Below, one piece after another: positions 1 through 64,000 of a stretch of 64,000 bases of DNA; positions within the stretch are counted from its first letter, which is position 1, and every line of letters begins with the position of its first letter. Origin of the DNA: Microbacterium sp. NC79 (GTDB lineage: Bacteria; Actinomycetota; Actinomycetes; Actinomycetales; Microbacteriaceae). The stretch spans positions 186,001-250,000 of the forward strand of contig NZ_JAHQYI010000001.1 of NCBI RefSeq assembly GCF_019061125.1. The letters run 5' to 3'. Both the position numbers and the translations under genes were made by a program. Under the pieces are notes generated by a model. That model saw nothing but the letters and a program-made list of their open reading frames with translations, had not been told where the DNA came from and made no database searches.

Positions 1-147
1 CGCCTCATTGCTTCGGCGATCGCCTCAGGCGACGCCGACCTCGCAGCGCACGCCACCCACGTGCACCTGCACAACGCCTTAACGAACATCTTGGCGGCCC
101 TCCCGGAGCCTGCTCCGGTCGGGGCCACCAAATCCCTCCAGAAGTAA
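1..147 (+). CDS. GntR/FadR-type regulator, C-terminal end (partial)
   Basis: An open frame enters from the left edge and stops at TAA 145-147, giving 48 residues. They read like the last helices of an FCD ligand-binding domain: an Ala-rich helix with a Gly-Asp-Ala-Asp turn and then His-rich H-x-H-x-H, where such proteins carry a metal- or acid-binding histidine. The next gene, prpD, starts 10 nt downstream, and GntR/FadR regulators often sit at the head of prp operons. I infer that this is the local propionate-responsive regulator. The DNA-binding half lies outside the window. Confidence 0.6.
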
Positions 148-157
148 AGGAAGAAAC

Positions 158-1681
158 ATGACTGTTCAGCACCACGTGCGCGTCTACAAGAGCGCAGAAG
201 ACCTGCCCCGCGAAGAGCAGCTCGCCTGGAAGATCGCTCAGGTTGCGGTTGACCCGGTCGAGGTCGAAGCCGACGTCATCGACATGATCATCAACCGCGT
301 GATCGACAACGCATCGGTCGCCGCCGCTTCCCTCACGCGTGGCCCGATCGTCTCGGCTCGCTCGCAGGCGCTGGACCACCCGGTCTCGCGCGGTGGCGCG
401 GGCGCCAGCATCTTCGGTCTTGACGAAGAGCGCACCAGCCCCGAGTGGGCAGCATGGGCAAACGGCGTTGCCGTTCGTGAGCTCGACTACCACGACACCT
501 TCCTCGCCGCCGAGTACTCGCACCCCGGCGACAACATCCCGCCGATCCTCGCGGTAGCCCAGCACTGTGGCAAGGACGGCCGCGCGCTCGTTCGCGGTAT
601 CGCGACCGGTTACGAGATCCAGATGGACCTCGTGCGTGGCATCAGCCTGCACAAGCACAAGATCGACCACGTCGCGCACATCGGCCCGTCGGCATCGGCC
701 GGTATCGGTACGCTTCTCGGCCTCGACGCCGAGACCATCTACCAGGCTGTCGGCCAGGGTCTGCACACCACCACCGCAACGCGCCAGTCGCGTAAGGGTG
801 AAATCTCGACGTGGAAGGCACACGCCCCCGCATTCGCAGGCAAGATGGCCGTCGAGGCTGTTGACCGCGCGATGCGCGGCCAGACGTCGCCGAGCCCCAT
901 CTACGAAGGTGAAGACGGTGTCATCGCGTGGATGCTTGACGGCCCCGACGCTTCCTACACGGTTCCGCTGCCCGCCGCAGGCGAAGCAAAGCGCGCGATT
1001 CTTGACTCCTACACCAAGGAGCACTCGGCTGAGTACCAGGCTCAGGCGTGGATCGACCTTGCTCGCAAGCTCGGCAACGAGAACCCGGCGCTGCGCGACC
1101 CGGCAAACATCGCCTCGATCGTGCTGCACACCAGCCACCACACGCACTACGTGATCGGCTCGGGCGCAAACGACCCGCAGAAGTACGACCCCACGGCTTC
1201 GCGCGAGACGCTTGACCACTCGATCCCGTACATCTTCGCGGTCGCACTGCAGGATGGCACGTGGCACCACGTTGACTCCTACGCACCCGAGCGTGCCGGC
1301 CGTGCCGACACGGTTGAGCTGTGGAACAAGATCACGACGGCTGAAGACGCTGAGTGGACGCGCCGCTACCACTCGGAAGACCCCGACGAGAAGGCCTTCG
1401 GTGGTCGCGTTGAGATCACGCTGACCGACGGTTCGACCGTTGTCGACGAGATCGCTGTTGCTGACGCTCACCCGCTGGGTGCCCGTCCCTTCGCTCGCGC
1501 TGACTACATCCGCAAGTTCCGTATCCTTGCTGAGCCGGTTCTCGAAGCTGCTGAGATCGAGCGTTTCCTCGACCTCGCGCAGCGCCTCCCTGAGCTCACC
1601 GCTGACGAGTTGCGCGAGCTCAACATCGTCGCGAAGCCGGGCCTGCTTGACGGCATCGAGTCGCCGCGCGGACTGTTCTAA
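158..1681 (+). CDS. prpD: 2-methylcitrate dehydratase PrpD
   Basis: A 507-residue protein of the MmgE/PrpD family, which dehydrates 2-methylcitrate to 2-methyl-cis-aconitate in the cytosolic methylcitrate cycle for propionyl-CoA. The length is usual for the family. The conserved central stretch with H-x-G-P-S-A (about 172-177) and the KGE-(x4)-WK-(x)-HAPAFA region (about 213-225) are present. The ATG at 158 follows an AAAGGAAG ribosome site. The gene is first of a tight trio, with prpB 20 nt and prpC about 940 nt downstream. No prpE (propionyl-CoA synthetase) lies in the window, so the substrate probably comes from valine, odd-chain acid or cholesterol-type breakdown rather than free propionate. 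Confidence 0.95.
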
Positions 1682-1701
1682 GCCGAATCGGAGAGAGCAT
1701 C

Positions 1702-2601
1702 ATGCTGTACTCAGAAATCCCCGCAGCGGAGAAGCGTCGCCTTTTCCGTGAGCGGCTCAACTCCGGCGAGTTGCTGCGCTTCCCCGGCGCATTCAACCCG
1801 CTGTCTGCCCGCCTCATCGAGCGCAAGGGCTTCGAGGGCGTCTACATTTCCGGTGCCGTGCTGTCGGCAGACCTCGGTCTTCCCGACATCGGCCTCACTA
1901 CGCTCACGGAGGTGGCAGGCCGCGGCAAGCAGATCGCTCGTATGACCGACCTGCCCACCATCATCGACGCCGACACCGGCTTCGGTGAGCCGATGAACGT
2001 GGCACGCACGATCCAGGAGATGGAAGACGCAGGCCTTTCCGGCATGCACATCGAAGACCAGATCAACCCCAAGCGGTGCGGTCACCTCGATGGCAAGGCT
2101 GTTGTCGACGAAAGCACCGCGCTCAAGCGCATCCGTGCCGCTGTTGACGCTCGTCGTGACGAGAACTTCCTCATCATGGCGCGCACCGACATCGCGGCTG
2201 TCGAAGGCGTGCAGTCAGCGATCGACCGCGCGAAGGCGCTCGTCGACGCGGGTGCTGACGCGATCTTCCCGGAAGCGATGCACAGCCTCGCAGACTTCGA
2301 AGCTGTCGTGAACGCCGTTGATGTTCCGGTTCTCGCGAACATGACGGAGTTTGGCAAGAGCGAACTGTTCTCGTCGCAGCAGCTGGCCGATGTCGGTATT
2401 CGTATCGTCATCTGGCCGGTCTCGATGCTTCGTATTTCGATGGGTGCGACCGGTCGTGCCCTCGACGAGCTCAACAACGTTGGTCACCTGACTGGCAAGC
2501 TGGGCGAGATGCAGCACCGCGCTGACCTCTACGACCTCATCGACTATGAGGCCTACAACCACTTCGACACCAGCGTCTTCAACTTCCAAGTTGAGCGCTA
2601 A
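1702..2601 (+). CDS. prpB: 2-methylisocitrate lyase PrpB
   Basis: A 299-residue isocitrate lyase/PEP mutase superfamily protein that cleaves 2-methylisocitrate to pyruvate and succinate. The diagnostic KRCGH loop, with the catalytic cysteine, is present at about residue 122-126. The acidic Mg-binding DADTGFGEP motif lies at about 88-96. A clear GGAGAG site precedes the ATG. It lies between prpD and prpC with short gaps, as expected for one transcript. Confidence 0.95.
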   Translation: MLYSEIPAAEKRRLFRERLNSGELLRFPGAFNPLSARLIERKGFEGVYISGAVLSADLGLPDIGLTTLTEVAGRGKQIARMTDLPTIIDADTGFGEPMNVARTIQEMEDAGLSGMHIEDQINPKRCGHLDGKAVVDESTALKRIRAAVDARRDENFLIMARTDIAAVEGVQSAIDRAKALVDAGADAIFPEAMHSLADFEAVVNAVDVPVLANMTEFGKSELFSSQQLADVGIRIVIWPVSMLRISMGATGRALDELNNVGHLTGKLGEMQHRADLYDLIDYEAYNHFDTSVFNFQVER

Positions 2602-2619
2602 GCCAAGAAGGAGTAACTC

Positions 2620-3801
2620 ATGACGGATGTTGACATCAAGAAGGGCCTCGCGGGCGTCGTCGTCGACGTGACGAGCGTCTCGAAGGTGAACCCGGAAACC
2701 AACAGCCTGCTGTACCGCGGATACCCGGTGCAGGAGCTGGCCGCAACGCAGCCGTTTGAAGCTGTGGCGCACCTGCTGTGGACCGGCAACCTGCCCACCG
2801 ACGCGGAGCTTGCTGAGCTGCGCGCAACGGAGCGCAAGTATCGCGCCCTGGCTCCCGAAGTAAAGGCAGCGATCGACATTCTGCCGACGAGCGCACACCC
2901 GATGGATGAGGTCCGCACCGCGGTCAGCGTTATCGGTGCGCTCGACGCCACGGGTGACGTGATGGACGCTGCCGGAACCCCGGAGCAGAACCAAGAGCGT
3001 TCCATTCGCCTGTGGGCTCAGCTGCCTGCCATCGTGGCATACGGTCAGCGTCGTCGCCGTGGTGAAGAGCTCGTCGCCCCGCGCGATGACCTCGACTACT
3101 CGGCAAACTTCCTGTGGATGACGTTCGGCGAAGAGCAGGACGAGGTCGTCGTTGACGCCTTCAACCGCTCGATGACGCTGTACGCAGAGCACTCGTTTAA
3201 CGCATCGACATTTACGTCGCGCGTTATTGCCTCCACGCTGAGCGACCTGTACTCGGCTGTCACCGGTGCCATCGGTGCGCTCAAGGGCCCGCTGCACGGC
3301 GGCGCCAATGAGGCCGTTCTGCACATCTTCAACGACATCGGTTCGGCCGAAAACGTGAAGCCGTGGCTGGATCAGGCTCTCGGCGAGAAGCGCAAGATCA
3401 TGGGCTTCGGTCACCGCGTCTACAAGCGTGGCGACTCGCGTGTTCCCACGATGAAGGCAGCCCTCGACACCCTCGTGGCGCACTACAACCGCCCCGATGT
3501 TGCCGAGCTGTACGACGCCCTCGAGAGCGAGTTCGTTGGCCGCAAGGGCATTTACCCGAACCTCGACTACCCGTCGGGTCCGGCGTACAACCTGATCGGT
3601 TTTGACACGCTCACGTTCACGCCGCTGTTCGTGGCCGCTCGCGTCACCGGCTGGACCGCGCACATCATGGAGCAGCTTGCTTCGAACGCGCTGATTCGCC
3701 CGCTGTCGGAGTACGTCGGCCCGGACGAGCGTCACATTGACGGCTACGTTGCCACCGAAGCGGAGCTTGCAGCAGCAAACCGCGAGGCAGAAGCCGAGTA
3801 A
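2620..3801 (+). CDS. prpC: 2-methylcitrate synthase PrpC
   Basis: A 393-residue citrate synthase family protein that condenses propionyl-CoA with oxaloacetate. The citrate synthase signature GFGHRVYKRGDSR is near residue 262-274, and the LHGGAN histidine motif near 227-232. The short type II-like length, and the place directly behind prpD-prpB, favour methylcitrate synthase over the housekeeping citrate synthase. AAGGAG precedes the ATG. It is the last gene of the operon and is followed by a strong hairpin. Confidence 0.93.
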   Translation: MTDVDIKKGLAGVVVDVTSVSKVNPETNSLLYRGYPVQELAATQPFEAVAHLLWTGNLPTDAELAELRATERKYRALAPEVKAAIDILPTSAHPMDEVRTAVSVIGALDATGDVMDAAGTPEQNQERSIRLWAQLPAIVAYGQRRRRGEELVAPRDDLDYSANFLWMTFGEEQDEVVVDAFNRSMTLYAEHSFNASTFTSRVIASTLSDLYSAVTGAIGALKGPLHGGANEAVLHIFNDIGSAENVKPWLDQALGEKRKIMGFGHRVYKRGDSRVPTMKAALDTLVAHYNRPDVAELYDALESEFVGRKGIYPNLDYPSGPAYNLIGFDTLTFTPLFVAARVTGWTAHIMEQLASNALIRPLSEYVGPDERHIDGYVATEAELAAANREAEAE

Positions 3802-3812
3802 GTAGCGACGAT

Positions 3813-3855
3813 AAAAGTGTTGCCCCCACCGCAATTGGTGGGGGCAACACTTTTT
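3813..3855. terminator. bidirectional intrinsic terminator
   Basis: An 18-bp perfect stem (3813-3830 with 3837-3854), a 6-nt loop, and a T run at the right end. A-rich sequence on the left gives the reverse strand its own U tract. It lies between convergent prpC and the nucleotidase gene, so it can stop both. Confidence 0.93.
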
Positions 3856-3868
3856 CTTGGTCAGGGCG

Positions 3869-6800
3869 TCAGCTGTGAACCCGACGGCGGCGCAATGCCA
3901 CGATGAGCAGGCCGCTAGCGACGAGCACAGACGCGCCGAGCGCGAGCCCGTATGGTGCATCGCTACCCGTATTCGCGAGACCACCGCCTGCGCCAGACGA
4001 GGTTCCGGATCCGCTACTTGCTGAGCCCGCGGAACCATCCGCAGCGGAGCCAGCGGAGCCAGCGGAGCCGTCAGCGTCCGCATGAGCGTCGGCATCAGCC
4101 TCGCCACCGGAGCCTGAGCTGTCGGTGTCAGCATCCGCCTGACCAGGCTCTTCTGCCAAGACGGCGCGACCGAGCGGTGCCGGGCTGACCACCGGGTGCG
4201 CGGCGAAGTACGCCACCGTGATGCCGAGATCTGCCTGGCCGGTGTCGACCCGGTTCGTGCCCTCGGCGAAGGTGAAGAAGTTGTCGCCGCCGTTCGCGAG
4301 GAACGAGTTGGCCGCCACCGTGTATGTCATGGCCGGATCAATCGGTGCGCCATTCAGCGTCATCGTGACGATGTGCTCGCCGCGCGGAGCATCCTCAACG
4401 TACGTGTAGCTGAAGCCCTCCGAAACTCCCAGGTGCAGCTTCGGGCGAGACGCGCCCTCTGGCTGCCACTGCTCTTCGAGCACGCTCTTGATCTGCGCAC
4501 CCGTCAACGTGACCGTCGTGATCGTGTTGGCGAACGGCTGCACGTTGGCCACGTCACGGTACGTGACGGAACCATCGGTGCCGTACAGCAGGTCAGCGCG
4601 CAGGCCCCCGGGGTTCATGAACGCGATATCTGCCACCGGTGCTGCTGGTGCTTCAGACGCCGCACGTGCTTCCAGTGCTGCTACGGGTGTGGTCGCCCAC
4701 AGCATGACATCGGCGATCAGGTTGCCCATGGGCGACTCGATGCCGCGGTCAGAGCCGTTGTCGCCGCCGCGCAGAATGTCTGCACTGATGGTTCCGACCG
4801 TCACGCCGCCCTTCTCTTGGGCGACCTCGGCTGCCGCAGAAACGATGGCAGCGACGTCCTCATCCGCCGGATAGAGCGCAGTGCCCCCGTCTGCGAGGGG
4901 CAGCAACGCGCCGGAAATCGACAAGAGCTCCTTCGAAGCCGAGTCGACGGTCACGGAAATCTGTCCGAGCGTCGTGCCGTACTGGTGTGCCTGAATGACC
5001 GGGCGCAGCTGACCTTCCGGGTCTTCGATCTCGCAGGAGTAGGCCTGGTGGGTGTGACCAGAAATGATGGCGTCGATACGGCTCGATGCGCCGTTCACGA
5101 GCTCACCGTATGCGGTCGTCGTGTCGGTGAGGTCGGCGCAGCTTTCGGTGGCCTGACCGTTGTGCGTCAGCAACACGATGACGTCGGCCGCATCCGCCGC
5201 GGTGAGTTCTTCTGCCACGCGATTCGCGGCCTCCAATTCATCGCCGAACGTGACAGCGGCGATACCCGGGGCCGGAACCATTGCCGGGGTCTCGGTGGTG
5301 ACGGTTCCGATGAAGGCGATGCGCACGCCGTCCACGGTGGAGATGCTGTATTCGTCGAGCGCGGGCTCACCCGTGGCGCGGTCGTACACGTTTGCCCCGA
5401 GCGCGTACTGCGGCCCGCCGAAGCGTGGAACGACGCGATCAATGAGATCGTCCATGCCGAGGTCAAACTCGTGGTTTCCGATGGCGGACGCCACCAGCCC
5501 TGAGGCGACAAGTGCATCGATCGTGGGGTTGTCATCGTCGATGAACGACGTGAACGTCGACGCGCCGATGTTGTCACCTGCGGAGACAAACAGGGTGTTC
5601 GGGTTCTCAGCGGTCAACGTGGAAATCGCGCCAGCAAGCACGGCGGCGCCGGGCTCACCGCTGCCGAGGTTCGCCTCGATGCGGCCGTGGAAGTCGTTGA
5701 CGTTCACAATCTGCACCTCGGTGAGGCCATCATCAATCGCAAACAGTGTCGTGGTTCCGCTCACCTCGTTTGCGACTGCAAGCACCGGCTCACCGGTCGG
5801 TGATGCGCTCGCCGGGATGAACGTGACGCCCTCAGCGCCGAGGTCGCCTGCGGCAGACAGATCGACCTCAGGGTCAACGGAGAAGTCACGGTTGTTGACG
5901 TAGGTGACGAATGCCGCGTCGGCAGGGGAGGTGATGTCGTAGACGATGATGCCGCCCACGCGCTCCAGGCCAACGAAAGCGTACGTGCGGTCACCGACGG
6001 TGCCAACAGCGACACTCTCCGGCTCTGGACCCTTGTCATCGCTGCGGCCCTCGAAGTTTGCTTCCGTGTGGTTCGAGTTCACGAAGTCGCCGTTGGCGTC
6101 GAACGTGATCTGCTCGAACGCGCTCCCCGAGTCGAACACCAGGGTGCCGTCGGTAGTGAAGATCGAGAACGAGCGGCCACCGAACGCATACAGTTCGTCG
6201 TAGCAACCCGCCTCGGCGTTGAAGCCGAGTTCGCGCGTGACGTTCAGGCGGCCAAGCTCGGCGTTGCCTGTCAGCCCATCGAAGTTGGCGCACGCCGGGC
6301 CATAACCATCGTCCGCGAGATCCTTCACGCGGGAAGGCTCGGCGTAGTCACCCCATTCGCGCGCGTCACCCTCGTTTGCGGTCACCAGGTAGGTGGTTCC
6401 GTTCGCCTGGTAGGACGCAATGCCGTCGGGCATGTACATGCCAAACAGGTTGTCGTACGTGCGCTGCTCAAAACGGCCGTCCTTGTCGGACGGGTCGAGC
6501 GCGTTCGCTGGGAGTGAGTGATCCTTGAAGCCGAGGGCCGTGATGTCGGTCACGGTCGCGGTCGCAAGGTCGACGGTGGCCAGGGCGTTGGCCTCCTGGA
6601 GCGTCACATACGCCGTTGCGCCGTCGATCGTCACGTATTCCGGCTCGAGGTTGCGGCTCACGGCGAAGTCGGCCTCGGGAGTCGGGCCGAAGACACGCAC
6701 GTCTGCGGGAAGGGCCGCACCCTCGAAAGCGTGAAAGTCAGCGATGCGCACATCGCTCTGCTGTGCGGCACTCACCGTGGCAGGCAAGCTCACGACAGCG

Positions 6801-7366
6801 ACGGAACCTTCCGGATCTGCCGAGAAATCATCGGCCGGCTCGCCTTCGTTGGCCACCACAGCCGTGGTTCCGTCCGCAGACAGCGCGACCATATCGGGGA
6901 GTGCGCCGACCGTGACCGAGCCCAGAATCGTCGGCTCGTCCGCGTTCGCGTCGAAGAACAGGATCGTGCCCTGATCGGTCTTGACCGGCGCTTCGAAAGC
7001 GATGACGCCGAGGCCATCTGCGCGGACGGCGATGGAGTTGGCGACGCCCGTGCCTTCCACGGAGTACAGGTGCGTCATCGCGGCCGGGTCGTCGGCATCG
7101 AGGACCGAGACGGAACCCGCTTGCGCGTTTACGACGAAGAGGCGGCTGTTGTAGGCGGCAACAATTTCCGCGGCGGATTCGTCAAAGACGCCCGTCTCGA
7201 ACGTGCCGATCGGTGCGAGGGTGATGCGGGCGTCGGTTGACGTGTGCTCGAGGGGGTCGGCGACGATAGCGGCGGTGGCGGGCAGCGGTGCGGTGAGCAC
7301 CAGCGTGCACGCCACCGCCGCTACCGCGACGGTTCCCGCAGCACGGCGGAGGGGACGCGAAAGCAT
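3869..7366 (-). CDS. choice-of-anchor I / 5'-nucleotidase, LAxTG-anchored surface protein
   Basis: An exported 1165-residue protein. I place the start at ATG 7366 because AGGA lies 7 nt upstream and a good signal peptide follows (Arg-rich, hydrophobic, ending near ATAAI). Order of parts: a beta-propeller-like choice-of-anchor I domain (about 35-545); a metallophosphatase domain with NDFHGR (about 557), GDNIG, GNHEFD (about 630) and GHTH (770-773); a 5'-nucleotidase C-terminal domain (about 850-1060); an Asp/Ala/Ser-rich low-complexity linker; LANTG at 1130-1134, a membrane span and an RRRR tail. LAxTG is the class E sortase signal of high-GC actinobacteria. The family hydrolyses nucleotides or UDP-sugars outside the cell to scavenge nucleoside and phosphate. 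The exact substrate is not shown. Confidence 0.9.
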   Translation of the reverse strand: MLSRPLRRAAGTVAVAAVACTLVLTAPLPATAAIVADPLEHTSTDARITLAPIGTFETGVFDESAAEIVAAYNSRLFVVNAQAGSVSVLDADDPAAMTHLYSVEGTGVANSIAVRADGLGVIAFEAPVKTDQGTILFFDANADEPTILGSVTVGALPDMVALSADGTTAVVANEGEPADDFSADPEGSVAVVSLPATVSAAQQSDVRIADFHAFEGAALPADVRVFGPTPEADFAVSRNLEPEYVTIDGATAYVTLQEANALATVDLATATVTDITALGFKDHSLPANALDPSDKDGRFEQRTYDNLFGMYMPDGIASYQANGTTYLVTANEGDAREWGDYAEPSRVKDLADDGYGPACANFDGLTGNAELGRLNVTRELGFNAEAGCYDELYAFGGRSFSIFTTDGTLVFDSGSAFEQITFDANGDFVNSNHTEANFEGRSDDKGPEPESVAVGTVGDRTYAFVGLERVGGIIVYDITSPADAAFVTYVNNRDFSVDPEVDLSAAGDLGAEGVTFIPASASPTGEPVLAVANEVSGTTTLFAIDDGLTEVQIVNVNDFHGRIEANLGSGEPGAAVLAGAISTLTAENPNTLFVSAGDNIGASTFTSFIDDDNPTIDALVASGLVASAIGNHEFDLGMDDLIDRVVPRFGGPQYALGANVYDRATGEPALDEYSISTVDGVRIAFIGTVTTETPAMVPAPGIAAVTFGDELEAANRVAEELTAADAADVIVLLTHNGQATESCADLTDTTTAYGELVNGASSRIDAIISGHTHQAYSCEIEDPEGQLRPVIQAHQYGTTLGQISVTVDSASKELLSISGALLPLADGGTALYPADEDVAAIVSAAAEVAQEKGGVTVGTISADILRGGDNGSDRGIESPMGNLIADVMLWATTPVAALEARAASEAPAAPVADIAFMNPGGLRADLLYGTDGSVTYRDVANVQPFANTITTVTLTGAQIKSVLEEQWQPEGASRPKLHLGVSEGFSYTYVEDAPRGEHIVTMTLNGAPIDPAMTYTVAANSFLANGGDNFFTFAEGTNRVDTGQADLGITVAYFAAHPVVSPAPLGRAVLAEEPGQADADTDSSGSGGEADADAHADADGSAGSAGSAADGSAGSASSGSGTSSGAGGGLANTGSDAPYGLALGASVLVASGLLIVALRRRRVHS

Positions 7367-7500
7367 GAAGTGTTCCTGATCTGTTGGAGATTCGCGGCAT
7401 GCCGCAGGGCATGCGCAGGACTCCTCCACCGTTGACGCTGCGGGTGTCGTTCGTGTGAACAGCGCGGAAACGGCGGTGAAAAGTTACGCTCCGTCAGGGA

Positions 7501-9918
7501 TTACGCGGTGGCGGCGCGCATGTGCTCCAGGTCATCGAGGTGGTCGTTGAAGCCGCGCAGGGCAACCGTGGGCACTTCGGTCTGCACGACGGCCTGAAGT
7601 TCGCGGATGAGAGCGGCGGAACCATCGGGCAGCGCGATCGATGGCAAGGCACGGCCGATGAGCTGCCCCATGGCCTGACCCTGCGTGTGTGCGAAGGAGG
7701 CGAGCTCGCGCGGTGCACGCGCCGCGTAGTCGGCGACCAGCGCGCCCTGTTCGATACCCCAGAACCCGTCGGCCATCGCGCTGAACTCACGGTTCGACAG
7801 CGTGCCGCTGGTCAGTCGTGCCCAGGCTTCGGCCTTCGCCTCGGGCGTCGGCAATGCAGCGGTCGAGCGGAGTGCGGCGTGCGCACCCGCCGTCGTACGG
7901 TCGCGCTCGGCCTCGACCGCAATCGCCGATCCCTGACCGAGTTCGGCGAGACGGGTGACGTACATCCATCGCACCGCGGGGTCGGTGGCGGCATCGAGGC
8001 GCTGCTGCAGTTCGACAGGGTCGCTGGCTGCGTGCGCGAAAATGCGCTCGGCGGCTGCGTGCAAGTGGGTCTTCGGTGAATCCAGTACGAGACGGGAAAG
8101 CTCCGCGAGCAGGTCGAGGTGCGCCCCGATCGTGTCGACGCTCGAGTGCGCGGCGGCCATGCGCAGGGCGAGTCCGATGGCGCCCTCAAACACGGTGGCG
8201 TCCTCTTCATTCACGAGTTGCGTGCGCGCCAGGGTCATGAGGCTCGTGGTCGTGCGGGTGCCGCGCTGCACACCGGCGACCGCGGTCGCCCACAGCAGGC
8301 CACGCGTGAGCGAGCGGTCGATCGAGCTCAGCACGCCGTCGAGTGTCTCCTTCGACGCGGCGTCGAGCTCTAGCGCGGCGTACGTCTCATCGAGCGCGTT
8401 CGGCAGAACGGCCAGGCCCGCGAAGTCATCAAGGCGCACCGGCGCGTCAGCCAGATCGACGATCTCTTCGCGCACGACGGAACCATCGGTTCCGTAGCCG
8501 ACAACGGTGAACCGGTGCGGGCGACTTCCGGTGCGCGTCAGCACCGGAACCTCACCGTCACGGGTCACGGTGATGGTGTCAAAGCCCGTCGTGCGCAGCC
8601 AGGCGGCAGCCCACGAACGCACATCGCGGTCGGTCGCCGCGTCGAGGGCGTCGAGGAAGTCTGCGAGCGTCGCGGTGCCAAACGGGTGCGCAGACAGGTG
8701 CGCGTTGACGCCGCGAAGGAAGTCATCTTCGCCGAGCCAGGTCACGAGCTGGCGCAGCACCGCGTTGCCCTTGGCATACGTGATCATGTCGAAGTTTGCG
8801 AAGGCGGTATCGACGTCGACGAGATTTTCGGCGTCTTCCGCAATCGGGTGTGTGGAGCGGCGCGAGTCGGCCGAGTACGCGCTGAGCTTGCGGCCGAGAG
8901 CCGCGGCCGTCCACGTGTCGGTGCCGGTTGCGCGTCCGGAGACTTCGTAGCCCATGTAATCGGCGAACGACTCGTTGAGCCACGTGTCTTCCCACCAGGC
9001 CATCGTGACGAGGTCGCCAAACCACATGTGCGCCATTTCGTGCGCGATGACCGAGCTCATGGCGTGACGCTGCATCGCGGTCGGCTCTCCCGGGGTGAGC
9101 AACTCATCACGGAAGGCCACGCATCCGGGAAACTCCATTGCTCCCCAGTTCAGGCCAGGCGTGAATACCTGCTGGTAGTCCGCGAACGGGTAGGGCTCAT
9201 CAAACGTGGAGGTGTAGTGCGCAAACGCGCGGGAGGTCACAAATTTGAGGCTGTCAAACTCGCGATCAAGAGCTTCGGCCTGCGAGGCGCGGGCGTGCCA
9301 GCCGAACGGTAGCGTGCCGCTGGGTGCGAGCGCGTACGGTTCATCCCACGTTTTGGAGACAAACGGGCCACCGCAGACGAAGAAAATGTAGGTGGAGAAG
9401 CGCGGGGTGGGCTGGAAGAACCAGGTGTCACCCTCGCGGCGATCGAACAGGCCGTTGCCGAGCACCGTCCAATGGCTCGGAGCGGTGACCGACACCGTGA
9501 ACGACGTCTTGATATCGGGCTGGTCAAAGCAGGGGATGACGCGTTGTGCGATGTCCATCGCAGTGAAGCCGCTGACGTAGCGCTCATTGTCTGCGGGATC
9601 GATCACGACCGTCATGCCATCACCGTCGGTGACATACGGCATGCGAGCGCGCACCGTCACGGTGTTGTCAGCAGCCAGCTCACTCAGCGTGATGCGGCGA
9701 CCGTCATACTGCCACGTGGTTCCGCCCGACGTCTCAACGACGAGATCTGTCGCATCGGTTAGCTCCAGAAAGCTCGAAGCACCCGCAGTCGCGCACGCGA
9801 ATGTGATCGTTGCGACCAGATCGTACCGATCGGTCGGGGTGAGATCGAGATGAACGACAGTGTCGACATCAGAGATCAGAGCGGAACGGGTACGGGCATC
9901 AGCAAGCGTGAGAGACAC
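7501..9918 (-). CDS. pepN: M1 family aminopeptidase (aminopeptidase N)
   Basis: An 805-residue cytosolic zinc aminopeptidase that removes N-terminal residues from peptides. The zinc motif HEMAH is at 293-297, and the third ligand glutamate follows 18 residues later (316). The exopeptidase loop reads GAMEF at 259-263, where most M1 enzymes have GAMEN. The catalytic Glu262 is kept. An ERAP1-like C-terminal helical domain fills residues 500-805. I chose GTG 9918: the reading frame stays open for 95 codons upstream, but that part is Pro/Arg-rich and overlaps the next gene. TACGGT ends 6 nt before this GTG, the leaderless spacing seen elsewhere here. Confidence 0.92.
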   Translation of the reverse strand: MSLTLADARTRSALISDVDTVVHLDLTPTDRYDLVATITFACATAGASSFLELTDATDLVVETSGGTTWQYDGRRITLSELAADNTVTVRARMPYVTDGDGMTVVIDPADNERYVSGFTAMDIAQRVIPCFDQPDIKTSFTVSVTAPSHWTVLGNGLFDRREGDTWFFQPTPRFSTYIFFVCGGPFVSKTWDEPYALAPSGTLPFGWHARASQAEALDREFDSLKFVTSRAFAHYTSTFDEPYPFADYQQVFTPGLNWGAMEFPGCVAFRDELLTPGEPTAMQRHAMSSVIAHEMAHMWFGDLVTMAWWEDTWLNESFADYMGYEVSGRATGTDTWTAAALGRKLSAYSADSRRSTHPIAEDAENLVDVDTAFANFDMITYAKGNAVLRQLVTWLGEDDFLRGVNAHLSAHPFGTATLADFLDALDAATDRDVRSWAAAWLRTTGFDTITVTRDGEVPVLTRTGSRPHRFTVVGYGTDGSVVREEIVDLADAPVRLDDFAGLAVLPNALDETYAALELDAASKETLDGVLSSIDRSLTRGLLWATAVAGVQRGTRTTTSLMTLARTQLVNEEDATVFEGAIGLALRMAAAHSSVDTIGAHLDLLAELSRLVLDSPKTHLHAAAERIFAHAASDPVELQQRLDAATDPAVRWMYVTRLAELGQGSAIAVEAERDRTTAGAHAALRSTAALPTPEAKAEAWARLTSGTLSNREFSAMADGFWGIEQGALVADYAARAPRELASFAHTQGQAMGQLIGRALPSIALPDGSAALIRELQAVVQTEVPTVALRGFNDHLDDLEHMRAATA

Positions 9919-9924
9919 CCTTCG

Positions 9925-9930
9925 ACCGTA
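9925..9930 (-). promoter_or_regulatory. -10 hexamer of a leaderless pepN transcript
   Basis: TACGGT on the minus strand, followed by 6 nt and the GTG start. This predicts transcription starting at the initiation codon. No clear -35 is seen. Confidence 0.5.
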
Positions 9931-9961
9931 CTCCTTCGAGCGGCCGCCGTGCCGAGTGCCG

Positions 9962-10645
9962 TCAGGATTCGCTCTTGCGCACGCGCCGCACGATGGCGGT
10001 GATGATGATGATTCCCACGATGCCGCCGAGAACGCCGTACACGGCTGTGACAGGAACGGGCGGCTCAATCGTGGCAGCGCTTGGCGCGCCCGGGGTTGCG
10101 GAACCGGGGGCATCGGATTCGGGATCTGCCGACGGCTGGGGTGAAGCGGACGGGTCTGTCGTCGCGGGAGGGGGCGTGGGTTCTGCCTGCGGCGCGCCCT
10201 CACCCGCTGTCACCGTGATGGGGATCACGATCGGGGCGAACTCGTCGGTGCCGATCGTCAGATTGTGGACGCCAAGCGGGAAGTCGGCCGGAACGGTCAG
10301 CGCGAATCCGGTGTCTCCATAGCGGTCGGCTGCGGGGATATCCGCGACCACGACAGCGCCGTCACCGAGGTTGGCGGTGATGATGCGACCGGTGCGCAGG
10401 TCGGAGACCGTCACCTGGAGCGTTTGCCCTTGCGCGATTTCGCCGGAACCGAAGTACACCTCAGCCCAGTCGTACGTTTCGAAGGGCTTCATGGTTCCTG
10501 CGGTGTCGAACTGCGCGGCGGAGATCGGCGCCACGGGTGTCGCGCTCGCGGGGGCCGCGCTACCCGTGAGGGGCCCAAGCGCCAAGACCGCCGTCAACGC
10601 AAGAAGTGCTGTAACGGGCAGGCGAGGTGTGGCGAAGCGTGGCAT
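9962..10645 (-). CDS. exported, C-terminally membrane-anchored protein of unknown function
   Basis: About 227 residues. A signal peptide (PRFATPRLPVTALL onward, ending near ASA) is followed by a compact beta-rich domain of about 110 residues, a Pro/Ser/Thr/Glu-rich stalk, one membrane span (YGVLGGIVGIIIITAIV) and a short basic tail. I recognise no catalytic motif. It follows the second nucleotidase by 39 nt. An alternative ATG at 10684 abuts that gene's stop codon exactly but would give a long n-region. I prefer ATG 10645 with GGAAAG 5 nt upstream. The context suggests a surface protein expressed with the nucleotidase, perhaps an accessory or adhesion domain. Confidence 0.7.
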   Translation of the reverse strand: MPRFATPRLPVTALLALTAVLALGPLTGSAAPASATPVAPISAAQFDTAGTMKPFETYDWAEVYFGSGEIAQGQTLQVTVSDLRTGRIITANLGDGAVVVADIPAADRYGDTGFALTVPADFPLGVHNLTIGTDEFAPIVIPITVTAGEGAPQAEPTPPPATTDPSASPQPSADPESDAPGSATPGAPSAATIEPPVPVTAVYGVLGGIVGIIIITAIVRRVRKSES

Positions 10646-10684
10646 GCGAGCTTTCCGACGGTCGTGGTGTTCGCCGCTGAGCAT

Positions 10685-12607
10685 TCAGCGTCGTGCAACC
10701 AGAATGCCAGACCGACCTGAACGAATATGACCAGCAACCATGGGCGCGGCACCCGCCACCAACAGGAGAGCCGCGGCGAAGAGCGCGGGGACGCCGAGCG
10801 CCGTGCCTGTTGCGGCCAAGTGCGGCCCCGGTGTTGCCGCGGTGTGCGGGGTTTCGGGCAACGATGACGGTGGGGTGGGCTGATTCGTGACAGTGGGTTC
10901 CACCGTCGCGGAAGGCTCGGGAGTGGGGGTGATCGACGGTTGCGGTGTCGATGGCGGAACCACAACGGAGCGCCCGAGATCTGCTGGAAGGACGAGTGTG
11001 TGGGCGGCGAAGTAGTCGATGGCAGCCTGCAGATCGAGGATGCCGGTGTCGACGCGGCCTGTCTGGGCGGCAAACGTCGTGAAGTTGTCGCCACCCACAG
11101 CCAGGAACGAGTTCGCGGCAACAACGTAGGTTCCTGCCGGGTCGATCGGCACGCCGTCCAGCCACATGTCGACAACGTGCGTGCCCCGCGGCGCATCGAC
11201 AACGTATGTGTAGCTAAAGCCTGCCGAAGTGCCGAGATAGCGTTTGGAGCGCCCCGTCTCCTCGGGTTGCCACTGCTCTTCCAACACGCTCTTCAGCTCC
11301 GCACCGGTGAGCTCCACGGTCATCACGGTATTGCCAAACGGGTGCACGTTCGCAAGATCTTTGAACGTCACCGTGCCGTCGACCCCGTAGCGCAGGTCAT
11401 CGCGCAGACTTCCGGGTGTCTGGAAAGCGATTTGCGCTGGTTGCCCGGCGAACTGCGGCGCGGAGGTCGCGTACAGAATCATGTCGGCGGCAAGATTGCC
11501 GAGAGCAGATTCCACGCCACGATCCGACCCGGCGACCCCACCGCGCGTGATGTCTGCACTGATGGTTCCAATCGGGGCACTGCCCAGCGCATCAGCGCGA
11601 TCGACGGCGGCATCGACAATCGCTGCGACTGCCGGGTCAGCGGCGAAGCGCGGGCTGCCGTCAACCACGAGCGGAATGACATCACCGGTGGCGTCAACAA
11701 CCTCGTGCGTGACAGCGTCGACGGTGAACGACACCTGGCCGAGGGTGGTGCCGTACTGGTGTGCCTGAATCACGGGGCGGATGGTGCCGTTTGGCCCCGC
11801 GATCTCACACGAGTACGCCTGGTGCGTGTGGCCGGAAATGATCGCATCAACGTGTGCAGAGGCTTCGCGAACCACGTGCGCGTACGCCGATGTTCCGGTT
11901 TCGAGGTCGGCGCACCCCGATGAGGACTGGCCGTTGTGGGTGAGGAGGACGATGATGTCGGCGGCGTCGGTGCGATCGATCTCCTCGGCGACGCGATTCA
12001 CCGCGGTGAGTTCATCGCCAAACGTGAGGGTTTCAACTCCGGTGGGCGGAACCATGGAGGGGGTGTCTGTCGTGACGGTTCCGATGAAGGCGACACGCAC
12101 GCCATCAACAACCTCGACGCGATATTCGTCGAGCGCGGGCTCGTCGGTAAAGCGGTGATAGACGTTCGCGCCAATCGCAAAATGAGAACCACCGAATCGC
12201 GGAACCACACGATCCGTGAGATCCGCAAATCCCTGGTCGAACTCATGGTTTCCTACGGCAGAAAGCTGGAGCCCGGCAGCGGTGAGTGCATCAATTGTCG
12301 GAGCGTCACGATCGATGAACGAGGGAAAGGTTGACGCGCCAATGTTGTCTCCAGCGGAAACAAAGAGGGTATTGGGTTGCTCGGCCCGCAGCTGGGTGAC
12401 GGCTCCGGCGAGAACGGCGGCTCCCGCCTCCCCGCTCGCAAAATTCGGCGCAATGCGGCCGTGGAAGTCGTTGATGCTCAGCACCTGAACCGTCGTGGTT
12501 GCGGGCTCAGAACTCGCGTGGGCTTGCGTGGGGGTGAGGGCAACGACGAGCAGGATGGCCGCGGGCACCAGCGTTCGAGCGCGGTGGCGAGACAGGAGCG
12601 GGCGCAT
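10685..12607 (-). CDS. 5'-nucleotidase / UDP-sugar hydrolase family surface enzyme
   Basis: A 640-residue exported phosphohydrolase with a signal peptide (1-32), NDFHGR (His49), GDNIG, GNHEFD, LTHNG and GHTH metal-binding motifs, a 5'-nucleotidase C-terminal domain (about 330-530), a Pro/Thr-rich linker, LAATG at 597-601 and a membrane span with basic tail. It is a shorter relative of the nucleotidase at 3869-7366, lacking the choice-of-anchor domain. The metallophosphatase halves are strikingly similar, which suggests a duplication. GAGGA precedes the ATG. It probably releases phosphate and nucleosides at the cell wall, anchored by a class E sortase (inference from LAxTG). Confidence 0.9.
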   Translation of the reverse strand: MRPLLSRHRARTLVPAAILLVVALTPTQAHASSEPATTTVQVLSINDFHGRIAPNFASGEAGAAVLAGAVTQLRAEQPNTLFVSAGDNIGASTFPSFIDRDAPTIDALTAAGLQLSAVGNHEFDQGFADLTDRVVPRFGGSHFAIGANVYHRFTDEPALDEYRVEVVDGVRVAFIGTVTTDTPSMVPPTGVETLTFGDELTAVNRVAEEIDRTDAADIIVLLTHNGQSSSGCADLETGTSAYAHVVREASAHVDAIISGHTHQAYSCEIAGPNGTIRPVIQAHQYGTTLGQVSFTVDAVTHEVVDATGDVIPLVVDGSPRFAADPAVAAIVDAAVDRADALGSAPIGTISADITRGGVAGSDRGVESALGNLAADMILYATSAPQFAGQPAQIAFQTPGSLRDDLRYGVDGTVTFKDLANVHPFGNTVMTVELTGAELKSVLEEQWQPEETGRSKRYLGTSAGFSYTYVVDAPRGTHVVDMWLDGVPIDPAGTYVVAANSFLAVGGDNFTTFAAQTGRVDTGILDLQAAIDYFAAHTLVLPADLGRSVVVPPSTPQPSITPTPEPSATVEPTVTNQPTPPSSLPETPHTAATPGPHLAATGTALGVPALFAAALLLVAGAAPMVAGHIRSGRSGILVARR

Positions 12608-12650
12608 AGGGAGTCCTCGGGTGGCGGTGCGTCGAACGCAAATGACAGAC

Positions 12651-12665
12651 AGTGTTTAAAACACT
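12651..12665. repeat. inverted repeat upstream of the nucleotidase gene
   Basis: AGTGTTTAAAACACT has two perfect 7-bp arms around a single A. It lies 44-58 bp upstream of the nucleotidase ATG, in the 200-bp gap to mmsA. The position suits an operator, but no partner regulator is evident. Confidence 0.4.
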
Positions 12666-12807
12666 ACTCCGATTCGAAACGCACGCATGGTGGCCCGAGC
12701 CTCATGCCATCGCGGGAGCAATGAGCGGGCAAGGGGGTATTCCTTTTACTAGGACATCCATGTAATCTGAGCACAGTGCCAACGAGGGCACGGACAGGGG
12801 TGTCACA

Positions 12808-14307
12808 TTGGTACGTCAAATCCCGCATTTTGTAGGCGGAAAGCGCACTGAAGGCACATCGGGTCGTTTCGCCGATGTCTTCGATCCATCAACAGGTGAC
12901 GTGCAGGCGCATGTCGCCCTCGCAAGCACCGCTGAGGTTTCCGCCGCCATCGACACGGCACAGCGGGCGCAGGTGGCGTGGGCAGCGACCAACCCGCAGG
13001 TGCGTGCTCGCGTCATGATGAAGTTCGTCGAACTCATTGCCCGAGATCGCGACGAACTGGCAAGGCTGCTCTCCAGCGAGCACGGCAAGACGTTTGAAGA
13101 CGCCAAGGGCGACATTCAGCGCGGCGTCGAGGTGATCGAGTTCTGTATCGGAGCCCCGCACCTGCTGAAGGGTGAGTACACCGTGGGTGCAGGCACAGGC
13201 ATCGACGTGTATTCGATGCGCCAAGCGCTCGGTGTCGTCGCCGCGATTACCCCCTTCAACTTTCCCGCAATGATTCCGCTGTGGAAGATTGGCCCAGCGC
13301 TCGCGTGCGGCAACGCGGTGATTCTCAAGCCGTCGGAGCGCGACCCTTCTGTTCCGATTCGGATTGCGGAGCTCTTTCAAGAAGCGGGTCTTCCTGACGG
13401 TGTGCTCAACGTGGTCAATGGCGACAAAGAAGCCGTTGATGCGATCCTGCATGACGAGCGGATCGCCGCGGTGGGCTTTGTCGGCTCGACCCCCATCGCG
13501 CAGTACATCTACTCCACAGCGACGGCAAACGGCAAGCGTGCGCAGTGCTTTGGCGGTGCCAAAAACCACATGATTGTGATGCCGGACGCTGACCTCGACC
13601 AGGTGGCTGATGCACTCATCGGCGCCGGCTATGGTTCCGCAGGCGAACGCTGCATGGCCATCTCGGTTGCCGTTCCGGTCGGGGAGGAGACGGCGAATGC
13701 GCTCTCGTCAAAGCTCGCCGAGCGCGTCGCTCATCTGAAGATCGGCCCGGCGCTCGCGGAAGGCATGGATTACGGCCCGCTCATCACTCGCGATGCGGTC
13801 GATCGCGTCAGCGGTTACATCCAAACGGGTATCGACGAGGGTGCCATGCTGCTCGCTGATGGTCGCGGCTATCGCGTCGAGGGTTACGAAAACGGTTTCT
13901 ACCTCGGACCGACCCTGTTCGACCACGTCACCACCGCGATGACGGTGTACCGCGAAGAAGTATTCGGTCCCGTGCTGATCATCGCCCGCGCCGAGTCGTA
14001 TGAAGAGGCGCTCGCAATGGCAACCGATCACGAGTACGGCAACGGCGTGGCGATCTTCACGCGGGATGGTGACACCGCGCGTGACTTCACGACGCGCGTG
14101 CAGGTCGGCATGGTCGGCGTGAACGTGCCGATTCCGGTGCCGATCGCCTATCACACGTTCGGCGGCTGGAAGAAGAGCGGATTCGGCGACCTCAACCAGC
14201 ACGGCCCCGATTCCTTCCGCTTCTACACCAAGACCAAGATGATCACGAGTCGTTGGCCGTCGGGCATCAAAGAAGGTGCCAGCTTCGTCATTCCCACCAT
14301 GAATTGA
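12808..14307 (+). CDS. mmsA: CoA-acylating methylmalonate-semialdehyde dehydrogenase
   Basis: A 499-residue NAD-dependent aldehyde dehydrogenase of the MmsA class. It converts (methyl)malonate semialdehyde to propionyl-CoA or acetyl-CoA with loss of CO2, the last step of valine breakdown. The catalytic cysteine lies in AGERCMA (near 274), and the EVFGPVL and GGWKKSGFGD motifs are present near the C-terminus. The start is TTG 12808, as no in-frame ATG or GTG fits and AGGGG lies 7-8 nt upstream. It heads a four-gene valine operon. Confidence 0.93.
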   Translation: MVRQIPHFVGGKRTEGTSGRFADVFDPSTGDVQAHVALASTAEVSAAIDTAQRAQVAWAATNPQVRARVMMKFVELIARDRDELARLLSSEHGKTFEDAKGDIQRGVEVIEFCIGAPHLLKGEYTVGAGTGIDVYSMRQALGVVAAITPFNFPAMIPLWKIGPALACGNAVILKPSERDPSVPIRIAELFQEAGLPDGVLNVVNGDKEAVDAILHDERIAAVGFVGSTPIAQYIYSTATANGKRAQCFGGAKNHMIVMPDADLDQVADALIGAGYGSAGERCMAISVAVPVGEETANALSSKLAERVAHLKIGPALAEGMDYGPLITRDAVDRVSGYIQTGIDEGAMLLADGRGYRVEGYENGFYLGPTLFDHVTTAMTVYREEVFGPVLIIARAESYEEALAMATDHEYGNGVAIFTRDGDTARDFTTRVQVGMVGVNVPIPVPIAYHTFGGWKKSGFGDLNQHGPDSFRFYTKTKMITSRWPSGIKEGASFVIPTMN

Positions 14308-14313
14308 GACCCC

Positions 14314-15465
14314 ATGAGTATGACCACCACGACCGACGAAGAACTGTCGGCCATTCTGGACGCGGTTCGAGATTTTGCGGCATCGGAGCTGGCCCCGCAT
14401 GCCGCCGAGTGGGATGAGAACGGAACCTTCCCGCGCGACACGCTGCAACGCGCCGGGGCGCTGGGACTCGGCGGCATTTACGTCGCAGAAGATGTGGGCG
14501 GAGCCGCGCTCAGCCGCTCAGATGCGGCCGCGATCTTTGAAGCCCTGGCGTACGCTGATCCGACGGTGACGGCATACATGACCATTCACAACATGGTCGG
14601 GTGGATGATCGACACATTCGGCAACGATACGCAGCGCCAGGCCTGGCTTCCAAAGCTCACAGCGATGGACATTTTCGGCGCCTATTGCCTGACCGAGCCT
14701 GGTGCTGGTTCGGATGCGGCGGCGATCACGACCTCTGCGATCCGTGCGGGGGATGAGTACGTCATTACCGGTGTGAAGCAGTTCATTTCCGGTGCGGGCG
14801 AGGCGGGCGTGTACGTCGTGATGGCGCGCACTGGCGAGCCTGGCGCTCGCGGCATTACGGCTTTCTTGGTTCCGGCTGACTCCGCTGGGCTCTCCTTTGG
14901 CATTAATGAAAAGAAGATGGGGTGGAAGGCGCAGCCCACTCGTCAGGTGATTCTCGATGAGGTGCGCGTGCCTGCGGCCAACGTGCTCGGCGACGTGGGC
15001 GGCGGATTCAAAATCGCGATGCGTGCCCTCAACGGCGGCCGCATCAATATCGCCGCGTGCTCGCTGGGCGGCGCATCGTGGGCGCTTGATCGGGCAGCGT
15101 CGTACGTGAAAGAGCGGTTCACATTCGGTGAGCCGTTGGCGGCCCGTTCGACAGTGCAGTTCACGCTCGCCGACATGGCAACCGAGCTGCGCGCCGCACG
15201 CGCGCTGGTGCGTGAGGCGGCGCGCGCAATTGATGATGGTTCCGCCGACGCCGCCATGCTGTGTGCGATGGCGAAGCGATTTGCGACAGACGCTGGGTTT
15301 AAGGTCGCGAACGACGCGCTGCAGCTGCACGGTGGCTACGGCTATCTCTCGGAGTATGGCATCGAGAAGGTGGTGCGCGACCTGCGCGTGCACCAAATCT
15401 TGGAGGGTACGAACGAGATCATGCGCGTCATCATTGGGCGTGAAGTGCTCGAGGGTAAGCGCTAG
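14314..15465 (+). CDS. acyl-CoA dehydrogenase (isobutyryl-CoA dehydrogenase type)
   Basis: A 383-residue FAD acyl-CoA dehydrogenase. It has the FAD/substrate motif CLTEPGAGSDA (about 127-137), the second signature with LHGGYGYLSEYGIEK (about 334-348), and ILEGTNEIM carrying the usual active-site glutamate. It starts 6 nt after mmsA, with only a weak ribosome site, so coupling is likely. The company of mmsA and mmsB points to isobutyryl-CoA (or 2-methyl-branched acyl-CoA) as substrate, as in ACAD8-type enzymes. Its electrons would pass to the ETF encoded at 18167-19929. Confidence 0.92.
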   Translation: MSMTTTTDEELSAILDAVRDFAASELAPHAAEWDENGTFPRDTLQRAGALGLGGIYVAEDVGGAALSRSDAAAIFEALAYADPTVTAYMTIHNMVGWMIDTFGNDTQRQAWLPKLTAMDIFGAYCLTEPGAGSDAAAITTSAIRAGDEYVITGVKQFISGAGEAGVYVVMARTGEPGARGITAFLVPADSAGLSFGINEKKMGWKAQPTRQVILDEVRVPAANVLGDVGGGFKIAMRALNGGRINIAACSLGGASWALDRAASYVKERFTFGEPLAARSTVQFTLADMATELRAARALVREAARAIDDGSADAAMLCAMAKRFATDAGFKVANDALQLHGGYGYLSEYGIEKVVRDLRVHQILEGTNEIMRVIIGREVLEGKR

Positions 15466-15518
15466 AACTTCGTGAGCCGAGCGATGACGCTCGGCCGAAC
15501 CGATGTGAGGAGATTCGC

Positions 15519-16415
15519 ATGACGAACATTGCATTCTTGGGCCTTGGCCACATGGGGCTCCCTATGGCAATCAACCTGCACAGGGCGGGACACACGATCG
15601 CGGGCTTTGACGTGGTTCCGGCCGCGATTGACGCGGCACGGGCCGCGGGCCTCACGATTGCCGATTCGGGTGTTGCCGCTTTGCCTGGAGCAGACGTGGT
15701 CATCACGATGTTTCCGAGCGGTAAGCACGTTATTGACGCATATTCCGGGCCGGATGGCCTCTTGGCTAACGCCGCACCCGACACGCTCTTCATCGATTGC
15801 TCGACCATTTCGGTTGCTGAGGCGCAAGAGGCGCACAACCTCGCAGCGGCAGCCGGGCATCGCAGCCTCGACGCACCGGTATCTGGTGGCGTCGTCGGAG
15901 CCGAGAACGGAACCTTGGCATTCATGATTGGCGGAGCGGACGACGTCGTGGCTTCCGCGCGCGAGTTGTTCGAGATCATGGGAGCACGCGTGGTGCACTG
16001 CGGTGGCGCCGGACTCGGCCAAGCCGCGAAGGTGTGTAACAACATGATTCTCGCGATCAGCCAGATCGCGGTGTCGGAGGCTTTTGTGCTGGGCGAGCGC
16101 TTGGGTCTTACACACAACGCCCTGTACGACGTTGCCGCCCATGCCTCAGGACAGTGCTGGGCGCTCACGACGAACTGCCCGGTTCCGGGCCCGGTTCCGA
16201 CCAGCCCGGCAAACCGTGAGTACCAGCCGGGCTTTGCCGGCGCACTCATGGCCAAAGATCTGGGGCTTGCGATCGCGGCCATTGAAGCGACAGGTGTGGA
16301 CGCCCAATTGGGACGGCACGCGCAACAGATGTACGCGGCGTTTGCCGCAGGAGAGGGCGCACACCAAGACTTCTCTGGCATTATCAACACCATCCGCGCG
16401 TCTTCTGGCGCGTGA
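15519..16415 (+). CDS. mmsB: 3-hydroxyisobutyrate dehydrogenase
   Basis: A 298-residue beta-hydroxyacid dehydrogenase. It has an N-terminal Rossmann motif GLGHMGLPMA (8-17), the substrate loop DAPVSGGVVGAENG (about 122-135), and the catalytic lysine in GLGQAAKVCNN (about 171). It oxidises 3-hydroxyisobutyrate to methylmalonate semialdehyde, the substrate of MmsA. GAGGAG precedes the ATG. It is the third gene of the valine operon. Confidence 0.94.
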   Translation: MTNIAFLGLGHMGLPMAINLHRAGHTIAGFDVVPAAIDAARAAGLTIADSGVAALPGADVVITMFPSGKHVIDAYSGPDGLLANAAPDTLFIDCSTISVAEAQEAHNLAAAAGHRSLDAPVSGGVVGAENGTLAFMIGGADDVVASARELFEIMGARVVHCGGAGLGQAAKVCNNMILAISQIAVSEAFVLGERLGLTHNALYDVAAHASGQCWALTTNCPVPGPVPTSPANREYQPGFAGALMAKDLGLAIAAIEATGVDAQLGRHAQQMYAAFAAGEGAHQDFSGIINTIRASSGA

Positions 16416-16485
16416 GTTCTGCGAAGTAATCGTGCGAGGACGCGCGTAAGCGGTGCACGGCGACGTGCGCGACTGAGAGGGCACT

Positions 16486-17262
16486 ATGACCGAGTTTGAC
16501 ACCATCCTCACCGAGACCCGTAGCCGCGTAGGCTGGATCACCCTGAACCGCCCGGAAGCGCTCAACGCGTTGAATGCGCAAACCATGCACGACGTCGTTA
16601 TCGCCGCCGAGCAGTTCGATGCTGATCCGGAGATCGGCGCGATCGTCATCACCGGTGCCGGTCGCGCTTTTGCCGCTGGCGCTGACATCAAGGAGATGGA
16701 AGACCGCTCGGGGCTGGAAATGCGACTGGGCAACTACTTCGCAGGCTGGGGGCGTCTCGTTGCGGTACGCAAGCCCGTTATTGCGGCCGTAAACGGTTTC
16801 GCTTTGGGCGGCGGATGCGAATTGGCGATGATGTGCGACATCATTCTGGCGGCAGAAACCGCGAAGTTTGGGCAGCCGGAGATTAACCTCGGTGTGATTC
16901 CGGGCATGGGCGGATCCCAGCGTCTCGCCCGTGCGATTGGTGCGTACAAGGCCGCTGAGTTGGTGCTGACCGGGCGCATGATTGATGCAGCCGAGGCTGA
17001 GCGTGCCGGGCTTGTGTCGCGCGTGGTTGCCGCCGACGCGTTGTTGGATGAAGCGCAAAAGATGGCCGACGTTATTGCGTCGAAGTCGCTCCCGAGCGTC
17101 ATCGCCGCGAAAGAACTGATTCGCACCTCTCTCGAGTCGCCCCTCGCGGAGGGCCTACGCCACGAGGCCGCGTTGTTTGCTTCGCTGTTTGACACGCGCG
17201 ATCAGAAAGAGGGCATGGCCGCGTTCCGCGAAAAGCGTCAGCCGAACTTCGAGAACCGCTAG
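16486..17262 (+). CDS. enoyl-CoA hydratase
   Basis: A 258-residue crotonase family protein. The oxyanion hole segment is [11 protein letters not shown] (about 63-73). Both catalytic glutamates are in place: GGCELAM (near 110) and [11 protein letters not shown] (near 130). In this operon it would hydrate methacrylyl-CoA. No separate 3-hydroxyisobutyryl-CoA hydrolase is seen, so that thioester step must be supplied elsewhere. The start follows GAGAGGG. Confidence 0.92.
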
Positions 17263-17431
17263 GTTCACCGTCGCGAACCGGCCGTCGCGCGACGTCGGAG
17301 GCGTTACCCGGCGTCGATGAACACGCCGCGCATTTGCCACATGAGTCACAAAGCTCCCGACGTGGCGTGAAGAGTTGGGGCGGGTGCACAGCTCGCCGCC
17401 CCGAGCGGAGCGAGGTGTGCTGGCGGAACCG

Positions 17432-17971
17432 TCAGTCCGGGTCGCGGGTGGCTTCGGGGTCGTTCACGAAATCGCCCGAGCCCTCGCGAAAGCGCGCCAC
17501 AATCGCGACGAGCGCGGTGGTGTCGGCGTGGTTCATGCCGACCCGCTCGAAAACCTCGGAGTTGAGTGAGACGGTGGCCTCTTCGACCACGGCGCGGCCG
17601 ACGTCCGTCAGGAGCAACATCGCGGCGCGACCGTCAGCTGGATGTTTGACGCGCTCGATGTAGCCGTCCTTCACCAGGCGATCCACCGTGTTGGTGACGC
17701 TCGTGGGGTGCACCTGCAGGCGATCGATGGCGCTCGCGAGGGGCAAGCGCCCTGCGCGAGTAAATGCCAGCATCCGCAACATCTCGTAGCGTGCGAACGT
17801 CAATTTGTGAGGTTTCAGCGCCGCATCGACGCTGGCTTGCATCAGTTGCTGGGCGCGCATGACACTCGTGACGGCGGTCATTCCGGCGGCCGCATCATCC
17901 CATCCGTGCACGTGCCATTGCCGCCGCGCTTCAGCGATCGGATCAACACGATGTGGGTTCTGCCCTGCCAT
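17432..17971 (-). CDS. MarR family transcriptional regulator
   Basis: A 179-residue winged-helix protein. The recognition region HPTSVTNTVDRLVKDGYIER (about 90-109) and the DGRAAMLLLT wing are typical of MarR. It is divergent from etfBA. The ATG is 6 nt after TAGCGT, the leaderless spacing. An inverted repeat at 18021-18039 in the shared region is the best operator candidate. I infer control of etfBA and of itself, perhaps in response to an acyl-CoA or phenolic ligand. The ligand is not shown. Confidence 0.85.
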   Translation of the reverse strand: MAGQNPHRVDPIAEARRQWHVHGWDDAAAGMTAVTSVMRAQQLMQASVDAALKPHKLTFARYEMLRMLAFTRAGRLPLASAIDRLQVHPTSVTNTVDRLVKDGYIERVKHPADGRAAMLLLTDVGRAVVEEATVSLNSEVFERVGMNHADTTALVAIVARFREGSGDFVNDPEATRDPD

Positions 17972-17977
17972 AGGCCA

Positions 17978-17983
17978 ACGCTA
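17978..17983 (-). promoter_or_regulatory. -10 hexamer of a leaderless marR transcript
   Basis: TAGCGT on the minus strand, 6 nt before the ATG at 17971. Confidence 0.5.
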
Positions 17984-18020
17984 CCGGGTCAGATCTGGCT
18001 TTCCGCGAATCGAAGGAGCG

Positions 18021-18039
18021 TGTTAGATTCGACCTAACA
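18021..18039. promoter_or_regulatory. candidate MarR operator
   Basis: TGTTAG, 7 nt, CTAACA: 6-bp perfect arms in the MarR-etfB divergent region, 50 bp from the marR start. TTGCTT begins 2 bp later and could be a -35 element toward etfB. Confidence 0.5.
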
Positions 18040-18135
18040 TTTGCTTGGTTGTGCGCAATGTATACATAAATGTCCACTGGGTGGCCTATTGTTCCGATAG
18101 CCCACATCGAATGGCTACATTCAAGAGGCGTCTAC

Positions 18136-18141
18136 TAGACT
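18136..18141 (+). promoter_or_regulatory. candidate -10 hexamer for etfBA
   Basis: TAGACT lies 25 nt before the etfB ATG and is followed by a strong GAGGAGGAG ribosome site. Unlike the leaderless genes here, this promoter would give a short leader. Confidence 0.4.
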
Positions 18142-18166
18142 CGCGACGAACGAGGAGGAGCTATCG

Positions 18167-18943
18167 ATGAAGATCATCGTCCTGGTCAAGGAAGTCCCTG
18201 ACACCTATGGTGACCGTAAGCTAAATCTACAAACTGGTCTGGCAGACCGCGGTGCAAGCGAGGCGGTGCTCGACGAGATTGGCGAACGCGCCCTTGAGGT
18301 CGCTCTCTCCTACGCCGATGCGAACGCAGGCACCGATGTCGTCGTGCTGTCGATGTCGCACGATGGTGCTGCGGCAACGATCCGCAAGGGCCTCGCGATG
18401 GGTGCGGCAAGCGCCGTACAGATTGCTGATGAGAAGCTTCTCGGCGCCGACCTGCGTCTGACCGCGCAGGTGCTCGCCGCTGCCATTGAGAAGACCGGCT
18501 ACGACCTTGTCATCGCCGGAAACACGTCGACTGACGGCTCTGGCGGTATGGTTCCGGCAATGATCGCTGAGATCCTCGGTGTCGTTTCTGCCACCGGCCT
18601 CAGCACCGTCTCGATCACGGACACCGGTGTCACCGGTACCCGCCCGATCGACGGCGGCTCGCAGACCGTCTCGGCAGCGCTGCCCGCAGTGATCTCGATC
18701 TCCGAGGCACTGCCTGACGCACGCTTCCCGAACTTCAAGGGCATCATGGCGGCGAAGAAGAAGCCGTTTGAGACGCTGTCGCTGGCAGATCTGAACGTCG
18801 ACGCCGATGACCTTTCGCAGGCACACTCCATCATGCTGACGGTCGCCGAGCGCCCGCCGCGTGAAGCCGGCGTCAAGATTGTGGACGAGGGCGACGCAGG
18901 CGAGAAGCTTGCTGAGTTCCTGATCCAGAACCGACTGGTGTGA
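18167..18943 (+). CDS. etfB: electron transfer flavoprotein subunit beta
   Basis: A 258-residue beta subunit of ETF, which takes electrons from acyl-CoA dehydrogenases. The start [11 protein letters not shown] is typical of EtfB. The nucleotide (AMP) binding segment around [15 protein letters not shown] (about 110-125) is present. A very strong GAGGAGGAG site precedes ATG. It is followed by etfA and a membrane cytochrome b in one run. Confidence 0.95.
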
Positions 18944-18954
18944 GGACGAGAGCA

Positions 18955-19929
18955 ATGACGAACTACCCCGCAGACTCGATTCTTGTCGTTCTTGAGACGA
19001 CGACCGCTGGTTCCCTCACGGGTGCCGCTCCCGGACTCCTGGGTGCCGCAGCAGGCGCCGGAACCCCGGTCGCGCTGATCGTGAACGGAACCGCAGACGC
19101 CGCTGCTGAAGCCGCCCGCCTGGGCGCCGCACACGTGCTGGTGACCGAAGGCTCCGACGCGCAGGCTCTCAACGTCGCCGCGGTTGACGCTGTCGCGGCC
19201 GCCGCCGACGCCGTTCAGCCCGACGCCGTTCTGCTTTCGCACTCGATCGATGGCCGCGACATCGCCGGACGCTTCGCCGTCCGTGCGAACGCTGCGATCG
19301 CCGTTGATGCCGTTGGCGTCTCGCGCGACGCCGAGGGCATCGTTGCCGAGCACTCCGTGTACGGTGGCGCGTTTACCTCCTCCTCGGCTGCCACGTTCGG
19401 TCCGCTCGTCGTAACCGTACGTCAGGGTGCGGTTGATGCCCGCGGCGAAGAGAAGCCGCTCGCATCCGAGACGCTCGCCGTTACTGCTTCAGGCAAGCCG
19501 GCCGCGACGATCGACTCTGTTGCTGAAGAGGTCGTTGAGTCGTCCCGCCCCGAGCTCCGCGGCGCTGCCAAGGTTGTCTCCGGCGGCCGTGGTCTCGGCT
19601 CGCAAGAGAAGTTCGTGCTCGTCGAGCAGCTCGCTGACGCCCTGGGCGCCGCCATCGGTGCGTCGCGCGCCGCTGTCGACGCTGGCTACATTCCGCAGTC
19701 GCACCAGGTCGGCCAGACCGGCGTTTCGGTGTCGCCGCAGCTGTACGTTGCCCTCGGTATCTCCGGCGCTATCCAGCACCGTGCAGGTATGCAGACGGCG
19801 AAGACGATCGTCGCGATCAACAAGGACGGCGAAGCTCCGATCTTCGACATCGCCGACTTCGGCATCGTCGGTGACCTCTTCACCGTGGTGCCGCAGTTGA
19901 TCACCGCGCTCGAGGCCCGGAAGAAGTAA
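18955..19929 (+). CDS. etfA: electron transfer flavoprotein subunit alpha
   Basis: A 324-residue alpha subunit. The C-terminal FAD signature [17 protein letters not shown] (near 265-281) is complete, preceded by SHQVGQTG. I chose ATG 18955, with GGACGAG upstream, over GTG 18940, which overlaps the etfB stop codon. It ends 2 nt before the cytochrome-b-like gene, so the electron donor and its probable membrane partner are made together. Confidence 0.95.
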
Positions 19930-19931
19930 CT

Positions 19932-21632
19932 ATGGCGACCTATAGCCGTTCGATCAGGCGAGGCTTGCCCCGCGTGGCCGGCGGAGACCCCTGGCCCGCC
20001 GGGGGCGACGCTCCCGCTGGTGCCGAGGTTCCGGTTGCCGATAGTGCACCCGCCGCTGCTGAGGCTGCCGCCGTTGCTGAGGCTGCCGCGGTTGCTGAGG
20101 CTGTCGCGCCCGTCGTTGCGGTAGCGGAACCAGTGGCTCCGGCCGTGGTGGAGGCTCCTGCCGCCGCTCCTGCCGTTGCTGCGTCGATGGCCGCCGCTGG
20201 TGGTGCCGCCCTGCGTCGCGGACTCCCGCGTGTTGCCGGGGGAGGCCCCTGGCCGCCCGCTGGCACCGCCCCTGCTGGTGTTGCTCCGGCCGCGCCTGCC
20301 GCTGCGTCTCCTGCCGCTGAGGTTCCCGTCGCTGCTGCTGCTGCCGTCCCGGCCGCTGTTGCTGAGGCCCCTGTCGCCGCTCCCGCCGCTGCCACGCCGG
20401 CCGCTGCTCCCGCTGTCGTCCAGGGCGACGCTGTCGCCCTGCGCCGCGGACTGCCCCGTGTTGCCGGTGGCGAAGGCTGGCCGCCAGCCGGCTCGGTCGC
20501 ACGACCCCTGGTCGCCGCACCCGTTGCCGAAACGCCCGCAGCAGCCGAAACCGAAGCCGCACCCGCAGCAGCCGAAACCGAAGCCGCACCCGCAGCAGCG
20601 GAGGTTCCGGCAACCGCCGTTGTCTCTGCGAAGGGTTACGACGTCGCGACGCCGTTGCCGTTCAAGCAGACGGTGTTCCCTGGCAAGTACGCGAACGTTC
20701 CCGTTGTTAAGCGTGAGTCCAAGCGCTACGGCAAGTTCACCGCAGCCCAGTGGTTCGGCATTGCCGTTCTCGCCGGCGGCGCCCTGCTGGGAGCGGCCGC
20801 GATGGCCGTCATCACGGTGCGCCTGCTGCTCAGCCTGCCGTTCATGCAGGACTTCCTGACGGCGTTCCCCGGTGAGTACGACCTGCCTGCGGGCTCGCAG
20901 CCGGGCTTCCCGGTGTGGGCGCAGTGGCAGCACTACTTCAACATGTTCCTGATGCTGCTGATCATCCGCACCGGATGGACGGTGCGCACCGATCGCCGCC
21001 CGAGCGCCTTCTGGACGCCGAAGCGGTCGGCCGACGGCAAGGGCAAGATCAGCCTCACGCTTTGGCTGCACCAGTCGCTCGACCTGCTGTGGGTCATCAA
21101 CGGCATTGTGTTCGTTGTGCTGCTGTTCGTCAGTGGTCACTGGGTGCGCATTGTGCCGACGAGTTGGGAAGTCTTCCCGAACGCGCTGTCGGCGATTCTG
21201 CAGTACGTATCGCTGGATTGGCCGACCGAACACGGTTGGGTCAACTACAACAGCATTCAGCAACTGATGTACTTCGTCGTGGTCTTCATCGCAGCCCCTG
21301 TTGCGATCATCACGGGTGTGCGCATGAGCAACCTGTGGCCGAAGAACGCCGAGAAGCTGAACAAGCTCTACCCGGTTGAGGTGGCGCGTGCGCTGCACCT
21401 GCCGACGATGCTGTTCTTTGTGCTGTTCATCATCGTGCACGTGTTCCTCGTGTTCGCCACGGGAGCATTGCGCAACCTGAACCACATGTTCGGTGGCACC
21501 GATGAGGTCAGTTGGACCGGCTTCTGGCTGTTCTTCGCAGGTCTGTGCGTCATGGTGGGCGCGTGGTTCGCTGCCCGCCCGCTCGTGATCGCTCCGATCG
21601 CGAAGCTGTTCGGAAAGGTCAGCGCCCGCTAA
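19932..21632 (+). CDS. cytochrome b-like membrane protein with three [10 protein letters not shown] motifs
   Basis: 566 residues in two parts. Residues 1-235 are an Ala/Pro/Val-rich, presumably disordered tail carrying three near-identical motifs, [14 protein letters not shown], at 9-22, 95-108 and 171-184. From about 245 there is a membrane domain with about five to six helices. Its histidines ([22 protein letters not shown]) suit haem ligation of the cytochrome b561/Ni-Fe-hydrogenase b type. The ATG is 2 nt after etfA, so it is translated with ETF. I infer that it passes electrons from ETF to menaquinone, with the repeats serving as docking motifs. No iron-sulphur ETF-quinone oxidoreductase is encoded beside it. 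The motif's function is unknown to me. Confidence 0.75.
20538..20591 (+). repeat. 27-bp tandem repeat, two copies
   Basis: Two exact 27-bp copies (20538-20564 and 20565-20591) encode the AAETEAAPA unit twice in the linker of the cytochrome-b-like protein. Such a repeat can expand or contract without breaking frame. Confidence 0.85.
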
Positions 21633-22396
21633 ACGTCTGACTGCGTTGCTCTGAGGCCTGCGTCGAATCCTTCGGCGTAGGCCTCAGCGCTTCCGGTGTG
21701 AAACATGTCGCGCTCGGGCGGGCGCACGATCGAGCGCGCGCCGGGAAGGTCAAGCGAACCGACGAGGTCACCGCGCCCGCGCACGATCGCGACCGGTCGG
21801 CGTGACGTCTTGCCCTTCACCAGGTCGGTGGCGCTCGCCAGTTCGTCTGCGACACACGGCTGGGTCACCACGAGGGGGCGGCCTTCGGCGTCGACGGAAC
21901 CACGAAGATCTTCAAAAACGTGCACGCCGGCAGCGCCGATGGCTTGGTCGGTTTGACCTTCGCGCCACGCGCGCCCCATGGTGTCGGTGATGAGCACTCC
22001 GACCCGCACGCCGAGGCGCGCGCGCAACGCTGCTGCCAGCTGCCGCGCGGAGGCGTCCGGATCCTCCGGGAGCAGCAGGATGGTTCCGTGCGGCGTATTA
22101 CTGGCGTCCACTCCCGCGGCCGCGGCAATAATGCCAAGGCGGCTCTGCACGATGCGGGTGGTGTGGCCTGATTCTGACGTGCGGGAAGCGACAACGCGCA
22201 CGGTCTCGCGGGTGATCGCGTCTTCGCGGTCGTCGGCAAGTAACGAGCGCCCCTCCGCCTTTGACACGATCTTGCTCGTCACGACCACAATGTCGCCATC
22301 GAGCAGCGGCGTATCTAACGCGGCAATGACAACATCGGCGAGATCCGCGCCCTGCGTGATCTCGCCGATGTTATCGAGCGCCCAAATCTGGAGCAT
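21629..22396 (-). CDS. cofE: coenzyme F420-0:L-glutamate ligase
   Basis: A 255-residue GTP-dependent ligase that adds glutamates to F420-0. Motifs [11 protein letters not shown] (about 40-50), GVDASN (near 95) and [17 protein letters not shown] (about 137-153) are characteristic. It is the stand-alone CofE form, without the nitroreductase-like domain of mycobacterial FbiB. No other F420 genes are nearby. Its TAG stop shares three bases with the TAA of the convergent cytochrome gene. Its ATG overlaps the TAA of the upstream GNAT by one base, so coupling is likely. Confidence 0.92.
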
Positions 22397-22902
22397 TAGC
22401 GAACCAGACGCACCTCGGTCAGGCTCTCACCCAGGAAGGGCTCGGTGTGCTTGGCGCCATCGGCGGTAAAGCCGTTGCGCTGGTAGAACCGGTGAGCGCG
22501 AGGGTTGTCCTCGGCTACCCACAGGTAGAGCGGTTGTCCGTCGGGGACGACCGCATTGAACAGTTGTTGTCCGATTCCCGTGCTGTGGTACTCGTGCAGG
22601 AGGTAGATGAAGTACAGCTCACGGTCGCGCGGGGCATCTTCGTCACGCGCGGGCCCTGAGCCGGCAAAACCGACAACTTCTCCATCAACGAGTGCGGCAC
22701 ACTGAATGTACTCGGGGCCCTGAGCGGCCCAAGACGTCCAGAGTTCCGCCAGACGCCGCGGTGAAACCTTCTCCAGCGCGGCGGTACTGATCAGGTGATC
22801 GTACGTCTCGTGCCACGTGGTCGCGTGTACACGCCCAATAGCCTCGGCGTCGCTCACACGGACGGGACGAACAACGACATTGGTCTGCAGTTCGGCTTCC
22901 AT
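22396..22902 (-). CDS. GNAT family N-acetyltransferase
   Basis: 168 residues with the acetyl-CoA motif A region LYFIYLLHEYHSTGIGQQLF (about 103-122) and the motif B end NPRAHRFYQRNGF. The substrate is not predictable. It is cotranscribed with cofE (TAATG overlap). TAGAGT, 6 nt, ATG indicates a leaderless mRNA. Confidence 0.85.
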   Translation of the reverse strand: MEAELQTNVVVRPVRVSDAEAIGRVHATTWHETYDHLISTAALEKVSPRRLAELWTSWAAQGPEYIQCAALVDGEVVGFAGSGPARDEDAPRDRELYFIYLLHEYHSTGIGQQLFNAVVPDGQPLYLWVAEDNPRAHRFYQRNGFTADGAKHTEPFLGESLTEVRLVR

Positions 22903-22908
22903 GGCCAG

Positions 22909-22914
22909 ACTCTA
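22909..22914 (-). promoter_or_regulatory. -10 hexamer of the leaderless GNAT-cofE transcript
   Basis: TAGAGT on the minus strand, 6 nt before ATG 22902. Confidence 0.5.
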
Positions 22915-23002
22915 AACCGAGCGGTGCCAGAACGTGAAATCGGTGACTGTTCTCACACAGCAATTCGCGTCATCTTGCGCAACCCAGATAGCATCAGCCC
23001 TC

Positions 23003-23566
23003 GTGAACGTGATGTGGCGAACGGTGTTGTTCTTCTTGCTGGCCAGGCGTCGAGTGCGCCGCGAAGGCCTCGTCGAACCGCGCGCCGTAACCAGAATTCG
23101 ACTCACCACGCTGCCCACCGATATCGACATTCTGCGCCACATGAATAACGGCCGTTACCTGTCGCTGTTTGACCTCGGACGCTGGGATCTGCTCGTGCGC
23201 ACGGGAATGGCTGACGTGATGAAAAAGCAGAACTGGTATGCCGTGGTTTCAGCCGAAACCGTCACGTTTCGCAAGTCCCTTGAGCTGTGGCAGCGCTTTA
23301 CGGTGGAGTCGCGTCTGCTCGGCCATGACGACCGCGCGATCTACATGGAACACCGCGCGGTGGTGAAGGGTGAGATCTACGCCTCAGTGATTGTGCGCGC
23401 CCGCATGTTGAAGCGGGGCGGCGGAACCGTCCCTCACGATGAACTGTTTGCTGCGGTGGGGAAGCCGGAGATGATTCCGGATATCGCCGATTGGGTACAC
23501 GAATGGGCGGTGGCATCGGCGTTGCCATCAACCCGTCAACCCGCACCGAGCGAGTGGAACGACTAA
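23003..23566 (+). CDS. acyl-CoA thioesterase-like hotdog protein
   Basis: 187 residues if read from GTG 23003 (VNVMWRTVLFF). ATG 23012 is an alternative. After a short hydrophobic N-terminus comes a hotdog domain with PTDIDILRHMNNGRYL (about 37-52), the usual motif of 4-hydroxybenzoyl-CoA thioesterase and THEM6-like proteins. It probably hydrolyses an acyl-CoA at the membrane. A TAGCAT hexamer lies 8 nt upstream and there is no ribosome site, again suggesting a leaderless start. Its stop overlaps that of the convergent LuxR gene. Confidence 0.75.
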   Translation: MNVMWRTVLFFLLARRRVRREGLVEPRAVTRIRLTTLPTDIDILRHMNNGRYLSLFDLGRWDLLVRTGMADVMKKQNWYAVVSAETVTFRKSLELWQRFTVESRLLGHDDRAIYMEHRAVVKGEIYASVIVRARMLKRGGGTVPHDELFAAVGKPEMIPDIADWVHEWAVASALPSTRQPAPSEWND

Positions 23567-26052
23567 CGCGAGTTTTCGGCGGATGACGCGGACTGGTCGA
23601 TCTCGTTCTCGAGATCGTCACGAACCGCGGAAAGCTTGTGCAGCGCCCGGTAGAGGTGGCTTTCCACTGTGCGCACCGAGACGAAGAGCTTTTCGGCAAT
23701 CTGCTTGTTGCGCATGCCCTGCGCCGCAAGCGTCGTAATCTGGCGTTCGCGCGGCGTGAGTGTCGCTTGCGCGGCCGCCACGTTGCGCATCTCGGATTGC
23801 AGGAGGCGTTGCCCTGCCTTGACCTGCTTGGCCCAGGCCGGGTCGTCGGCGGCGATCGCGTAGAGATCACGGTTGGATACCCGCGCGCACTCCCAGGCGT
23901 GGTTGGCGATGAAGGCGTGCAGCGCCCGATCAAGCGACGTCGGGTCACGGGCGATCACACCGACGACGTGGTCGCGCACGGCGCCGAGGAGGGAGTTCTT
24001 GGGTAGCGTCAGCGCAATGAGCTCAGCGACATCGACTTTCGGCTCGCTCTTGTGGACAGTGAGGTCAAGGTAGGCCTCGCCGATCGTGCGAAACGGTGTG
24101 TTTGCTGTCGGGTAGGTGTGCCAGCGGGCGGCCAGGCCGTCAGGGCCTCGATGCGCGAGCGTGCTGAGTAGGCGAGACGAACTCAGCGCATGTTCCATGA
24201 AGGTTCCGCTCACCAAATGCATCGGAAGCGGTGCCGGATCCCCGCCGAAACGACTGAGCACCCACGCACTCAGATCTGTGCGGGTGAGGCGAGCAAGAAA
24301 ACGCATGGTTCCCGCGGTGTTGGCCTCATCGCGCTCGATGGTGAGTCTCGTAATGGCCATCCGAATCAGTGCAGGGTGATCATCGATGAGCGCGGCAGCA
24401 TGCGTGCGGGCATCAATCACGTTCATGAGCGCGGCGGGTGTCGGAGCGCCAAGCGACGCCAGCGTCAACGAACAGAGCAAGAGCGCGTCATCCAGACTTC
24501 GCCTCGCCAGGTTGTAGGTCAGCCCGGGCTCGGATTCAGACAGCGTAATGCTCAGAATGTTCTTCACGAACCGCTCAACGCGCGCACCGTCTGCGGTGAG
24601 GCTGGCCGTCGCCCCAAGAATAATCAGAGCGCGCAATCGGGTGGCGTCGTGCGCCCCCTGAGGAAGGAGCACCTCGGTTGCCAGCTCATGGGCAAGGTCG
24701 AGATTCTGATCCTGCAGTGCCTGTGCGGCTCGGAACACGGTGCGCAGTGCCGAAAGGATGCCAGCGGTCGCGGCAGAACCAACCGGGGCATCCGTGAGGT
24801 CGACCGCCCACCTCGTAGCCTCCGTGTCTCGAGTGAGGGGAAGTGACAAGCACTGCACCCATGGCATCGTTACGTCATACGCTTCCGGGGGAAAAGCGCC
24901 GCCGCGAATATCGGAGGACAGCGCCTCCAGATCCTCTTCATTGCCACGGGCAATGCCGCGCAACACGGAGACGTCACCCCAGCCAGGCTGTGTCATCAGC
25001 TGACGGGCGGCAAATGCCGCACGATCGGTCGCGCCTGAGCGCCGCAAGAGCCACATCGTGACAAACAGGAGCCGGGAGCGGTTGGTCCATGGCACATCAG
25101 CGAACAACGGGGGATGTTCGCGCAGCATTGTCGCCACCAGCAGGATCTCGGCTTCGGTACACGTTGTGCCAAGCGCGAGGGATGACATGACGTCGTCGGC
25201 CACCAGCACGGCGGCATCATCGAGGGTCGCTGGCGCCGTGAGACGGAGCGCAAGCACAACGGCCTGGTTGATAACGATGGTGTCATCGACGCGGTCAGCG
25301 ATCGACGTTTCGGTCAGCAGATCAAGAGCGTGCGGGTCAACAAAGCGACGCAACCGTCGCCGGCTGATACCTGGCAGGCCAGCGACCAGCCGCGCGATCG
25401 GCAGGAGCGATGGCGGAATCTCGGTGATGGCCTCGTTGGCCACGATGCGGGTGCGTCGCCCGAACACGGCTACTGACGATTCATCAGATTCGGCATAGTC
25501 ATGCACCAATGCGCGAAGCAGGGGGGCACTGCCTCCACACACCGAGATCATCCAGTTCACTTCGACGGGAGCGAGCTCGAGAGTGTGTTCTGCCGCGATT
25601 TCGGCCACGATCGCTCGTGACTGCTCATCCGTCAACGGGGCAAGCACGACTTCCAGCGCTTGTGCTGCCCGCAACCGATGAGCCAACGTGAGTGCCGTGC
25701 CGACCTGATCCGTTGACGGGGCAGCGATGAGCACCGTCACAACGCGGTGCGTGATGAGAGCGGTGCACCACCGCTCGATATCCGGGGTCATCATGGCAAG
25801 GTCGATCACGATGACGGAACCGGTGGGCACCGTCGCCGGGACAGGTTCAGAAGCCGCGGTGTCGATGACCGATATTTGTGCGGTGCGAAGCTCGGCGACG
25901 ATCGTTGCAACAACGGTGCGACGATCAAGCAGAATGTCTCCAGAAACGATGACGTGTCGCCCCGAACGGACCGCCGAGAAGGCGCGTTGGATTGCTGAAG
26001 GTTCGTCGTTTGCGACTCCCAATGGAGTCCCAAAGTCATCGCGTAACGTCAT
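23563..26052 (-). CDS. large LuxR-type transcriptional regulator
   Basis: 829 residues. A LuxR/GerE helix-turn-helix is at about 766-815 (TPRERQITTLAAQG onward). The N-terminal half resembles the NTPase region of LAL/STAND regulators, but the Walker A position reads VSGDILLDRRT without GxxGxGK(S/T). Nucleotide binding is therefore doubtful, although a Walker B-like SVIVIDLAMM remains. The middle is helical, probably repeats. I chose ATG 26052, which has GGAAG 4 nt upstream, not the further upstream ATG. It is divergent from the PutA-like gene, its most likely target. The inducer is unknown. Confidence 0.8.
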   Translation of the reverse strand: MTLRDDFGTPLGVANDEPSAIQRAFSAVRSGRHVIVSGDILLDRRTVVATIVAELRTAQISVIDTAASEPVPATVPTGSVIVIDLAMMTPDIERWCTALITHRVVTVLIAAPSTDQVGTALTLAHRLRAAQALEVVLAPLTDEQSRAIVAEIAAEHTLELAPVEVNWMISVCGGSAPLLRALVHDYAESDESSVAVFGRRTRIVANEAITEIPPSLLPIARLVAGLPGISRRRLRRFVDPHALDLLTETSIADRVDDTIVINQAVVLALRLTAPATLDDAAVLVADDVMSSLALGTTCTEAEILLVATMLREHPPLFADVPWTNRSRLLFVTMWLLRRSGATDRAAFAARQLMTQPGWGDVSVLRGIARGNEEDLEALSSDIRGGAFPPEAYDVTMPWVQCLSLPLTRDTEATRWAVDLTDAPVGSAATAGILSALRTVFRAAQALQDQNLDLAHELATEVLLPQGAHDATRLRALIILGATASLTADGARVERFVKNILSITLSESEPGLTYNLARRSLDDALLLCSLTLASLGAPTPAALMNVIDARTHAAALIDDHPALIRMAITRLTIERDEANTAGTMRFLARLTRTDLSAWVLSRFGGDPAPLPMHLVSGTFMEHALSSSRLLSTLAHRGPDGLAARWHTYPTANTPFRTIGEAYLDLTVHKSEPKVDVAELIALTLPKNSLLGAVRDHVVGVIARDPTSLDRALHAFIANHAWECARVSNRDLYAIAADDPAWAKQVKAGQRLLQSEMRNVAAAQATLTPRERQITTLAAQGMRNKQIAEKLFVSVRTVESHLYRALHKLSAVRDDLENEIDQSASSAENSR

Positions 26053-26210
26053 GTTTCTTCCAGCCCCCGCAGAGAAGAAGGTCGAACGACGGGTGTCGTC
26101 CTGACGTAAGTGTATGCATCGATGACCGGCACTGGCGCTATTTGACCTCATCAGCGCACGCAGGTTGGCGGTTTCGCGGGGTGGTGACGCCGGTGGCGAG
26201 ATGGGCATCC

Positions 26211-26216
26211 TAGGCT
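26211..26216 (+). promoter_or_regulatory. -10 hexamer of the leaderless PutA-like gene
   Basis: TAGGCT, 6 nt, ATG 26223, with no ribosome site between. Confidence 0.6.
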
Positions 26217-26222
26217 CGAGCT

Positions 26223-29200
26223 ATGGCGGAAGATGCCTCTACCCACATGACGACAGCCTCACACCGAGCAACGCAGCGTGCAGCCACCTGGATCAACGCG
26301 GCGGTGCCAAGTGATGACGACGCGCGTGAGAATCGTTTGCGCGCGTTCCTCACTCAGACCGAGGGCCGTGAGTTCACGTTTGGCGCGGTCGACGCGGTGC
26401 TTCGTCCCGACAGTCTCAGTGCTGCTGCAGCGCACTTTCATCGTCTCGCGCCATCGGTGCCAGACGAGGTGCCGTGGCGCTTACGATCGGCAATCCGCGC
26501 CACAGGTGCGATGGCTCCCGTGCTCCCTCGCCCCGTGGTTCCGGCCGTCCGCCGGGCCATGTGGTCGCTGATCTCTGACATCACGTGCGATGCGCGACCC
26601 AAGAAAGTGACGGCGTCGATTCAGGCGGCGTCAGCCAGAGGAGCGCGCCTCGAACTGGCGGTGCCTGCATCTCGCGCCCGCAGCGATGCCGCCGCCGCCG
26701 CATATCGACAGCGCGTCATAGAGTTGATGGCACGCGATGACGTCACCGCCATGACGTACCGCCTCGCACATGCCGCCCACCTGTCTGACCTCTGGGACTT
26801 TACTGACGTGGTGGATTCGGCGGTCGCCGCGGTGAACGAACTGTACGTTGCCGCCGCCGAGCACGATACGCGCCTCCTACTCGACGTGCGAGAGCTCCGC
26901 GAACTGGATCTCGCCATTGCCGTCTTTACCGAGGTGCTCGAGGGTGCCGGAACCACGCTGCAAGCGGGCATGAGCGTGCCTGCTGCGCTGGCTGATAGCC
27001 ACGACGCTGTGCAGCAGCTTGCCGCGTGGGCGCGGGAGCGCGCGCACGACGGTGCCGCGCCCATCATGATCCGCCTCACCGATGCCGCAGGCTCAAGCGC
27101 GGAGCGCGATGAGAACATTCTCAACGGGTGGCCGCAGCCAGCACTGGCCGGCCGCATGGATATTCTTGCGGCGCAGGTGCGCGAGCTTGACGCCCTCTTT
27201 GTCGACGACAATGCTGGCGCTGTCGACGTCAGCATCGCGACGCATGACCCGTTTGTCCTTGCCTATGCGGCCGAGCGGGGCACGCCAGAGCGCGCGGTTG
27301 AACTGGTTTTGCAGGCGGGTTTCGCGCCGGAGTGGGAGCGTGTGCTTCGTGACGAAGAGCTCGTCACGGTGGCGACGCTGGCTATTGATCCGCGTGACCT
27401 CGATGTTGATGCCGTTGCGGAGCGGCTTGCTGCCGCGGCGACGGTCATCGATGAGCTTGCTCGGATCACGGAAGAGGAGATTGACGCACACGGCGCGGAA
27501 CTCGTGCGTCGTGCGGAGACAAATCCACCGTTGGCGCGCCGAACGCTTGATCGTTCGGCAGAGCTCGGAGACATTGCCCCTGGCGCCCTGTTGCGCCCGA
27601 TTGCGACCGATTCTGTCGACCTGACACAGGCCGTGATGGGAATCGCGAGTAGCGCGCAGTCGAGCCAGACCCGTGCCCTCGACACCGCCGTTGATGGGCT
27701 GTTCTTCGGTGGTACCCCCTTCATCGAAACCGCCGTCTTTTCGGAGCGGGAGACCGATGAGCTCGCATACGGTGCTGCCGGGTTCCGTAACGCACAGACC
27801 ACGGATCCGTCGCTCGCTGCTAACAGGGAGTGGGCGCGCGCCACGCAACAGCGTGACGCTATCGCTGACGCCGACGCTGACGCCGACGCTGACTCTGGTT
27901 CTTGGCAGAGTGCGGCGGATGCCGTCGTGCACATTCGCCACGGACACGGTGAGTGGGAGGGGCTGGCAGCCGCCGACCGCGCGCTCGTATTGGAGCGCGC
28001 CGCGCATCACCTGGAAGCACGTCGTAGCGACCTGATTGTCGCGGCTCGTGTCACCGGCATCGCCTTTTCCGATGCTGACCGCGACGTGACATGTGCCGTT
28101 GACTTCGCCCGTTATTACGCCGCGACCGTGCGGGAACTTGATGCGGTATCTGGCGCCATTTTCGTGCCTGCAGGAATCACCGTTGCTGCCGGCGGTGCTG
28201 CCGACCTCATTGCCTCAGCGGCGGAGGCAACGCTTGCTGCCCTGGCCGCAGGCGGCGCGGTCATTGTGATGGCGCAACCGCATGAGCGGGGCGTCATCGC
28301 GCAGCTTGCAGAGGCGCTGTGGCAGGCGGGCGTGCCGCGCGATGCGTTGTGTGTTGCCGCCGGAACCGCGGAGCAGGCGGCGCAGGACGCGACCATCGAC
28401 AGCATTGTGATGACGGGTTCGGCCACCGAGGTTCATGCCGTCGCGCTGCAACAACCGCCGTTCGGCGTTAACGCGCGCGTGCTCGGCTGTAACACCATGA
28501 TCATTGCGCCGTCTGCCGACATTGATGAGGCAGCAGCGGCCCTCGTGAAGAGCGCGTTTTCGCGCGAAGGTGCCGCTTTCGAATCGGTCAATCTCGCGAT
28601 CTTGGCTGGCGGTATCGCACGCTCGGAGCGGCTCGCATCCGCGCTCGTGGAGCTGACCACATCGTGGGCCCAGCAGGCAGAGCGCGCGGCCGACGCCCGT
28701 GTTGATCGTGACGAGAAACGTCACATCGCCCTGGACGAGGCGGCGTTGTGGGCCCTGACCACGCTTGAGCCCGGGCAGCGGTGGCTCGTCGAGCCGCGAG
28801 AGCTGGCAGACGGAACCTTTACCCCCGGAATCCGGGTGGGGGTTGAATCCGGATCACGATTCGCGAGTGAGCGGTTTGCGGCACCGGTTCTTGGCATCAT
28901 GAGCGCGGGCGGTATTGGTGCGGCGACCACCCTGGCCAACTCGCTGTCGACGGGTGCCGTCGCCGCTCTCTTCACGACAGACGCGTCTGATGCCGAGCGA
29001 TGGCTCCGTCACGCTGAGGCGGGATCGCTCCACATCGGCCGCGCCACGATCGATCCCGTCGTGCAACGTCAGCCGTCGGGCGGCTGGCATGGTGCGGCGG
29101 TCGGTCAGGCGGCGAAAGCGGGCGGCCCCAACCGCCTCGCGACTCTCGGTGCCTGGCGTCCCACGGCAGGCCGCGCGGCAAGCGGCACACTGCACCTGCG

Positions 29201-29783
29201 CGGACTTGATTCTCGGGTCACGATGCTGATCGAAGCGGCGCAGTCCGACCTCGAGTTCGACGACTTTGAGTGGGTTCGTCGCGCCGCGCTCTCGGATGCG
29301 CTGGCATGGGATCGCGAGTTCGGGCACATTCGCGACGTGACACGTCTCGGCATTGAACGCAACCTGTTCCGCTATCGTCCCAGCACGATTGCGCTGCGTG
29401 CGGGGGCAGGAATTCCGGTACGCGAGGTTTTGCGGCTGGTGATTGCCGCCGTACGCGCACAGGCCGAGTTCACGCTCAGTACCGCGGAAGGGCTGCCGAC
29501 GGGGCTGCGCCGCGCACTGGGTGAGGCGGGCATGACTCTCTTCGTCGAAACAGACGCCGAGTTCGTGCAGAGATTGCTGGTGAGCGGCGTTGCGCGCGTT
29601 CGTCTCATCGGCGCGGATGCCGCAGATACCGCCGCACTCGTGCGCGCCGAATCCGTGGTTCCGGTCGCCATATTCGCGCACCAGGCGACAACCGTTGCCC
29701 GCGTTGAATTGCTGGCATATTTGCGTGAGCAAACCGTCAGCATCGGAGGCCGTGTCGTCGCGGCATGCGCAGACATCATCTAG
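26223..29783 (+). CDS. PutA homologue, probable double pseudoenzyme
   Basis: 1186 residues, collinear with bifunctional proline dehydrogenase/P5C dehydrogenase. The proline dehydrogenase half (about 80-420) keeps the framework but loses active-site residues: the VRLVKGA lysine is Asp287 (RLTD), QAY is QAG, the ASHN asparagine is Asp (ATHD, His341), and the RR substrate motif is absent. In the aldehyde dehydrogenase half (about 560-1030), the ETGG glutamate aligns with Arg752, GQRCSA reads GAAFES with Phe786 in place of the catalytic cysteine, and the NAD-binding EFFGPVL reads RFAAPVL. The GGxxG...KAGGP end is kept, which confirms ancestry. The frame is intact over 3.5 kb, so this is not simple decay. 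A regulatory or structural role is inferred. Confidence 0.8.
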   Translation: MAEDASTHMTTASHRATQRAATWINAAVPSDDDARENRLRAFLTQTEGREFTFGAVDAVLRPDSLSAAAAHFHRLAPSVPDEVPWRLRSAIRATGAMAPVLPRPVVPAVRRAMWSLISDITCDARPKKVTASIQAASARGARLELAVPASRARSDAAAAAYRQRVIELMARDDVTAMTYRLAHAAHLSDLWDFTDVVDSAVAAVNELYVAAAEHDTRLLLDVRELRELDLAIAVFTEVLEGAGTTLQAGMSVPAALADSHDAVQQLAAWARERAHDGAAPIMIRLTDAAGSSAERDENILNGWPQPALAGRMDILAAQVRELDALFVDDNAGAVDVSIATHDPFVLAYAAERGTPERAVELVLQAGFAPEWERVLRDEELVTVATLAIDPRDLDVDAVAERLAAAATVIDELARITEEEIDAHGAELVRRAETNPPLARRTLDRSAELGDIAPGALLRPIATDSVDLTQAVMGIASSAQSSQTRALDTAVDGLFFGGTPFIETAVFSERETDELAYGAAGFRNAQTTDPSLAANREWARATQQRDAIADADADADADSGSWQSAADAVVHIRHGHGEWEGLAAADRALVLERAAHHLEARRSDLIVAARVTGIAFSDADRDVTCAVDFARYYAATVRELDAVSGAIFVPAGITVAAGGAADLIASAAEATLAALAAGGAVIVMAQPHERGVIAQLAEALWQAGVPRDALCVAAGTAEQAAQDATIDSIVMTGSATEVHAVALQQPPFGVNARVLGCNTMIIAPSADIDEAAAALVKSAFSREGAAFESVNLAILAGGIARSERLASALVELTTSWAQQAERAADARVDRDEKRHIALDEAALWALTTLEPGQRWLVEPRELADGTFTPGIRVGVESGSRFASERFAAPVLGIMSAGGIGAATTLANSLSTGAVAALFTTDASDAERWLRHAEAGSLHIGRATIDPVVQRQPSGGWHGAAVGQAAKAGGPNRLATLGAWRPTAGRAASGTLHLRGLDSRVTMLIEAAQSDLEFDDFEWVRRAALSDALAWDREFGHIRDVTRLGIERNLFRYRPSTIALRAGAGIPVREVLRLVIAAVRAQAEFTLSTAEGLPTGLRRALGEAGMTLFVETDAEFVQRLLVSGVARVRLIGADAADTAALVRAESVVPVAIFAHQATTVARVELLAYLREQTVSIGGRVVAACADII
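27864..27893 (+). repeat. 12-bp tandem repeat coding for Ala-Asp
   Basis: GCTGACGCCGAC repeated two and a half times gives (Ala-Asp)5. It lies in the acidic linker between the two halves of the PutA-like protein. Confidence 0.8.
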
Positions 29784-29786
29784 CGA

Positions 29787-29804
29787 TGTAAAAAATTCTT
29801 GACA
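29787..29804. promoter_or_regulatory. candidate Xre operator, site 1
   Basis: TGTAAAAAATTCTTGACA, an imperfect dyad whose right half contains the TTGACA -35 box. It is nearly the reverse complement of site 2, whose centre lies 46 bp away. Confidence 0.6.
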
Positions 29805-29827
29805 CGCGCGCGGCGCAGACGTACCTT
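29799..29827 (+). promoter_or_regulatory. promoter of the membrane protein-Xre-dehydrogenase operon
   Basis: TTGACA (29799-29804), a 17-bp spacer, TACCTT (29822-29827). This is the best sigma-70-type promoter in the window, and operator-like dyads lie on both sides. Confidence 0.75.
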
Positions 29828-29832
29828 TTCCA

Positions 29833-29850
29833 TGTCAAGTTTTCTTTACA
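29833..29850. promoter_or_regulatory. candidate Xre operator, site 2
   Basis: TGTCAAG, TTTT, CTTTACA: 7-bp arms with one mismatch, placed between the -10 box and the GGAGG ribosome site. A bound repressor would block transcription initiation or early elongation. Confidence 0.6.
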
Positions 29851-29862
29851 TGGAGGTGTGCT

Positions 29863-30300
29863 GTGGGCTACCAAGAACGCAACATCTGGGTGCAGACGAT
29901 CGTCACGGTCATCGCGCTCGCGGTCTACATCCCGTGGACAATCGCGCAACCGAGTACCGACGGCGGCGAGTGGCTGTGGCGCATGTTGTGGGTCATCGGG
30001 GGCGGCGTCGCCCTCAGCGTCACCGGCGGCATCGCGTGGCAAATGGCGGTGGGTATCACTCGCGCTGAATCGACCCCGGACGAGCGGGACATTCGGATTA
30101 GCCACGCGTCAGAACGCGTGGGCACGTCCTTTCTGGTGATCGCTGGCCTGGTCGCGATCGTGCTGTGCGCGATGGCGGTCTCACCCTTCTGGATTGCTCA
30201 CACGATCGCTGCCGGCTTCGCGCTGTCGTCGCTGATCGGCGGGCTCGCGGCGCTTGGCATGTATCACGCCGGGATGCCGAGCTGGGCGGAGATGCGCTGA
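29863..30300 (+). CDS. small four-helix membrane protein paired with Xre
   Basis: 145 residues with four predicted membrane spans (about 10-29, 39-60, 88-108, 113-135). A conserved-looking cytoplasmic loop, TPDERDIRISHASERVG, joins spans 2 and 3. That loop (DERD...) resembles small membrane proteins of the DUF2178 kind that travel with a short Xre regulator. GTG start with GGAGG 6 nt upstream. It overlaps xre by one base. Function unknown. It may sense the membrane state and release the regulator (inference). Confidence 0.75.
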   Translation: MGYQERNIWVQTIVTVIALAVYIPWTIAQPSTDGGEWLWRMLWVIGGGVALSVTGGIAWQMAVGITRAESTPDERDIRISHASERVGTSFLVIAGLVAIVLCAMAVSPFWIAHTIAAGFALSSLIGGLAALGMYHAGMPSWAEMR

Positions 30301-30509
30301 TGGTCAAGCCCACCCAGGTCACGAATAACATCAAGGCTCTTCGTGGAGAGCTCACCCAGGCCGAACTCGCCCGTCAGTTGGGGGTTACGCGGCAAACCAT
30401 CATCGCGATCGAACAGGGCAAGTATTCGCCCACGCTGGAGCTGGCCTTCCGCCTTGCCCGCGTGCTCGGCGCCCCACTCGACGAGGTGTTTCAATACCCC
30501 GAGGAGTAA
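30300..30509 (+). CDS. short Xre/Cro family repressor
   Basis: 69 residues, almost entirely one helix-turn-helix of the Xre type: ELTQAELARQLGVTRQTIIA is followed by IEQGKYSPTLELAFRLARVL. Such minimal regulators usually act as dimers. The ATG overlaps the preceding TGA (TGATG). The paired dyads around the operon promoter are its likely binding sites, which implies autoregulation. Confidence 0.9.
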   Translation: MVKPTQVTNNIKALRGELTQAELARQLGVTRQTIIAIEQGKYSPTLELAFRLARVLGAPLDEVFQYPEE

Positions 30510-30512
30510 GAC

Positions 30513-31508
30513 ATGCGTGCATGGATTCAAGACACATACGGTGACGCGAGCGTGCTGCGGTTGGCGGAGGTTCCGGAACCAGTAGTGCGCGATGACGAGG
30601 TGCTGGTCGCCCCGGTCGCGGTGGGCGTCAACAACGGCGACGCCCGCATCATGCGCGGCGAGCCGCTGCTCGTGCGACTGTTCTTTGGACTGCGTCGCCC
30701 CAAACAGCAATCGCGTGGCATCGACATCGCCGGCACGGTTGTCTCCCCGAGCAACGGTTTTTCCAGGGGAGACCGGGTCGTCGGTGAGGGCGCAGGCGGC
30801 GGATTCGGTGAGCTCGTCGCCATACCTGCGAACCGGCTGGCCCGTGTGCCTGCTGAGGTTGATCTGATCACCGCAGCGGTGGTTCCGGTCGCCGCAGGTA
30901 CCGCGTGGGCCGCGCTGGAAGCTGCCGGAATCACGCCGGATACTGAGCATGGACGCCGGGTGCTGGTGCTCGGCGCTTCTGGCGGGGTCGCCAGTTACAC
31001 GATTGGGCTGGCCCTCGGTCGCGGGGCCATCGTCACCGCTATCTGTCGTCCGTCTGCCGTGGAGACAGTGCGGTCATGGGGTGCACAGGACGTCCGCGCA
31101 CGCGGCAACAATGACCCGCTCGGCGCCGATGAACGGTGGGACGCCATCATCGACATCGCCGGCGATCGCCGGCTGACGGACCTCCGCACGCGGCTCACGC
31201 CTGGCGGACGCGCAGCGCTCGTCACCGGCAACGGGTCACGCCTGCTCGGACCGGTCGGCCGCATCATTCGCAGCCTGTTCGTTTCTCGCAAAGCCGCTCG
31301 CCTGGTTCCGGTCTCGCAAAAGGCCAACCGCGATGTGCTTGCAGCGTTGTTGGCGCTTGTGGCGACGGGGGATTTGGTTCCGCGGATCACCAGCATCGTT
31401 GACTTTGCTGAGGTGCCCGCGGCGCTCGCGGCGGTTGCTAGCGGTGAGGTGATCGGCAAAAGTGTCGTTCGCGTACGGCCGGATGCTGTGCAAAAAAGTG
31501 ACAAATAG
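30513..31508 (+). CDS. medium-chain dehydrogenase/quinone oxidoreductase-like protein
   Basis: 331 residues. GroES-like N-terminal domain (1-110) and Rossmann domain with VLVLGASGGVASY (about 150-162). The zinc-binding cysteines of alcohol dehydrogenases are absent, as in NADPH:quinone reductases. It begins 3 nt after xre, with the site GAGGAG lying in the end of that gene, so it is the third gene of the small operon. The substrate is unknown. Confidence 0.85.
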   Translation: MRAWIQDTYGDASVLRLAEVPEPVVRDDEVLVAPVAVGVNNGDARIMRGEPLLVRLFFGLRRPKQQSRGIDIAGTVVSPSNGFSRGDRVVGEGAGGGFGELVAIPANRLARVPAEVDLITAAVVPVAAGTAWAALEAAGITPDTEHGRRVLVLGASGGVASYTIGLALGRGAIVTAICRPSAVETVRSWGAQDVRARGNNDPLGADERWDAIIDIAGDRRLTDLRTRLTPGGRAALVTGNGSRLLGPVGRIIRSLFVSRKAARLVPVSQKANRDVLAALLALVATGDLVPRITSIVDFAEVPAALAAVASGEVIGKSVVRVRPDAVQKSDK

Positions 31509-31633
31509 CCTTCCATAACCGTGCACATTGGTGAAAGAATGAGGCACGGCGTGCTCGGATAGTTGGTGTCTTAACGCCCCGCCGAGCCTCAGGACAGCGT
31601 CCGCCACCTTTCGACAAAGGGAGCAGAGCGTCC

Positions 31634-32473
31634 ATGACTACGCGTACCCAGCAGATCCGTCACTACCTGATGTGCAAGCCCAGCCACTTCACGGTGAGCT
31701 ACACCATCAACCCCTGGATGGAACCGGCAAACCCCACCGATACGGCCAAGGCTGTTGAGCAGTGGCAGAAGCTTTACGACCTGTACCGTGAGCTCGGTCA
31801 CACGGTTGAGCTCATCGAACCGGGCGCAGACCTGCCAGACATGGTCTACACGGCCAACGGCGGCTTCCTCATCGATGGCACCGCGTACGCGCCGAAGTTC
31901 CGCTTCACGGAGCGTTCCGGTGAAGAAGCTTTGTTTACCGAGTGGTTCCGGAACCAGGGGTACCACGTCGTCGTACCGCAAGAGACGAACGAGGGGGAGG
32001 GCGACTTCCTGCTCGCCGGCGATGTCATTCTTGCCGGCACCGGGTTCCGCTCTACGGGTGAGAGCCACCGCGAGGTTGCTGAGGTCTTTGCGAAGCCGGT
32101 TGTGTCGCTGACCCTCGTTGACCCGCGTTTTTACCACCTCGATACCGCGCTCGCGATTCTCGATCCCGTCGTTGAGCCCGGCGCCGAGGTTGGCGTCGCG
32201 TACTTGCCGAGCGCTTTCGACAAGGAGAGCCAAGAGAAGCTTGCCGCGATGTTCCCGAACGCGATCCACGTCTCGGACGAAGACGGTGCGGTATTCGGTT
32301 TGAACAGCGCCTCCGACGGCAAAAACGTCATCATTTCGCCGCGCGCTACCGGCTTTAAGAAGCAGCTCGAAGAGCGCGGTTACACCCCCATCCTGATCGA
32401 CCTGTCCGAGCTTTTGCTCGGCGGCGGCGGCATCAAGTGCTGCACGCTGGAGCTGCGAGGAGCAAACTCATGA
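31634..32473 (+). CDS. ddaH: dimethylargininase / amidinotransferase-type guanidino hydrolase
   Basis: 279 residues of the DDAH/arginine deiminase fold. The active-site histidine is in FYHLDTAL (about 167-174), and the catalytic cysteine is in GGGIKCCTLEL near the C-terminus. It converts methylated arginines, and possibly arginine, to citrulline and an amine. The ATG follows AGGGAG. It overlaps the ornithine aminotransferase gene (ATGA), so the two act in one arginine-derived pathway. Confidence 0.87.
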   Translation: MTTRTQQIRHYLMCKPSHFTVSYTINPWMEPANPTDTAKAVEQWQKLYDLYRELGHTVELIEPGADLPDMVYTANGGFLIDGTAYAPKFRFTERSGEEALFTEWFRNQGYHVVVPQETNEGEGDFLLAGDVILAGTGFRSTGESHREVAEVFAKPVVSLTLVDPRFYHLDTALAILDPVVEPGAEVGVAYLPSAFDKESQEKLAAMFPNAIHVSDEDGAVFGLNSASDGKNVIISPRATGFKKQLEERGYTPILIDLSELLLGGGGIKCCTLELRGANS

Positions 32474-33666
32474 GCGACAACATGGTGACGACGACCGACG
32501 CCAACCTGGCGCACAACTACCACCCGCTGCCCGTCACGATCGCCTCGGGCGAAGGCTCGTGGGTGACTGACATTGAGGGCAAGCGGTATCTTGACCTGCT
32601 GTCGGCCTACTCGGCGCTGAACTTCGGGCACGGTCATCCCGCAATTTTGGAGGCAGCGCACACTCAGCTCGACCGCCTCACGCTCACCAGCCGCGCGTTC
32701 AACAATGATGTCCTTGGCCCGTTCGCGACGGCCCTCGCGGCGCTGTGCGGCAAAGACATGGTGTTGCCGATGAACACCGGCGCCGAGGCAGTCGAGAGCG
32801 GTATCAAGGTTGCCCGCGCCTGGGGATACCGGGTGAAGGGCGTAGCTGCCGATGCCGCCCAAATCATTGTGGCGAACGGCAACTTCCACGGCCGCACCAC
32901 CACAATCGTGAGCTTCAGCGATGACGAGTCAGCGCGCGCCGGCTTCGGCCCGTTCACTCCCGGCTTCGTGACGGTGCCGTACGGCGACGCGGCGGCGATT
33001 GAGGCCGCCATCACACCGAACACCGTGGCCGTGCTGATCGAGCCGATTCAGGGTGAGGCTGGCGTCATCATTCCGCCCGCCGGATACCTGCAGGCGGTGC
33101 GCGATGTGACCGCGAAGAACAACGTGCTGTTCATCGCCGACGAAATCCAGTCAGGTCTGGCGCGCGTCGGAACCACGTTTGCATGCGATCGCGAAAACGT
33201 GGTTCCGGATGTCTACCTGTTGGGCAAGGCGCTCGGCGGCGGCGTCATGCCGGTGTCGGCGGTCGTTGCAAACAGCGATATTCTCGGCGTGATTCAGCCG
33301 GGCGAACACGGTTCCACGTTTGGTGGAAACCCGCTCGCTGCCGCCGTCGGCCACCGCGTTGTTGACATGCTGGCGACGGGCGAGTTTCAGGAGCGTGCGG
33401 CTCAGCTGGGTGCGCATTTGGAGCAGATTCTGCAGCCGCTCATCGGCCACGGCGTCACTGAGGTTCGTATCGCGGGGCTGTGGGCTGGTATCGATATCGA
33501 TCCGGCGCTCGGAACCGGCCGACAGGTCGCCGAGAAGCTGATGGCTCGCGGTGTGCTGGTGAAAGACACTCACGGGCAGACAATTCGCATGGCACCGCCG
33601 ATTGTGGTGCGTGCAACCGAGCTGGATTGGGCTGTCGAACAGCTCCGTCTCGTGTTGGCGGTGTAG
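32470..33666 (+). CDS. rocD: ornithine aminotransferase
   Basis: 398 residues, class III PLP aminotransferase. The lysine that binds PLP lies in LLGKALGGGVMPVSA (about 253-267), and ADEIQSGLAR is present before it. It turns ornithine into glutamate semialdehyde, which cyclises to P5C. Start at ATG 32470, inside the ddaH stop, with GAGGAG upstream. An earlier in-frame start would overlap ddaH further and has no good ribosome site. P5C would need a working P5C dehydrogenase. The PutA-like protein nearby does not look competent. Confidence 0.92.
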   Translation: MSDNMVTTTDANLAHNYHPLPVTIASGEGSWVTDIEGKRYLDLLSAYSALNFGHGHPAILEAAHTQLDRLTLTSRAFNNDVLGPFATALAALCGKDMVLPMNTGAEAVESGIKVARAWGYRVKGVAADAAQIIVANGNFHGRTTTIVSFSDDESARAGFGPFTPGFVTVPYGDAAAIEAAITPNTVAVLIEPIQGEAGVIIPPAGYLQAVRDVTAKNNVLFIADEIQSGLARVGTTFACDRENVVPDVYLLGKALGGGVMPVSAVVANSDILGVIQPGEHGSTFGGNPLAAAVGHRVVDMLATGEFQERAAQLGAHLEQILQPLIGHGVTEVRIAGLWAGIDIDPALGTGRQVAEKLMARGVLVKDTHGQTIRMAPPIVVRATELDWAVEQLRLVLAV

Positions 33667-33675
33667 AAAGAAGAC

Positions 33676-34848
33676 ATGACGAATCGCAACGACGCGATCG
33701 ACACGCTGGCTGTACACGCCGGGCGCGACGATCTGGTAGAACTCGGAATCCACGCTCTCCCGATCGATCTGTCGACGACAAACCCCCTGCCCGATATTGA
33801 ACGCGGTGGCGACTCCTATGAGTCCATGGCCACCGGTGGTCACCCCGATGCCTCCGGCGGCTTCGTTTATCAGCGACTGTGGAACCCAACGGTTGCCCGG
33901 TTTGAGCAGGCGCTGGCGGCGCTTGAGCATGGCGAAGCGGCGGTCGCGTTTGGTTCTGGAATGGCAGCGATGACCGCGGCGATTTTGGCGATGGCCGCGG
34001 GTGGCAAGCGCCATGTTGTCGCAGTGCGCCCGCTGTACGGCGGCACCGATCACCTGCTCGGCACGGGGCTCCTCGGCACCGAGGTCACCTACGCAGAGCC
34101 CGGTGACGTCGCCGATGCGATGCGGGCAGACACCGGGCTCGTCGTTATTGAGAGCCCCGCCAACCCGACGCTGGAGCTCGTCGACATTCGCGCCGTCGCT
34201 GATGCCGCGGGCGATGTGCCGCTGCTCGTCGACAACACGTTTGCGACGCCGGTGCTGCAGAACCCGCTGGATCTCGGTGCGGCGATGAGCCTGCACAGCG
34301 CCACGAAGTACATCGGCGGTCACGGCGACGTGATTGGCGGTGTCATCGCATGCTCGGAAGAGATCGCGACCAAGCTGCGTTCCACGCGTGCGATCACGGG
34401 CGCGTTGATGCACCCGCTGGGCGCGTACCTGTGCCACCGCGGGCTTCAGACGCTCCCGTTGCGTATTCGTGCGCAACAGCAGGGCGCGATTGAACTTGCC
34501 GATTGGCTCGAGACGCAGCCCGCCGTGAAGGCTGTGCACTTCGCCGGTCGGGGTGCTCTCGCAAGCCCACTGGTGGGCACCCAGATGCGCGGCCCCGGAG
34601 CCATGATCGCTATCGAGCTGGCGGGTGGATACGCTGCGGCGTCGACGGTGGCGGCGGCAGTGCGGTTGTTTACGCACGCGGTTTCGCTCGGCGGCGTTGA
34701 CTCATTGATTCAGCATCCCGCGGCACTGACGCACCGTCCGGTTCCACCCGAGGCGCGCCCCGCTGCTGACGTCTTGCGTATTTCGGTGGGGCTGGAGTCG
34801 ATCGAAGACCTCAAGGCTGACCTGGCGCAGGCGTTCGCCCAGGTGTGA
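33676..34848 (+). CDS. Cys/Met metabolism PLP enzyme (cystathionine gamma-synthase/lyase family)
   Basis: 390 residues. The PLP lysine is in SLHSATKYIGGHGDVIGG (about 206-223), with YxR-type YQRLWNPT near 64. SVGLESIEDLKADL at the end is typical of the MetB/MetC/MGL family. Synthase, gamma-lyase or methionine gamma-lyase cannot be told apart from sequence reading. AAAGAAG precedes the ATG, 9 nt after rocD. A hairpin follows the stop. Confidence 0.85.
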   Translation: MTNRNDAIDTLAVHAGRDDLVELGIHALPIDLSTTNPLPDIERGGDSYESMATGGHPDASGGFVYQRLWNPTVARFEQALAALEHGEAAVAFGSGMAAMTAAILAMAAGGKRHVVAVRPLYGGTDHLLGTGLLGTEVTYAEPGDVADAMRADTGLVVIESPANPTLELVDIRAVADAAGDVPLLVDNTFATPVLQNPLDLGAAMSLHSATKYIGGHGDVIGGVIACSEEIATKLRSTRAITGALMHPLGAYLCHRGLQTLPLRIRAQQQGAIELADWLETQPAVKAVHFAGRGALASPLVGTQMRGPGAMIAIELAGGYAAASTVAAAVRLFTHAVSLGGVDSLIQHPAALTHRPVPPEARPAADVLRISVGLESIEDLKADLAQAFAQV

Positions 34849-34880
34849 TTTAGTCCCCGGCCGGTGTGCCGGGGACTAAA
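34849..34880. terminator. terminator hairpin between convergent genes
   Basis: A 13-bp perfect stem (34849-34861 with 34868-34880) and a 6-nt loop. There is no long T run after it on either strand. It includes the stop codon of the convergent GNAT gene. Confidence 0.7.
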
Positions 34881-35370
34881 CCCGTTTAATCATCTCGAGT
34901 TCGAGGCCGCCAGGCTCCAGCGGATATGGCACCCACTGCCCGGTTTCAACGAACCCACGTTTGACGTAGGCGGCGATGGCACGGCGATTGTCTTCGTGCA
35001 CGCTCAACCGCAGCGTGGTTCCGCGCTCGCGCGCCCAATCTTCGACACGATCGAGCATCGCATCGAAAATGCCGTGGCGCCCGCGCGCTCGCGGCGTGAC
35101 GTAGACGCTCACGAGCGTCGCGCCGTGGTGGCGGTCGAGGAATCCGCCCAAGGTTCCGATCCACCGTCCGGAACCATCGATAGCGGCCAACCGGAGACTG
35201 CCGTCGAGCGCGGGGCGAGCGGCGCGCACTTGCCAGGTGGCGTCCGGTTCGGCGAGTGCTGAGGCGAGGGTTTCGAGATACGCGATCGGGGTGTCGCGCA
35301 ACATTTCAAGGCGGAGCGCCTTGACCTCGCGCCAGTCGTCTTCGACCACAGTGCGCACCGTGAATTCCAT
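34876..35370 (-). CDS. GNAT family N-acetyltransferase
   Basis: 164 residues from ATG 35370 (MEFTVRTVVEDDW). Motif A reads VSVYVTPRARGRHGIFDAML and motif B NRRAIAAYVKRGFVETG. The protein or metabolite substrate is unknown. Longer starts at 35400 and 35418 exist, but TACGCT ends 6 nt before ATG 35370, fitting the leaderless pattern. It is divergent from the ATP-grasp cluster. Confidence 0.83.
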   Translation of the reverse strand: MEFTVRTVVEDDWREVKALRLEMLRDTPIAYLETLASALAEPDATWQVRAARPALDGSLRLAAIDGSGRWIGTLGGFLDRHHGATLVSVYVTPRARGRHGIFDAMLDRVEDWARERGTTLRLSVHEDNRRAIAAYVKRGFVETGQWVPYPLEPGGLELEMIKRV

Positions 35371-35377
35371 CTGATCA

Positions 35378-35383
35378 GCGTAC
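35378..35383 (-). promoter_or_regulatory. -10 hexamer of the leaderless GNAT gene
   Basis: TACGCT on the minus strand, 6 nt before ATG 35370. Confidence 0.5.
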
Positions 35384-35440
35384 GGCGTGTTCGAACTCAT
35401 GCGTTGTCCGCGCGTCATGAGTTGGAAACGATGCAGGCAT

Positions 35441-35446
35441 TAGGCT
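35441..35446 (+). promoter_or_regulatory. -10 hexamer of the leaderless ATP-grasp operon
   Basis: TAGGCT, 6 nt, ATG 35453. Confidence 0.6.
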
Positions 35447-35452
35447 CCATTT

Positions 35453-37105
35453 ATGGCAGATCTGTTTGACGGTTATGACGCGGTTACCCCGCGAACCACC
35501 GTGGGCGGTGTGCCGGCGTTCGATGAGATGTTTGAGAACGGCGACACGACAAAACCCCGCGCCCCCTATGCCGAATTGCATCGCACGCTTGCGGAGATGA
35601 CGCAGGATGATTTGCGCGGACGCACCGATGCGCTGGCGAAGTCTTATCTTGCGCAGGGCGTGACGTTTGATTTCGCCGGTGAAGAGCGGCCGTTCCCGAT
35701 TGACGCGGTGCCACGCATCATTCAGTACGACGAATGGTCGCGCATCGAGCAGGGCATCAAACAGCGTGTAAAGGCCCTCGAAGCATTCTTGGATGACGTC
35801 TACGGCCGTCAAAACGCGGTGCGCGATGGCGTGATCCCAGCGCGACTGATCGCATCGAGCCAGTATTTCTATCGCCAGGCCGCGGGTATCCCCACCAGCA
35901 ACGGCGTGCGCATTCACGTTTCCGGCATCGACCTGATTCGCGACGAGCACGGCGAAATGCGCGTGCTCGAAGACAACGTGCGCGTGCCCAGCGGCGTGAG
36001 CTACGTGATTTCTAACCGCCGGGTGATGGCGCAGACGCTGCCCGAGCTCTTCGTTTCGATGCGCATTCGCCCGGTGGGAGATTACCCGCACAAACTCCTC
36101 GCGTCGCTCCGCGCGGCAGCACCGCACGGCGTCGACGACCCCAACGTTGTTGTGCTGACTCCCGGCGTGTACAACTCGGCATACTTTGAGCACACCCTGC
36201 TGGCCCGACTCATGGGTGTCGAGCTCGTGGAGGGGCGCGACCTGTTCTGCGTCGGCGGCAAGGTCTTCATGCGTACGACGCGCGGACCCCGCCGCGTTGA
36301 CGTTATTTACCGCCGCGTTGACGATGACTTCCTTGATCCGCTGCAGTTCCGGGCCGATTCGATGCTGGGTTCGCCCGGGATTTTGCTGGCCGCCCGCCTC
36401 GGCAACGTCACGATCGCAAACGCGATTGGCAATGGTGTTGCCGACGACAAACTGGTCTACACGTACGTGCCCGACCTCATTCGCTACTACCTCGGCGAAG
36501 AGCCCCTCCTCAAGAACGTCGACACGTGGCGACTGGAAGAGCCGAACGCGCTGGAAGAGGTACTCGATCGTCTTGACGAACTCGTCGTGAAGCCCGTCGA
36601 TGGTTCCGGTGGCAAGGGCCTCGTTGTCGGCCCTGACGCCTCGAAGCAAGAGCTCGACGAACTGCGTCAGCGCCTGATCGCCGATCCGCGCGGCTGGATT
36701 GCACAGCCGGTCGTGATGCTGTCGACGATTCCGACGCTCGTCGAAGACGGCGTACGTCCGCGTCACGCTGACCTACGCCCATTCGCCGTCAACGACGGCG
36801 AGGACGTGTGGGTTCTGCCCGGTGGACTCACCCGCGTCGCGCTGCCCGAGGGGCGTCTTGTCGTGAACTCGAGTCAGGGCGGTGGATCAAAAGACACCTG
36901 GATTACCGGCGGCTCAGCCCCGACCGCCACCGAGTATCACGCCGAGGATTCCATCGCGGCGCTCGTGCAGGATCAGGCGTCGGTGCCGACGTCTGAGGCC
37001 GTTATGTATGACGACCAGCAGGAGCCGATGCACTCACCGCAGGATGATGGTTCCGACCGCTCATCACAGGACGAACAACAGCAGCAGATGGGAGCATCAT
37101 GCTGA
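35453..37105 (+). CDS. circularly permuted type 2 ATP-grasp protein
   Basis: 550 residues of the DUF404/DUF407 (COG2308) family, predicted to form an amide or peptide bond with ATP. The motifs EDNVRVPSGVSYV (about 178-190), the DVIYRRVDD segment, and the phosphate loop VVKPVDGSGGKGLVVG (about 379-394) are present. A Gln/Ser-rich tail follows residue 500. It overlaps the alpha-E gene by 7 nt, and that one overlaps a transglutaminase gene. The same trio occurs in mycobacteria (Rv2411c-Rv2409c). It was proposed as a peptide-synthesis/modification system. The product is unknown. Confidence 0.9.
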   Translation: MADLFDGYDAVTPRTTVGGVPAFDEMFENGDTTKPRAPYAELHRTLAEMTQDDLRGRTDALAKSYLAQGVTFDFAGEERPFPIDAVPRIIQYDEWSRIEQGIKQRVKALEAFLDDVYGRQNAVRDGVIPARLIASSQYFYRQAAGIPTSNGVRIHVSGIDLIRDEHGEMRVLEDNVRVPSGVSYVISNRRVMAQTLPELFVSMRIRPVGDYPHKLLASLRAAAPHGVDDPNVVVLTPGVYNSAYFEHTLLARLMGVELVEGRDLFCVGGKVFMRTTRGPRRVDVIYRRVDDDFLDPLQFRADSMLGSPGILLAARLGNVTIANAIGNGVADDKLVYTYVPDLIRYYLGEEPLLKNVDTWRLEEPNALEEVLDRLDELVVKPVDGSGGKGLVVGPDASKQELDELRQRLIADPRGWIAQPVVMLSTIPTLVEDGVRPRHADLRPFAVNDGEDVWVLPGGLTRVALPEGRLVVNSSQGGGSKDTWITGGSAPTATEYHAEDSIAALVQDQASVPTSEAVMYDDQQEPMHSPQDDGSDRSSQDEQQQQMGASC

Positions 37106-38031
37106 GTCGTATTGCCGAGAGCCTGTTTTGGATCGGGCGCTACATCGAGCGTGCAGACGGAACGGCCCGCATTCTGGACGTGCACCTCCAGCTGCTGCTG
37201 GAAGACCCCTGGATCGACGAACCGACCGCGTGCCGTTCGTTGCTCGGCGTGATGGGATCGGCGCCATCCGACCCCACGATTGAGGTGACTCGTCGTGATG
37301 TGTTGGCGACGCTGGCGATCGACCGCACCGCGCCTTCAAGCATTGCGTTCGCGCTGAACGCTGCGCGCGAAAACGCGCGTAGAGCGCGCGAGATTGTCTC
37401 GACTGATCTCTGGGAAATTCTCAACACCACGAACGCGGGGATGCCGAAGCGGTTGTATAACGACCGTGCGCACGACTTCTTTCAGTGGGTGCGTGAGCGG
37501 TCGGCGTTGGCTGTCGGAACCGTTGACTCGTCTACGAGTCGAGACGAGGCCTGGCAATTCTTTACGCTGGGTCGCGCGATCGAACGCACAGACATGACGG
37601 CACGGTTACTTGCGACGCGGTCACTCACCGAAGAATCTGGGCCGAGTTGGACGACGATTCTGCGCTCATGCGGCGCGTACGAAGCGTATGTGCGCACGTA
37701 CCGCGGCATGCCATCGAGCCGCAACGCGGCGGAATTCCTGCTGCTGGATCGCCTGTTTCCGCGGTCGATCATTTACTCGATTTCGACGGCAGAGAACTGT
37801 ATGAGCGAGATTGATCCGGGTCGTGATCGGGTGGGCCACTCAAACAGCGTGCTGCGAGCCCTCGGACGCATGCGCAATGATCTCGAATACAGCCCCATTT
37901 CGGAAATCCTCGCCGAACTTCCCGAACACATGGAGCGCGTGCAAGCGGTGACCCGCGAAGCATCGAATGCCATTCGCCAGCGATTCTTCCCCACGCAGGC
38001 CGAGCCGAGCTGGATCGGAGAGAACTCATGA
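37099..38031 (+). CDS. alpha-E domain protein
   Basis: 310 residues, almost wholly helical, of the COG2307 alpha-E family. The start LSRIAESLFWIGRYIERAD is the family hallmark, and repeated acidic helices with RxxE motifs follow. No enzyme fold is recognised. The family is found next to circularly permuted ATP-grasp and transglutaminase genes and is thought to be a partner of the ligase. ATG overlaps the ATP-grasp stop. Its own stop overlaps the transglutaminase ATG. Confidence 0.9.
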   Translation: MLSRIAESLFWIGRYIERADGTARILDVHLQLLLEDPWIDEPTACRSLLGVMGSAPSDPTIEVTRRDVLATLAIDRTAPSSIAFALNAARENARRAREIVSTDLWEILNTTNAGMPKRLYNDRAHDFFQWVRERSALAVGTVDSSTSRDEAWQFFTLGRAIERTDMTARLLATRSLTEESGPSWTTILRSCGAYEAYVRTYRGMPSSRNAAEFLLLDRLFPRSIIYSISTAENCMSEIDPGRDRVGHSNSVLRALGRMRNDLEYSPISEILAELPEHMERVQAVTREASNAIRQRFFPTQAEPSWIGENS

Positions 38032-38873
38032 AGCGCTTGAGGATCGAACACACCACGGGTTTTCGGTATCCGACCGATGCCACAGCCTCGTATAACGAGG
38101 CGCGAATGATGCCGATGACGACCGACTCGCAGTTCGTGCTGACCAGTTCGCTCGATATTCAGCCCAACACATCGGTGAATCAATACGTGGACTACTTCGG
38201 CACCAGGGTCGCGTCGTTTGATGTGCTTTCCGGTCACAGCGAACTGAACATCACGGCACGCAGCCTTGTTGAGGTTCGTGAGCGGCCGCTGGAGCACCCC
38301 GACCTCACATGGGATGATTTGGCGGCCGATGCTGAGCGGTCGGTCGACACGGTGGAGAAGCTGGTGCAGACGCATCGGACCCAGCCGCACGCGGATGTTC
38401 GTGCGTTGGCCCGGTCGATCGCCGACACGCACGACAACCCCTCAGAAGCGGCGCTCGCCATCTGTGTCGCGGTGGGCGACGCTGTGCAATACATGTCGGG
38501 TGTCACCGGTGTGCAGACAACGGCGGCTGAGGCGTGGGAAGCCCGCAAGGGCGTGTGCCAAGACATGGCACATATTTCGATCGGAGCGCTGCGTTCGGTG
38601 GGGATTCCGGCACGTTACGTTTCGGGTTACTTGCACCCGAAACCCAACGCTGAGGTGGGCGAGCCCGTGAAGGGTGAGTCGCACGCCTGGGTGGAGTGGT
38701 ACGCCAACGGCTGGCGCGGATTTGACCCCACCAACAACATCGAGATTGGTGACCGCCACGTGTTGGTGGGGCGAGGGCGCGACTACAACGACGTTCCACC
38801 GTTGCGTGGCGTATTTGCCGGCCCCGCCACGTCACAGCTGTTCGTAACGGTGACCATCACGCGCGAGGCGTAG
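38028..38873 (+). CDS. transglutaminase-like cysteine peptidase
   Basis: 281 residues. An N-terminal beta domain (1-130) is followed by a transglutaminase-like core with the Cys-His-Asp triad: Cys in ARKGVCQDMAH (near 177), His in SHAWVEW, Asp in GFDPTNN. In bacteria this fold mostly cuts or transfers amide bonds, so it may trim or attach the peptide made by the ATP-grasp enzyme (inference). Last gene of the three-gene operon. Confidence 0.9.
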   Translation: MKRLRIEHTTGFRYPTDATASYNEARMMPMTTDSQFVLTSSLDIQPNTSVNQYVDYFGTRVASFDVLSGHSELNITARSLVEVRERPLEHPDLTWDDLAADAERSVDTVEKLVQTHRTQPHADVRALARSIADTHDNPSEAALAICVAVGDAVQYMSGVTGVQTTAAEAWEARKGVCQDMAHISIGALRSVGIPARYVSGYLHPKPNAEVGEPVKGESHAWVEWYANGWRGFDPTNNIEIGDRHVLVGRGRDYNDVPPLRGVFAGPATSQLFVTVTITREA

Positions 38874-39010
38874 GCCGCGCGCAGACCCGCTCGTCCGGGT
38901 CGTTGAGCGAGGATGCGCAGCACCCGAGCCGAAGCGGTTAGCCGTTCTTGAGGCGTTGAGCGGCGTTTCGTCTTGCTACACTCACGCAACGATCGAGGTG
39001 GGGTGCTCGC

Positions 39011-40348
39011 TTAACGGCCAGGGATGTCTTTACGGGGGAGGCCGATTGGCGTGGTCGCCGCGACCTCATCGCTGAACTCTGCGGGGGCAACGACCGAAAT
39101 CGGTCGCGTTTGATCCAGCGTGAGTCGGAAGCGACGCTCTTCATGACGGTGGAGACGCCCAGACACGATTAGCCACGTGAGGCCGATCCCGAATGCCAAC
39201 AGGCCGGCAGCGGCACCAACGCCCACGGCAACGCGCGGGCCAAACTGGTCTGCAACCCAGCCCACAATCGGCGCACCAATCGGGGTTCCGCCCATGATCA
39301 CTGCCATGTACAGGGCCAGCACACGCCCGCGAAGGGCCGGGTCGGTCGTGGTCTGCACGTAACCGTTGGCGGTCGTCATGATCGTGACGACACAGAAGCC
39401 CACAGCGGTGAGCGAGGCCGCGTAACTCCAGTAGCCAGGCATGAAGGCCGACAGCGTCATCGCGAGGGCGAAGAACCCGGCGCCAATGATGACCACGCGA
39501 ATACGCGCACGGTCGCGGCGGGCCGCGAGCAGCGCACCAGCCAATGATCCAATCGCGAGAATGGAGCTCAACAAACCGAAGCCGTCCGCACCCCTGCCAA
39601 ACTCCAGAGCCATGGTTGAGGCGTAGATCGGGAAGTTCATGCCGAAAGCGCCGAGCAGGAACACCATCGAGAAGGTGACGATGAGGTCGCTGCGTTTCGC
39701 GACATAGCGGAAGCCATCGGCCAGTCGGCCGCCTCCTGCGTTCTTGGCGCGCGGAATCAACTGGTCCATCCGAATGAGGAACAGCGCGATGATCATGGCG
39801 ATGAACGTTGCTGCGTTGATCAAGAAGACGAGCCCGTTGCCAACGACCACAACAACGATGCCTGCGGCGGCTGGGCCGAGCATACGTGCGGCGTTGAACG
39901 ACGCGGCGTTCAACGCGACCGCATTAGACGCGTTTTCACGTGACACAAGGTCGGAGACAAACGCCTGGCGAGCCGGATTGTCAAAGGCAGCCACGGTTCC
40001 GGTGACAACGGCGAAGACGTACATCATCGGCAAGGTGGCGACATCAAGGATGAGCAGTACGCCCATCGTCGCCCCCAGGAGTGCAAGCAAAACCTGGGTC
40101 GTGATGAGGAGGTTCCGGCGATTAAAGCGGTCGGCAACCCATCCGGTTAACCCGACAAGCAGGAGCGGGGGACCGAACTGGAGGGCCATCGTGATGCCCA
40201 TCGCGGTGGCGTCATTGTCAGTGAGCTGCGTAAGCACAACCCAGCTGATAGCCGTCGCTTGCATCCACGCGCCGATGTTGGAAACGAGCGCACCGATAAA
40301 CCAGACGCGGTAATTAAACGATGAGAACGAACGGAACATGACACTCAT
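39011..40348 (-). CDS. MFS transporter
   Basis: 445 residues from ATG 40348, with about 12 membrane spans and the loop 2-3 motif GWVADRFNRRN (about 71-81) of drug:H+ antiporters in the enterobactin exporter/DHA3 group. It overlaps the stop of the upstream marR gene (ATGA), so the pair is coupled. This suggests export of a compound sensed by that MarR. The C-terminal tail of about 45 residues is cytoplasmic. Confidence 0.9.
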   Translation of the reverse strand: MSVMFRSFSSFNYRVWFIGALVSNIGAWMQATAISWVVLTQLTDNDATAMGITMALQFGPPLLLVGLTGWVADRFNRRNLLITTQVLLALLGATMGVLLILDVATLPMMYVFAVVTGTVAAFDNPARQAFVSDLVSRENASNAVALNAASFNAARMLGPAAAGIVVVVVGNGLVFLINAATFIAMIIALFLIRMDQLIPRAKNAGGGRLADGFRYVAKRSDLIVTFSMVFLLGAFGMNFPIYASTMALEFGRGADGFGLLSSILAIGSLAGALLAARRDRARIRVVIIGAGFFALAMTLSAFMPGYWSYAASLTAVGFCVVTIMTTANGYVQTTTDPALRGRVLALYMAVIMGGTPIGAPIVGWVADQFGPRVAVGVGAAAGLLAFGIGLTWLIVSGRLHRHEERRFRLTLDQTRPISVVAPAEFSDEVAATTPIGLPRKDIPGR

Positions 40349-40791
40349 CGGTCGGCCAACTTTCGCATGATGGGTGCTGCATGCAGGAGAATGTCGCGTT
40401 CCTGCTCGGTGAGCTCGCTGAACCCATCGTCCAGCCAAGCGTCACGCTTGCGTACGGTTTCTGTGACGACGGTGCGACCGGCCTGGGTCAACGAGATATT
40501 GACCTTGCGGCGGTCGCCGACATCCGCAGTGCGGGTCACAAAACCCAGCTCCTCCAGTCCATTCACCGTGCGAGTCATCGACGGCGCCGAAATGCGGTCG
40601 CGGTCGGCGAGCTCGGAGAGCGTGTGGTCGCCATACATGCTCAGCACCGCGAGCACGTTGAACTGTGCGTCGCTCATCGAGTCGATCGCGCGGTGTGCGC
40701 GCAGACGTCGGGCGAGGCGGAACGTAGCCATGCGGATGCGGGCAGCTGGCGTCGCGTTCTCAGGAATTGGAGGGGTCGCAGCATTCGTCAT
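40345..40791 (-). CDS. MarR family regulator of the MFS gene
   Basis: 148 residues from ATG 40791. ATG 40806 would add five residues, and neither start has a clear ribosome site. The winged helix includes SAPSMTRTVNGLEELGFVTR (about 75-94) and DRRKVNISLT. It is cotranscribed with the MFS transporter and is likely to repress it until a substrate binds. An inverted repeat at 40798-40827 covers the start region. Confidence 0.85.
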   Translation of the reverse strand: MTNAATPPIPENATPAARIRMATFRLARRLRAHRAIDSMSDAQFNVLAVLSMYGDHTLSELADRDRISAPSMTRTVNGLEELGFVTRTADVGDRRKVNISLTQAGRTVVTETVRKRDAWLDDGFSELTEQERDILLHAAPIMRKLADR

Positions 40792-40797
40792 CAGGAT

Positions 40798-40827
40798 ACT
40801 TAGCATAGCTTATTAGTCTTGCTAAGT
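40798..40827. promoter_or_regulatory. candidate MarR operator
   Basis: ACTTAGCA and TGCTAAGT form 8-bp perfect arms 14 nt apart, just upstream of the marR start. The size is right for a MarR dimer pair and for autoregulation. Confidence 0.55.
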
Positions 40828-40904
40828 AAATAGTGCAATGGCGCCCGCCCTGCCAGTTCTTTCGAAATGGCAGTATGTTTGTACGAAGCCGAAGAAAGGG
40901 AAGC

Positions 40905-42086
40905 ATGACCGTTTCGTCGAATGCAAGCACGGGGGAGCTTTTTCGACTCGTCCAGGCAGGCCACGCATCGTCGCGTGCTGATTTGGCGCGACTCACCGGC
41001 CTGTCCGCGTCGACCGTCACCATGCGTGTCGATGAGCTGATGGCGCACGGTTATGTCGAAGAAGCGGGCATCGGGCCGTCCAAAGGAGGCCGTCGACCGC
41101 GCGTCCTTGCGGTTAAGGATACGGACACCGTGGTCGCTGCGGCAGACCTTGGCGAAAATCATGTCGTCGTCGTGCTGATGAATCGACGCGGTGACATCGT
41201 TGCCGAGGCAAACCGCTCCCTCAGTCTTCTGGCTGGACCGCGCGCGGTCATTACCGAAACGTGGACCATTGCGCAGGAGCTTGCCGCGGGGATGGAACCA
41301 TCGGTGCGGATTGAAGGCGTGGCTATGAGCCTGCCTGGCCCCGTCGATTCTCGGGATGGACGCTTGCTCGCTCCCACCCGCATGCCCGGCTGGAACGGTG
41401 TTGTCGTTTCGCAACTGCTGAGCGAGGTGTCGGGCGTGCCGACGGTCGTTGAGAACGATGCCAACGCGATGGCTGTTGGTGAGTGCATGGAGCGTGGGCC
41501 CGCCGTCAGCGACCTTGTCTTTGTCAAGGCGGGGAGCGGAATCGGTTGCGGCATCGTCGGCAATGGGCATTTGCATCGCGGTTTCCGCGGCGTTGCCGGA
41601 GACATTAGCCACGTCGCCATTGCGGGTGCGCCTCCTGTCATCTGCTCGTGCGGCCGTGCTGGCTGCCTTGACGTCGTCGCCTCAGGGACCGCCATCGTCG
41701 ACGCGCTTCGTGAAAGCGGTGTCGAAGTCGAAACTCTCGACGATGTGCTCGCACTGGCGGATAACGCTCACCCCCGTGCCACCGGTCTGCTTCGCGAAGC
41801 CGGACAGCGCGTCGGCGAGGTGCTCGCGACCATCATTAACTTCTTTAACCCCCAGGTGCTCGCCATGGGCGGCAAGCTCGCCACGGCCGAGTCTTTCATT
41901 GCAGGCGTTCGGCAGGCGATTTACACGCTGTGTTTACCGATGTCGACAGATCAGCTCGAGATCAGCGTTTCCGCGGCCGGTCCGCTGGCCGGTGCGCGCG
42001 GCGTCGGTTGGGCGTTGCTGCGCCGACTCCTGGCGCCCAACCGAATTGATCAGGTCATCCGCGGCGATGCAGTTTCTTCGATTTAA
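40905..42086 (+). CDS. ROK family transcriptional regulator
   Basis: 393 residues from ATG 40905, with GAAAGGGAAG just upstream. N-terminal helix-turn-helix (ELFRLVQAGHASSRADLARLTGLSAS, about 10-40), then a ROK sugar-binding fold with VENDANAMAVGE, GSGIGCGIV, and the zinc motif CSCGRAGCLD (about 252-261). Such proteins repress transport and catabolic genes until a sugar or sugar derivative binds. It precedes the M81 gene and the transporter, and repeated AGTAAGT/ACTTACT elements in both promoters are its candidate sites. Confidence 0.9.
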   Translation: MTVSSNASTGELFRLVQAGHASSRADLARLTGLSASTVTMRVDELMAHGYVEEAGIGPSKGGRRPRVLAVKDTDTVVAAADLGENHVVVVLMNRRGDIVAEANRSLSLLAGPRAVITETWTIAQELAAGMEPSVRIEGVAMSLPGPVDSRDGRLLAPTRMPGWNGVVVSQLLSEVSGVPTVVENDANAMAVGECMERGPAVSDLVFVKAGSGIGCGIVGNGHLHRGFRGVAGDISHVAIAGAPPVICSCGRAGCLDVVASGTAIVDALRESGVEVETLDDVLALADNAHPRATGLLREAGQRVGEVLATIINFFNPQVLAMGGKLATAESFIAGVRQAIYTLCLPMSTDQLEISVSAAGPLAGARGVGWALLRRLLAPNRIDQVIRGDAVSSI

Positions 42087-42087
42087 A

Positions 42088-42125
42088 AGTAAGTCACGAT
42101 AAAACCTCCACATGTTGGAGTAAGT
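42088..42125. promoter_or_regulatory. paired AGTAAGT elements upstream of the M81 gene
   Basis: AGTAAGT at 42088-42094 and 42119-42125, 31 bp apart (about three helical turns). The second overlaps the TTGGAG -35-like box. The same heptamer in reverse appears twice before the transporter gene, 62 bp apart. Confidence 0.5.
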
Positions 42126-42144
42126 GGCTTTTGGCGCTTATGCT
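42115..42144 (+). promoter_or_regulatory. promoter of the M81 gene, leaderless
   Basis: TTGGAG (42115-42120), an 18-bp spacer, TATGCT (42139-42144), then 6 nt to the GTG start. Confidence 0.6.
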
Positions 42145-42150
42145 CGTTCT

Positions 42151-43638
42151 GTGACGACGACGAAGCCCCGCATCGCGATCGCCGGAATGGCCATCGAATC
42201 CTCCACGTTCTCTCCGCACCGCGCTGGTGCTCGTGACTTCCAGCGCTTCGAGGGTGACGAACTCATCGACCGCTACACCTCGCTGCGCGAGGGGTCGGCG
42301 CGTGACGCGGCCCACTGGATGCCTGTCTATTACGCTCGCTCAATTCCCGGCGGCGCGGTGCTGCGTGAGGTCTATGACGACATCAAGACGCGCATCCTCG
42401 ACGGACTGCGCGAGCTCGTCGCTGGCGACGGTATCGATGGTCTGTTCTTCGACATCCACGGCGCCATGAGCGTCGTCGGCCTCGACGACGCAGAGGGTGA
42501 CCTGATCACCGCCATCCGTGAGGTCATCGGCAACGACGTCGTCGTCTCCGCCTCGATGGACCTGCACGGCAACGTGTCGCGCCCGCTCATCGAGCAGACC
42601 GACATCATCACGTGCTACCGCCTCGCACCCCACGAAGACACGTGGGAAACCCGCGACCGCGCCATCAAGAACCTTCTCGACGCTCTCATCAGTGGCGTGG
42701 TTCCGCGCCGCGCGTACGTGCCTGTTCCGATTCTGCTGCCTGGTGAAAAGACGTCGACTCGCGTCGAGCCGGCCAAGAGCCTGTATGCGCGCATCGACGA
42801 GGTAGAGACTCGCGAGGGTATTGTCGACGCTGCGATCTGGATCGGGTACGCGTGGGCTGATGAGCCGCGTTGCCATGGTGTCGTGGTGGTCACCGGAACC
42901 GACGATGCTGTCATCGCATCGGCTGCCGAAGAATTGGCGGCTGAGTTCTGGCGCGTGCGCGACGAGTTCGAGTTTGTGGGCCCTCCCGGCACCCTCGACG
43001 AAGGTGTTGCCGCGGGGCTGGCATCGCAGACGATCCCGTATTTCATCAGCGACTCTGGGGATAACCCCGGCGCTGGCGGAACGGGCGATGTCACGTGGAC
43101 CCTCGCGCAGCTGCTCCAGAAGCCGGAGCTCACGTCGCCTGATTCGCCCACCGTTCTCGTCGGTTCGATCTTCGACAAGGGCGCTCTCGACTTCTTGCGT
43201 ACGCAGGAGATTGGTTCCACTGTGACAGTGGAAGCGGGAGCCCGCGTCGACAGCGGCCCGCACGGCCCCGTCACGATCACCGGTGAGCTCGTCTCGCTGA
43301 CCGAGGGTGATATCGATGCGGGTGGCGTAGCGGTCATCCGCGTCGGTGGCATCCACGCCATCGTCACGGAGTTCCGTAAGGCCTATCACGCGATCGAAGA
43401 CTTCACGTCGATCGGGCTTGACCCGATGACTGCCCAGATTGTTGTGACCAAGATTGGCTACCTGGAGCCCACGCTCTACGACGCGCAGCGTGGCTGGACG
43501 CTCGCTCTCACGCCAGGTGGCGTCGATCAGGCGCTTGAGCGCCTCGGACACCACCGCATTCAGCGTCCGATGTTCCCCTTCGACACGTTCGAGAACACGC
43601 CCGACCTGTCGGCGGAGATCTTCGGTTCGAAGGCCTAA
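42151..43638 (+). CDS. M81 family metallopeptidase (MlrC/microcystinase C-like)
   Basis: 495 residues from GTG 42151. The MlrC fold is recognised by IDGLFFDIHGAM, SASMDLHGN and ISDSGDNPGAGGTGD, which hold the metal-binding Asp, His and acidic residues. MlrC cleaves linear microcystin peptides. Most members are in bacteria that never meet microcystin, so the true substrate is presumably another unusual peptide or amide. It lies between a ROK repressor and a peptide-type ABC transporter whose cargo it may process. GTG 42151 is chosen because TATGCT lies 6 nt upstream. A strong terminator follows. Confidence 0.88.
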   Translation: MTTTKPRIAIAGMAIESSTFSPHRAGARDFQRFEGDELIDRYTSLREGSARDAAHWMPVYYARSIPGGAVLREVYDDIKTRILDGLRELVAGDGIDGLFFDIHGAMSVVGLDDAEGDLITAIREVIGNDVVVSASMDLHGNVSRPLIEQTDIITCYRLAPHEDTWETRDRAIKNLLDALISGVVPRRAYVPVPILLPGEKTSTRVEPAKSLYARIDEVETREGIVDAAIWIGYAWADEPRCHGVVVVTGTDDAVIASAAEELAAEFWRVRDEFEFVGPPGTLDEGVAAGLASQTIPYFISDSGDNPGAGGTGDVTWTLAQLLQKPELTSPDSPTVLVGSIFDKGALDFLRTQEIGSTVTVEAGARVDSGPHGPVTITGELVSLTEGDIDAGGVAVIRVGGIHAIVTEFRKAYHAIEDFTSIGLDPMTAQIVVTKIGYLEPTLYDAQRGWTLALTPGGVDQALERLGHHRIQRPMFPFDTFENTPDLSAEIFGSKA

Positions 43639-43724
43639 AGCCGCCAGCGGGTTTCCGCTCCCGCGCGCCGCATCCTGGCGGGCGAAAAACGTCGACTGAT
43701 TCCACACATAAATTAGTCGCCGCG

Positions 43725-43767
43725 CAACGCCCCTGCAGTGCACCCGCACCTCAGGGGCGTTGTTTTT
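43725..43767 (+). terminator. intrinsic terminator after the M81 gene
   Basis: An 11-bp stem (43725-43735 with 43752-43762), a 16-nt loop and TTTTT at 43763-43767. Confidence 0.88.
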
Positions 43768-43780
43768 GGTTCCATTCACC

Positions 43781-43852
43781 ACTTACTTCGAAAATAAAAA
43801 AAGTTAGTTACAGAAACGAAACATCAGCGGTCGTTTTGAGTAACTTACTTCG
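43781..43852. promoter_or_regulatory. operator/promoter region of the transporter operon
   Basis: An exact 10-bp direct repeat, ACTTACTTCG, lies at 43781-43790 and 43843-43852, 62 bp apart. The first has an inverted partner, AAGTTAGT, at 43801-43808. The second lies in a palindrome, AGTAACTTACT (43839-43849), just after TTGAGT (43836-43841). TAAAAA at 43860 may be the -10. The arrangement suits a ROK repressor. Confidence 0.5.
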
Positions 43853-43917
43853 TGCAAACTAAAAAGTGCGTCGAGATTCTTTACTAACCCCTCGATCGCA
43901 CTGAACAAGGAGGTTTG

Positions 43918-45735
43918 ATGCGCACGGCAGTGATGCGACGTTTCGTCGCTCCCCTGAGCATGATCGCCGCTGCAACTCTGGTTCTCGCTGGATGCACCAC
44001 GTCTAGCGACAACGCAGGTGGCAACGGTTCAACGACCGAGAAGGACTCGGTTACCTACGCACTTCCCGCCGGTACCGGCCCGAACTGGATCCTTCCGATC
44101 TCGAGTCCGGACACGATGGCAACCCACAACGGCGCCATCAAGGCGACGATGTTCCCCCGTCTGTTCTCGTTCAACGGCGCGAGCGGAACCATGGGCTGGG
44201 ACCAGAAGGCTTCCGCTGCTGAGAGCTACGAGTTCTCCGAAGACAGCCTCTCGCTGACCATCAAGCTCGCTGACCTTACCTGGGCAGACGGCGTACCCGT
44301 CACCTCGCGCGACGTTGAGTTCTGGTACAACCTGGTTCGCTTCAACGCTGAGAAGACTGGTGGCTACTCGGAGGGCAACGTCCCCGACAACATCACCGCG
44401 TTCGAGACGATCGACGACAAGACGTTCAAGCTGACGTTCGACGCCGTCTACAACCCGGACTTCATGCTGGCCAACCAGCTGTCACTGATCTACCCCATGC
44501 CCGCACACGCATGGAACAAGACGAGCGATGACGGCGAGGTCGGCGACTTCGACCGCGAAGAAGCGAGCGCCATCGAGGTGTTCGACTACCTCTTCGCTGA
44601 GGCGAAGGACATGAAGACCTACGCGACCAACCCGCTGTGGCAGGTTGTCTCGGGCCCGTACAAGGTCGAGAGCTGGTCGGACTCGGGTCAGGTTGTCCTG
44701 ACCGCAAACGAGGAGTACACCGGTACCGACGTTCCGTCGATCAAGACGGTCACCTTCGTTCCGTTCACGTCGGCTGACGCCGAGGTCAACGCTGTTCGCT
44801 CGGGTGAAGTTGACTACGGTTACGTCACCGCTGCCGACCTCGTCAACGAGGCGCAGTTCACCGACCTCGGCTACCGCGTTGAGCCGTGGGCCGGCTGGTC
44901 GATCACGTACATGCCTTACAACTTCGCTAACCCGGAGATGGGCGCCGTTTACAAGCAGCTCTACGTGCGTCAGGCACTGCAGCACGCCGTCGACCAGGAG
45001 ACGATCTCTGACGTGGTCTGGCACGGCGCTGCAAAGCCCGGTTACGGCCCGATCCCGCAGGAGCCGGACTCGGACTACATCTCGGACACGCAGAAGAACA
45101 ACCCGTACCCGTTCGACCTCGACACCGCGGCCAAGCTCTTCGCTGACAACGGCTGGACCGCTGGCAAGGATGGCACGCTCGAGTGCACGAACGCTGGCGC
45201 CGGCGCTGGCCAGTGTGGCGAGGGAATCGCTGCTGGTCAGAAGATGGAAATCGTCGTCACCACCCAGAACGGCTCGCAGGAGACCGACAACATGATGGCT
45301 GAGATTCAGTCGTCGCTCGCCAAGATCGGCGTCAAGATGACGATCGACGCTCGCCCGCTGGACGCCGTTCTCACCGAAGCACAGTCGTGCAAGACCGGTG
45401 AAGGTGCTTGCACCTGGGAGCTCACCTTCTTCGGCACCGCTGGTTCCTGGTACTTCCCGGCTTACCCGACGGGTGAGCGCGTCTTTGCTAAGGAAACGAA
45501 GTGGAACGCAGGCCAGTACGACAACCCGGCTGCGGAAGAAATCATCAACCAGATGACCGTATCGACCGACACCTCGATCTCGCAGGAGTACTCGAAGCTG
45601 CTGGCTGAAGACCTCCCGGTTATGTGGATGCCGAACCCGGTTTACCAGGTTTCGGTTGTCAAGGAAGGCCTCGACATCGTTGCACAGGACCCGGGCGCCG
45701 AGTTCTTCCCGCAGCGTTGGTCCTGGACCAAGTAA
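43918..45735 (+). CDS. ABC transporter substrate-binding lipoprotein, family 5
   Basis: 605 residues. The lipobox LVLAGC (cysteine about residue 27) marks a lipoprotein anchored outside the membrane, and a large peptide/nickel-binding (Opp/Dpp) domain follows. A perfect AAGGAGG lies 4 nt before ATG 43918. Opp-type binding proteins carry peptides, but also sugars or opines. The ROK genes and CutC nearby suggest that the cargo may be a glycosylated or sugar-like compound (inference). Confidence 0.92.
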   Translation: MRTAVMRRFVAPLSMIAAATLVLAGCTTSSDNAGGNGSTTEKDSVTYALPAGTGPNWILPISSPDTMATHNGAIKATMFPRLFSFNGASGTMGWDQKASAAESYEFSEDSLSLTIKLADLTWADGVPVTSRDVEFWYNLVRFNAEKTGGYSEGNVPDNITAFETIDDKTFKLTFDAVYNPDFMLANQLSLIYPMPAHAWNKTSDDGEVGDFDREEASAIEVFDYLFAEAKDMKTYATNPLWQVVSGPYKVESWSDSGQVVLTANEEYTGTDVPSIKTVTFVPFTSADAEVNAVRSGEVDYGYVTAADLVNEAQFTDLGYRVEPWAGWSITYMPYNFANPEMGAVYKQLYVRQALQHAVDQETISDVVWHGAAKPGYGPIPQEPDSDYISDTQKNNPYPFDLDTAAKLFADNGWTAGKDGTLECTNAGAGAGQCGEGIAAGQKMEIVVTTQNGSQETDNMMAEIQSSLAKIGVKMTIDARPLDAVLTEAQSCKTGEGACTWELTFFGTAGSWYFPAYPTGERVFAKETKWNAGQYDNPAAEEIINQMTVSTDTSISQEYSKLLAEDLPVMWMPNPVYQVSVVKEGLDIVAQDPGAEFFPQRWSWTK

Positions 45736-45761
45736 TACCCCGCAAGTAAGGCAGTAAAAGC

Positions 45762-46769
45762 ATGGTTACAGCAGCGCGAAGCGCGGTGAAACAAACCTCG
45801 AGTGCAGCCAGGTTCTGGCTGTTCCTCGCACGGCGAGTCCTGCAGGGACTGATCGTCATCCTGATTGTGACGCTCATCGTCTTCGCGTTGCTGCACCTTG
45901 CTCTGCCTCAAGGCCCGGCACAGGGTGTTCTGGGTATGGCCGCCTCCCAAGAGCAAATTGACGCGTTCAACAAAGAACACGGCTATGACCTCCCGGTGTG
46001 GCAGCAGTACTTCAACTTCCTCGGGCAGCTCGCCGTCGGTGACCTGGGCGATTCATTCAAACTGAATCGCCCGGTCGCCGATGCGATCGAGCAGCGTCTG
46101 CCCAAGACGCTGATTCTCGCGCTGATCTCCATGGCTGTCGCACTGGTCATCGCGATCCCCATGGGCATCTACCAGGCAACGCGTCGCGGCAAGGCAGGCG
46201 ACTACATCCTGACCGCGATTAACTTCCTGATCTACTCGACGCCGTCGTTCTTCCTCGGCCTCGTTCTGGTGATCGTGTTCGCGCAGACCTTCAAGCTGGT
46301 TCCGGCTCTCGCCCCGCAGGGTGACACCGTCGCTGACGTCCTCAGCCAGCCGGCCAAGCTCATCCTGCCCGTCGCGACCGCCGCCCTCGGCATTATTGCG
46401 ACGCTGTCGCGCTACATGCGCTCGTCGACAATCGACAACCTGTCAGAAGACTACGTACGCACCGCGCGGGCCAAGGGAACCCCGATGCCCGTCGTGATTC
46501 GCCGTCACGTTGTGCGCAACTCGCTGACGAGCGTCATCGCGATGCTCGGCTACTACCTACCAGTCATGTTCGGCGGCATGATCGTGGTCGAATCGCTCTT
46601 CAACTACCCGGGTATGGGGCTGCTGTTCTGGACCAGCGCGCAAAACTCCGACTATCCCGTGCTGATCGGCTGCATCCTTGTGATCGCCATCGCCACCGTT
46701 GTCGGATCGCTGCTCGCTGACATCGCACAAGCGCTTCTGAACCCCCGCACGCGAGGAGAACTGGCATGA
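45762..46769 (+). CDS. ABC transporter permease (DppB type)
   Basis: 335 residues with six membrane spans and an EAA-like loop (DYVRTARAKGTPMPVVIRRHVVRNSL, about 230-255) that contacts the ATPase. It works with the next permease in the same peptide-type importer. TAAGGCAG is a modest ribosome site. Its stop overlaps the next ATG. Confidence 0.94.
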   Translation: MVTAARSAVKQTSSAARFWLFLARRVLQGLIVILIVTLIVFALLHLALPQGPAQGVLGMAASQEQIDAFNKEHGYDLPVWQQYFNFLGQLAVGDLGDSFKLNRPVADAIEQRLPKTLILALISMAVALVIAIPMGIYQATRRGKAGDYILTAINFLIYSTPSFFLGLVLVIVFAQTFKLVPALAPQGDTVADVLSQPAKLILPVATAALGIIATLSRYMRSSTIDNLSEDYVRTARAKGTPMPVVIRRHVVRNSLTSVIAMLGYYLPVMFGGMIVVESLFNYPGMGLLFWTSAQNSDYPVLIGCILVIAIATVVGSLLADIAQALLNPRTRGELA

Positions 46770-47656
46770 CCTCCACCGCCTCCACCCGCAACGACGTGAA
46801 AATCGATAAGTCACAGACGCCGTGGCGTCGCGGAATGCGCCGCTTTGTGCGCAACAAGCTCGCGATGTTCGGCCTCGCCATGATCGTCTTCTTCCTGCTG
46901 TTCTGCTTCGTCGGCCCGCTGTTTTGGCAGACCGACCAGGTGCACACCGATCTGAAGAGCGCGATGCTCCCTCCGGGAAGTCCTGGACACCCGCTCGGAA
47001 CCAACGACCTCGGCTATGACGTGCTTGGCCGTCTCATGCAGGGTGGTCAGATCTCGATTCTGATCGGGCTCGCAGCCGGAGTGCTCGCGACCGGAATTGG
47101 AACCTTGTGGGGTGCGATTGCCGGTTACGTCGGCGGAGCGACAGACGCCATCATGATGCGCGTTGTTGACGCTGGTATCGCGATTCCCGCCACGTTCCTG
47201 CTGCTGATTCTCTCCACGATCCTGCAGCCCTCCGTCGGCCTCATGATTCTCGTGATCGGTCTGGTGTCGTGGCTGGTTCCGGCTCGTCTCGTGCGCGCAG
47301 AATCGATCTCGCTGAAGTCCCGTGAATACGTGATGGCGATTCGGGCCATGGGCGGCACCCACTCGCGTGCCGTCATCAAGCACATCGTCCCGAACACCGT
47401 CGGCACGATCGTCGTGAACGCGACCTTCCAGGTTGCTGACGCGATCCTCCTCGTCGCGTACGTCTCGTTCCTGGGTATGGGCCTCCAGGCTCCGGCCACC
47501 GACTGGGGCGCGATGCTCACGGGCGGCATGACCTACACGTACTCGGGTGCCTGGTGGCTGATCTTCCCCGCCGGTATCTGCATCGTCCTCACCGTGGTCG
47601 CGTTCAACGCGATCGGTGACGGCCTGCGCGACTTCTTCGATGTGAAGGGACTCTAA
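46766..47656 (+). CDS. ABC transporter permease (DppC type)
   Basis: 296 residues with an N-terminal OppC leader segment, about six spans, and the ATPase-contact loop SREYVMAIRAMGGTHSRAVIKHIVPN (about 190-215). ATGA overlap with the first permease. The usual partner of DppB-type permeases. Confidence 0.94.
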   Translation: MTSTASTRNDVKIDKSQTPWRRGMRRFVRNKLAMFGLAMIVFFLLFCFVGPLFWQTDQVHTDLKSAMLPPGSPGHPLGTNDLGYDVLGRLMQGGQISILIGLAAGVLATGIGTLWGAIAGYVGGATDAIMMRVVDAGIAIPATFLLLILSTILQPSVGLMILVIGLVSWLVPARLVRAESISLKSREYVMAIRAMGGTHSRAVIKHIVPNTVGTIVVNATFQVADAILLVAYVSFLGMGLQAPATDWGAMLTGGMTYTYSGAWWLIFPAGICIVLTVVAFNAIGDGLRDFFDVKGL

Positions 47657-47658
47657 CG

Positions 47659-49329
47659 GTGACTTCTGAAACCACCCAGCCCTTGCTGAGCCTGCGCAAC
47701 CTTGCGGTGACATTCGCTACCGAACAGGGCCCCGTCGAAGCGGTCAAGGGCATTGATCTCGACATCAACCCTGGCGAAGTTGTCGCCGTCGTTGGTGAGT
47801 CGGGTTCTGGCAAGTCGGTCACGGCCATGGCGATTTTGTCGCTGTTGCCGTCGACGGCCACCCGCACGGGCGAAATCATCATGAACGGCCGTGACCTCAC
47901 GACGCTCACCGAAAAAGAGCTCAACGGTGTGCGCGGGCAGGAAATCTCGATGGTGTTCCAGGAGCCGATGACGGCCCTGAACCCCACGATGCGCATCGGC
48001 GATCAGATTGCTGAGGCGCTGCTCAACCACCGCAAGATCAGCAAGAAGGACGCGGCGGCGAAGGCTGTCGAGATGCTCGCACGTGTCGGCATTCCCGACC
48101 CCGAGCGCCGCGCGCAGGGCTTCCCGCATGAACTTTCCGGCGGCCAGCGTCAGCGCGTTGTGATCGCCATTGCGTTGGCAAACGAGCCGAGCCTCATCAT
48201 CGCCGACGAGCCCACGACGGCACTCGACGTCACGGTGCAGGCCGAAATTCTTGACCTGATCCGTACGCTTGCCGACGAGAGCGGCACCGCCTTCATGCTC
48301 GTCACCCACAACATGGGTGTGGTCGCCGATATCGCTGACCGCGTCGCCGTGATGTTCCGTGGCGACATGGTCGAGGTCGGAACCACGACCCAGGTGCTGA
48401 AGACACCGGAAGACGAGTACACAAAGAAGCTGCTGAGTGCGGTGCCGCGTCTGCCGGAAGGCCCCGGCCTCGGAATGACGCCGCCGCCGGCCAGCGACAT
48501 CGCGGTGATGGAACTCATTGACGCGAGCGTCATCTATCGCAAGGGCGGCAACTCCTTCGCCGCTCTCGACAACGTGTCGGTGCAGATTGCCCCGGGCGAG
48601 ATCCTCGGCCTTGTCGGCGAATCAGGGTCAGGAAAGTCGACCCTTGGTCGCTCGGCCCTCGGCCTCACGCCGCTGTCGAGCGGAACCATGCGCCTCTTTG
48701 GTGAGACGGTCGGCAAGGGCGGTTTGCGTGGCCGTGCCGAACGTCGCATGCGCGGCCGCATTGGCACGATCTTCCAAGACCCGGGCTCGAGCCTTGACCC
48801 GCGCACGACGGTGGGCGAAGCGATTGCCGAACCGCTGATCATTCACCGGGCTGACCGCCCGATGAGCGCGAAGGATCGCGCGGCCCGGGTGCGCGACCTG
48901 CTTGAAGCGGTGGAGCTGCCCGCGTCGTACGCACACCGCTTCCCGCACGAGCTTTCCGGTGGTCAGCGTCAGCGCATCGGTCTGGCCCGCGCCATCGCGC
49001 TGGAGCCGGAGCTGATCGTCGCCGACGAGCCGACCTCAGCACTCGATGTATCGGTGCAGGCTGCCGTGCTTGACGTGCTGAAGACGCTGCAGGAGAAGAT
49101 GAACTTCGCGTGCCTGTTCATCAGCCACGACCTCGCCGTTGTGCACGAAATTTCGCACCGCGTTGCCGTCATGTTCGCCGGCGAGATCGTCGAAATCGGC
49201 ACGACTGATGACGTGCTTCTAAACCCGCAGCACCCGTACTCGAAGAAGCTCCTCAGCTCGGTTCCGGTTCCGGATCCCGCGGTTCAGCAGGCTCGTCGCC
49301 TGGAGCGACTGACTCGGAGTGTGGCGTGA
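47659..49329 (+). CDS. fused dual ABC ATPase (DppD-DppF)
   Basis: 556 residues with two complete ATPase domains: Walker A GESGSGKS in each (about 47-54 and 317-324), signatures LSGGQRQR twice, and Walker B ADEPTTALD and ADEPTSALD. Each Opp ATPase C-terminal tail (HPYSKKLLSSVP-like) is present. One chain replaces the two ATPase subunits that are often separate. GTG start, 2 nt after the permease stop. GTGA overlap with cutC. Confidence 0.94.
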   Translation: MTSETTQPLLSLRNLAVTFATEQGPVEAVKGIDLDINPGEVVAVVGESGSGKSVTAMAILSLLPSTATRTGEIIMNGRDLTTLTEKELNGVRGQEISMVFQEPMTALNPTMRIGDQIAEALLNHRKISKKDAAAKAVEMLARVGIPDPERRAQGFPHELSGGQRQRVVIAIALANEPSLIIADEPTTALDVTVQAEILDLIRTLADESGTAFMLVTHNMGVVADIADRVAVMFRGDMVEVGTTTQVLKTPEDEYTKKLLSAVPRLPEGPGLGMTPPPASDIAVMELIDASVIYRKGGNSFAALDNVSVQIAPGEILGLVGESGSGKSTLGRSALGLTPLSSGTMRLFGETVGKGGLRGRAERRMRGRIGTIFQDPGSSLDPRTTVGEAIAEPLIIHRADRPMSAKDRAARVRDLLEAVELPASYAHRFPHELSGGQRQRIGLARAIALEPELIVADEPTSALDVSVQAAVLDVLKTLQEKMNFACLFISHDLAVVHEISHRVAVMFAGEIVEIGTTDDVLLNPQHPYSKKLLSSVPVPDPAVQQARRLERLTRSVA

Positions 49330-50063
49330 GACTGCAGACGGAGCTTATTGCTACCGATGCCGATGCTGTTCGTGTTGCGATCAGCATTGGCGCGCGTCGC
49401 GTCGAGCTGTGCTCGGCGCTGGCGCTGGGCGGGCTGACAGCATCGGCCGGAACCATTGCTGACGTCGTCGAGACGGCAGCAGGCGCGGTTGAAGTGCATG
49501 CGCTGATTCGTTCGCGTGCGGGTGGATTCCACTACGACGCTGACGAGATTCGCGTCATGACACGCGATATTGAGCTCGCGGTTGCCGCAGGCGTTGACGG
49601 CGTCGTCGTTGGTGCTCTCGGCGAAGACGGACTCTTTGATGAGCGGGCGATGCGCGAATTCGTGGCTGCTGCCGGTGGCGCCTCCGTCGCCGCGCACCGG
49701 GCGATCGACGTCGCGAGTGACCGCACCACGGCGCTGGAGCAACTCATTGATCTCGGTGTCGTGCGCGTGCTGACCTCGGGCGGTGCCCCGACGGCGCTTG
49801 CCGGTGCTGCCGGGCTCCGTGACATGGTGGCGCACGCTGCCGGTCGCATCGACATCATGGCGGGCAGCGGCATTTCCTCTGCCACCGTCGCTGAGGTCAT
49901 GGCCACGGGCGTGCAGGCTGTGCACTTTTCGGCCAAGCGGCTCGTACCCGACGTGACCGGCATCAGCATGGGCGCGGCGAGTAGCGAAGGCCTGGGCCCG
50001 TTCGAAAAGGTTGACGCCGACGAAGCGCGACGCATCGCCACCATTGTGGCCGGTGATCACTAG
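49326..50063 (+). CDS. cutC: CutC family protein
   Basis: 245 residues with a TIM barrel: the start RLQTELIATDADAVRVAISIGARRVELCSAL, the HALIRSRAGGFHYD segment and the end MAGSGI...VHFSAKR are family hallmarks. CutC was named for copper tolerance, but a direct copper function is disputed. Here it is locked between an Opp-type ATPase (GTGA overlap) and a ROK kinase (TAGTG overlap), which argues for a metabolic, perhaps sugar-derivative, enzyme role in this pathway (inference). Confidence 0.9.
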   Translation: MRLQTELIATDADAVRVAISIGARRVELCSALALGGLTASAGTIADVVETAAGAVEVHALIRSRAGGFHYDADEIRVMTRDIELAVAAGVDGVVVGALGEDGLFDERAMREFVAAAGGASVAAHRAIDVASDRTTALEQLIDLGVVRVLTSGGAPTALAGAAGLRDMVAHAAGRIDIMAGSGISSATVAEVMATGVQAVHFSAKRLVPDVTGISMGAASSEGLGPFEKVDADEARRIATIVAGDH

Positions 50064-50974
50064 TGACGACGCGTTACCTGCTCGGGCTGGATGTTGGCGG
50101 CTCGAGCATCAAATACCAGTTGGCGATGATCACGGACGATGACCGTCCCGTCGTTGTCAAACAAGACACGTTAGCGACGCCAGCAAGCGATCCGGTTGCT
50201 GCCTTCGCCGATATCGCGCGCGACATCGCGGGCGACGACCTCGCTGGTGTCGTCATCGCCATCCCTGGGCTCGTTGACAGCGATACCGGAACCGTGCTGC
50301 GGTCGGTCAACCTGCCGCACCTGGACGGCGTGCACCTTGGCGCGCGCCTCGGCGACATTCTCGAGGTTCCGGTCGACATCGTGAACGACGGTCGCGCCGC
50401 CGCTATCGCCGAAGCCCGCTGGGGTGCAGGTGACGGCCACAGTGACGTTTTCACCCTCGCGCTCGGCACCGGCATCGCGGGCTGTCACGTTGTGAACGGT
50501 TCCGTCGCAGCAGGCGCGCACGGCATTGCTGGCGAGCTGGGACACATCGTGGTCGAACCCGACGGCGAGCTGTGTGCCTGTGGACAACGGGGCTGCCTGG
50601 AAACCGTGATCGGGGCACCCGCGCTGCGTCGCGGGTGGCACGCGGCTGGGGGCGAGGGGTCGCCCCGCGACCTGCTCATCGCATACGAGAATGGCGATGC
50701 ACGCGCACTGCCGATCGTTGACCGCGCTGGCCGTTCGTTGGGCGACGCACTCCTCACGCTGCTCGCGCTTGTCGACCCGGGTTGTGTCGTTATCGGTGGT
50801 GGCCTCGCGAGTGCCCCGCACCGCCTCGTGCAGTTGGCGGTCGCTCACGTTGACAAGAAGAAGACGTTCCACACCGTGCCGCCCATCGTCGCCGCTGAAC
50901 TCGGCCGCTGGGCCGGCGCCGTCGGTTGCGTCGGCATTGCCGTTGACCGCATGGCTCGCACCGTCACCGCGTAG
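50063..50974 (+). CDS. ROK family sugar kinase
   Basis: 303 residues without a DNA-binding domain, so an enzyme. It has the ATP phosphate motif DVGGSSIK (10-17), catalytic Asp in VNDGRAAA (about 112-119), GTGIAG, ELGHI, and the zinc cluster CACGQRGCLE. It likely phosphorylates glucose, N-acetylglucosamine or a similar sugar freed from the imported compound. GTG start overlaps the cutC stop by one base. Last gene of the locus. Confidence 0.9.
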   Translation: MTTRYLLGLDVGGSSIKYQLAMITDDDRPVVVKQDTLATPASDPVAAFADIARDIAGDDLAGVVIAIPGLVDSDTGTVLRSVNLPHLDGVHLGARLGDILEVPVDIVNDGRAAAIAEARWGAGDGHSDVFTLALGTGIAGCHVVNGSVAAGAHGIAGELGHIVVEPDGELCACGQRGCLETVIGAPALRRGWHAAGGEGSPRDLLIAYENGDARALPIVDRAGRSLGDALLTLLALVDPGCVVIGGGLASAPHRLVQLAVAHVDKKKTFHTVPPIVAAELGRWAGAVGCVGIAVDRMARTVTA

Positions 50975-51104
50975 CCGTTCTGCACGAGCAGATGTCCCTT
51001 CGGGCTGAAAAGCACGGCGTTTCGCGGCGTTCTTGCCTTTCGATCGTGCACAACAGGAAGTCAGAGCGTTGCCGCCGGTCCGTGACCAATGCGAGTACGC
51101 CCCC

Positions 51105-51110
51105 TAGACT
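51105..51110 (+). promoter_or_regulatory. -10 hexamer of the leaderless hydrolase gene
   Basis: TAGACT, 7 nt, ATG 51118. Confidence 0.55.
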
Positions 51111-51117
51111 CGCGTGC

Positions 51118-51969
51118 ATGGCTGAATTCATTGACGCACATGGCATCGCAATCGTTTATGACGTTCATCCTGCCAAAGGGGTCGCGCGCGGGGTCGTGCA
51201 ACTCGCCCACGGGCTGGGTGAGCACGCCGGCCGCTATGGGGCATTGATCAGCGCGCTGACAGCTGCCGGATACACCGTGTACGCCGATGACCATCGCGGT
51301 CACGGACGCACCGGCATGAAGCAGCACAACGGCAATGTTGACAAGCTCGGCACGCTGGGCCCCGGGGGACTGCGGGCCACGCAGGCGGCGGTGTGGCAGT
51401 TTACGCAGCTGATTAAGGCGGAGAATCCTGGACTCCCCCTGATCCTGATCGGGCACTCGTGGGGTTCGTTCCTCTCGCAGTGGCTCCTCAATCACCATGC
51501 CGACGCTTTCGACGCCGTCGTGCTTTCTGGTTCCGCTCGCCTCTCGCCGACGACGCTCAGTCCACTCCCGCTGAACCGCGCATTTGATGGGCCCACCGCT
51601 ACGGGCCTTGAGTGGCTGTCGACTGACCCAGAGATTTGGGCAGAGTTTCGCGCCGACCCGCTTACCACGGAGAAGCCGTTGCTGAAGCTTTTCGGTCTGG
51701 CCGATGCCATGCGCCTGTATGAGCTGCCAGCGAAGCACCTGCCTCGCGACGTTCCTGTGCTGCTGATGGTGGGTTCCAACGACCCGGTGGGTGGCCCCGT
51801 CAGCGTTCACAAGCTTGCGAAGGCGTACCGCGAGCGCTCCGGCCTCACCGACGTCACGACGCTGGTGTATCCCGATGACCGCCACGAAATCTTCAACGAA
51901 AAAGACCAGGAGCGCGTGCGTGCCGACCTGCTGGCTTGGCTGGATAGGCACATTCAGCCGGCGGGGTGA
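51118..51969 (+). CDS. alpha/beta hydrolase, monoacylglycerol lipase-like
   Basis: 283 residues from ATG 51118. HGLGEHAGRY (about 31-40) is the oxyanion loop, the nucleophile Ser is in GHSWG, the Asp in GSNDPVGG and the His in DDRHEIFNE. This is the Hydrolase_4 (serine aminopeptidase/monoacylglycerol lipase) group. Longer in-frame starts upstream are less likely, as TAGACT lies 7 nt before this ATG. Confidence 0.88.
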   Translation: MAEFIDAHGIAIVYDVHPAKGVARGVVQLAHGLGEHAGRYGALISALTAAGYTVYADDHRGHGRTGMKQHNGNVDKLGTLGPGGLRATQAAVWQFTQLIKAENPGLPLILIGHSWGSFLSQWLLNHHADAFDAVVLSGSARLSPTTLSPLPLNRAFDGPTATGLEWLSTDPEIWAEFRADPLTTEKPLLKLFGLADAMRLYELPAKHLPRDVPVLLMVGSNDPVGGPVSVHKLAKAYRERSGLTDVTTLVYPDDRHEIFNEKDQERVRADLLAWLDRHIQPAG

Positions 51970-51979
51970 ACCACGGCGC

Positions 51980-51985
51980 TAGGCT
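51980..51985 (+). promoter_or_regulatory. -10 hexamer of the leaderless lipoate ligase gene
   Basis: TAGGCT, 6 nt, ATG 51992. Confidence 0.6.
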
Positions 51986-51991
51986 GGGTTT

Positions 51992-53041
51992 ATGCACGGA
52001 GAATATAAAGTTCCAGGCGGAAAACTCGTCGTTGTTGACTTCGATGTGATCGATGGCGTCATCACCAACTTTCACCTTGCCGGTGACTTTTTTCTCGAGC
52101 CCGACTCCGCGCTGCTCGACATTAACGCCGCCGTAAACGGGCTCGATGAGAAGACGGATGCTTCCGGCATTGCCGCCACGGTGCGCGCAGCGCTCCCCGA
52201 GGGCGCTCAGCTGTTGGGATTCACGCCAGAGGCGGTCGGAACCGCGGTGCGGCGTGCGCTGGTTACGGCACCCGGGTGGAAGGACTACAGCTGGGAGATC
52301 GTGCACGACGAGGCCGTTTCGCCGCGCATGAACCTGGCCCTCGATGAGGTTCTCACCGGTCGTGTCGGAGATGGCCGACGCCAGCCCACCCTGCGCATTT
52401 GGGAGTGGAACGAATCAGCCGTCGTGATCGGCTCGTTCCAGTCGCTTCGCAATGAGGTCGATGCTGAAGGGGCAGCGCGCCACGGGTTTGACGTCGTCCG
52501 CCGTATTTCGGGCGGTGGCGCGATGATGATGGGTGCAGGCCAGATCATCACATACTCGCTGTATGTGCCTGCCGAGCTGGTGTCGGGTATGACCTTTGCC
52601 GACTCCTACGCGTTCCTTGATGACTGGGTGCTGCAAGGTCTGCGCGCGCTCGGCATCGATGCGACGTACCAGCCGCTCAACGACATCGCCAGCTCGAAGG
52701 GCAAGATCGGCGGCGCTGCGCAGAAACGCCTCGCCAACGGTGGCGTGTTGCACCATGCCACGCTGAGCTACGACATGGATGGTCAGATGATGACCGAGGT
52801 ACTCCGTATCGGCCGCGAAAAGCTGTCAGATAAGGGAACCACGTCAGCGGCAAAGCGCGTCGACCCGCTTCGCTCGCAGACCGGGATGAGCCGTGACGAC
52901 ATCATTACCGCGTTGATTTCGACGTTCCAGTCACTCACCGGTGCGACGATCGGCCAGATCAGCGCAGACGAGTACGCCGACGCTGAGGCTCTCGTCGAGT
53001 CAAAGTTCTCCACCGAGGCCTGGCTCAAGCGCGTTCCGTAA
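51992..53041 (+). CDS. lplA: lipoate-protein ligase with accessory domain at the N-terminus
   Basis: 349 residues. The first 85 (MHGEYKVPGGKLVVVDFDV onward, with HLAGDFFLEPDSAL) match the small C-terminal accessory domain of LplA. The rest (about 95-345) is the catalytic biotin/lipoate ligase domain with RRISGGGAMM (about 170-179) and the catalytic lysine in SSKGKIGGAAQKR. The usual order of the two domains is therefore swapped. It attaches lipoate, or another acid, to E2 and GcvH proteins. Followed by a convergent pgm gene. Confidence 0.88.
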   Translation: MHGEYKVPGGKLVVVDFDVIDGVITNFHLAGDFFLEPDSALLDINAAVNGLDEKTDASGIAATVRAALPEGAQLLGFTPEAVGTAVRRALVTAPGWKDYSWEIVHDEAVSPRMNLALDEVLTGRVGDGRRQPTLRIWEWNESAVVIGSFQSLRNEVDAEGAARHGFDVVRRISGGGAMMMGAGQIITYSLYVPAELVSGMTFADSYAFLDDWVLQGLRALGIDATYQPLNDIASSKGKIGGAAQKRLANGGVLHHATLSYDMDGQMMTEVLRIGREKLSDKGTTSAAKRVDPLRSQTGMSRDDIITALISTFQSLTGATIGQISADEYADAEALVESKFSTEAWLKRVP

Positions 53042-53055
53042 CAGGCGCTCCGTCC

Positions 53056-53081
53056 GTCTCGCTTCGCTCGCGGGTCGAGAC
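53056..53081. repeat. palindromic element between convergent genes
   Basis: GTCTCG and CGAGAC form 6-bp arms with a GC-rich 14-nt interior. No T run. It may act as a weak terminator, or be one copy of a dispersed intergenic palindrome. Confidence 0.4.
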
Positions 53082-53110
53082 GAAACGCTCAATGAGTGAA
53101 CGTGACGGGG

Positions 53111-54754
53111 CTACGCGCCGTTGAGGGCGGCGGCGACAACCGCGCGGGCTTGCTCCTGTACTTCGGCGAGGTGTGCCGGGCCGCGAAGCGACTCAGCGTA
53201 CAGCTTGTAAACGTCTTCCGTGCCCGATGGGCGTGCGGCAAACCATGCGTTCGCGGTCTGTACCTTGAGCCCACCAATAGCGGCACTGTTGCCTGGTGCG
53301 TGCGACAGTTTCGCGGTGATGGGCTCGCCGGCAAGCTCGACAGCTGACACGGCGTCGGGGGACAGCTGTCCGAGCACCTTCTTCTGCGCAGGCGTGGCTG
53401 CCGCATCGACGCGCTGGTACGCACTCGCACCGAAGCGATCCTCCAGCTCGGCATACAGCTGCGACGGCGTCTTTTCCGTCACCGCGATGATCTCGGCGGC
53501 GAGCAGACACAGCAAAATGCCGTCTTTATCGGTCGTCCAGACAGAACCATCGGCGCGCAAGAACGACGCACCGGCAGATTCTTCACCGCCGAAGGCAACG
53601 GAACCATCAAGCAGTCCAGGAACGAACCACTTGAATCCGACCGGCACCTCCCACAGGCGTCGCCCCAGTGATTCTGCCACCTTGTCAATGATCATGCTTG
53701 ACACCAGGGTCTTACCGATCGCCGCATCATGACGCCAGTTCGGGCGGTGCGTATAGAGGTATTGAATTGCGACGGCGAGGTAGTGGTTCGGGTTCATCAG
53801 GCCCGCGTCCGGCGTGACAATGCCGTGGCGATCAGCATCGGCGTCGTTGCCGGTTAGTACGTCAAACTCGTCGCGGCGGGCGACGAGGGCTGCCATCGCA
53901 GAAGGCGAAGACGGATCCATGCGGATCTTCTCGTCCCAGTCGAGGGTCATGAATGCCCACGTCGGGTCCACATCCGGGTTAACGACCGTGATATCGATGT
54001 TGTGCACCTCGGCGATGTACGACCAGTAGTCGACGCTCGCGCCGCCCAGCGGGTCAGCGCCAACGCGCACGCCAGCGCCGCGGATCGCGTCGACGTCGAT
54101 GATCGTCCCGAGGTCACGCACGTACGCATCGCGGAAGTCGTAGGAACCGGTGGCCCCCGTGGCAAAATCGGCGGTGCGCACGCGCTTCACATCGGCAAGA
54201 CCCGCTTCGATGAGCGCGTTCGCACGGTCAGCGATCCAGCCGGTGGCGTCGGTGTCAGCGGGGCCACCATGCGGCGGGTTGTACTTGAAACCGCCGTCAG
54301 CAGGCGGGTTGTGCGAGGGGGTCACCACGATGCCATCGGCGCGGGTGGGATCATCGGCTGCCTTGCCCGCATTGTGGGTGAGGATCGCATGGCTAAGCGC
54401 TGGTGTCGGAACATAGGACTCGCGAGAATCCTGCAACACGGCGATTCCGTTGCCCACCAGTACCTCAACGGCGGTGCGCTCGGCTGGCAAGCTCAGCGCG
54501 TGCGTGTCGCGGCCGATGAACAGCGGGCCGGTGATGCCCTGCGACGCCCGGTAATCGACGATCGCCTGCGTCGTCGCCAGGATGTGCACCTCGTTGAAGG
54601 AGCCGTTAAATGCGGAACCACGGTGACCGCTGGTTCCGAATGACACGCGTTGCGAAGCAACAGTGGGGTCGGGAGCGATGTCGTAGTAGGCCGCAATTAA
54701 GGCGTCTACGTCAATGAGATCGGAAGATTGTGCCGGCTGTCCTGCGCGCGTCAT
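53111..54754 (-). CDS. pgm: phosphoglucomutase, alpha-D-glucose specific
   Basis: 547 residues. It contains the sugar-phosphate loop GTSGHRG, TPSHNPPADGGFKYNPPHGG around the DNA position 54270, the metal loop DADADRHG, GGEESAG, and the phosphate-binding RPSGTEDVYKLY near the end. It interconverts glucose-1-phosphate and glucose-6-phosphate. The minus-strand ATG at 54754 is 6 nt after CAGACT, a near match to the leaderless -10 hexamer. Divergent from pheA. Confidence 0.95.
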   Translation of the reverse strand: MTRAGQPAQSSDLIDVDALIAAYYDIAPDPTVASQRVSFGTSGHRGSAFNGSFNEVHILATTQAIVDYRASQGITGPLFIGRDTHALSLPAERTAVEVLVGNGIAVLQDSRESYVPTPALSHAILTHNAGKAADDPTRADGIVVTPSHNPPADGGFKYNPPHGGPADTDATGWIADRANALIEAGLADVKRVRTADFATGATGSYDFRDAYVRDLGTIIDVDAIRGAGVRVGADPLGGASVDYWSYIAEVHNIDITVVNPDVDPTWAFMTLDWDEKIRMDPSSPSAMAALVARRDEFDVLTGNDADADRHGIVTPDAGLMNPNHYLAVAIQYLYTHRPNWRHDAAIGKTLVSSMIIDKVAESLGRRLWEVPVGFKWFVPGLLDGSVAFGGEESAGASFLRADGSVWTTDKDGILLCLLAAEIIAVTEKTPSQLYAELEDRFGASAYQRVDAAATPAQKKVLGQLSPDAVSAVELAGEPITAKLSHAPGNSAAIGGLKVQTANAWFAARPSGTEDVYKLYAESLRGPAHLAEVQEQARAVVAAALNGA

Positions 54755-54760
54755 GATGCC

Positions 54761-54766
54761 AGTCTG
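54761..54766 (-). promoter_or_regulatory. possible -10 hexamer of pgm
   Basis: CAGACT, 6 nt, ATG 54754. It differs from the other hexamers by C in place of the first T. Confidence 0.3.
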
Positions 54767-54831
54767 CCTGTCCTTCGCCTTGGGCGCATCTTCAATGACG
54801 CGGATCGTAGGAATGCACCGGGAATTCTCAC

Positions 54832-54837
54832 TAGGCT
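54832..54837 (+). promoter_or_regulatory. -10 hexamer of leaderless pheA
   Basis: TAGGCT, 6 nt, ATG 54844. Confidence 0.6.
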
Positions 54838-54843
54838 GAACCC

Positions 54844-55800
54844 ATGTCTGCTGAGTTTGAGCCCGGTCGTCGCACGTACAGCTACCTGGGCCCCGCCGGA
54901 ACCTTTACCGAGGCGGCACTGCAGCAGGTTCCGGAGGCAAAAGGACAAAATTGGCGCCCCGTTCACAACGCGGGTGAAGCCTTCGCCGACGTGATTGAGG
55001 GGCGTAGCGACGCCGCGATGATCGCGATTGAGAACTCGATCGAGGGTGGCGTCTCCACGACGCAAGATGCCCTCGCCACACTGCCGAACCTCCGCATCAT
55101 TGGCGAGTACCTGGTTCCGGTCAACTTTGTTCTGGTCGCCGCCCCCGGCACCAAGCTGGAAGACGTCACCACAATCGCGGCGCACCCGGTGGCATACGCA
55201 CAGTGCCACCGTTGGCTTGGCGAGCACCTGCCACAGCACCAACACGTGCCCGCCGCAAGCAATGTGGCCGGTCCGATTGGTGTTCTTGATGGCAGCCTGC
55301 CGGCACAAGCGGCAATTGCCCCTCCCGGAATCACCGAACACTATGACCTTGAGGTGCTCGCCACCGACATTGGCGACAACACGAATGCGGTCACCCGCTT
55401 CGTGCTCGTGACGCGAACCACAACGCCCGCATCGCCGACCGGCGCTGACAAGACCTCGATCATTGCGGAGCTTCCTGACGACCGCCCTGGCGCCCTGCTT
55501 GCGCTGCTCGAACAGTTCTCGGCACGCGGAATCAACCTCAGCCTGATCGAATCGCGCCCGGTGGGCGACGCACTTGGCCGCTACCGATTTGTCATCGACG
55601 CTGACGGTCACATTAATGACGCGCGCATGGCTGAAGCGCTGATGGGTCTTCGTCGTTTCAGCCCCCGGGTGGTCTTCCTTGGCTCCTATCCGCGCGCTGA
55701 CCGCGTCATCGTCCAGCACGAAGACGAGTTCTCCGACGACGTCTTCATCGAGGCGCGGGAGTGGTTGGACGCCCTTATGCGCGGTAAGCCGGTCGAGTAG
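54844..55800 (+). CDS. pheA: prephenate dehydratase
   Basis: 318 residues. The catalytic domain (1-195) has YLGPAGTFTEAAL, the ENSIEGGV region and the TRF motif (NAVTRFVLV). A C-terminal ACT domain (about 205-285) has GALLALLEQF and the phenylalanine-binding ESRP. It turns prephenate into phenylpyruvate for phenylalanine synthesis and is feedback-inhibited through the ACT domain. The stand-alone form has no chorismate mutase. Confidence 0.95.
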   Translation: MSAEFEPGRRTYSYLGPAGTFTEAALQQVPEAKGQNWRPVHNAGEAFADVIEGRSDAAMIAIENSIEGGVSTTQDALATLPNLRIIGEYLVPVNFVLVAAPGTKLEDVTTIAAHPVAYAQCHRWLGEHLPQHQHVPAASNVAGPIGVLDGSLPAQAAIAPPGITEHYDLEVLATDIGDNTNAVTRFVLVTRTTTPASPTGADKTSIIAELPDDRPGALLALLEQFSARGINLSLIESRPVGDALGRYRFVIDADGHINDARMAEALMGLRRFSPRVVFLGSYPRADRVIVQHEDEFSDDVFIEAREWLDALMRGKPVE

Positions 55801-55817
55801 GCGAAACCGGAGCACGT

Positions 55818-57509
55818 GTGGAACAACCTGATGAGGCCGTCCGCGATGACGCGATGAAGCCCCTCTCCGTTACGCAGCAGGAGAATGAACGCGACGTTCA
55901 TGCCAGGCGGTACATCGCCACGATCATTGGTTTTCTCGACGCCGGTGACGTCGCTGGTGCTGAGCACGCGCTGCGCACCATCGCCTTTTCTGAGCTCCTC
56001 ACCAACGCAAACGAACTTCACGCCGCGTTTCGGCAATTGTCGCTCGCGGTGCCCATCGGCACCCTCGCAACGCCAGAACGTCCAGCGCTCCTGTTAGCGA
56101 TTGCCTTTGCGCGTCGTGAGGCCACCGGCCATCTGGACGCCCTGGTTCCGCTTCTCGTGGCAGCAGCCGCTGGGCTCCGCAAGCAGAGCGCGATCGCCCC
56201 GGAGGAGCGCGCCCGTGACCTTTCGCTCGCGGCGCTTTGCCTCCACCTCGCCCAGCAGACGCGCGAATGTATCGAGGTCACACGCCGCGCGGCCGACCTG
56301 GTGCGCGGGTTTACCTTCACACAGGATGACGGCGCGGCTGCCGTTGTCGGCGTTGCCGCAACTGACCTCGCGATTTCGTTCTTCCTCAACGACCGCGTCG
56401 CTGAGGCCGCATCGATGTGGCAGTGGGTGCGCGAGCACACGGTTGACCCCCGCGTGCCGAGGCTCATGCAAGCCGACTGGGGCACCTCCGTCGTGGGCGT
56501 GCTCATCGGCGACCGGTCGCTGGTATCGCCGCTGGCCGCGTCCACACTGGAGATGCCGCTCACGCCTGAGGAGGTCGTTGCTACTCCTCGCGATCCGTGG
56601 TGGCTCATGGTGGCAACGGCACGCGCCTGGACCGCCATTGATCGTGGTGACATCGCCGTGGCGCTCACGCTCACGCAACGCATGGTGTCGGCGTCTCCCA
56701 CCCCGATGATCCCTGGCCCCCTCGGCCTCGTGCACTGCGCGGCCCTCATCTTCAACGACCGTGCGAGCAGTGCGTTGGTGTTCGTCGATGAACAGCTGAC
56801 ACTCCTTTCCGCACACGGCGCTGCGAACACCGCGCCACGGCTTGCCGCGATCGGAATCGTGGCCGCATCAATCGCCGGCGACCGCGCGTTGCAGACGCGG
56901 TTTGCCGACATGATTTCGGAGTACCCGGGCCCGCGGAACCTCGCGCTCGCGATGGCGGCGATGGTCACAAGTGACGAACGTGCCACGGTGAGCGAACCCT
57001 CGCAGTACTCCGAAGACGTGTTTGGCCCGCGCTGGCGCGCGCTGTACTGGACGATTTTCGCAGCCATCCACGCGCATCACGGCAACCGCGCCATGGCGAT
57101 GGAGGGGCTCCGGAACCTGCTGCCGCTGATCGAGAGACATCACCTCGGTGCGTGGTTGCGCCTCATTCCGCAGCCGGCACTCGACACGTTGCACGTCACG
57201 GTCGCTGCCAGCGACCTTTCGTTCATCGCTGACCTGCTCCCTGCGCGCGCCACCATCACCGTGGTTCCGTATATCGAATTCACCGCGCGCGAAGAAGAAA
57301 TCCTGCGCTATATCGGCCAGGGATTCACCAACGCCCAAATTGCCGCCGAGCTCTATATCTCGCCAAACACGGTGAAGTTCCACGTCGCGAAACTGTTGAA
57401 GCGCCTCGGCGTCTCTTCTCGAGACGAGGCGGCGACACTCGGCGCTGCGCTGTTGCGGCGACGTGTCGGGCGCATCGGGAAATCCGGCTTCACCACGCCG
57501 AAATACTGA
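55818..57509 (+). CDS. LuxR-type regulator with helical repeat region
   Basis: 563 residues from GTG 55818, with GGAG 5 nt upstream. Residues 30-470 form an all-helical, probably TPR-like region without an NTPase motif. A LuxR/GerE helix-turn-helix occupies about 490-545 (TAREEEILRYIGQGFTNAQIAAEL onward). No response-regulator receiver domain. It may be cotranscribed with pheA (17-nt gap). Targets unknown. Confidence 0.8.
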   Translation: MEQPDEAVRDDAMKPLSVTQQENERDVHARRYIATIIGFLDAGDVAGAEHALRTIAFSELLTNANELHAAFRQLSLAVPIGTLATPERPALLLAIAFARREATGHLDALVPLLVAAAAGLRKQSAIAPEERARDLSLAALCLHLAQQTRECIEVTRRAADLVRGFTFTQDDGAAAVVGVAATDLAISFFLNDRVAEAASMWQWVREHTVDPRVPRLMQADWGTSVVGVLIGDRSLVSPLAASTLEMPLTPEEVVATPRDPWWLMVATARAWTAIDRGDIAVALTLTQRMVSASPTPMIPGPLGLVHCAALIFNDRASSALVFVDEQLTLLSAHGAANTAPRLAAIGIVAASIAGDRALQTRFADMISEYPGPRNLALAMAAMVTSDERATVSEPSQYSEDVFGPRWRALYWTIFAAIHAHHGNRAMAMEGLRNLLPLIERHHLGAWLRLIPQPALDTLHVTVAASDLSFIADLLPARATITVVPYIEFTAREEEILRYIGQGFTNAQIAAELYISPNTVKFHVAKLLKRLGVSSRDEAATLGAALLRRRVGRIGKSGFTTPKY

Positions 57510-57660
57510 AGCGGGTAGTCGGGGCGGGTAGTTTCTAAACGTCCGTGCCGACCGGTGAAATCACCGTGGTGTGATTGACTCACAAACGCGCGGAGAGCAT
57601 TCCCGAAAGCTCCCGCGCATGCCGGTTCTGTCCCTGGGCTGGCCGGACTTAACAAGTCCA

Positions 57661-57743
57661 AACCCGATGCCTTCCCCCGCGCATCGGGCTGATCGACCCG
57701 CATCAACTCCCCCCTATTTGATGCGGGTCGATCCTCTTCTTCT
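57661..57743 (+). ncRNA. 6C-type small RNA
   Basis: Two adjacent hairpins with cytosine-rich loops. The first has 8-bp arms (57663-57670 with 57681-57688) and a C5 loop. The second has 16-bp perfect arms (57691-57706 with 57718-57733) and a C6 loop at 57709-57714, followed by a pyrimidine-rich tail at 57733-57743. That pairing of C-run loops is the definition of the actinobacterial 6C RNA, which in mycobacteria binds mRNAs through the loops. A weak promoter, TTCTGT-17 bp-TTAACA (57626-57654), would start it near 57661. The second stem can also end LuxR transcription. Confidence 0.72.
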
Positions 57744-57749
57744 CGGCGG

Positions 57750-58802
57750 TCAAACCCGAAGGGCCGACGCGCCGGCGATGAGGCGGAGCGTTTGTTCGCG
57801 GCCGAACGATGCCGCCCGGTCTTCTGCGCCGTAAGCGCCGGCAACCGGAACCACCATCACTTCGTCGACGCCGTGTTGCGTGGCAAATTTCGTAAGTTCC
57901 GCACGCACCGTCTCTCCGGTTCCGATCATCCAACGGCTTCGCACCAGAGCCATGGCCTCACGCTCGCGGTCGGTCACTGTCTCCAGCGCAGCCGTGGCGG
58001 CTTCGACAGTCTCTAGCGCGGTCAATGGCTGGTTCAGACGCAGTTTCGCAAACATGCGCATTTGCGGCAAGGCTCGTTGCTCGGCTTCATCCAGAGTCGG
58101 TGCGGCAACAACGTTTGTGGTGAGGAAGGTGCGCGGAGCGTCGAGCACGGCCGACGGCTGGAATTGGGAACGGTACAGCTCGAGCGCACGCTCGAGACCC
58201 TGCCCAGAGAAGTGGTTAGCGAAGACATAGGGGAGACCGAACTGTGCGGCCAACGTTGCCGAGTAGTCGCTGGAACCCAGAAGCCAGATCTCGGGAGAGC
58301 TCGCGGCATTGGGGGTGGCGTGCACGGCGTACTCGCCGCCGCTCGTGAAGCGCATTGTCGCGCCCTCTGGGCTCATGATCGCCGCGATGTCGGCAATGTG
58401 CTGGGGGAAGCGGTCAACATCGCTCGTCGCGCCAGACTGGCGAAGCAGATGTGTTACAACCGGGTCACTGCCAGGAGCCCGGCCGATACCCAGGTCGATA
58501 CGACCGGGTGCCATCGCCTCCAAGGTCGCGAACTGCTCAGCCACGATCAGTGGCGCATGGTTGGGCAGCATGACACCGCCAGAACCCACGCGAATGCGCT
58601 GCGTGCGTGAGGCTGCGGCCGCGATCAATACCGCTGGTGATGTTGACGCCACTGCTGGCATGTTGTGGTGCTCAGCGAACCAGTAGCGCTCGTAGCCCAG
58701 GTCATCAGCGAGGGCGGCGAGCGCCATCGACGCGGCGACCGCCTGGGCCGATGTTTGGCCGGTGCGGACAGAAACAAGATCGAGAACAGAGAGGGTAACC
58801 AT
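57750..58802 (-). CDS. LLM class flavin-dependent oxidoreductase
   Basis: 350 residues of the bacterial luciferase-like fold (YhbW/MsnO8 group). The start VTLSVLDLVSVRTGQTSAQAV, WFAEHHNMPAVASTSPAVL and RIDLGIGRAPGSDP are typical. The cofactor may be FMN, or F420 given cofE in the window. Substrate unknown. ATG 58802 is preferred to TTG 58814. It is convergent with the 6C RNA and divergent from clpC. Confidence 0.88.
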   Translation of the reverse strand: MVTLSVLDLVSVRTGQTSAQAVAASMALAALADDLGYERYWFAEHHNMPAVASTSPAVLIAAAASRTQRIRVGSGGVMLPNHAPLIVAEQFATLEAMAPGRIDLGIGRAPGSDPVVTHLLRQSGATSDVDRFPQHIADIAAIMSPEGATMRFTSGGEYAVHATPNAASSPEIWLLGSSDYSATLAAQFGLPYVFANHFSGQGLERALELYRSQFQPSAVLDAPRTFLTTNVVAAPTLDEAEQRALPQMRMFAKLRLNQPLTALETVEAATAALETVTDREREAMALVRSRWMIGTGETVRAELTKFATQHGVDEVMVVPVAGAYGAEDRAASFGREQTLRLIAGASALRV

Positions 58803-58934
58803 CGATCGGTGCAACGTCGCGGGAGAGGGATTGATTCCCGATCCGTTAGCCGACGGCGAACACCGGCTCAGCGGCTCGTCGGAGTGGTTACCCTCGTCAT
58901 AAGGCGTATTCCGTTAACGCCCCGAGGAGTGAAG

Positions 58935-61466
58935 ATGTTCGAGAGATTCACCGACCGTGCCCGTCGCGTAGTTGTGCTCGCCCAAGAAGAGGCGAAGATG
59001 CTGAACCACAACTACATCGGCACCGAACACATCCTGCTCGGCCTGATCCACGAGGGTGAGGGCGTCGCAGCCAAGGCGCTGGAGTCGCTCGGCATCTCGC
59101 TTGACGCAGTCCGTGAGCAGGTCCAAGACATTATTGGCCGAGGCCAGCAGCAGCCGACGGGCCACATCCCGTTCACGCCGCGTGCCAAGAAGGTGCTGGA
59201 GCTGTCGCTGCGCGAAGCTCTTCAGCTCGGCCACAACTACATTGGCACCGAGCACATCCTGCTCGGTCTCATCCGCGAGGGCGAAGGCGTTGCCGCTCAG
59301 GTGCTCGTCAAGCTCGGCGCCGACCTGAACAAGGTGCGCCAGCAGGTCATCCAGTTGCTCAGCGGATACCAGGGCAAGGAGCCCGTTGGTGTTGCCGCAG
59401 GCAGCGAGCAGCAGCAGTCGGCGCCCCAGGGTGGTTCCGCTGTTCTTGACCAGTTCGGCCGCAACCTGACGCAGGCCGCTCGCGACAACAAGCTGGACCC
59501 GGTGATTGGCCGCGAGAAGGAAATCGAGCGCGTGATGCAGATTCTGTCGCGCCGCTCCAAGAACAACCCGGTGCTGATCGGTGAGCCCGGTGTCGGTAAG
59601 ACCGCCGTCGTTGAAGGCCTGGCTCAGGCGATCGTTAAGGGCGAGGTTCCTGAGACGCTGAAAGACAAGCAGGTCTACTCGCTTGACCTCGGTTCGCTCA
59701 TCGCTGGCTCGCGCTACCGCGGTGACTTTGAAGAGCGCCTGAAGAAGGTCACCAAGGAGATCCGCACCCGCGGCGACATCATCGTCTTCATCGACGAGAT
59801 TCACTCGCTTGTCGGTGCGGGTGCAGCTGAGGGTGCCATCGACGCAGCGTCGATCCTGAAGCCGCTGCTTGCTCGTGGTGAGCTCCAGACGATCGGTGCC
59901 ACGACGCTTGATGAGTACCGCAAGCACTTCGAGAAGGACGCGGCTCTTGAGCGCCGCTTCCAGCCGATCCAGGTTGCTGAGCCGTCGATCCCGCACGCCA
60001 TCAACATTTTGAAGGGCCTGCGCGACCGCTACGAGGCCCACCACAAGGTGCAGATTACGGATGGCGCCATCGTCGCAGCCGCAAACCTTGCCGACCGCTA
60101 CGTGGCCGACCGTTTCCTGCCAGACAAGGCCATCGACCTGATCGACGAGGCTGGCGCACGCCTGCGCCTGTCGATCCTGTCGTCGCCGCCTGAGCTGCGC
60201 GAGTTTGACGAGAAGATCGCCAAGGTTCGCGAAGACAAGGAAAAGGCCAGCGAAGAGCAAGACTTCGAAAAGGCGGCCTCCCTGCGTGACGAGGAGAAGA
60301 GTCTGCTCGCTGAGCGCCTCCGCCTCGAGAAGCAGTGGCGTTCTGGCGACGTCGCGACGCACGCTGTCGTCGACGAGGGCCTGATCGCCGAGGTGCTCGC
60401 ACAGGCCACCGGTATTCCGGTGTTCAAGCTCACCGAAGAGGAGTCCTCGCGTCTCGTCTTCATGGAGAAGGCTCTGCACCAGCGTGTCATCGGTCAAGAC
60501 GAAGCCATTGCTGCGCTGTCGCGCACGATTCGTCGTCAGCGTGCGGGTCTGAAAGACCCGAAGCGCCCCAGCGGTTCGTTTATCTTCGCCGGTCCGACCG
60601 GTGTGGGTAAGACGGAGCTTGCCAAGGCTCTCGCGGAGTTCCTGTTTGACGACGAGGGTGCCCTCATTTCGCTCGACATGAGTGAGTTCAGCGAAAAGCA
60701 CACCGTCTCGCGTCTGTTCGGTGCCCCTCCCGGATTCGTTGGCTTCGAAGAGGGCGGCCAGCTGACCGAAAAGGTTCGCCGCAAGCCGTTCTCCGTCGTG
60801 CTTTTCGATGAGATCGAAAAAGCGCACCCCGACATCTTCAACTCGCTTTTGCAGATTCTGGAAGAGGGTCGTCTGACTGACGGTCAGGGCCGCGTCATCG
60901 ACTTCAAGAACACCGTCATCATCATGACGACCAACCTCGGTTCGCAGGCTATTGCTGGTGCTCCCGTTGGCTTCCAGATTGAGGGCAACTCGCAGACGAC
61001 GTACGAGCGGATGAAGGGCAAGGTCGATGAAGAGCTCAAGCGCAACTTCAAGCCCGAGTTCTTGAACCGTGTCGACGACGTCATCGTCTTCCCGCAGCTG
61101 TCGAAGGAAGAGCTGCGTCAGATTGTTGACCTGTTCACCAAGCGTCTGGCTGAGCGTCTGCTTGACCGCGACATGACGGTGGAGCTGTCGGCTTCGGCGA
61201 AGGACCGCCTGATCGAGATTGGTTACGACCCGGCGCTGGGTGCACGTCCGCTCCGACGCGCGATGCAGCGTGAGGTGGAAGACCAGCTGTCTGAGCGCAT
61301 CCTGCACGGGCAGCTGCACTCGGGCGACCACATCAAGGTCGACTTCGCTGATGGTGCTTTCGCTTTCGAAACCGGACCGCGTGGTGAAAAGGTCGCGCTT
61401 GCGGCCAACACGACGCCGGCGATTTCGGCAACGCCTGACATCATCGCTGGCGGTGACGTCGCGTAA
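58935..61466 (+). CDS. clpC: ATP-dependent Clp protease ATPase subunit ClpC
   Basis: 843 residues, the usual actinobacterial ClpC length. Double Clp-N repeat (1-145, with two [13 protein letters not shown] motifs), AAA+ domain 1 with GEPGVGKT, a UvrB/UvrC-like middle region, AAA+ domain 2 with GPTGVGKT and DEIEKAHPD, and the ClpP-binding loop in the IDFKNTV neighbourhood. It unfolds proteins for ClpP1P2. Start at ATG 58935 with GAGGAG 6 nt upstream. In-frame sequence to the left overlaps the divergent gene and is rejected. A strong terminator follows. Confidence 0.97.
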
Positions 61467-61478
61467 CGCGAAATTCAT

Positions 61479-61509
61479 AGAACGGGCCCGACAACGTCGG
61501 GCCCGTTCT
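61479..61509. terminator. terminator after clpC
   Basis: A 14-bp perfect GC-rich stem (61479-61492 with 61496-61509) with a 3-nt loop. Only a short T run (TTT at 61513-61515) follows. Confidence 0.85.
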
Positions 61510-61532
61510 GCGTTTGTGCGGCATCCGCGTTC

Positions 61533-61538
61533 TAAACT
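61533..61538 (+). promoter_or_regulatory. -10 hexamer of the leaderless acetyltransferase gene
   Basis: TAAACT, 6 nt, GTG 61545. Confidence 0.6.
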
Positions 61539-61544
61539 TGAGGT

Positions 61545-62048
61545 GTGACTGAAATCATCGTCCGGCCCGCGCGCACTGCTGATGTGAAAGGTATTCGCGA
61601 TCTTCTCGAGCCGATGGTGGAGCAACGCGTTCTGCTTGGCAAGGAGCTTGTCGCCCTGTACGAGTCCGTGCAGGAGTTCGTGATCGCCGAAACGGATGGC
61701 CGTCTCATCGGATGCGGCGCCCTTCACGTGATGTGGAAGAGCCTGGGAGAGATCCGCACCCTGATGGTGCATGATGACTGGGCACGCCGCGGCATTGGGG
61801 GCCTGCTTGTGGAATCACTCGAACTCAAGGCACGTGACCTGGGGCTGAAGCGCCTCTTCTGCCTCACCTTCGAGGTTCCGTTCTTCACCCGCCACGGATT
61901 CGAGCCGATCGGCGAGAAGCAGGTCGTCAGCGACGAGGTTTACGCGCAACTCCTGCGGAGCCCGGACGCCGGTGTCGCTGAGTTCTTGGAGCTCGCGCAC
62001 GTGAAGCCCAACACGCTGGGCAACACCCGCATGCTCAAGACGCTGTAG
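61545..62048 (+). CDS. amino-acid N-acetyltransferase (ArgA-like GNAT)
   Basis: 167 residues. The GNAT core has EIRTLMVHDDWARRGIGGLLVESL (about 68-91) and FCLTFEVPFFTRHGFEPIG, as in the short actinobacterial N-acetylglutamate synthases (Rv2747 type). It would make N-acetylglutamate, the first step of arginine synthesis. No amino-acid kinase domain, as expected for this short form. GTG start in a leaderless context. Confidence 0.8.
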   Translation: MTEIIVRPARTADVKGIRDLLEPMVEQRVLLGKELVALYESVQEFVIAETDGRLIGCGALHVMWKSLGEIRTLMVHDDWARRGIGGLLVESLELKARDLGLKRLFCLTFEVPFFTRHGFEPIGEKQVVSDEVYAQLLRSPDAGVAEFLELAHVKPNTLGNTRMLKTL

Positions 62049-62129
62049 GCGTGATGCATGCCGCGCTGGGCAACATGAGAGTCTCTGCGTTATCCGCCGT
62101 GCTGAGCCGGATTTCCGCGGGTCAGCGCG

Positions 62130-62135
62130 TACGAT
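62130..62135 (+). promoter_or_regulatory. -10 hexamer of the membrane protein gene
   Basis: TACGAT, 7 nt, ATG 62143 (or 4 nt to ATG 62140). Confidence 0.45.
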
Positions 62136-62142
62136 TTTGATG

Positions 62143-62886
62143 ATGTCTACTCCACGTCCACGTCGCCACTCGCCAGCGGTGTATCGCCGTCGGCGCATTG
62201 TCGTGTTCGGTGGACTGCTTGTTTTCATTCTCGCCATCGTTCTGCTGATTTGGCAGCCGTGGAGCTCGGCCACCCCGTCGCCTTCACCGACGACAAGCGG
62301 ATCGCCGTCTGCCACGGCGCCGGCTGACGCCGCAGCCGCCAATGACGGAACCACGGAGGCAAACGGAACCGCGGAGACAAACGGAACAGCGGATGGTGCG
62401 CAAAGCGCAGAATCCGGCGGTGAAGGCGAAACAACCCCCGTCGAGGAACTGCCCACTGAGCAACCCGAGGCTGAAATTGTCGCCTGCGGTCCGCAGGATG
62501 TCCGCGTAGATGCCTCGACAGACAAGTCTGAATACGGCGCGGATGAACTGCCGCAGCTGACGCTTTCGCTCACGAACCTTACGGCGCGTGACTGCACGAT
62601 CGATGTCGGCACCGCCGCTCAATCCTTCACGATCACGAGCGGCAATGACGTATGGTGGCGGTCGACGGACTGCCAGGCCAACCCGACGAACCAAATCGTG
62701 ACGCTGGCTGCGGGGCAGACCGCCGCAAGCCAGGTTCCGCTCGTCTGGGATCGGACACGCTCCTCGGTATCAACGTGCGCCGATGAAACACGCCCGCGTG
62801 CGGGCGGTGGCGGAGCGTCGTACCACCTCACGGTGACGATCGCTTCGTTTGAATCGCAGGGCAGCGCCCAGTTCATGCTCTATTGA
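62143..62886 (+). CDS. single-pass membrane protein with extracellular beta domain
   Basis: About 247 residues. A basic N-terminus (RPRRHSPAVYRRRR), one span (IVVFGGLLVFILAIVLLIW, about 20-38), a Ser/Thr/Asn/Glu-rich linker to about 105, then a domain of about 120 residues with paired cysteines (CGPQD, DCTID, DCQAN, TCADE) that looks Ig-like. It is probably anchored with the domain outside. Function unknown. Two ATGs in a row (62140, 62143) are possible starts. Confidence 0.7.
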   Translation: MSTPRPRRHSPAVYRRRRIVVFGGLLVFILAIVLLIWQPWSSATPSPSPTTSGSPSATAPADAAAANDGTTEANGTAETNGTADGAQSAESGGEGETTPVEELPTEQPEAEIVACGPQDVRVDASTDKSEYGADELPQLTLSLTNLTARDCTIDVGTAAQSFTITSGNDVWWRSTDCQANPTNQIVTLAAGQTAASQVPLVWDRTRSSVSTCADETRPRAGGGGASYHLTVTIASFESQGSAQFMLY

Positions 62887-63212
62887 GACCGACGTCGTTC
62901 TACGCCTGTTCGTCGCGCCGGCCGGGGCGGGGTGGTGCATGATCCCGGTGGTGTCGTATGCGAAAGAATTGAAAAACTTCCGCACAGGTATCGTCGTTTT
63001 GCCCTATGCATCCCTCGCCGAGGGAGATAGTCTGGGGGCTGGCTCCCGACGTATCGCAGACACGGTGAGCTGCCTCTAGCAGAGTCATCACGAGCGATCC
63101 CCCAACTCTCGTGACGATATCCCGGTCTCCGGGTGAGCCATGGCCCCTTCTGAATGTTTATCCCCCGTGAACATTTTGAGGGGGCCTCCCTTTTGCTCGG
63201 TACGCTGGAACC
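62887..63212. other. 326-bp gap, hairpin-rich, possible small RNA
   Basis: No convincing gene. On the plus strand there are three hairpins: TCACGAG/CTCGTGA (63088-63094 with 63108-63114, loop with C5), CCCGG/CCGGG (63121-63133), and AATGTT/AACATT (63153-63158 with 63170-63175, loop with C5). GAGGGGGCCTC and TTTT follow at 63178-63194. The two C5 loops recall the 6C RNA at 57661, but the fit is poorer. The first 150 bases hold nothing I recognise. Confidence 0.4.
63201..63206 (+). promoter_or_regulatory. -10 hexamer of the leaderless SseB-like gene
   Basis: TACGCT, 6 nt, ATG 63213. Confidence 0.55.
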
Positions 63213-63605
63213 ATGGCATCGTCGCGTTCCCGTAAGAAAGAGTTCCGCTCTGAGGCCCTCGCACAGGCCCTTGAGAGGAAGGACATGGCGGCCGTCGCGC
63301 TCGCACTTCGTAACGGCAATACCGTGCTTCCGCTGATGAAGCCAGCGGCCAAAGACAACCCGCTCGATCGTGGCGATGTATGGACGTATCGCGATGCTGA
63401 GGGAAACGTCGCGCTCCTGATTTTCAGCGACGCAAAGAACAAGCCGGCAAACCTGCCACCGGGGGTTGCGCTGTACTCACCCCTCTGGCTGAAAGACTTT
63501 CTCACCCGCCACCAGGGTGTGATCACAACGGTGTTTTTTGACATCGCTGGCCCGCACCCGATGCAGGCCGACCCTGCTGACATTCTCGCCGCGCTCGACG
63601 TGTAG
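63213..63605 (+). CDS. SseB-like N-terminal domain protein
   Basis: 130 residues: a basic start (SRSRKKEFRSEAL), a helix, then a beta-alpha core with ALLIFSDAKN, GVALYSPLWLKDFL and VFFDIAGPHPMQADPADILAAL. The pattern resembles the SseB N-terminal domain (YfjI/SseB group), whose role in actinobacteria is unclear. It is convergent with radA. No catalytic motif is visible. Confidence 0.6.
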   Translation: MASSRSRKKEFRSEALAQALERKDMAAVALALRNGNTVLPLMKPAAKDNPLDRGDVWTYRDAEGNVALLIFSDAKNKPANLPPGVALYSPLWLKDFLTRHQGVITTVFFDIAGPHPMQADPADILAALDV

Positions 63606-63634
63606 CCGTCGCGTCGTTTGGCCTGGCTGGGGTC

Positions 63635-64000
63635 TTAGAACTGCGGTCCTTGCGGTTCTGCCGCGCGGGTGCGCGTGCGGAGATCGGCGAGTGCACCGCG
63701 CAGCGTCTTTGAACGGTCATCAATGAGCATGTCGTAGCCGAGGCGCTTTCCTTCCGCGCGGCGCTGTGCCACTTGCGTCACCGGCCGGATTTCGCCTGCG
63801 AGGCTCAGCTCACCAATAGCGGCGAGGTCTGACGGAACCGCGGTGTTCAAGACGGAGCCGGCGACGGCGATCGCAATCGCAAGGTCAGCAGCCGGTTCGG
63901 TAAAGCGCACGCCGCCGACTGTGGATACGTAGACGTCAAAGCCGGAGGTGCGGATGCCTGCCCGGCGTTCCAACACGGCGAGCACCATCGCGACGCGTGC
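63635..64000 (-). CDS. radA: DNA repair protein RadA, C-terminal part
   Basis: 122 residues from the C-terminal Lon-like domain, running off the right edge (the protein starts outside the window). LAVLERRAGI, DVYVSTVGGVRFTEPAADLAIA, AIGELSLAGEIRPV and AQRRAEGKRLG are characteristic. RadA is a branch-migrating ATPase in recombination. Its ATPase domain is not in the window. Confidence 0.93.
   Translation of the reverse strand, partial: ARVAMVLAVLERRAGIRTSGFDVYVSTVGGVRFTEPAADLAIAIAVAGSVLNTAVPSDLAAIGELSLAGEIRPVTQVAQRRAEGKRLGYDMLIDDRSKTLRGALADLRTRTRAAEPQGPQF

Follow-up and report, generated by a model that had tools for sequence, protein, structure and literature searches.

Directly behind etfBA in Microbacterium sp. 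NC79 lies a gene for a cytochrome b with a long motif-bearing tail, and we lean, by a little, towards reading its product (P0001) as a dedicated haem-only membrane acceptor of one actinobacterial ETF clade, with the repeats of the tail acting as cytosolic ETF-docking motifs. In this scheme EtfAB would be reduced by acyl-CoA dehydrogenases, here probably the isobutyryl-CoA dehydrogenase of valine breakdown, and would be bound by about three RRGLPRxxGG[ED]PWPP linear motifs in the cytosolic disordered tail, which would keep a single ETF, or several of them, next to the haem b on the cytosolic side. Single electrons would move from the FAD of ETF first to the inner haem, whose ligands are likely His380/His489, next to the outer haem, with the likely ligands His334/His503, and finally to menaquinone, with no iron-sulphur relay. 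Haem binding, the binding of ETF by the motifs, the electron path and menaquinone reduction are the steps that we infer. A wider proposal, which we hold more tentatively, is that P0001 represents an additional type of ETF:quinone oxidoreductase. It would be a diheme cytochrome b with haem as its sole cofactor, free of flavin and iron-sulphur clusters, that would take electrons directly from ETF and whose tandem array of cytosolic motifs would tether several ETFs; this tether would have arisen a single time, on an orphan cytochrome that existed before it, and would be discarded when ETF leaves.

The finding is real, conserved and undescribed in the searchable open literature: neither the motif nor its pairing with ETF was found in open-licence publications, where the sole match to the letters RRGLPR, judged from the part of that source available, is a paper on ERK2 docking. 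As a cytochrome P0001 is a member of PF01292; as an ETF-linked membrane protein it is new in its predicted haem-only make-up and in its repeated, putative docking tail. All ETF acceptors known to us have iron-sulphur clusters. Direct oxidation of ETF, if shown, would be categorically new, and if the proposal is true, ETF can be oxidized without iron-sulphur clusters and the tail offers a rare case of a short linear motif whose presumed partner is readable from genomes. The tail may be an undescribed way of linking fatty- and amino-acid breakdown to respiration. The sequence designated as the putative docking peptide is RRGLPRVPGGEPWPPAG.

Features of the window (the whole 64,000-nucleotide stretch of DNA analysed; positions counted from its first letter)
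Feature	Position	Strand	Basis
Methylcitrate-cycle genes (prpD-like, prpB, 2-methylcitrate synthase)	158-3801		
Methylmalonate-semialdehyde dehydrogenase (mmsA)	12808..14307 (start codon approximate)	+	TIGR01722 above cut-off
Acyl-CoA dehydrogenase	14314..15465	+	PF00441/PF02771/PF02770
3-hydroxyisobutyrate dehydrogenase (HIBADH)	15519..16415	+	TIGR01692 above cut-off
Enoyl-CoA hydratase (ECH)	16486..17262	+	PF00378
etfB, ETF beta subunit, module-specific clade	18167..18943	+	PF01012
etfA, ETF alpha subunit; stop 2 nt before cytochrome	18940..19929	+	PF00766/PF01012
ETF-linked cytochrome b with motif-bearing tail, 566 aa (P0001)	19932..21632	+	open frame, PF01292, homologues
Disordered N-terminal Ala/Pro tail, aa 1-234	19932..20633	+	pLDDT mostly <50; cytosolic by positive-inside rule
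Motif copy 1, aa 9-22	19956..19997	+	sequence
Motif copy 2, aa 95-108	20214..20255	+	sequence
Motif copy 3, aa 171-184	20442..20483	+	sequence
Six-helix membrane domain, aa 271-560	20742..21611	+	PF01292; predicted helices; fold match

The sequence-only reading had described an open frame beginning 2 nt after the etfA stop, with etfB and etfA upstream; the frame is indeed open from an ATG at that spacing, and domain matches bear out both ETF genes. The start of etfA is either GTG 18940 or ATG 18955, the latter being perhaps the likelier. In named genomes the best relative of P0001 is a protein of Microbacterium sp. YY-03, with 95% identity over residues 235-566; the host genome comprises 2.86 Mb at a completeness of 99%. 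With a slightly looser pattern, one to four motif copies were counted in 90 of 121 proteins (P0001 and 120 listed homologues) and none in the other 31. Seven of these motif-free proteins have a non-M start, and at least four (P0008, P0009, P0043, P0094) look truncated, since their sequence begins within a motif copy; some of the remaining ones may truly be tail-less.

Three near-identical motifs had been claimed, and they start at aa 9, 95 and 171 (spacings of 86 and 76). The disordered Ala/Pro tail in front of the membrane domain was likewise described rightly, except that its location is N-terminal. Each ten-residue motif of P0001 is followed by two residues and then WP. The three copies are identical as protein over the ten residues and differ at many synonymous codons, and therefore do not stem from a fresh DNA duplication. 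When the tail was shuffled, RRGLPR appeared in 1 of 100000 shuffles, and any 10-mer occurred twice in 93 of 20000. The search string RRGLPR collected 394 motif contexts, 375 of them distinct as strings, and their consensus reads [LVI]-R-R-G-L-P-R-[VT]-[PA]-G-G-[ED]-P-W-P-P-A-G, where outside RRGLPR both G, the W and the following P are found at 96-98%. A chance low-complexity repeat is ruled out by these 375 distinct yet conserved strings together with the synonymous differences. Copy number is usually three, with two in several lineages and rarely four; the first copy stands at residue 7 or 9 in 45 of the 49 proteins with exactly three copies, and the spacing between copies ranges from 29 to 259 residues across relatives. 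The tail is predicted to be cytosolic by the positive-inside rule (K+R of 7, 6, 3 and 2 in the inside segments vs 0, 1 and 1 outside). A Tat signal peptide consists of an SRRxFLK-like motif followed by a hydrophobic helix; this candidate was rejected, as no such helix follows the twin arginines, the repeats lie 76-86 residues apart and the first helix begins only at residue 271.

Motif specificity was searched with a 22-position profile in 38 genomes, in many of which 150 of 159-347 first-look candidates were scored. Strong matches (E <1e-5) fall solely in cytochrome frames, and weaker ones (E >=0.0017) in other frames. In the 23 Microbacterium genomes searched, strong matches were present in 22, the window's own genome included, and at E <1e-5 no protein other than the cytochrome carried the motif. 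The one genome with no strong match is G009; G003 has two motif-bearing cytochrome genes, and in G019 the motif lies in a post-etfA frame cut by the contig end while the cytochrome begins another contig. Because strong matches are confined to the cytochrome frames, the motif has the look of a short linear motif that serves one dedicated partner, not of a general targeting tag.

The membrane domain matches PF01292 at aa 326-522 with 36.2 bits against a curated cut-off of 30.1 (profile positions 2-179 of 179), and in the domain search of P0001 (E 0.001) PF01292 was the only match, with no iron-sulphur or flavin domain. In the predicted structure most of the tail has a pLDDT below 50 and the helices mostly 85-97. 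Paired haem-ligand histidines had been proposed as a check: His334, His380, His489 and His503, all in membrane helices, are invariant in sets of 14 and of 66 sequences and are likely the haem b ligands of two haems. His518, a loop residue, is likewise invariant. The best aligned folds are formate dehydrogenase gamma and hydrogenase cytochrome b; a plain Foldseek search against the PDB gave no significant match, and the sole weak match of a PDB profile search was a stretch of 6btm_D (E 0.012). The partners of FdnI gamma and of hydrogenase cytochrome b are iron-sulphur subunits of periplasmic enzymes. P0001, in contrast to formate dehydrogenase N gamma (1kqf_C) and hydrogenase-1 cytochrome b (6g94, 4gd3), adjoins a cytosolic ETF and has the motif-bearing tail; it also has two helices more than the four that we take FdnI gamma to have. 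The P0001 histidines were compared with FdnI ligands under the residue numbers that we assume for the latter.

Co-occurrence was followed in a fixed set of 198 genomes from the window's order (presumably Micrococcales), with 10, 6 and 11 first-look candidates scored per genome in the cytochrome, EtfD and etfA searches, respectively. A match to etfA at E 1e-10 was obtained in 145 genomes, with a sharp gap in score: 24 genomes reach 345-652 bits, and all others stay at or below 236 bits. The cytochrome clade (>230 bits) is present in 41 genomes, and in 24 of them the protein carries at least the RRGLP core; these are the same 24 genomes as those with the high-scoring etfA. Only tail-less cytochromes occur in the other 17, five of which have no ETF match. 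The second, tail-less copies of G172 and G226 were kept outside these 17; the count also leaves out seven genomes whose best matches score 107-134 bits, and another match in G189 at 232 bits. In 23 of the 24 motif-bearing genomes the cytochrome directly follows etfA; in the remaining one (G130) a break in the assembly interrupts the tail, the contig with etfA stopping approximately 250 nt past motif 1. What is left of the motif in G104 is three RRGLP/RTGLP cores.

A separate scan of species genomes gave 21 named loci, a set that favours tailed relatives because two of its six search words were drawn from the tail. In 19 of them etfA is upstream (etfB is also in view in 18), and two distant loci are without it. 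The etfA-linked loci include Microbacterium, Agromyces, Agrococcus, Myceligenerans, Promicromonospora, Brevibacterium and a MAG labelled Propionibacterium (L126). Two or three full motifs stand in frame in 17 of these 19 loci; the exceptions are L128, whose tail contains a stretch of unknown bases, and L133, whose motifs are degenerate. This linkage, together with the co-occurrence in 24 of 198 genomes, supports the earlier suggestion that the protein may be a membrane partner of ETF. Residues that separate the module clade from other ETFs are E180-A-L-P183 in EtfB (mostly D-Q-I-N in 23 other ETFs) and R129, D130 and R168 in EtfA (against 19 others), and these are possible docking sites. In a sample of the phylum 16 of 346 genomes matched, with scores above 460 bits solely in the window's own order; outside it the top match had 245 bits and no motif or etf in the stretch seen. 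L126 possibly reflects a wider spread beyond the order, or a mislabelled MAG.

ETF-QO (ETFDH) and FixCX are FAD and [4Fe-4S] enzymes. They share with P0001 the transfer from ETF to quinone, in its case as a proposed task, and their domains PF21162 and PF05187 are absent from P0001. In the order sample PF05187 was found in 12 and PF21162 in 17 genomes, neither of them in any of the 24 module genomes, so that the joint occurrence with etfBA and the lack of ETF-QO looked for by the sequence-only reading fall in the same genomes. The claim that no ETF-QO is encoded also extends to the whole genome of the window, which has no match to EtfD, PF05187, PF21162 or PF02754. The EtfD query matched PDB chain 9ojn_A (E 8.3e-192), which we take to be an EtfD structure. 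Relatives of EtfD occur in 59 of the 198 genomes, in none of the 24 module genomes vs 58 of the 121 with other ETFs (Fisher p 1.3e-6, a statistic that ignores relatedness). By these searches neither EtfD nor an ETF-QO domain is found in 79 of the 145 ETF-bearing genomes (24 with the module, 55 without), and for 24 of these 79 the module offers a candidate route from ETF to quinone without EtfD in Actinobacteria. Since 55 of the 121 other-ETF genomes also lack the known acceptors searched, absence alone is no proof of the cytochrome as acceptor: the earlier argument from a missing ETF-QO to a membrane partner agrees with the lack of acceptors in all 24 module genomes and is weak when it stands by itself. 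Its further premise, that the known ETF-quinone enzymes are iron-sulphur flavoproteins, does not hold for EtfD and EMO, which are iron-sulphur/haem proteins. The mycobacterial EtfD (Rv0338c/MSMEG_0690) is described, in the part of the source available, as passing ETF electrons towards menaquinone via haem b, with HdrD-like iron-sulphur clusters and one b haem (PMC13083937). Like P0001, for which the ETF link is proposed, it is an actinobacterial membrane protein; the CCG domain PF02754 of the EtfD/EMO type is absent from P0001 and from the whole host genome. The Syntrophus ETF:(methyl)menaquinone oxidoreductase EMO, in the accessible text a diheme b/iron-sulphur membrane protein, resembles P0001 as an ETF-linked membrane protein with two b haems (predicted in P0001) and differs from it in being an iron-sulphur protein; that text mentions no repeat tail (PMC8805022).

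Loci where etfBA is lost tell the tail from the haem core. A full etfA of the module clade was found in 29 of 33 further Microbacterium genomes. One motif or more stands behind etfA, or in a cytochrome close by, in 28 of the 29; in the last, G023, etfA ends the contig. The other four genomes (G007, G009, G026, G032) have no intact etfA match. In G007 ECH is followed, right after its stop, by approximately 40 codons of the etfA 3' end and then by a one-motif cytochrome; in G009 ECH and a spacer precede a cytochrome that starts with MPSTPRTPQRGPSRV and has zero motifs, the spacer resembling a worn etfA end by eye and giving no tblastn match at 1e-5. Remnants of etfA between ECH and cytochrome were observed at L109 (6994-7117, clear, approximately 40 codons) and L155 (near 8065-8214, by eye), in two Microbacterium genomes that have no other ETF match. 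All cytochromes of G026 and G032 are tail-less, as are those of G102, a genome of the order sample that likewise gave no ETF match. Copy C13 of G027 has acyl-CoA dehydrogenase and ECH upstream and lacks both etfBA and motifs; the second copy of that genome has etfBA and two motifs. Thus in the three Microbacterium lineages free of etfBA at the locus the motif count is one (G007), zero (G009 and G027:C13) and zero (G026/G032/G102), and the haem domain is retained in all three.

We chose 67 membrane domains from the loci collected and built a tree from them. The motif proteins all form one clade (support 99/99), and the starred branches force one gain of the motif and three losses, in the G026/G032/G102 clade (on a long branch of 0.69, its placement less sure), in the G009/G027:C13 pair and in L133. 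By this tree the tail with its motifs has a single origin. Its association with ETF is close, not without exception: L133 (Marine actinobacterium PHSC20C1, 5700-6860) retains both etfBA and the cytochrome, yet its motifs have decayed to VRQGLPRSSGDDP and VRRGLS, and G003:C39 keeps three motifs with etfBA approximately 10 kb away on the same contig. Motifs being gone or reduced where the haem domain stays, it is the tail, more than the haem core, that tracks ETF. The docking-tag reading rests on this vanishing or shrinking of motifs without etfBA, on the persistence of the haem domain and on the search of Microbacterium genomes, in which no other protein with the motif was found; loss with etfBA and exclusivity thereby lend indirect support to the tags that had been proposed from the first sequence.

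The haem domain, kept where ETF is gone, must have some further role, and unrelated genes (photolyase, UPF0182, tRNA synthetase, glycosidase) neighbour the tail-less relatives at the loci examined. For these two reasons we keep alive an unlikely reading in which the tail docks ETF near another quinone reductase and the haem domain is no acceptor, its haems serving a separate task. It gains from the survival of that domain in the three lineages, from tail-less relatives at other loci and in genomes with no ETF match, and from the 55 of 121 other-ETF genomes that seem to use some acceptor beyond those searched; yet the cytochrome follows the module ETF wherever the assembly permits a view (23 of 24 order genomes), and a dedicated haem domain on the same polypeptide makes an odd scaffold. 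The preferred reading of P0001 as the acceptor itself has against it the other ETF genomes without an acceptor, the core outliving ETF, the worn motifs of L133 and the fact that we know of no precedent for haem-only oxidation of ETF. That the motifs instead recruit the cytochrome to another membrane assembly, such as the bcc-aa3 supercomplex, seems very improbable: short basic repeats near a membrane could bind any partner or lipid, but such a partner is not expected to go with etfBA, as the motifs do, and tail-less relatives manage without them. At three loci of family f6 (L077, L078, L081) another etfBA follows a tail-less relative at a distance of approximately 7 kb; genes for photolyase, PspA and a TPM-domain protein lie between the two at L077.

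The genes mmsA, acyl-CoA dehydrogenase, HIBADH and ECH upstream on the same strand make up the valine route; the acyl-CoA dehydrogenase is probably an isobutyryl-CoA dehydrogenase, its substrate suggested by the neighbours, and would be the electron source for the module ETF. That this cluster runs to etfBA in Microbacterium, and that an acyl-CoA dehydrogenase neighbour was likewise not detected in G007 and G009, would fit motifs that build a membrane metabolon by binding the acyl-CoA dehydrogenase or another catabolic enzyme, with ETF a mere operon neighbour. We consider this improbable. A tblastn search (1e-8) showed no relatives of the acyl-CoA dehydrogenase, HIBADH and ECH of the window beside L094-L101, L105, L111, L126 and L132, motif-bearing loci that retain etfBA, and the constant neighbour is ETF, not the valine enzymes. 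G027:C13 separates ETF from acyl-CoA dehydrogenase as partner, because there the dehydrogenase and ECH remain and the motifs are gone with etfBA. Other genes of the window include a MarR-family regulator (17432-17971, -) between ECH and etfB, a candidate regulator of the operon; an F420-0:gamma-glutamyl ligase gene (21629-22396, -), convergent with the cytochrome and nearby in many Microbacterium loci; and a PutA-like protein of 1186 aa (26223-29783, +) with proline dehydrogenase and aldehyde dehydrogenase domains.
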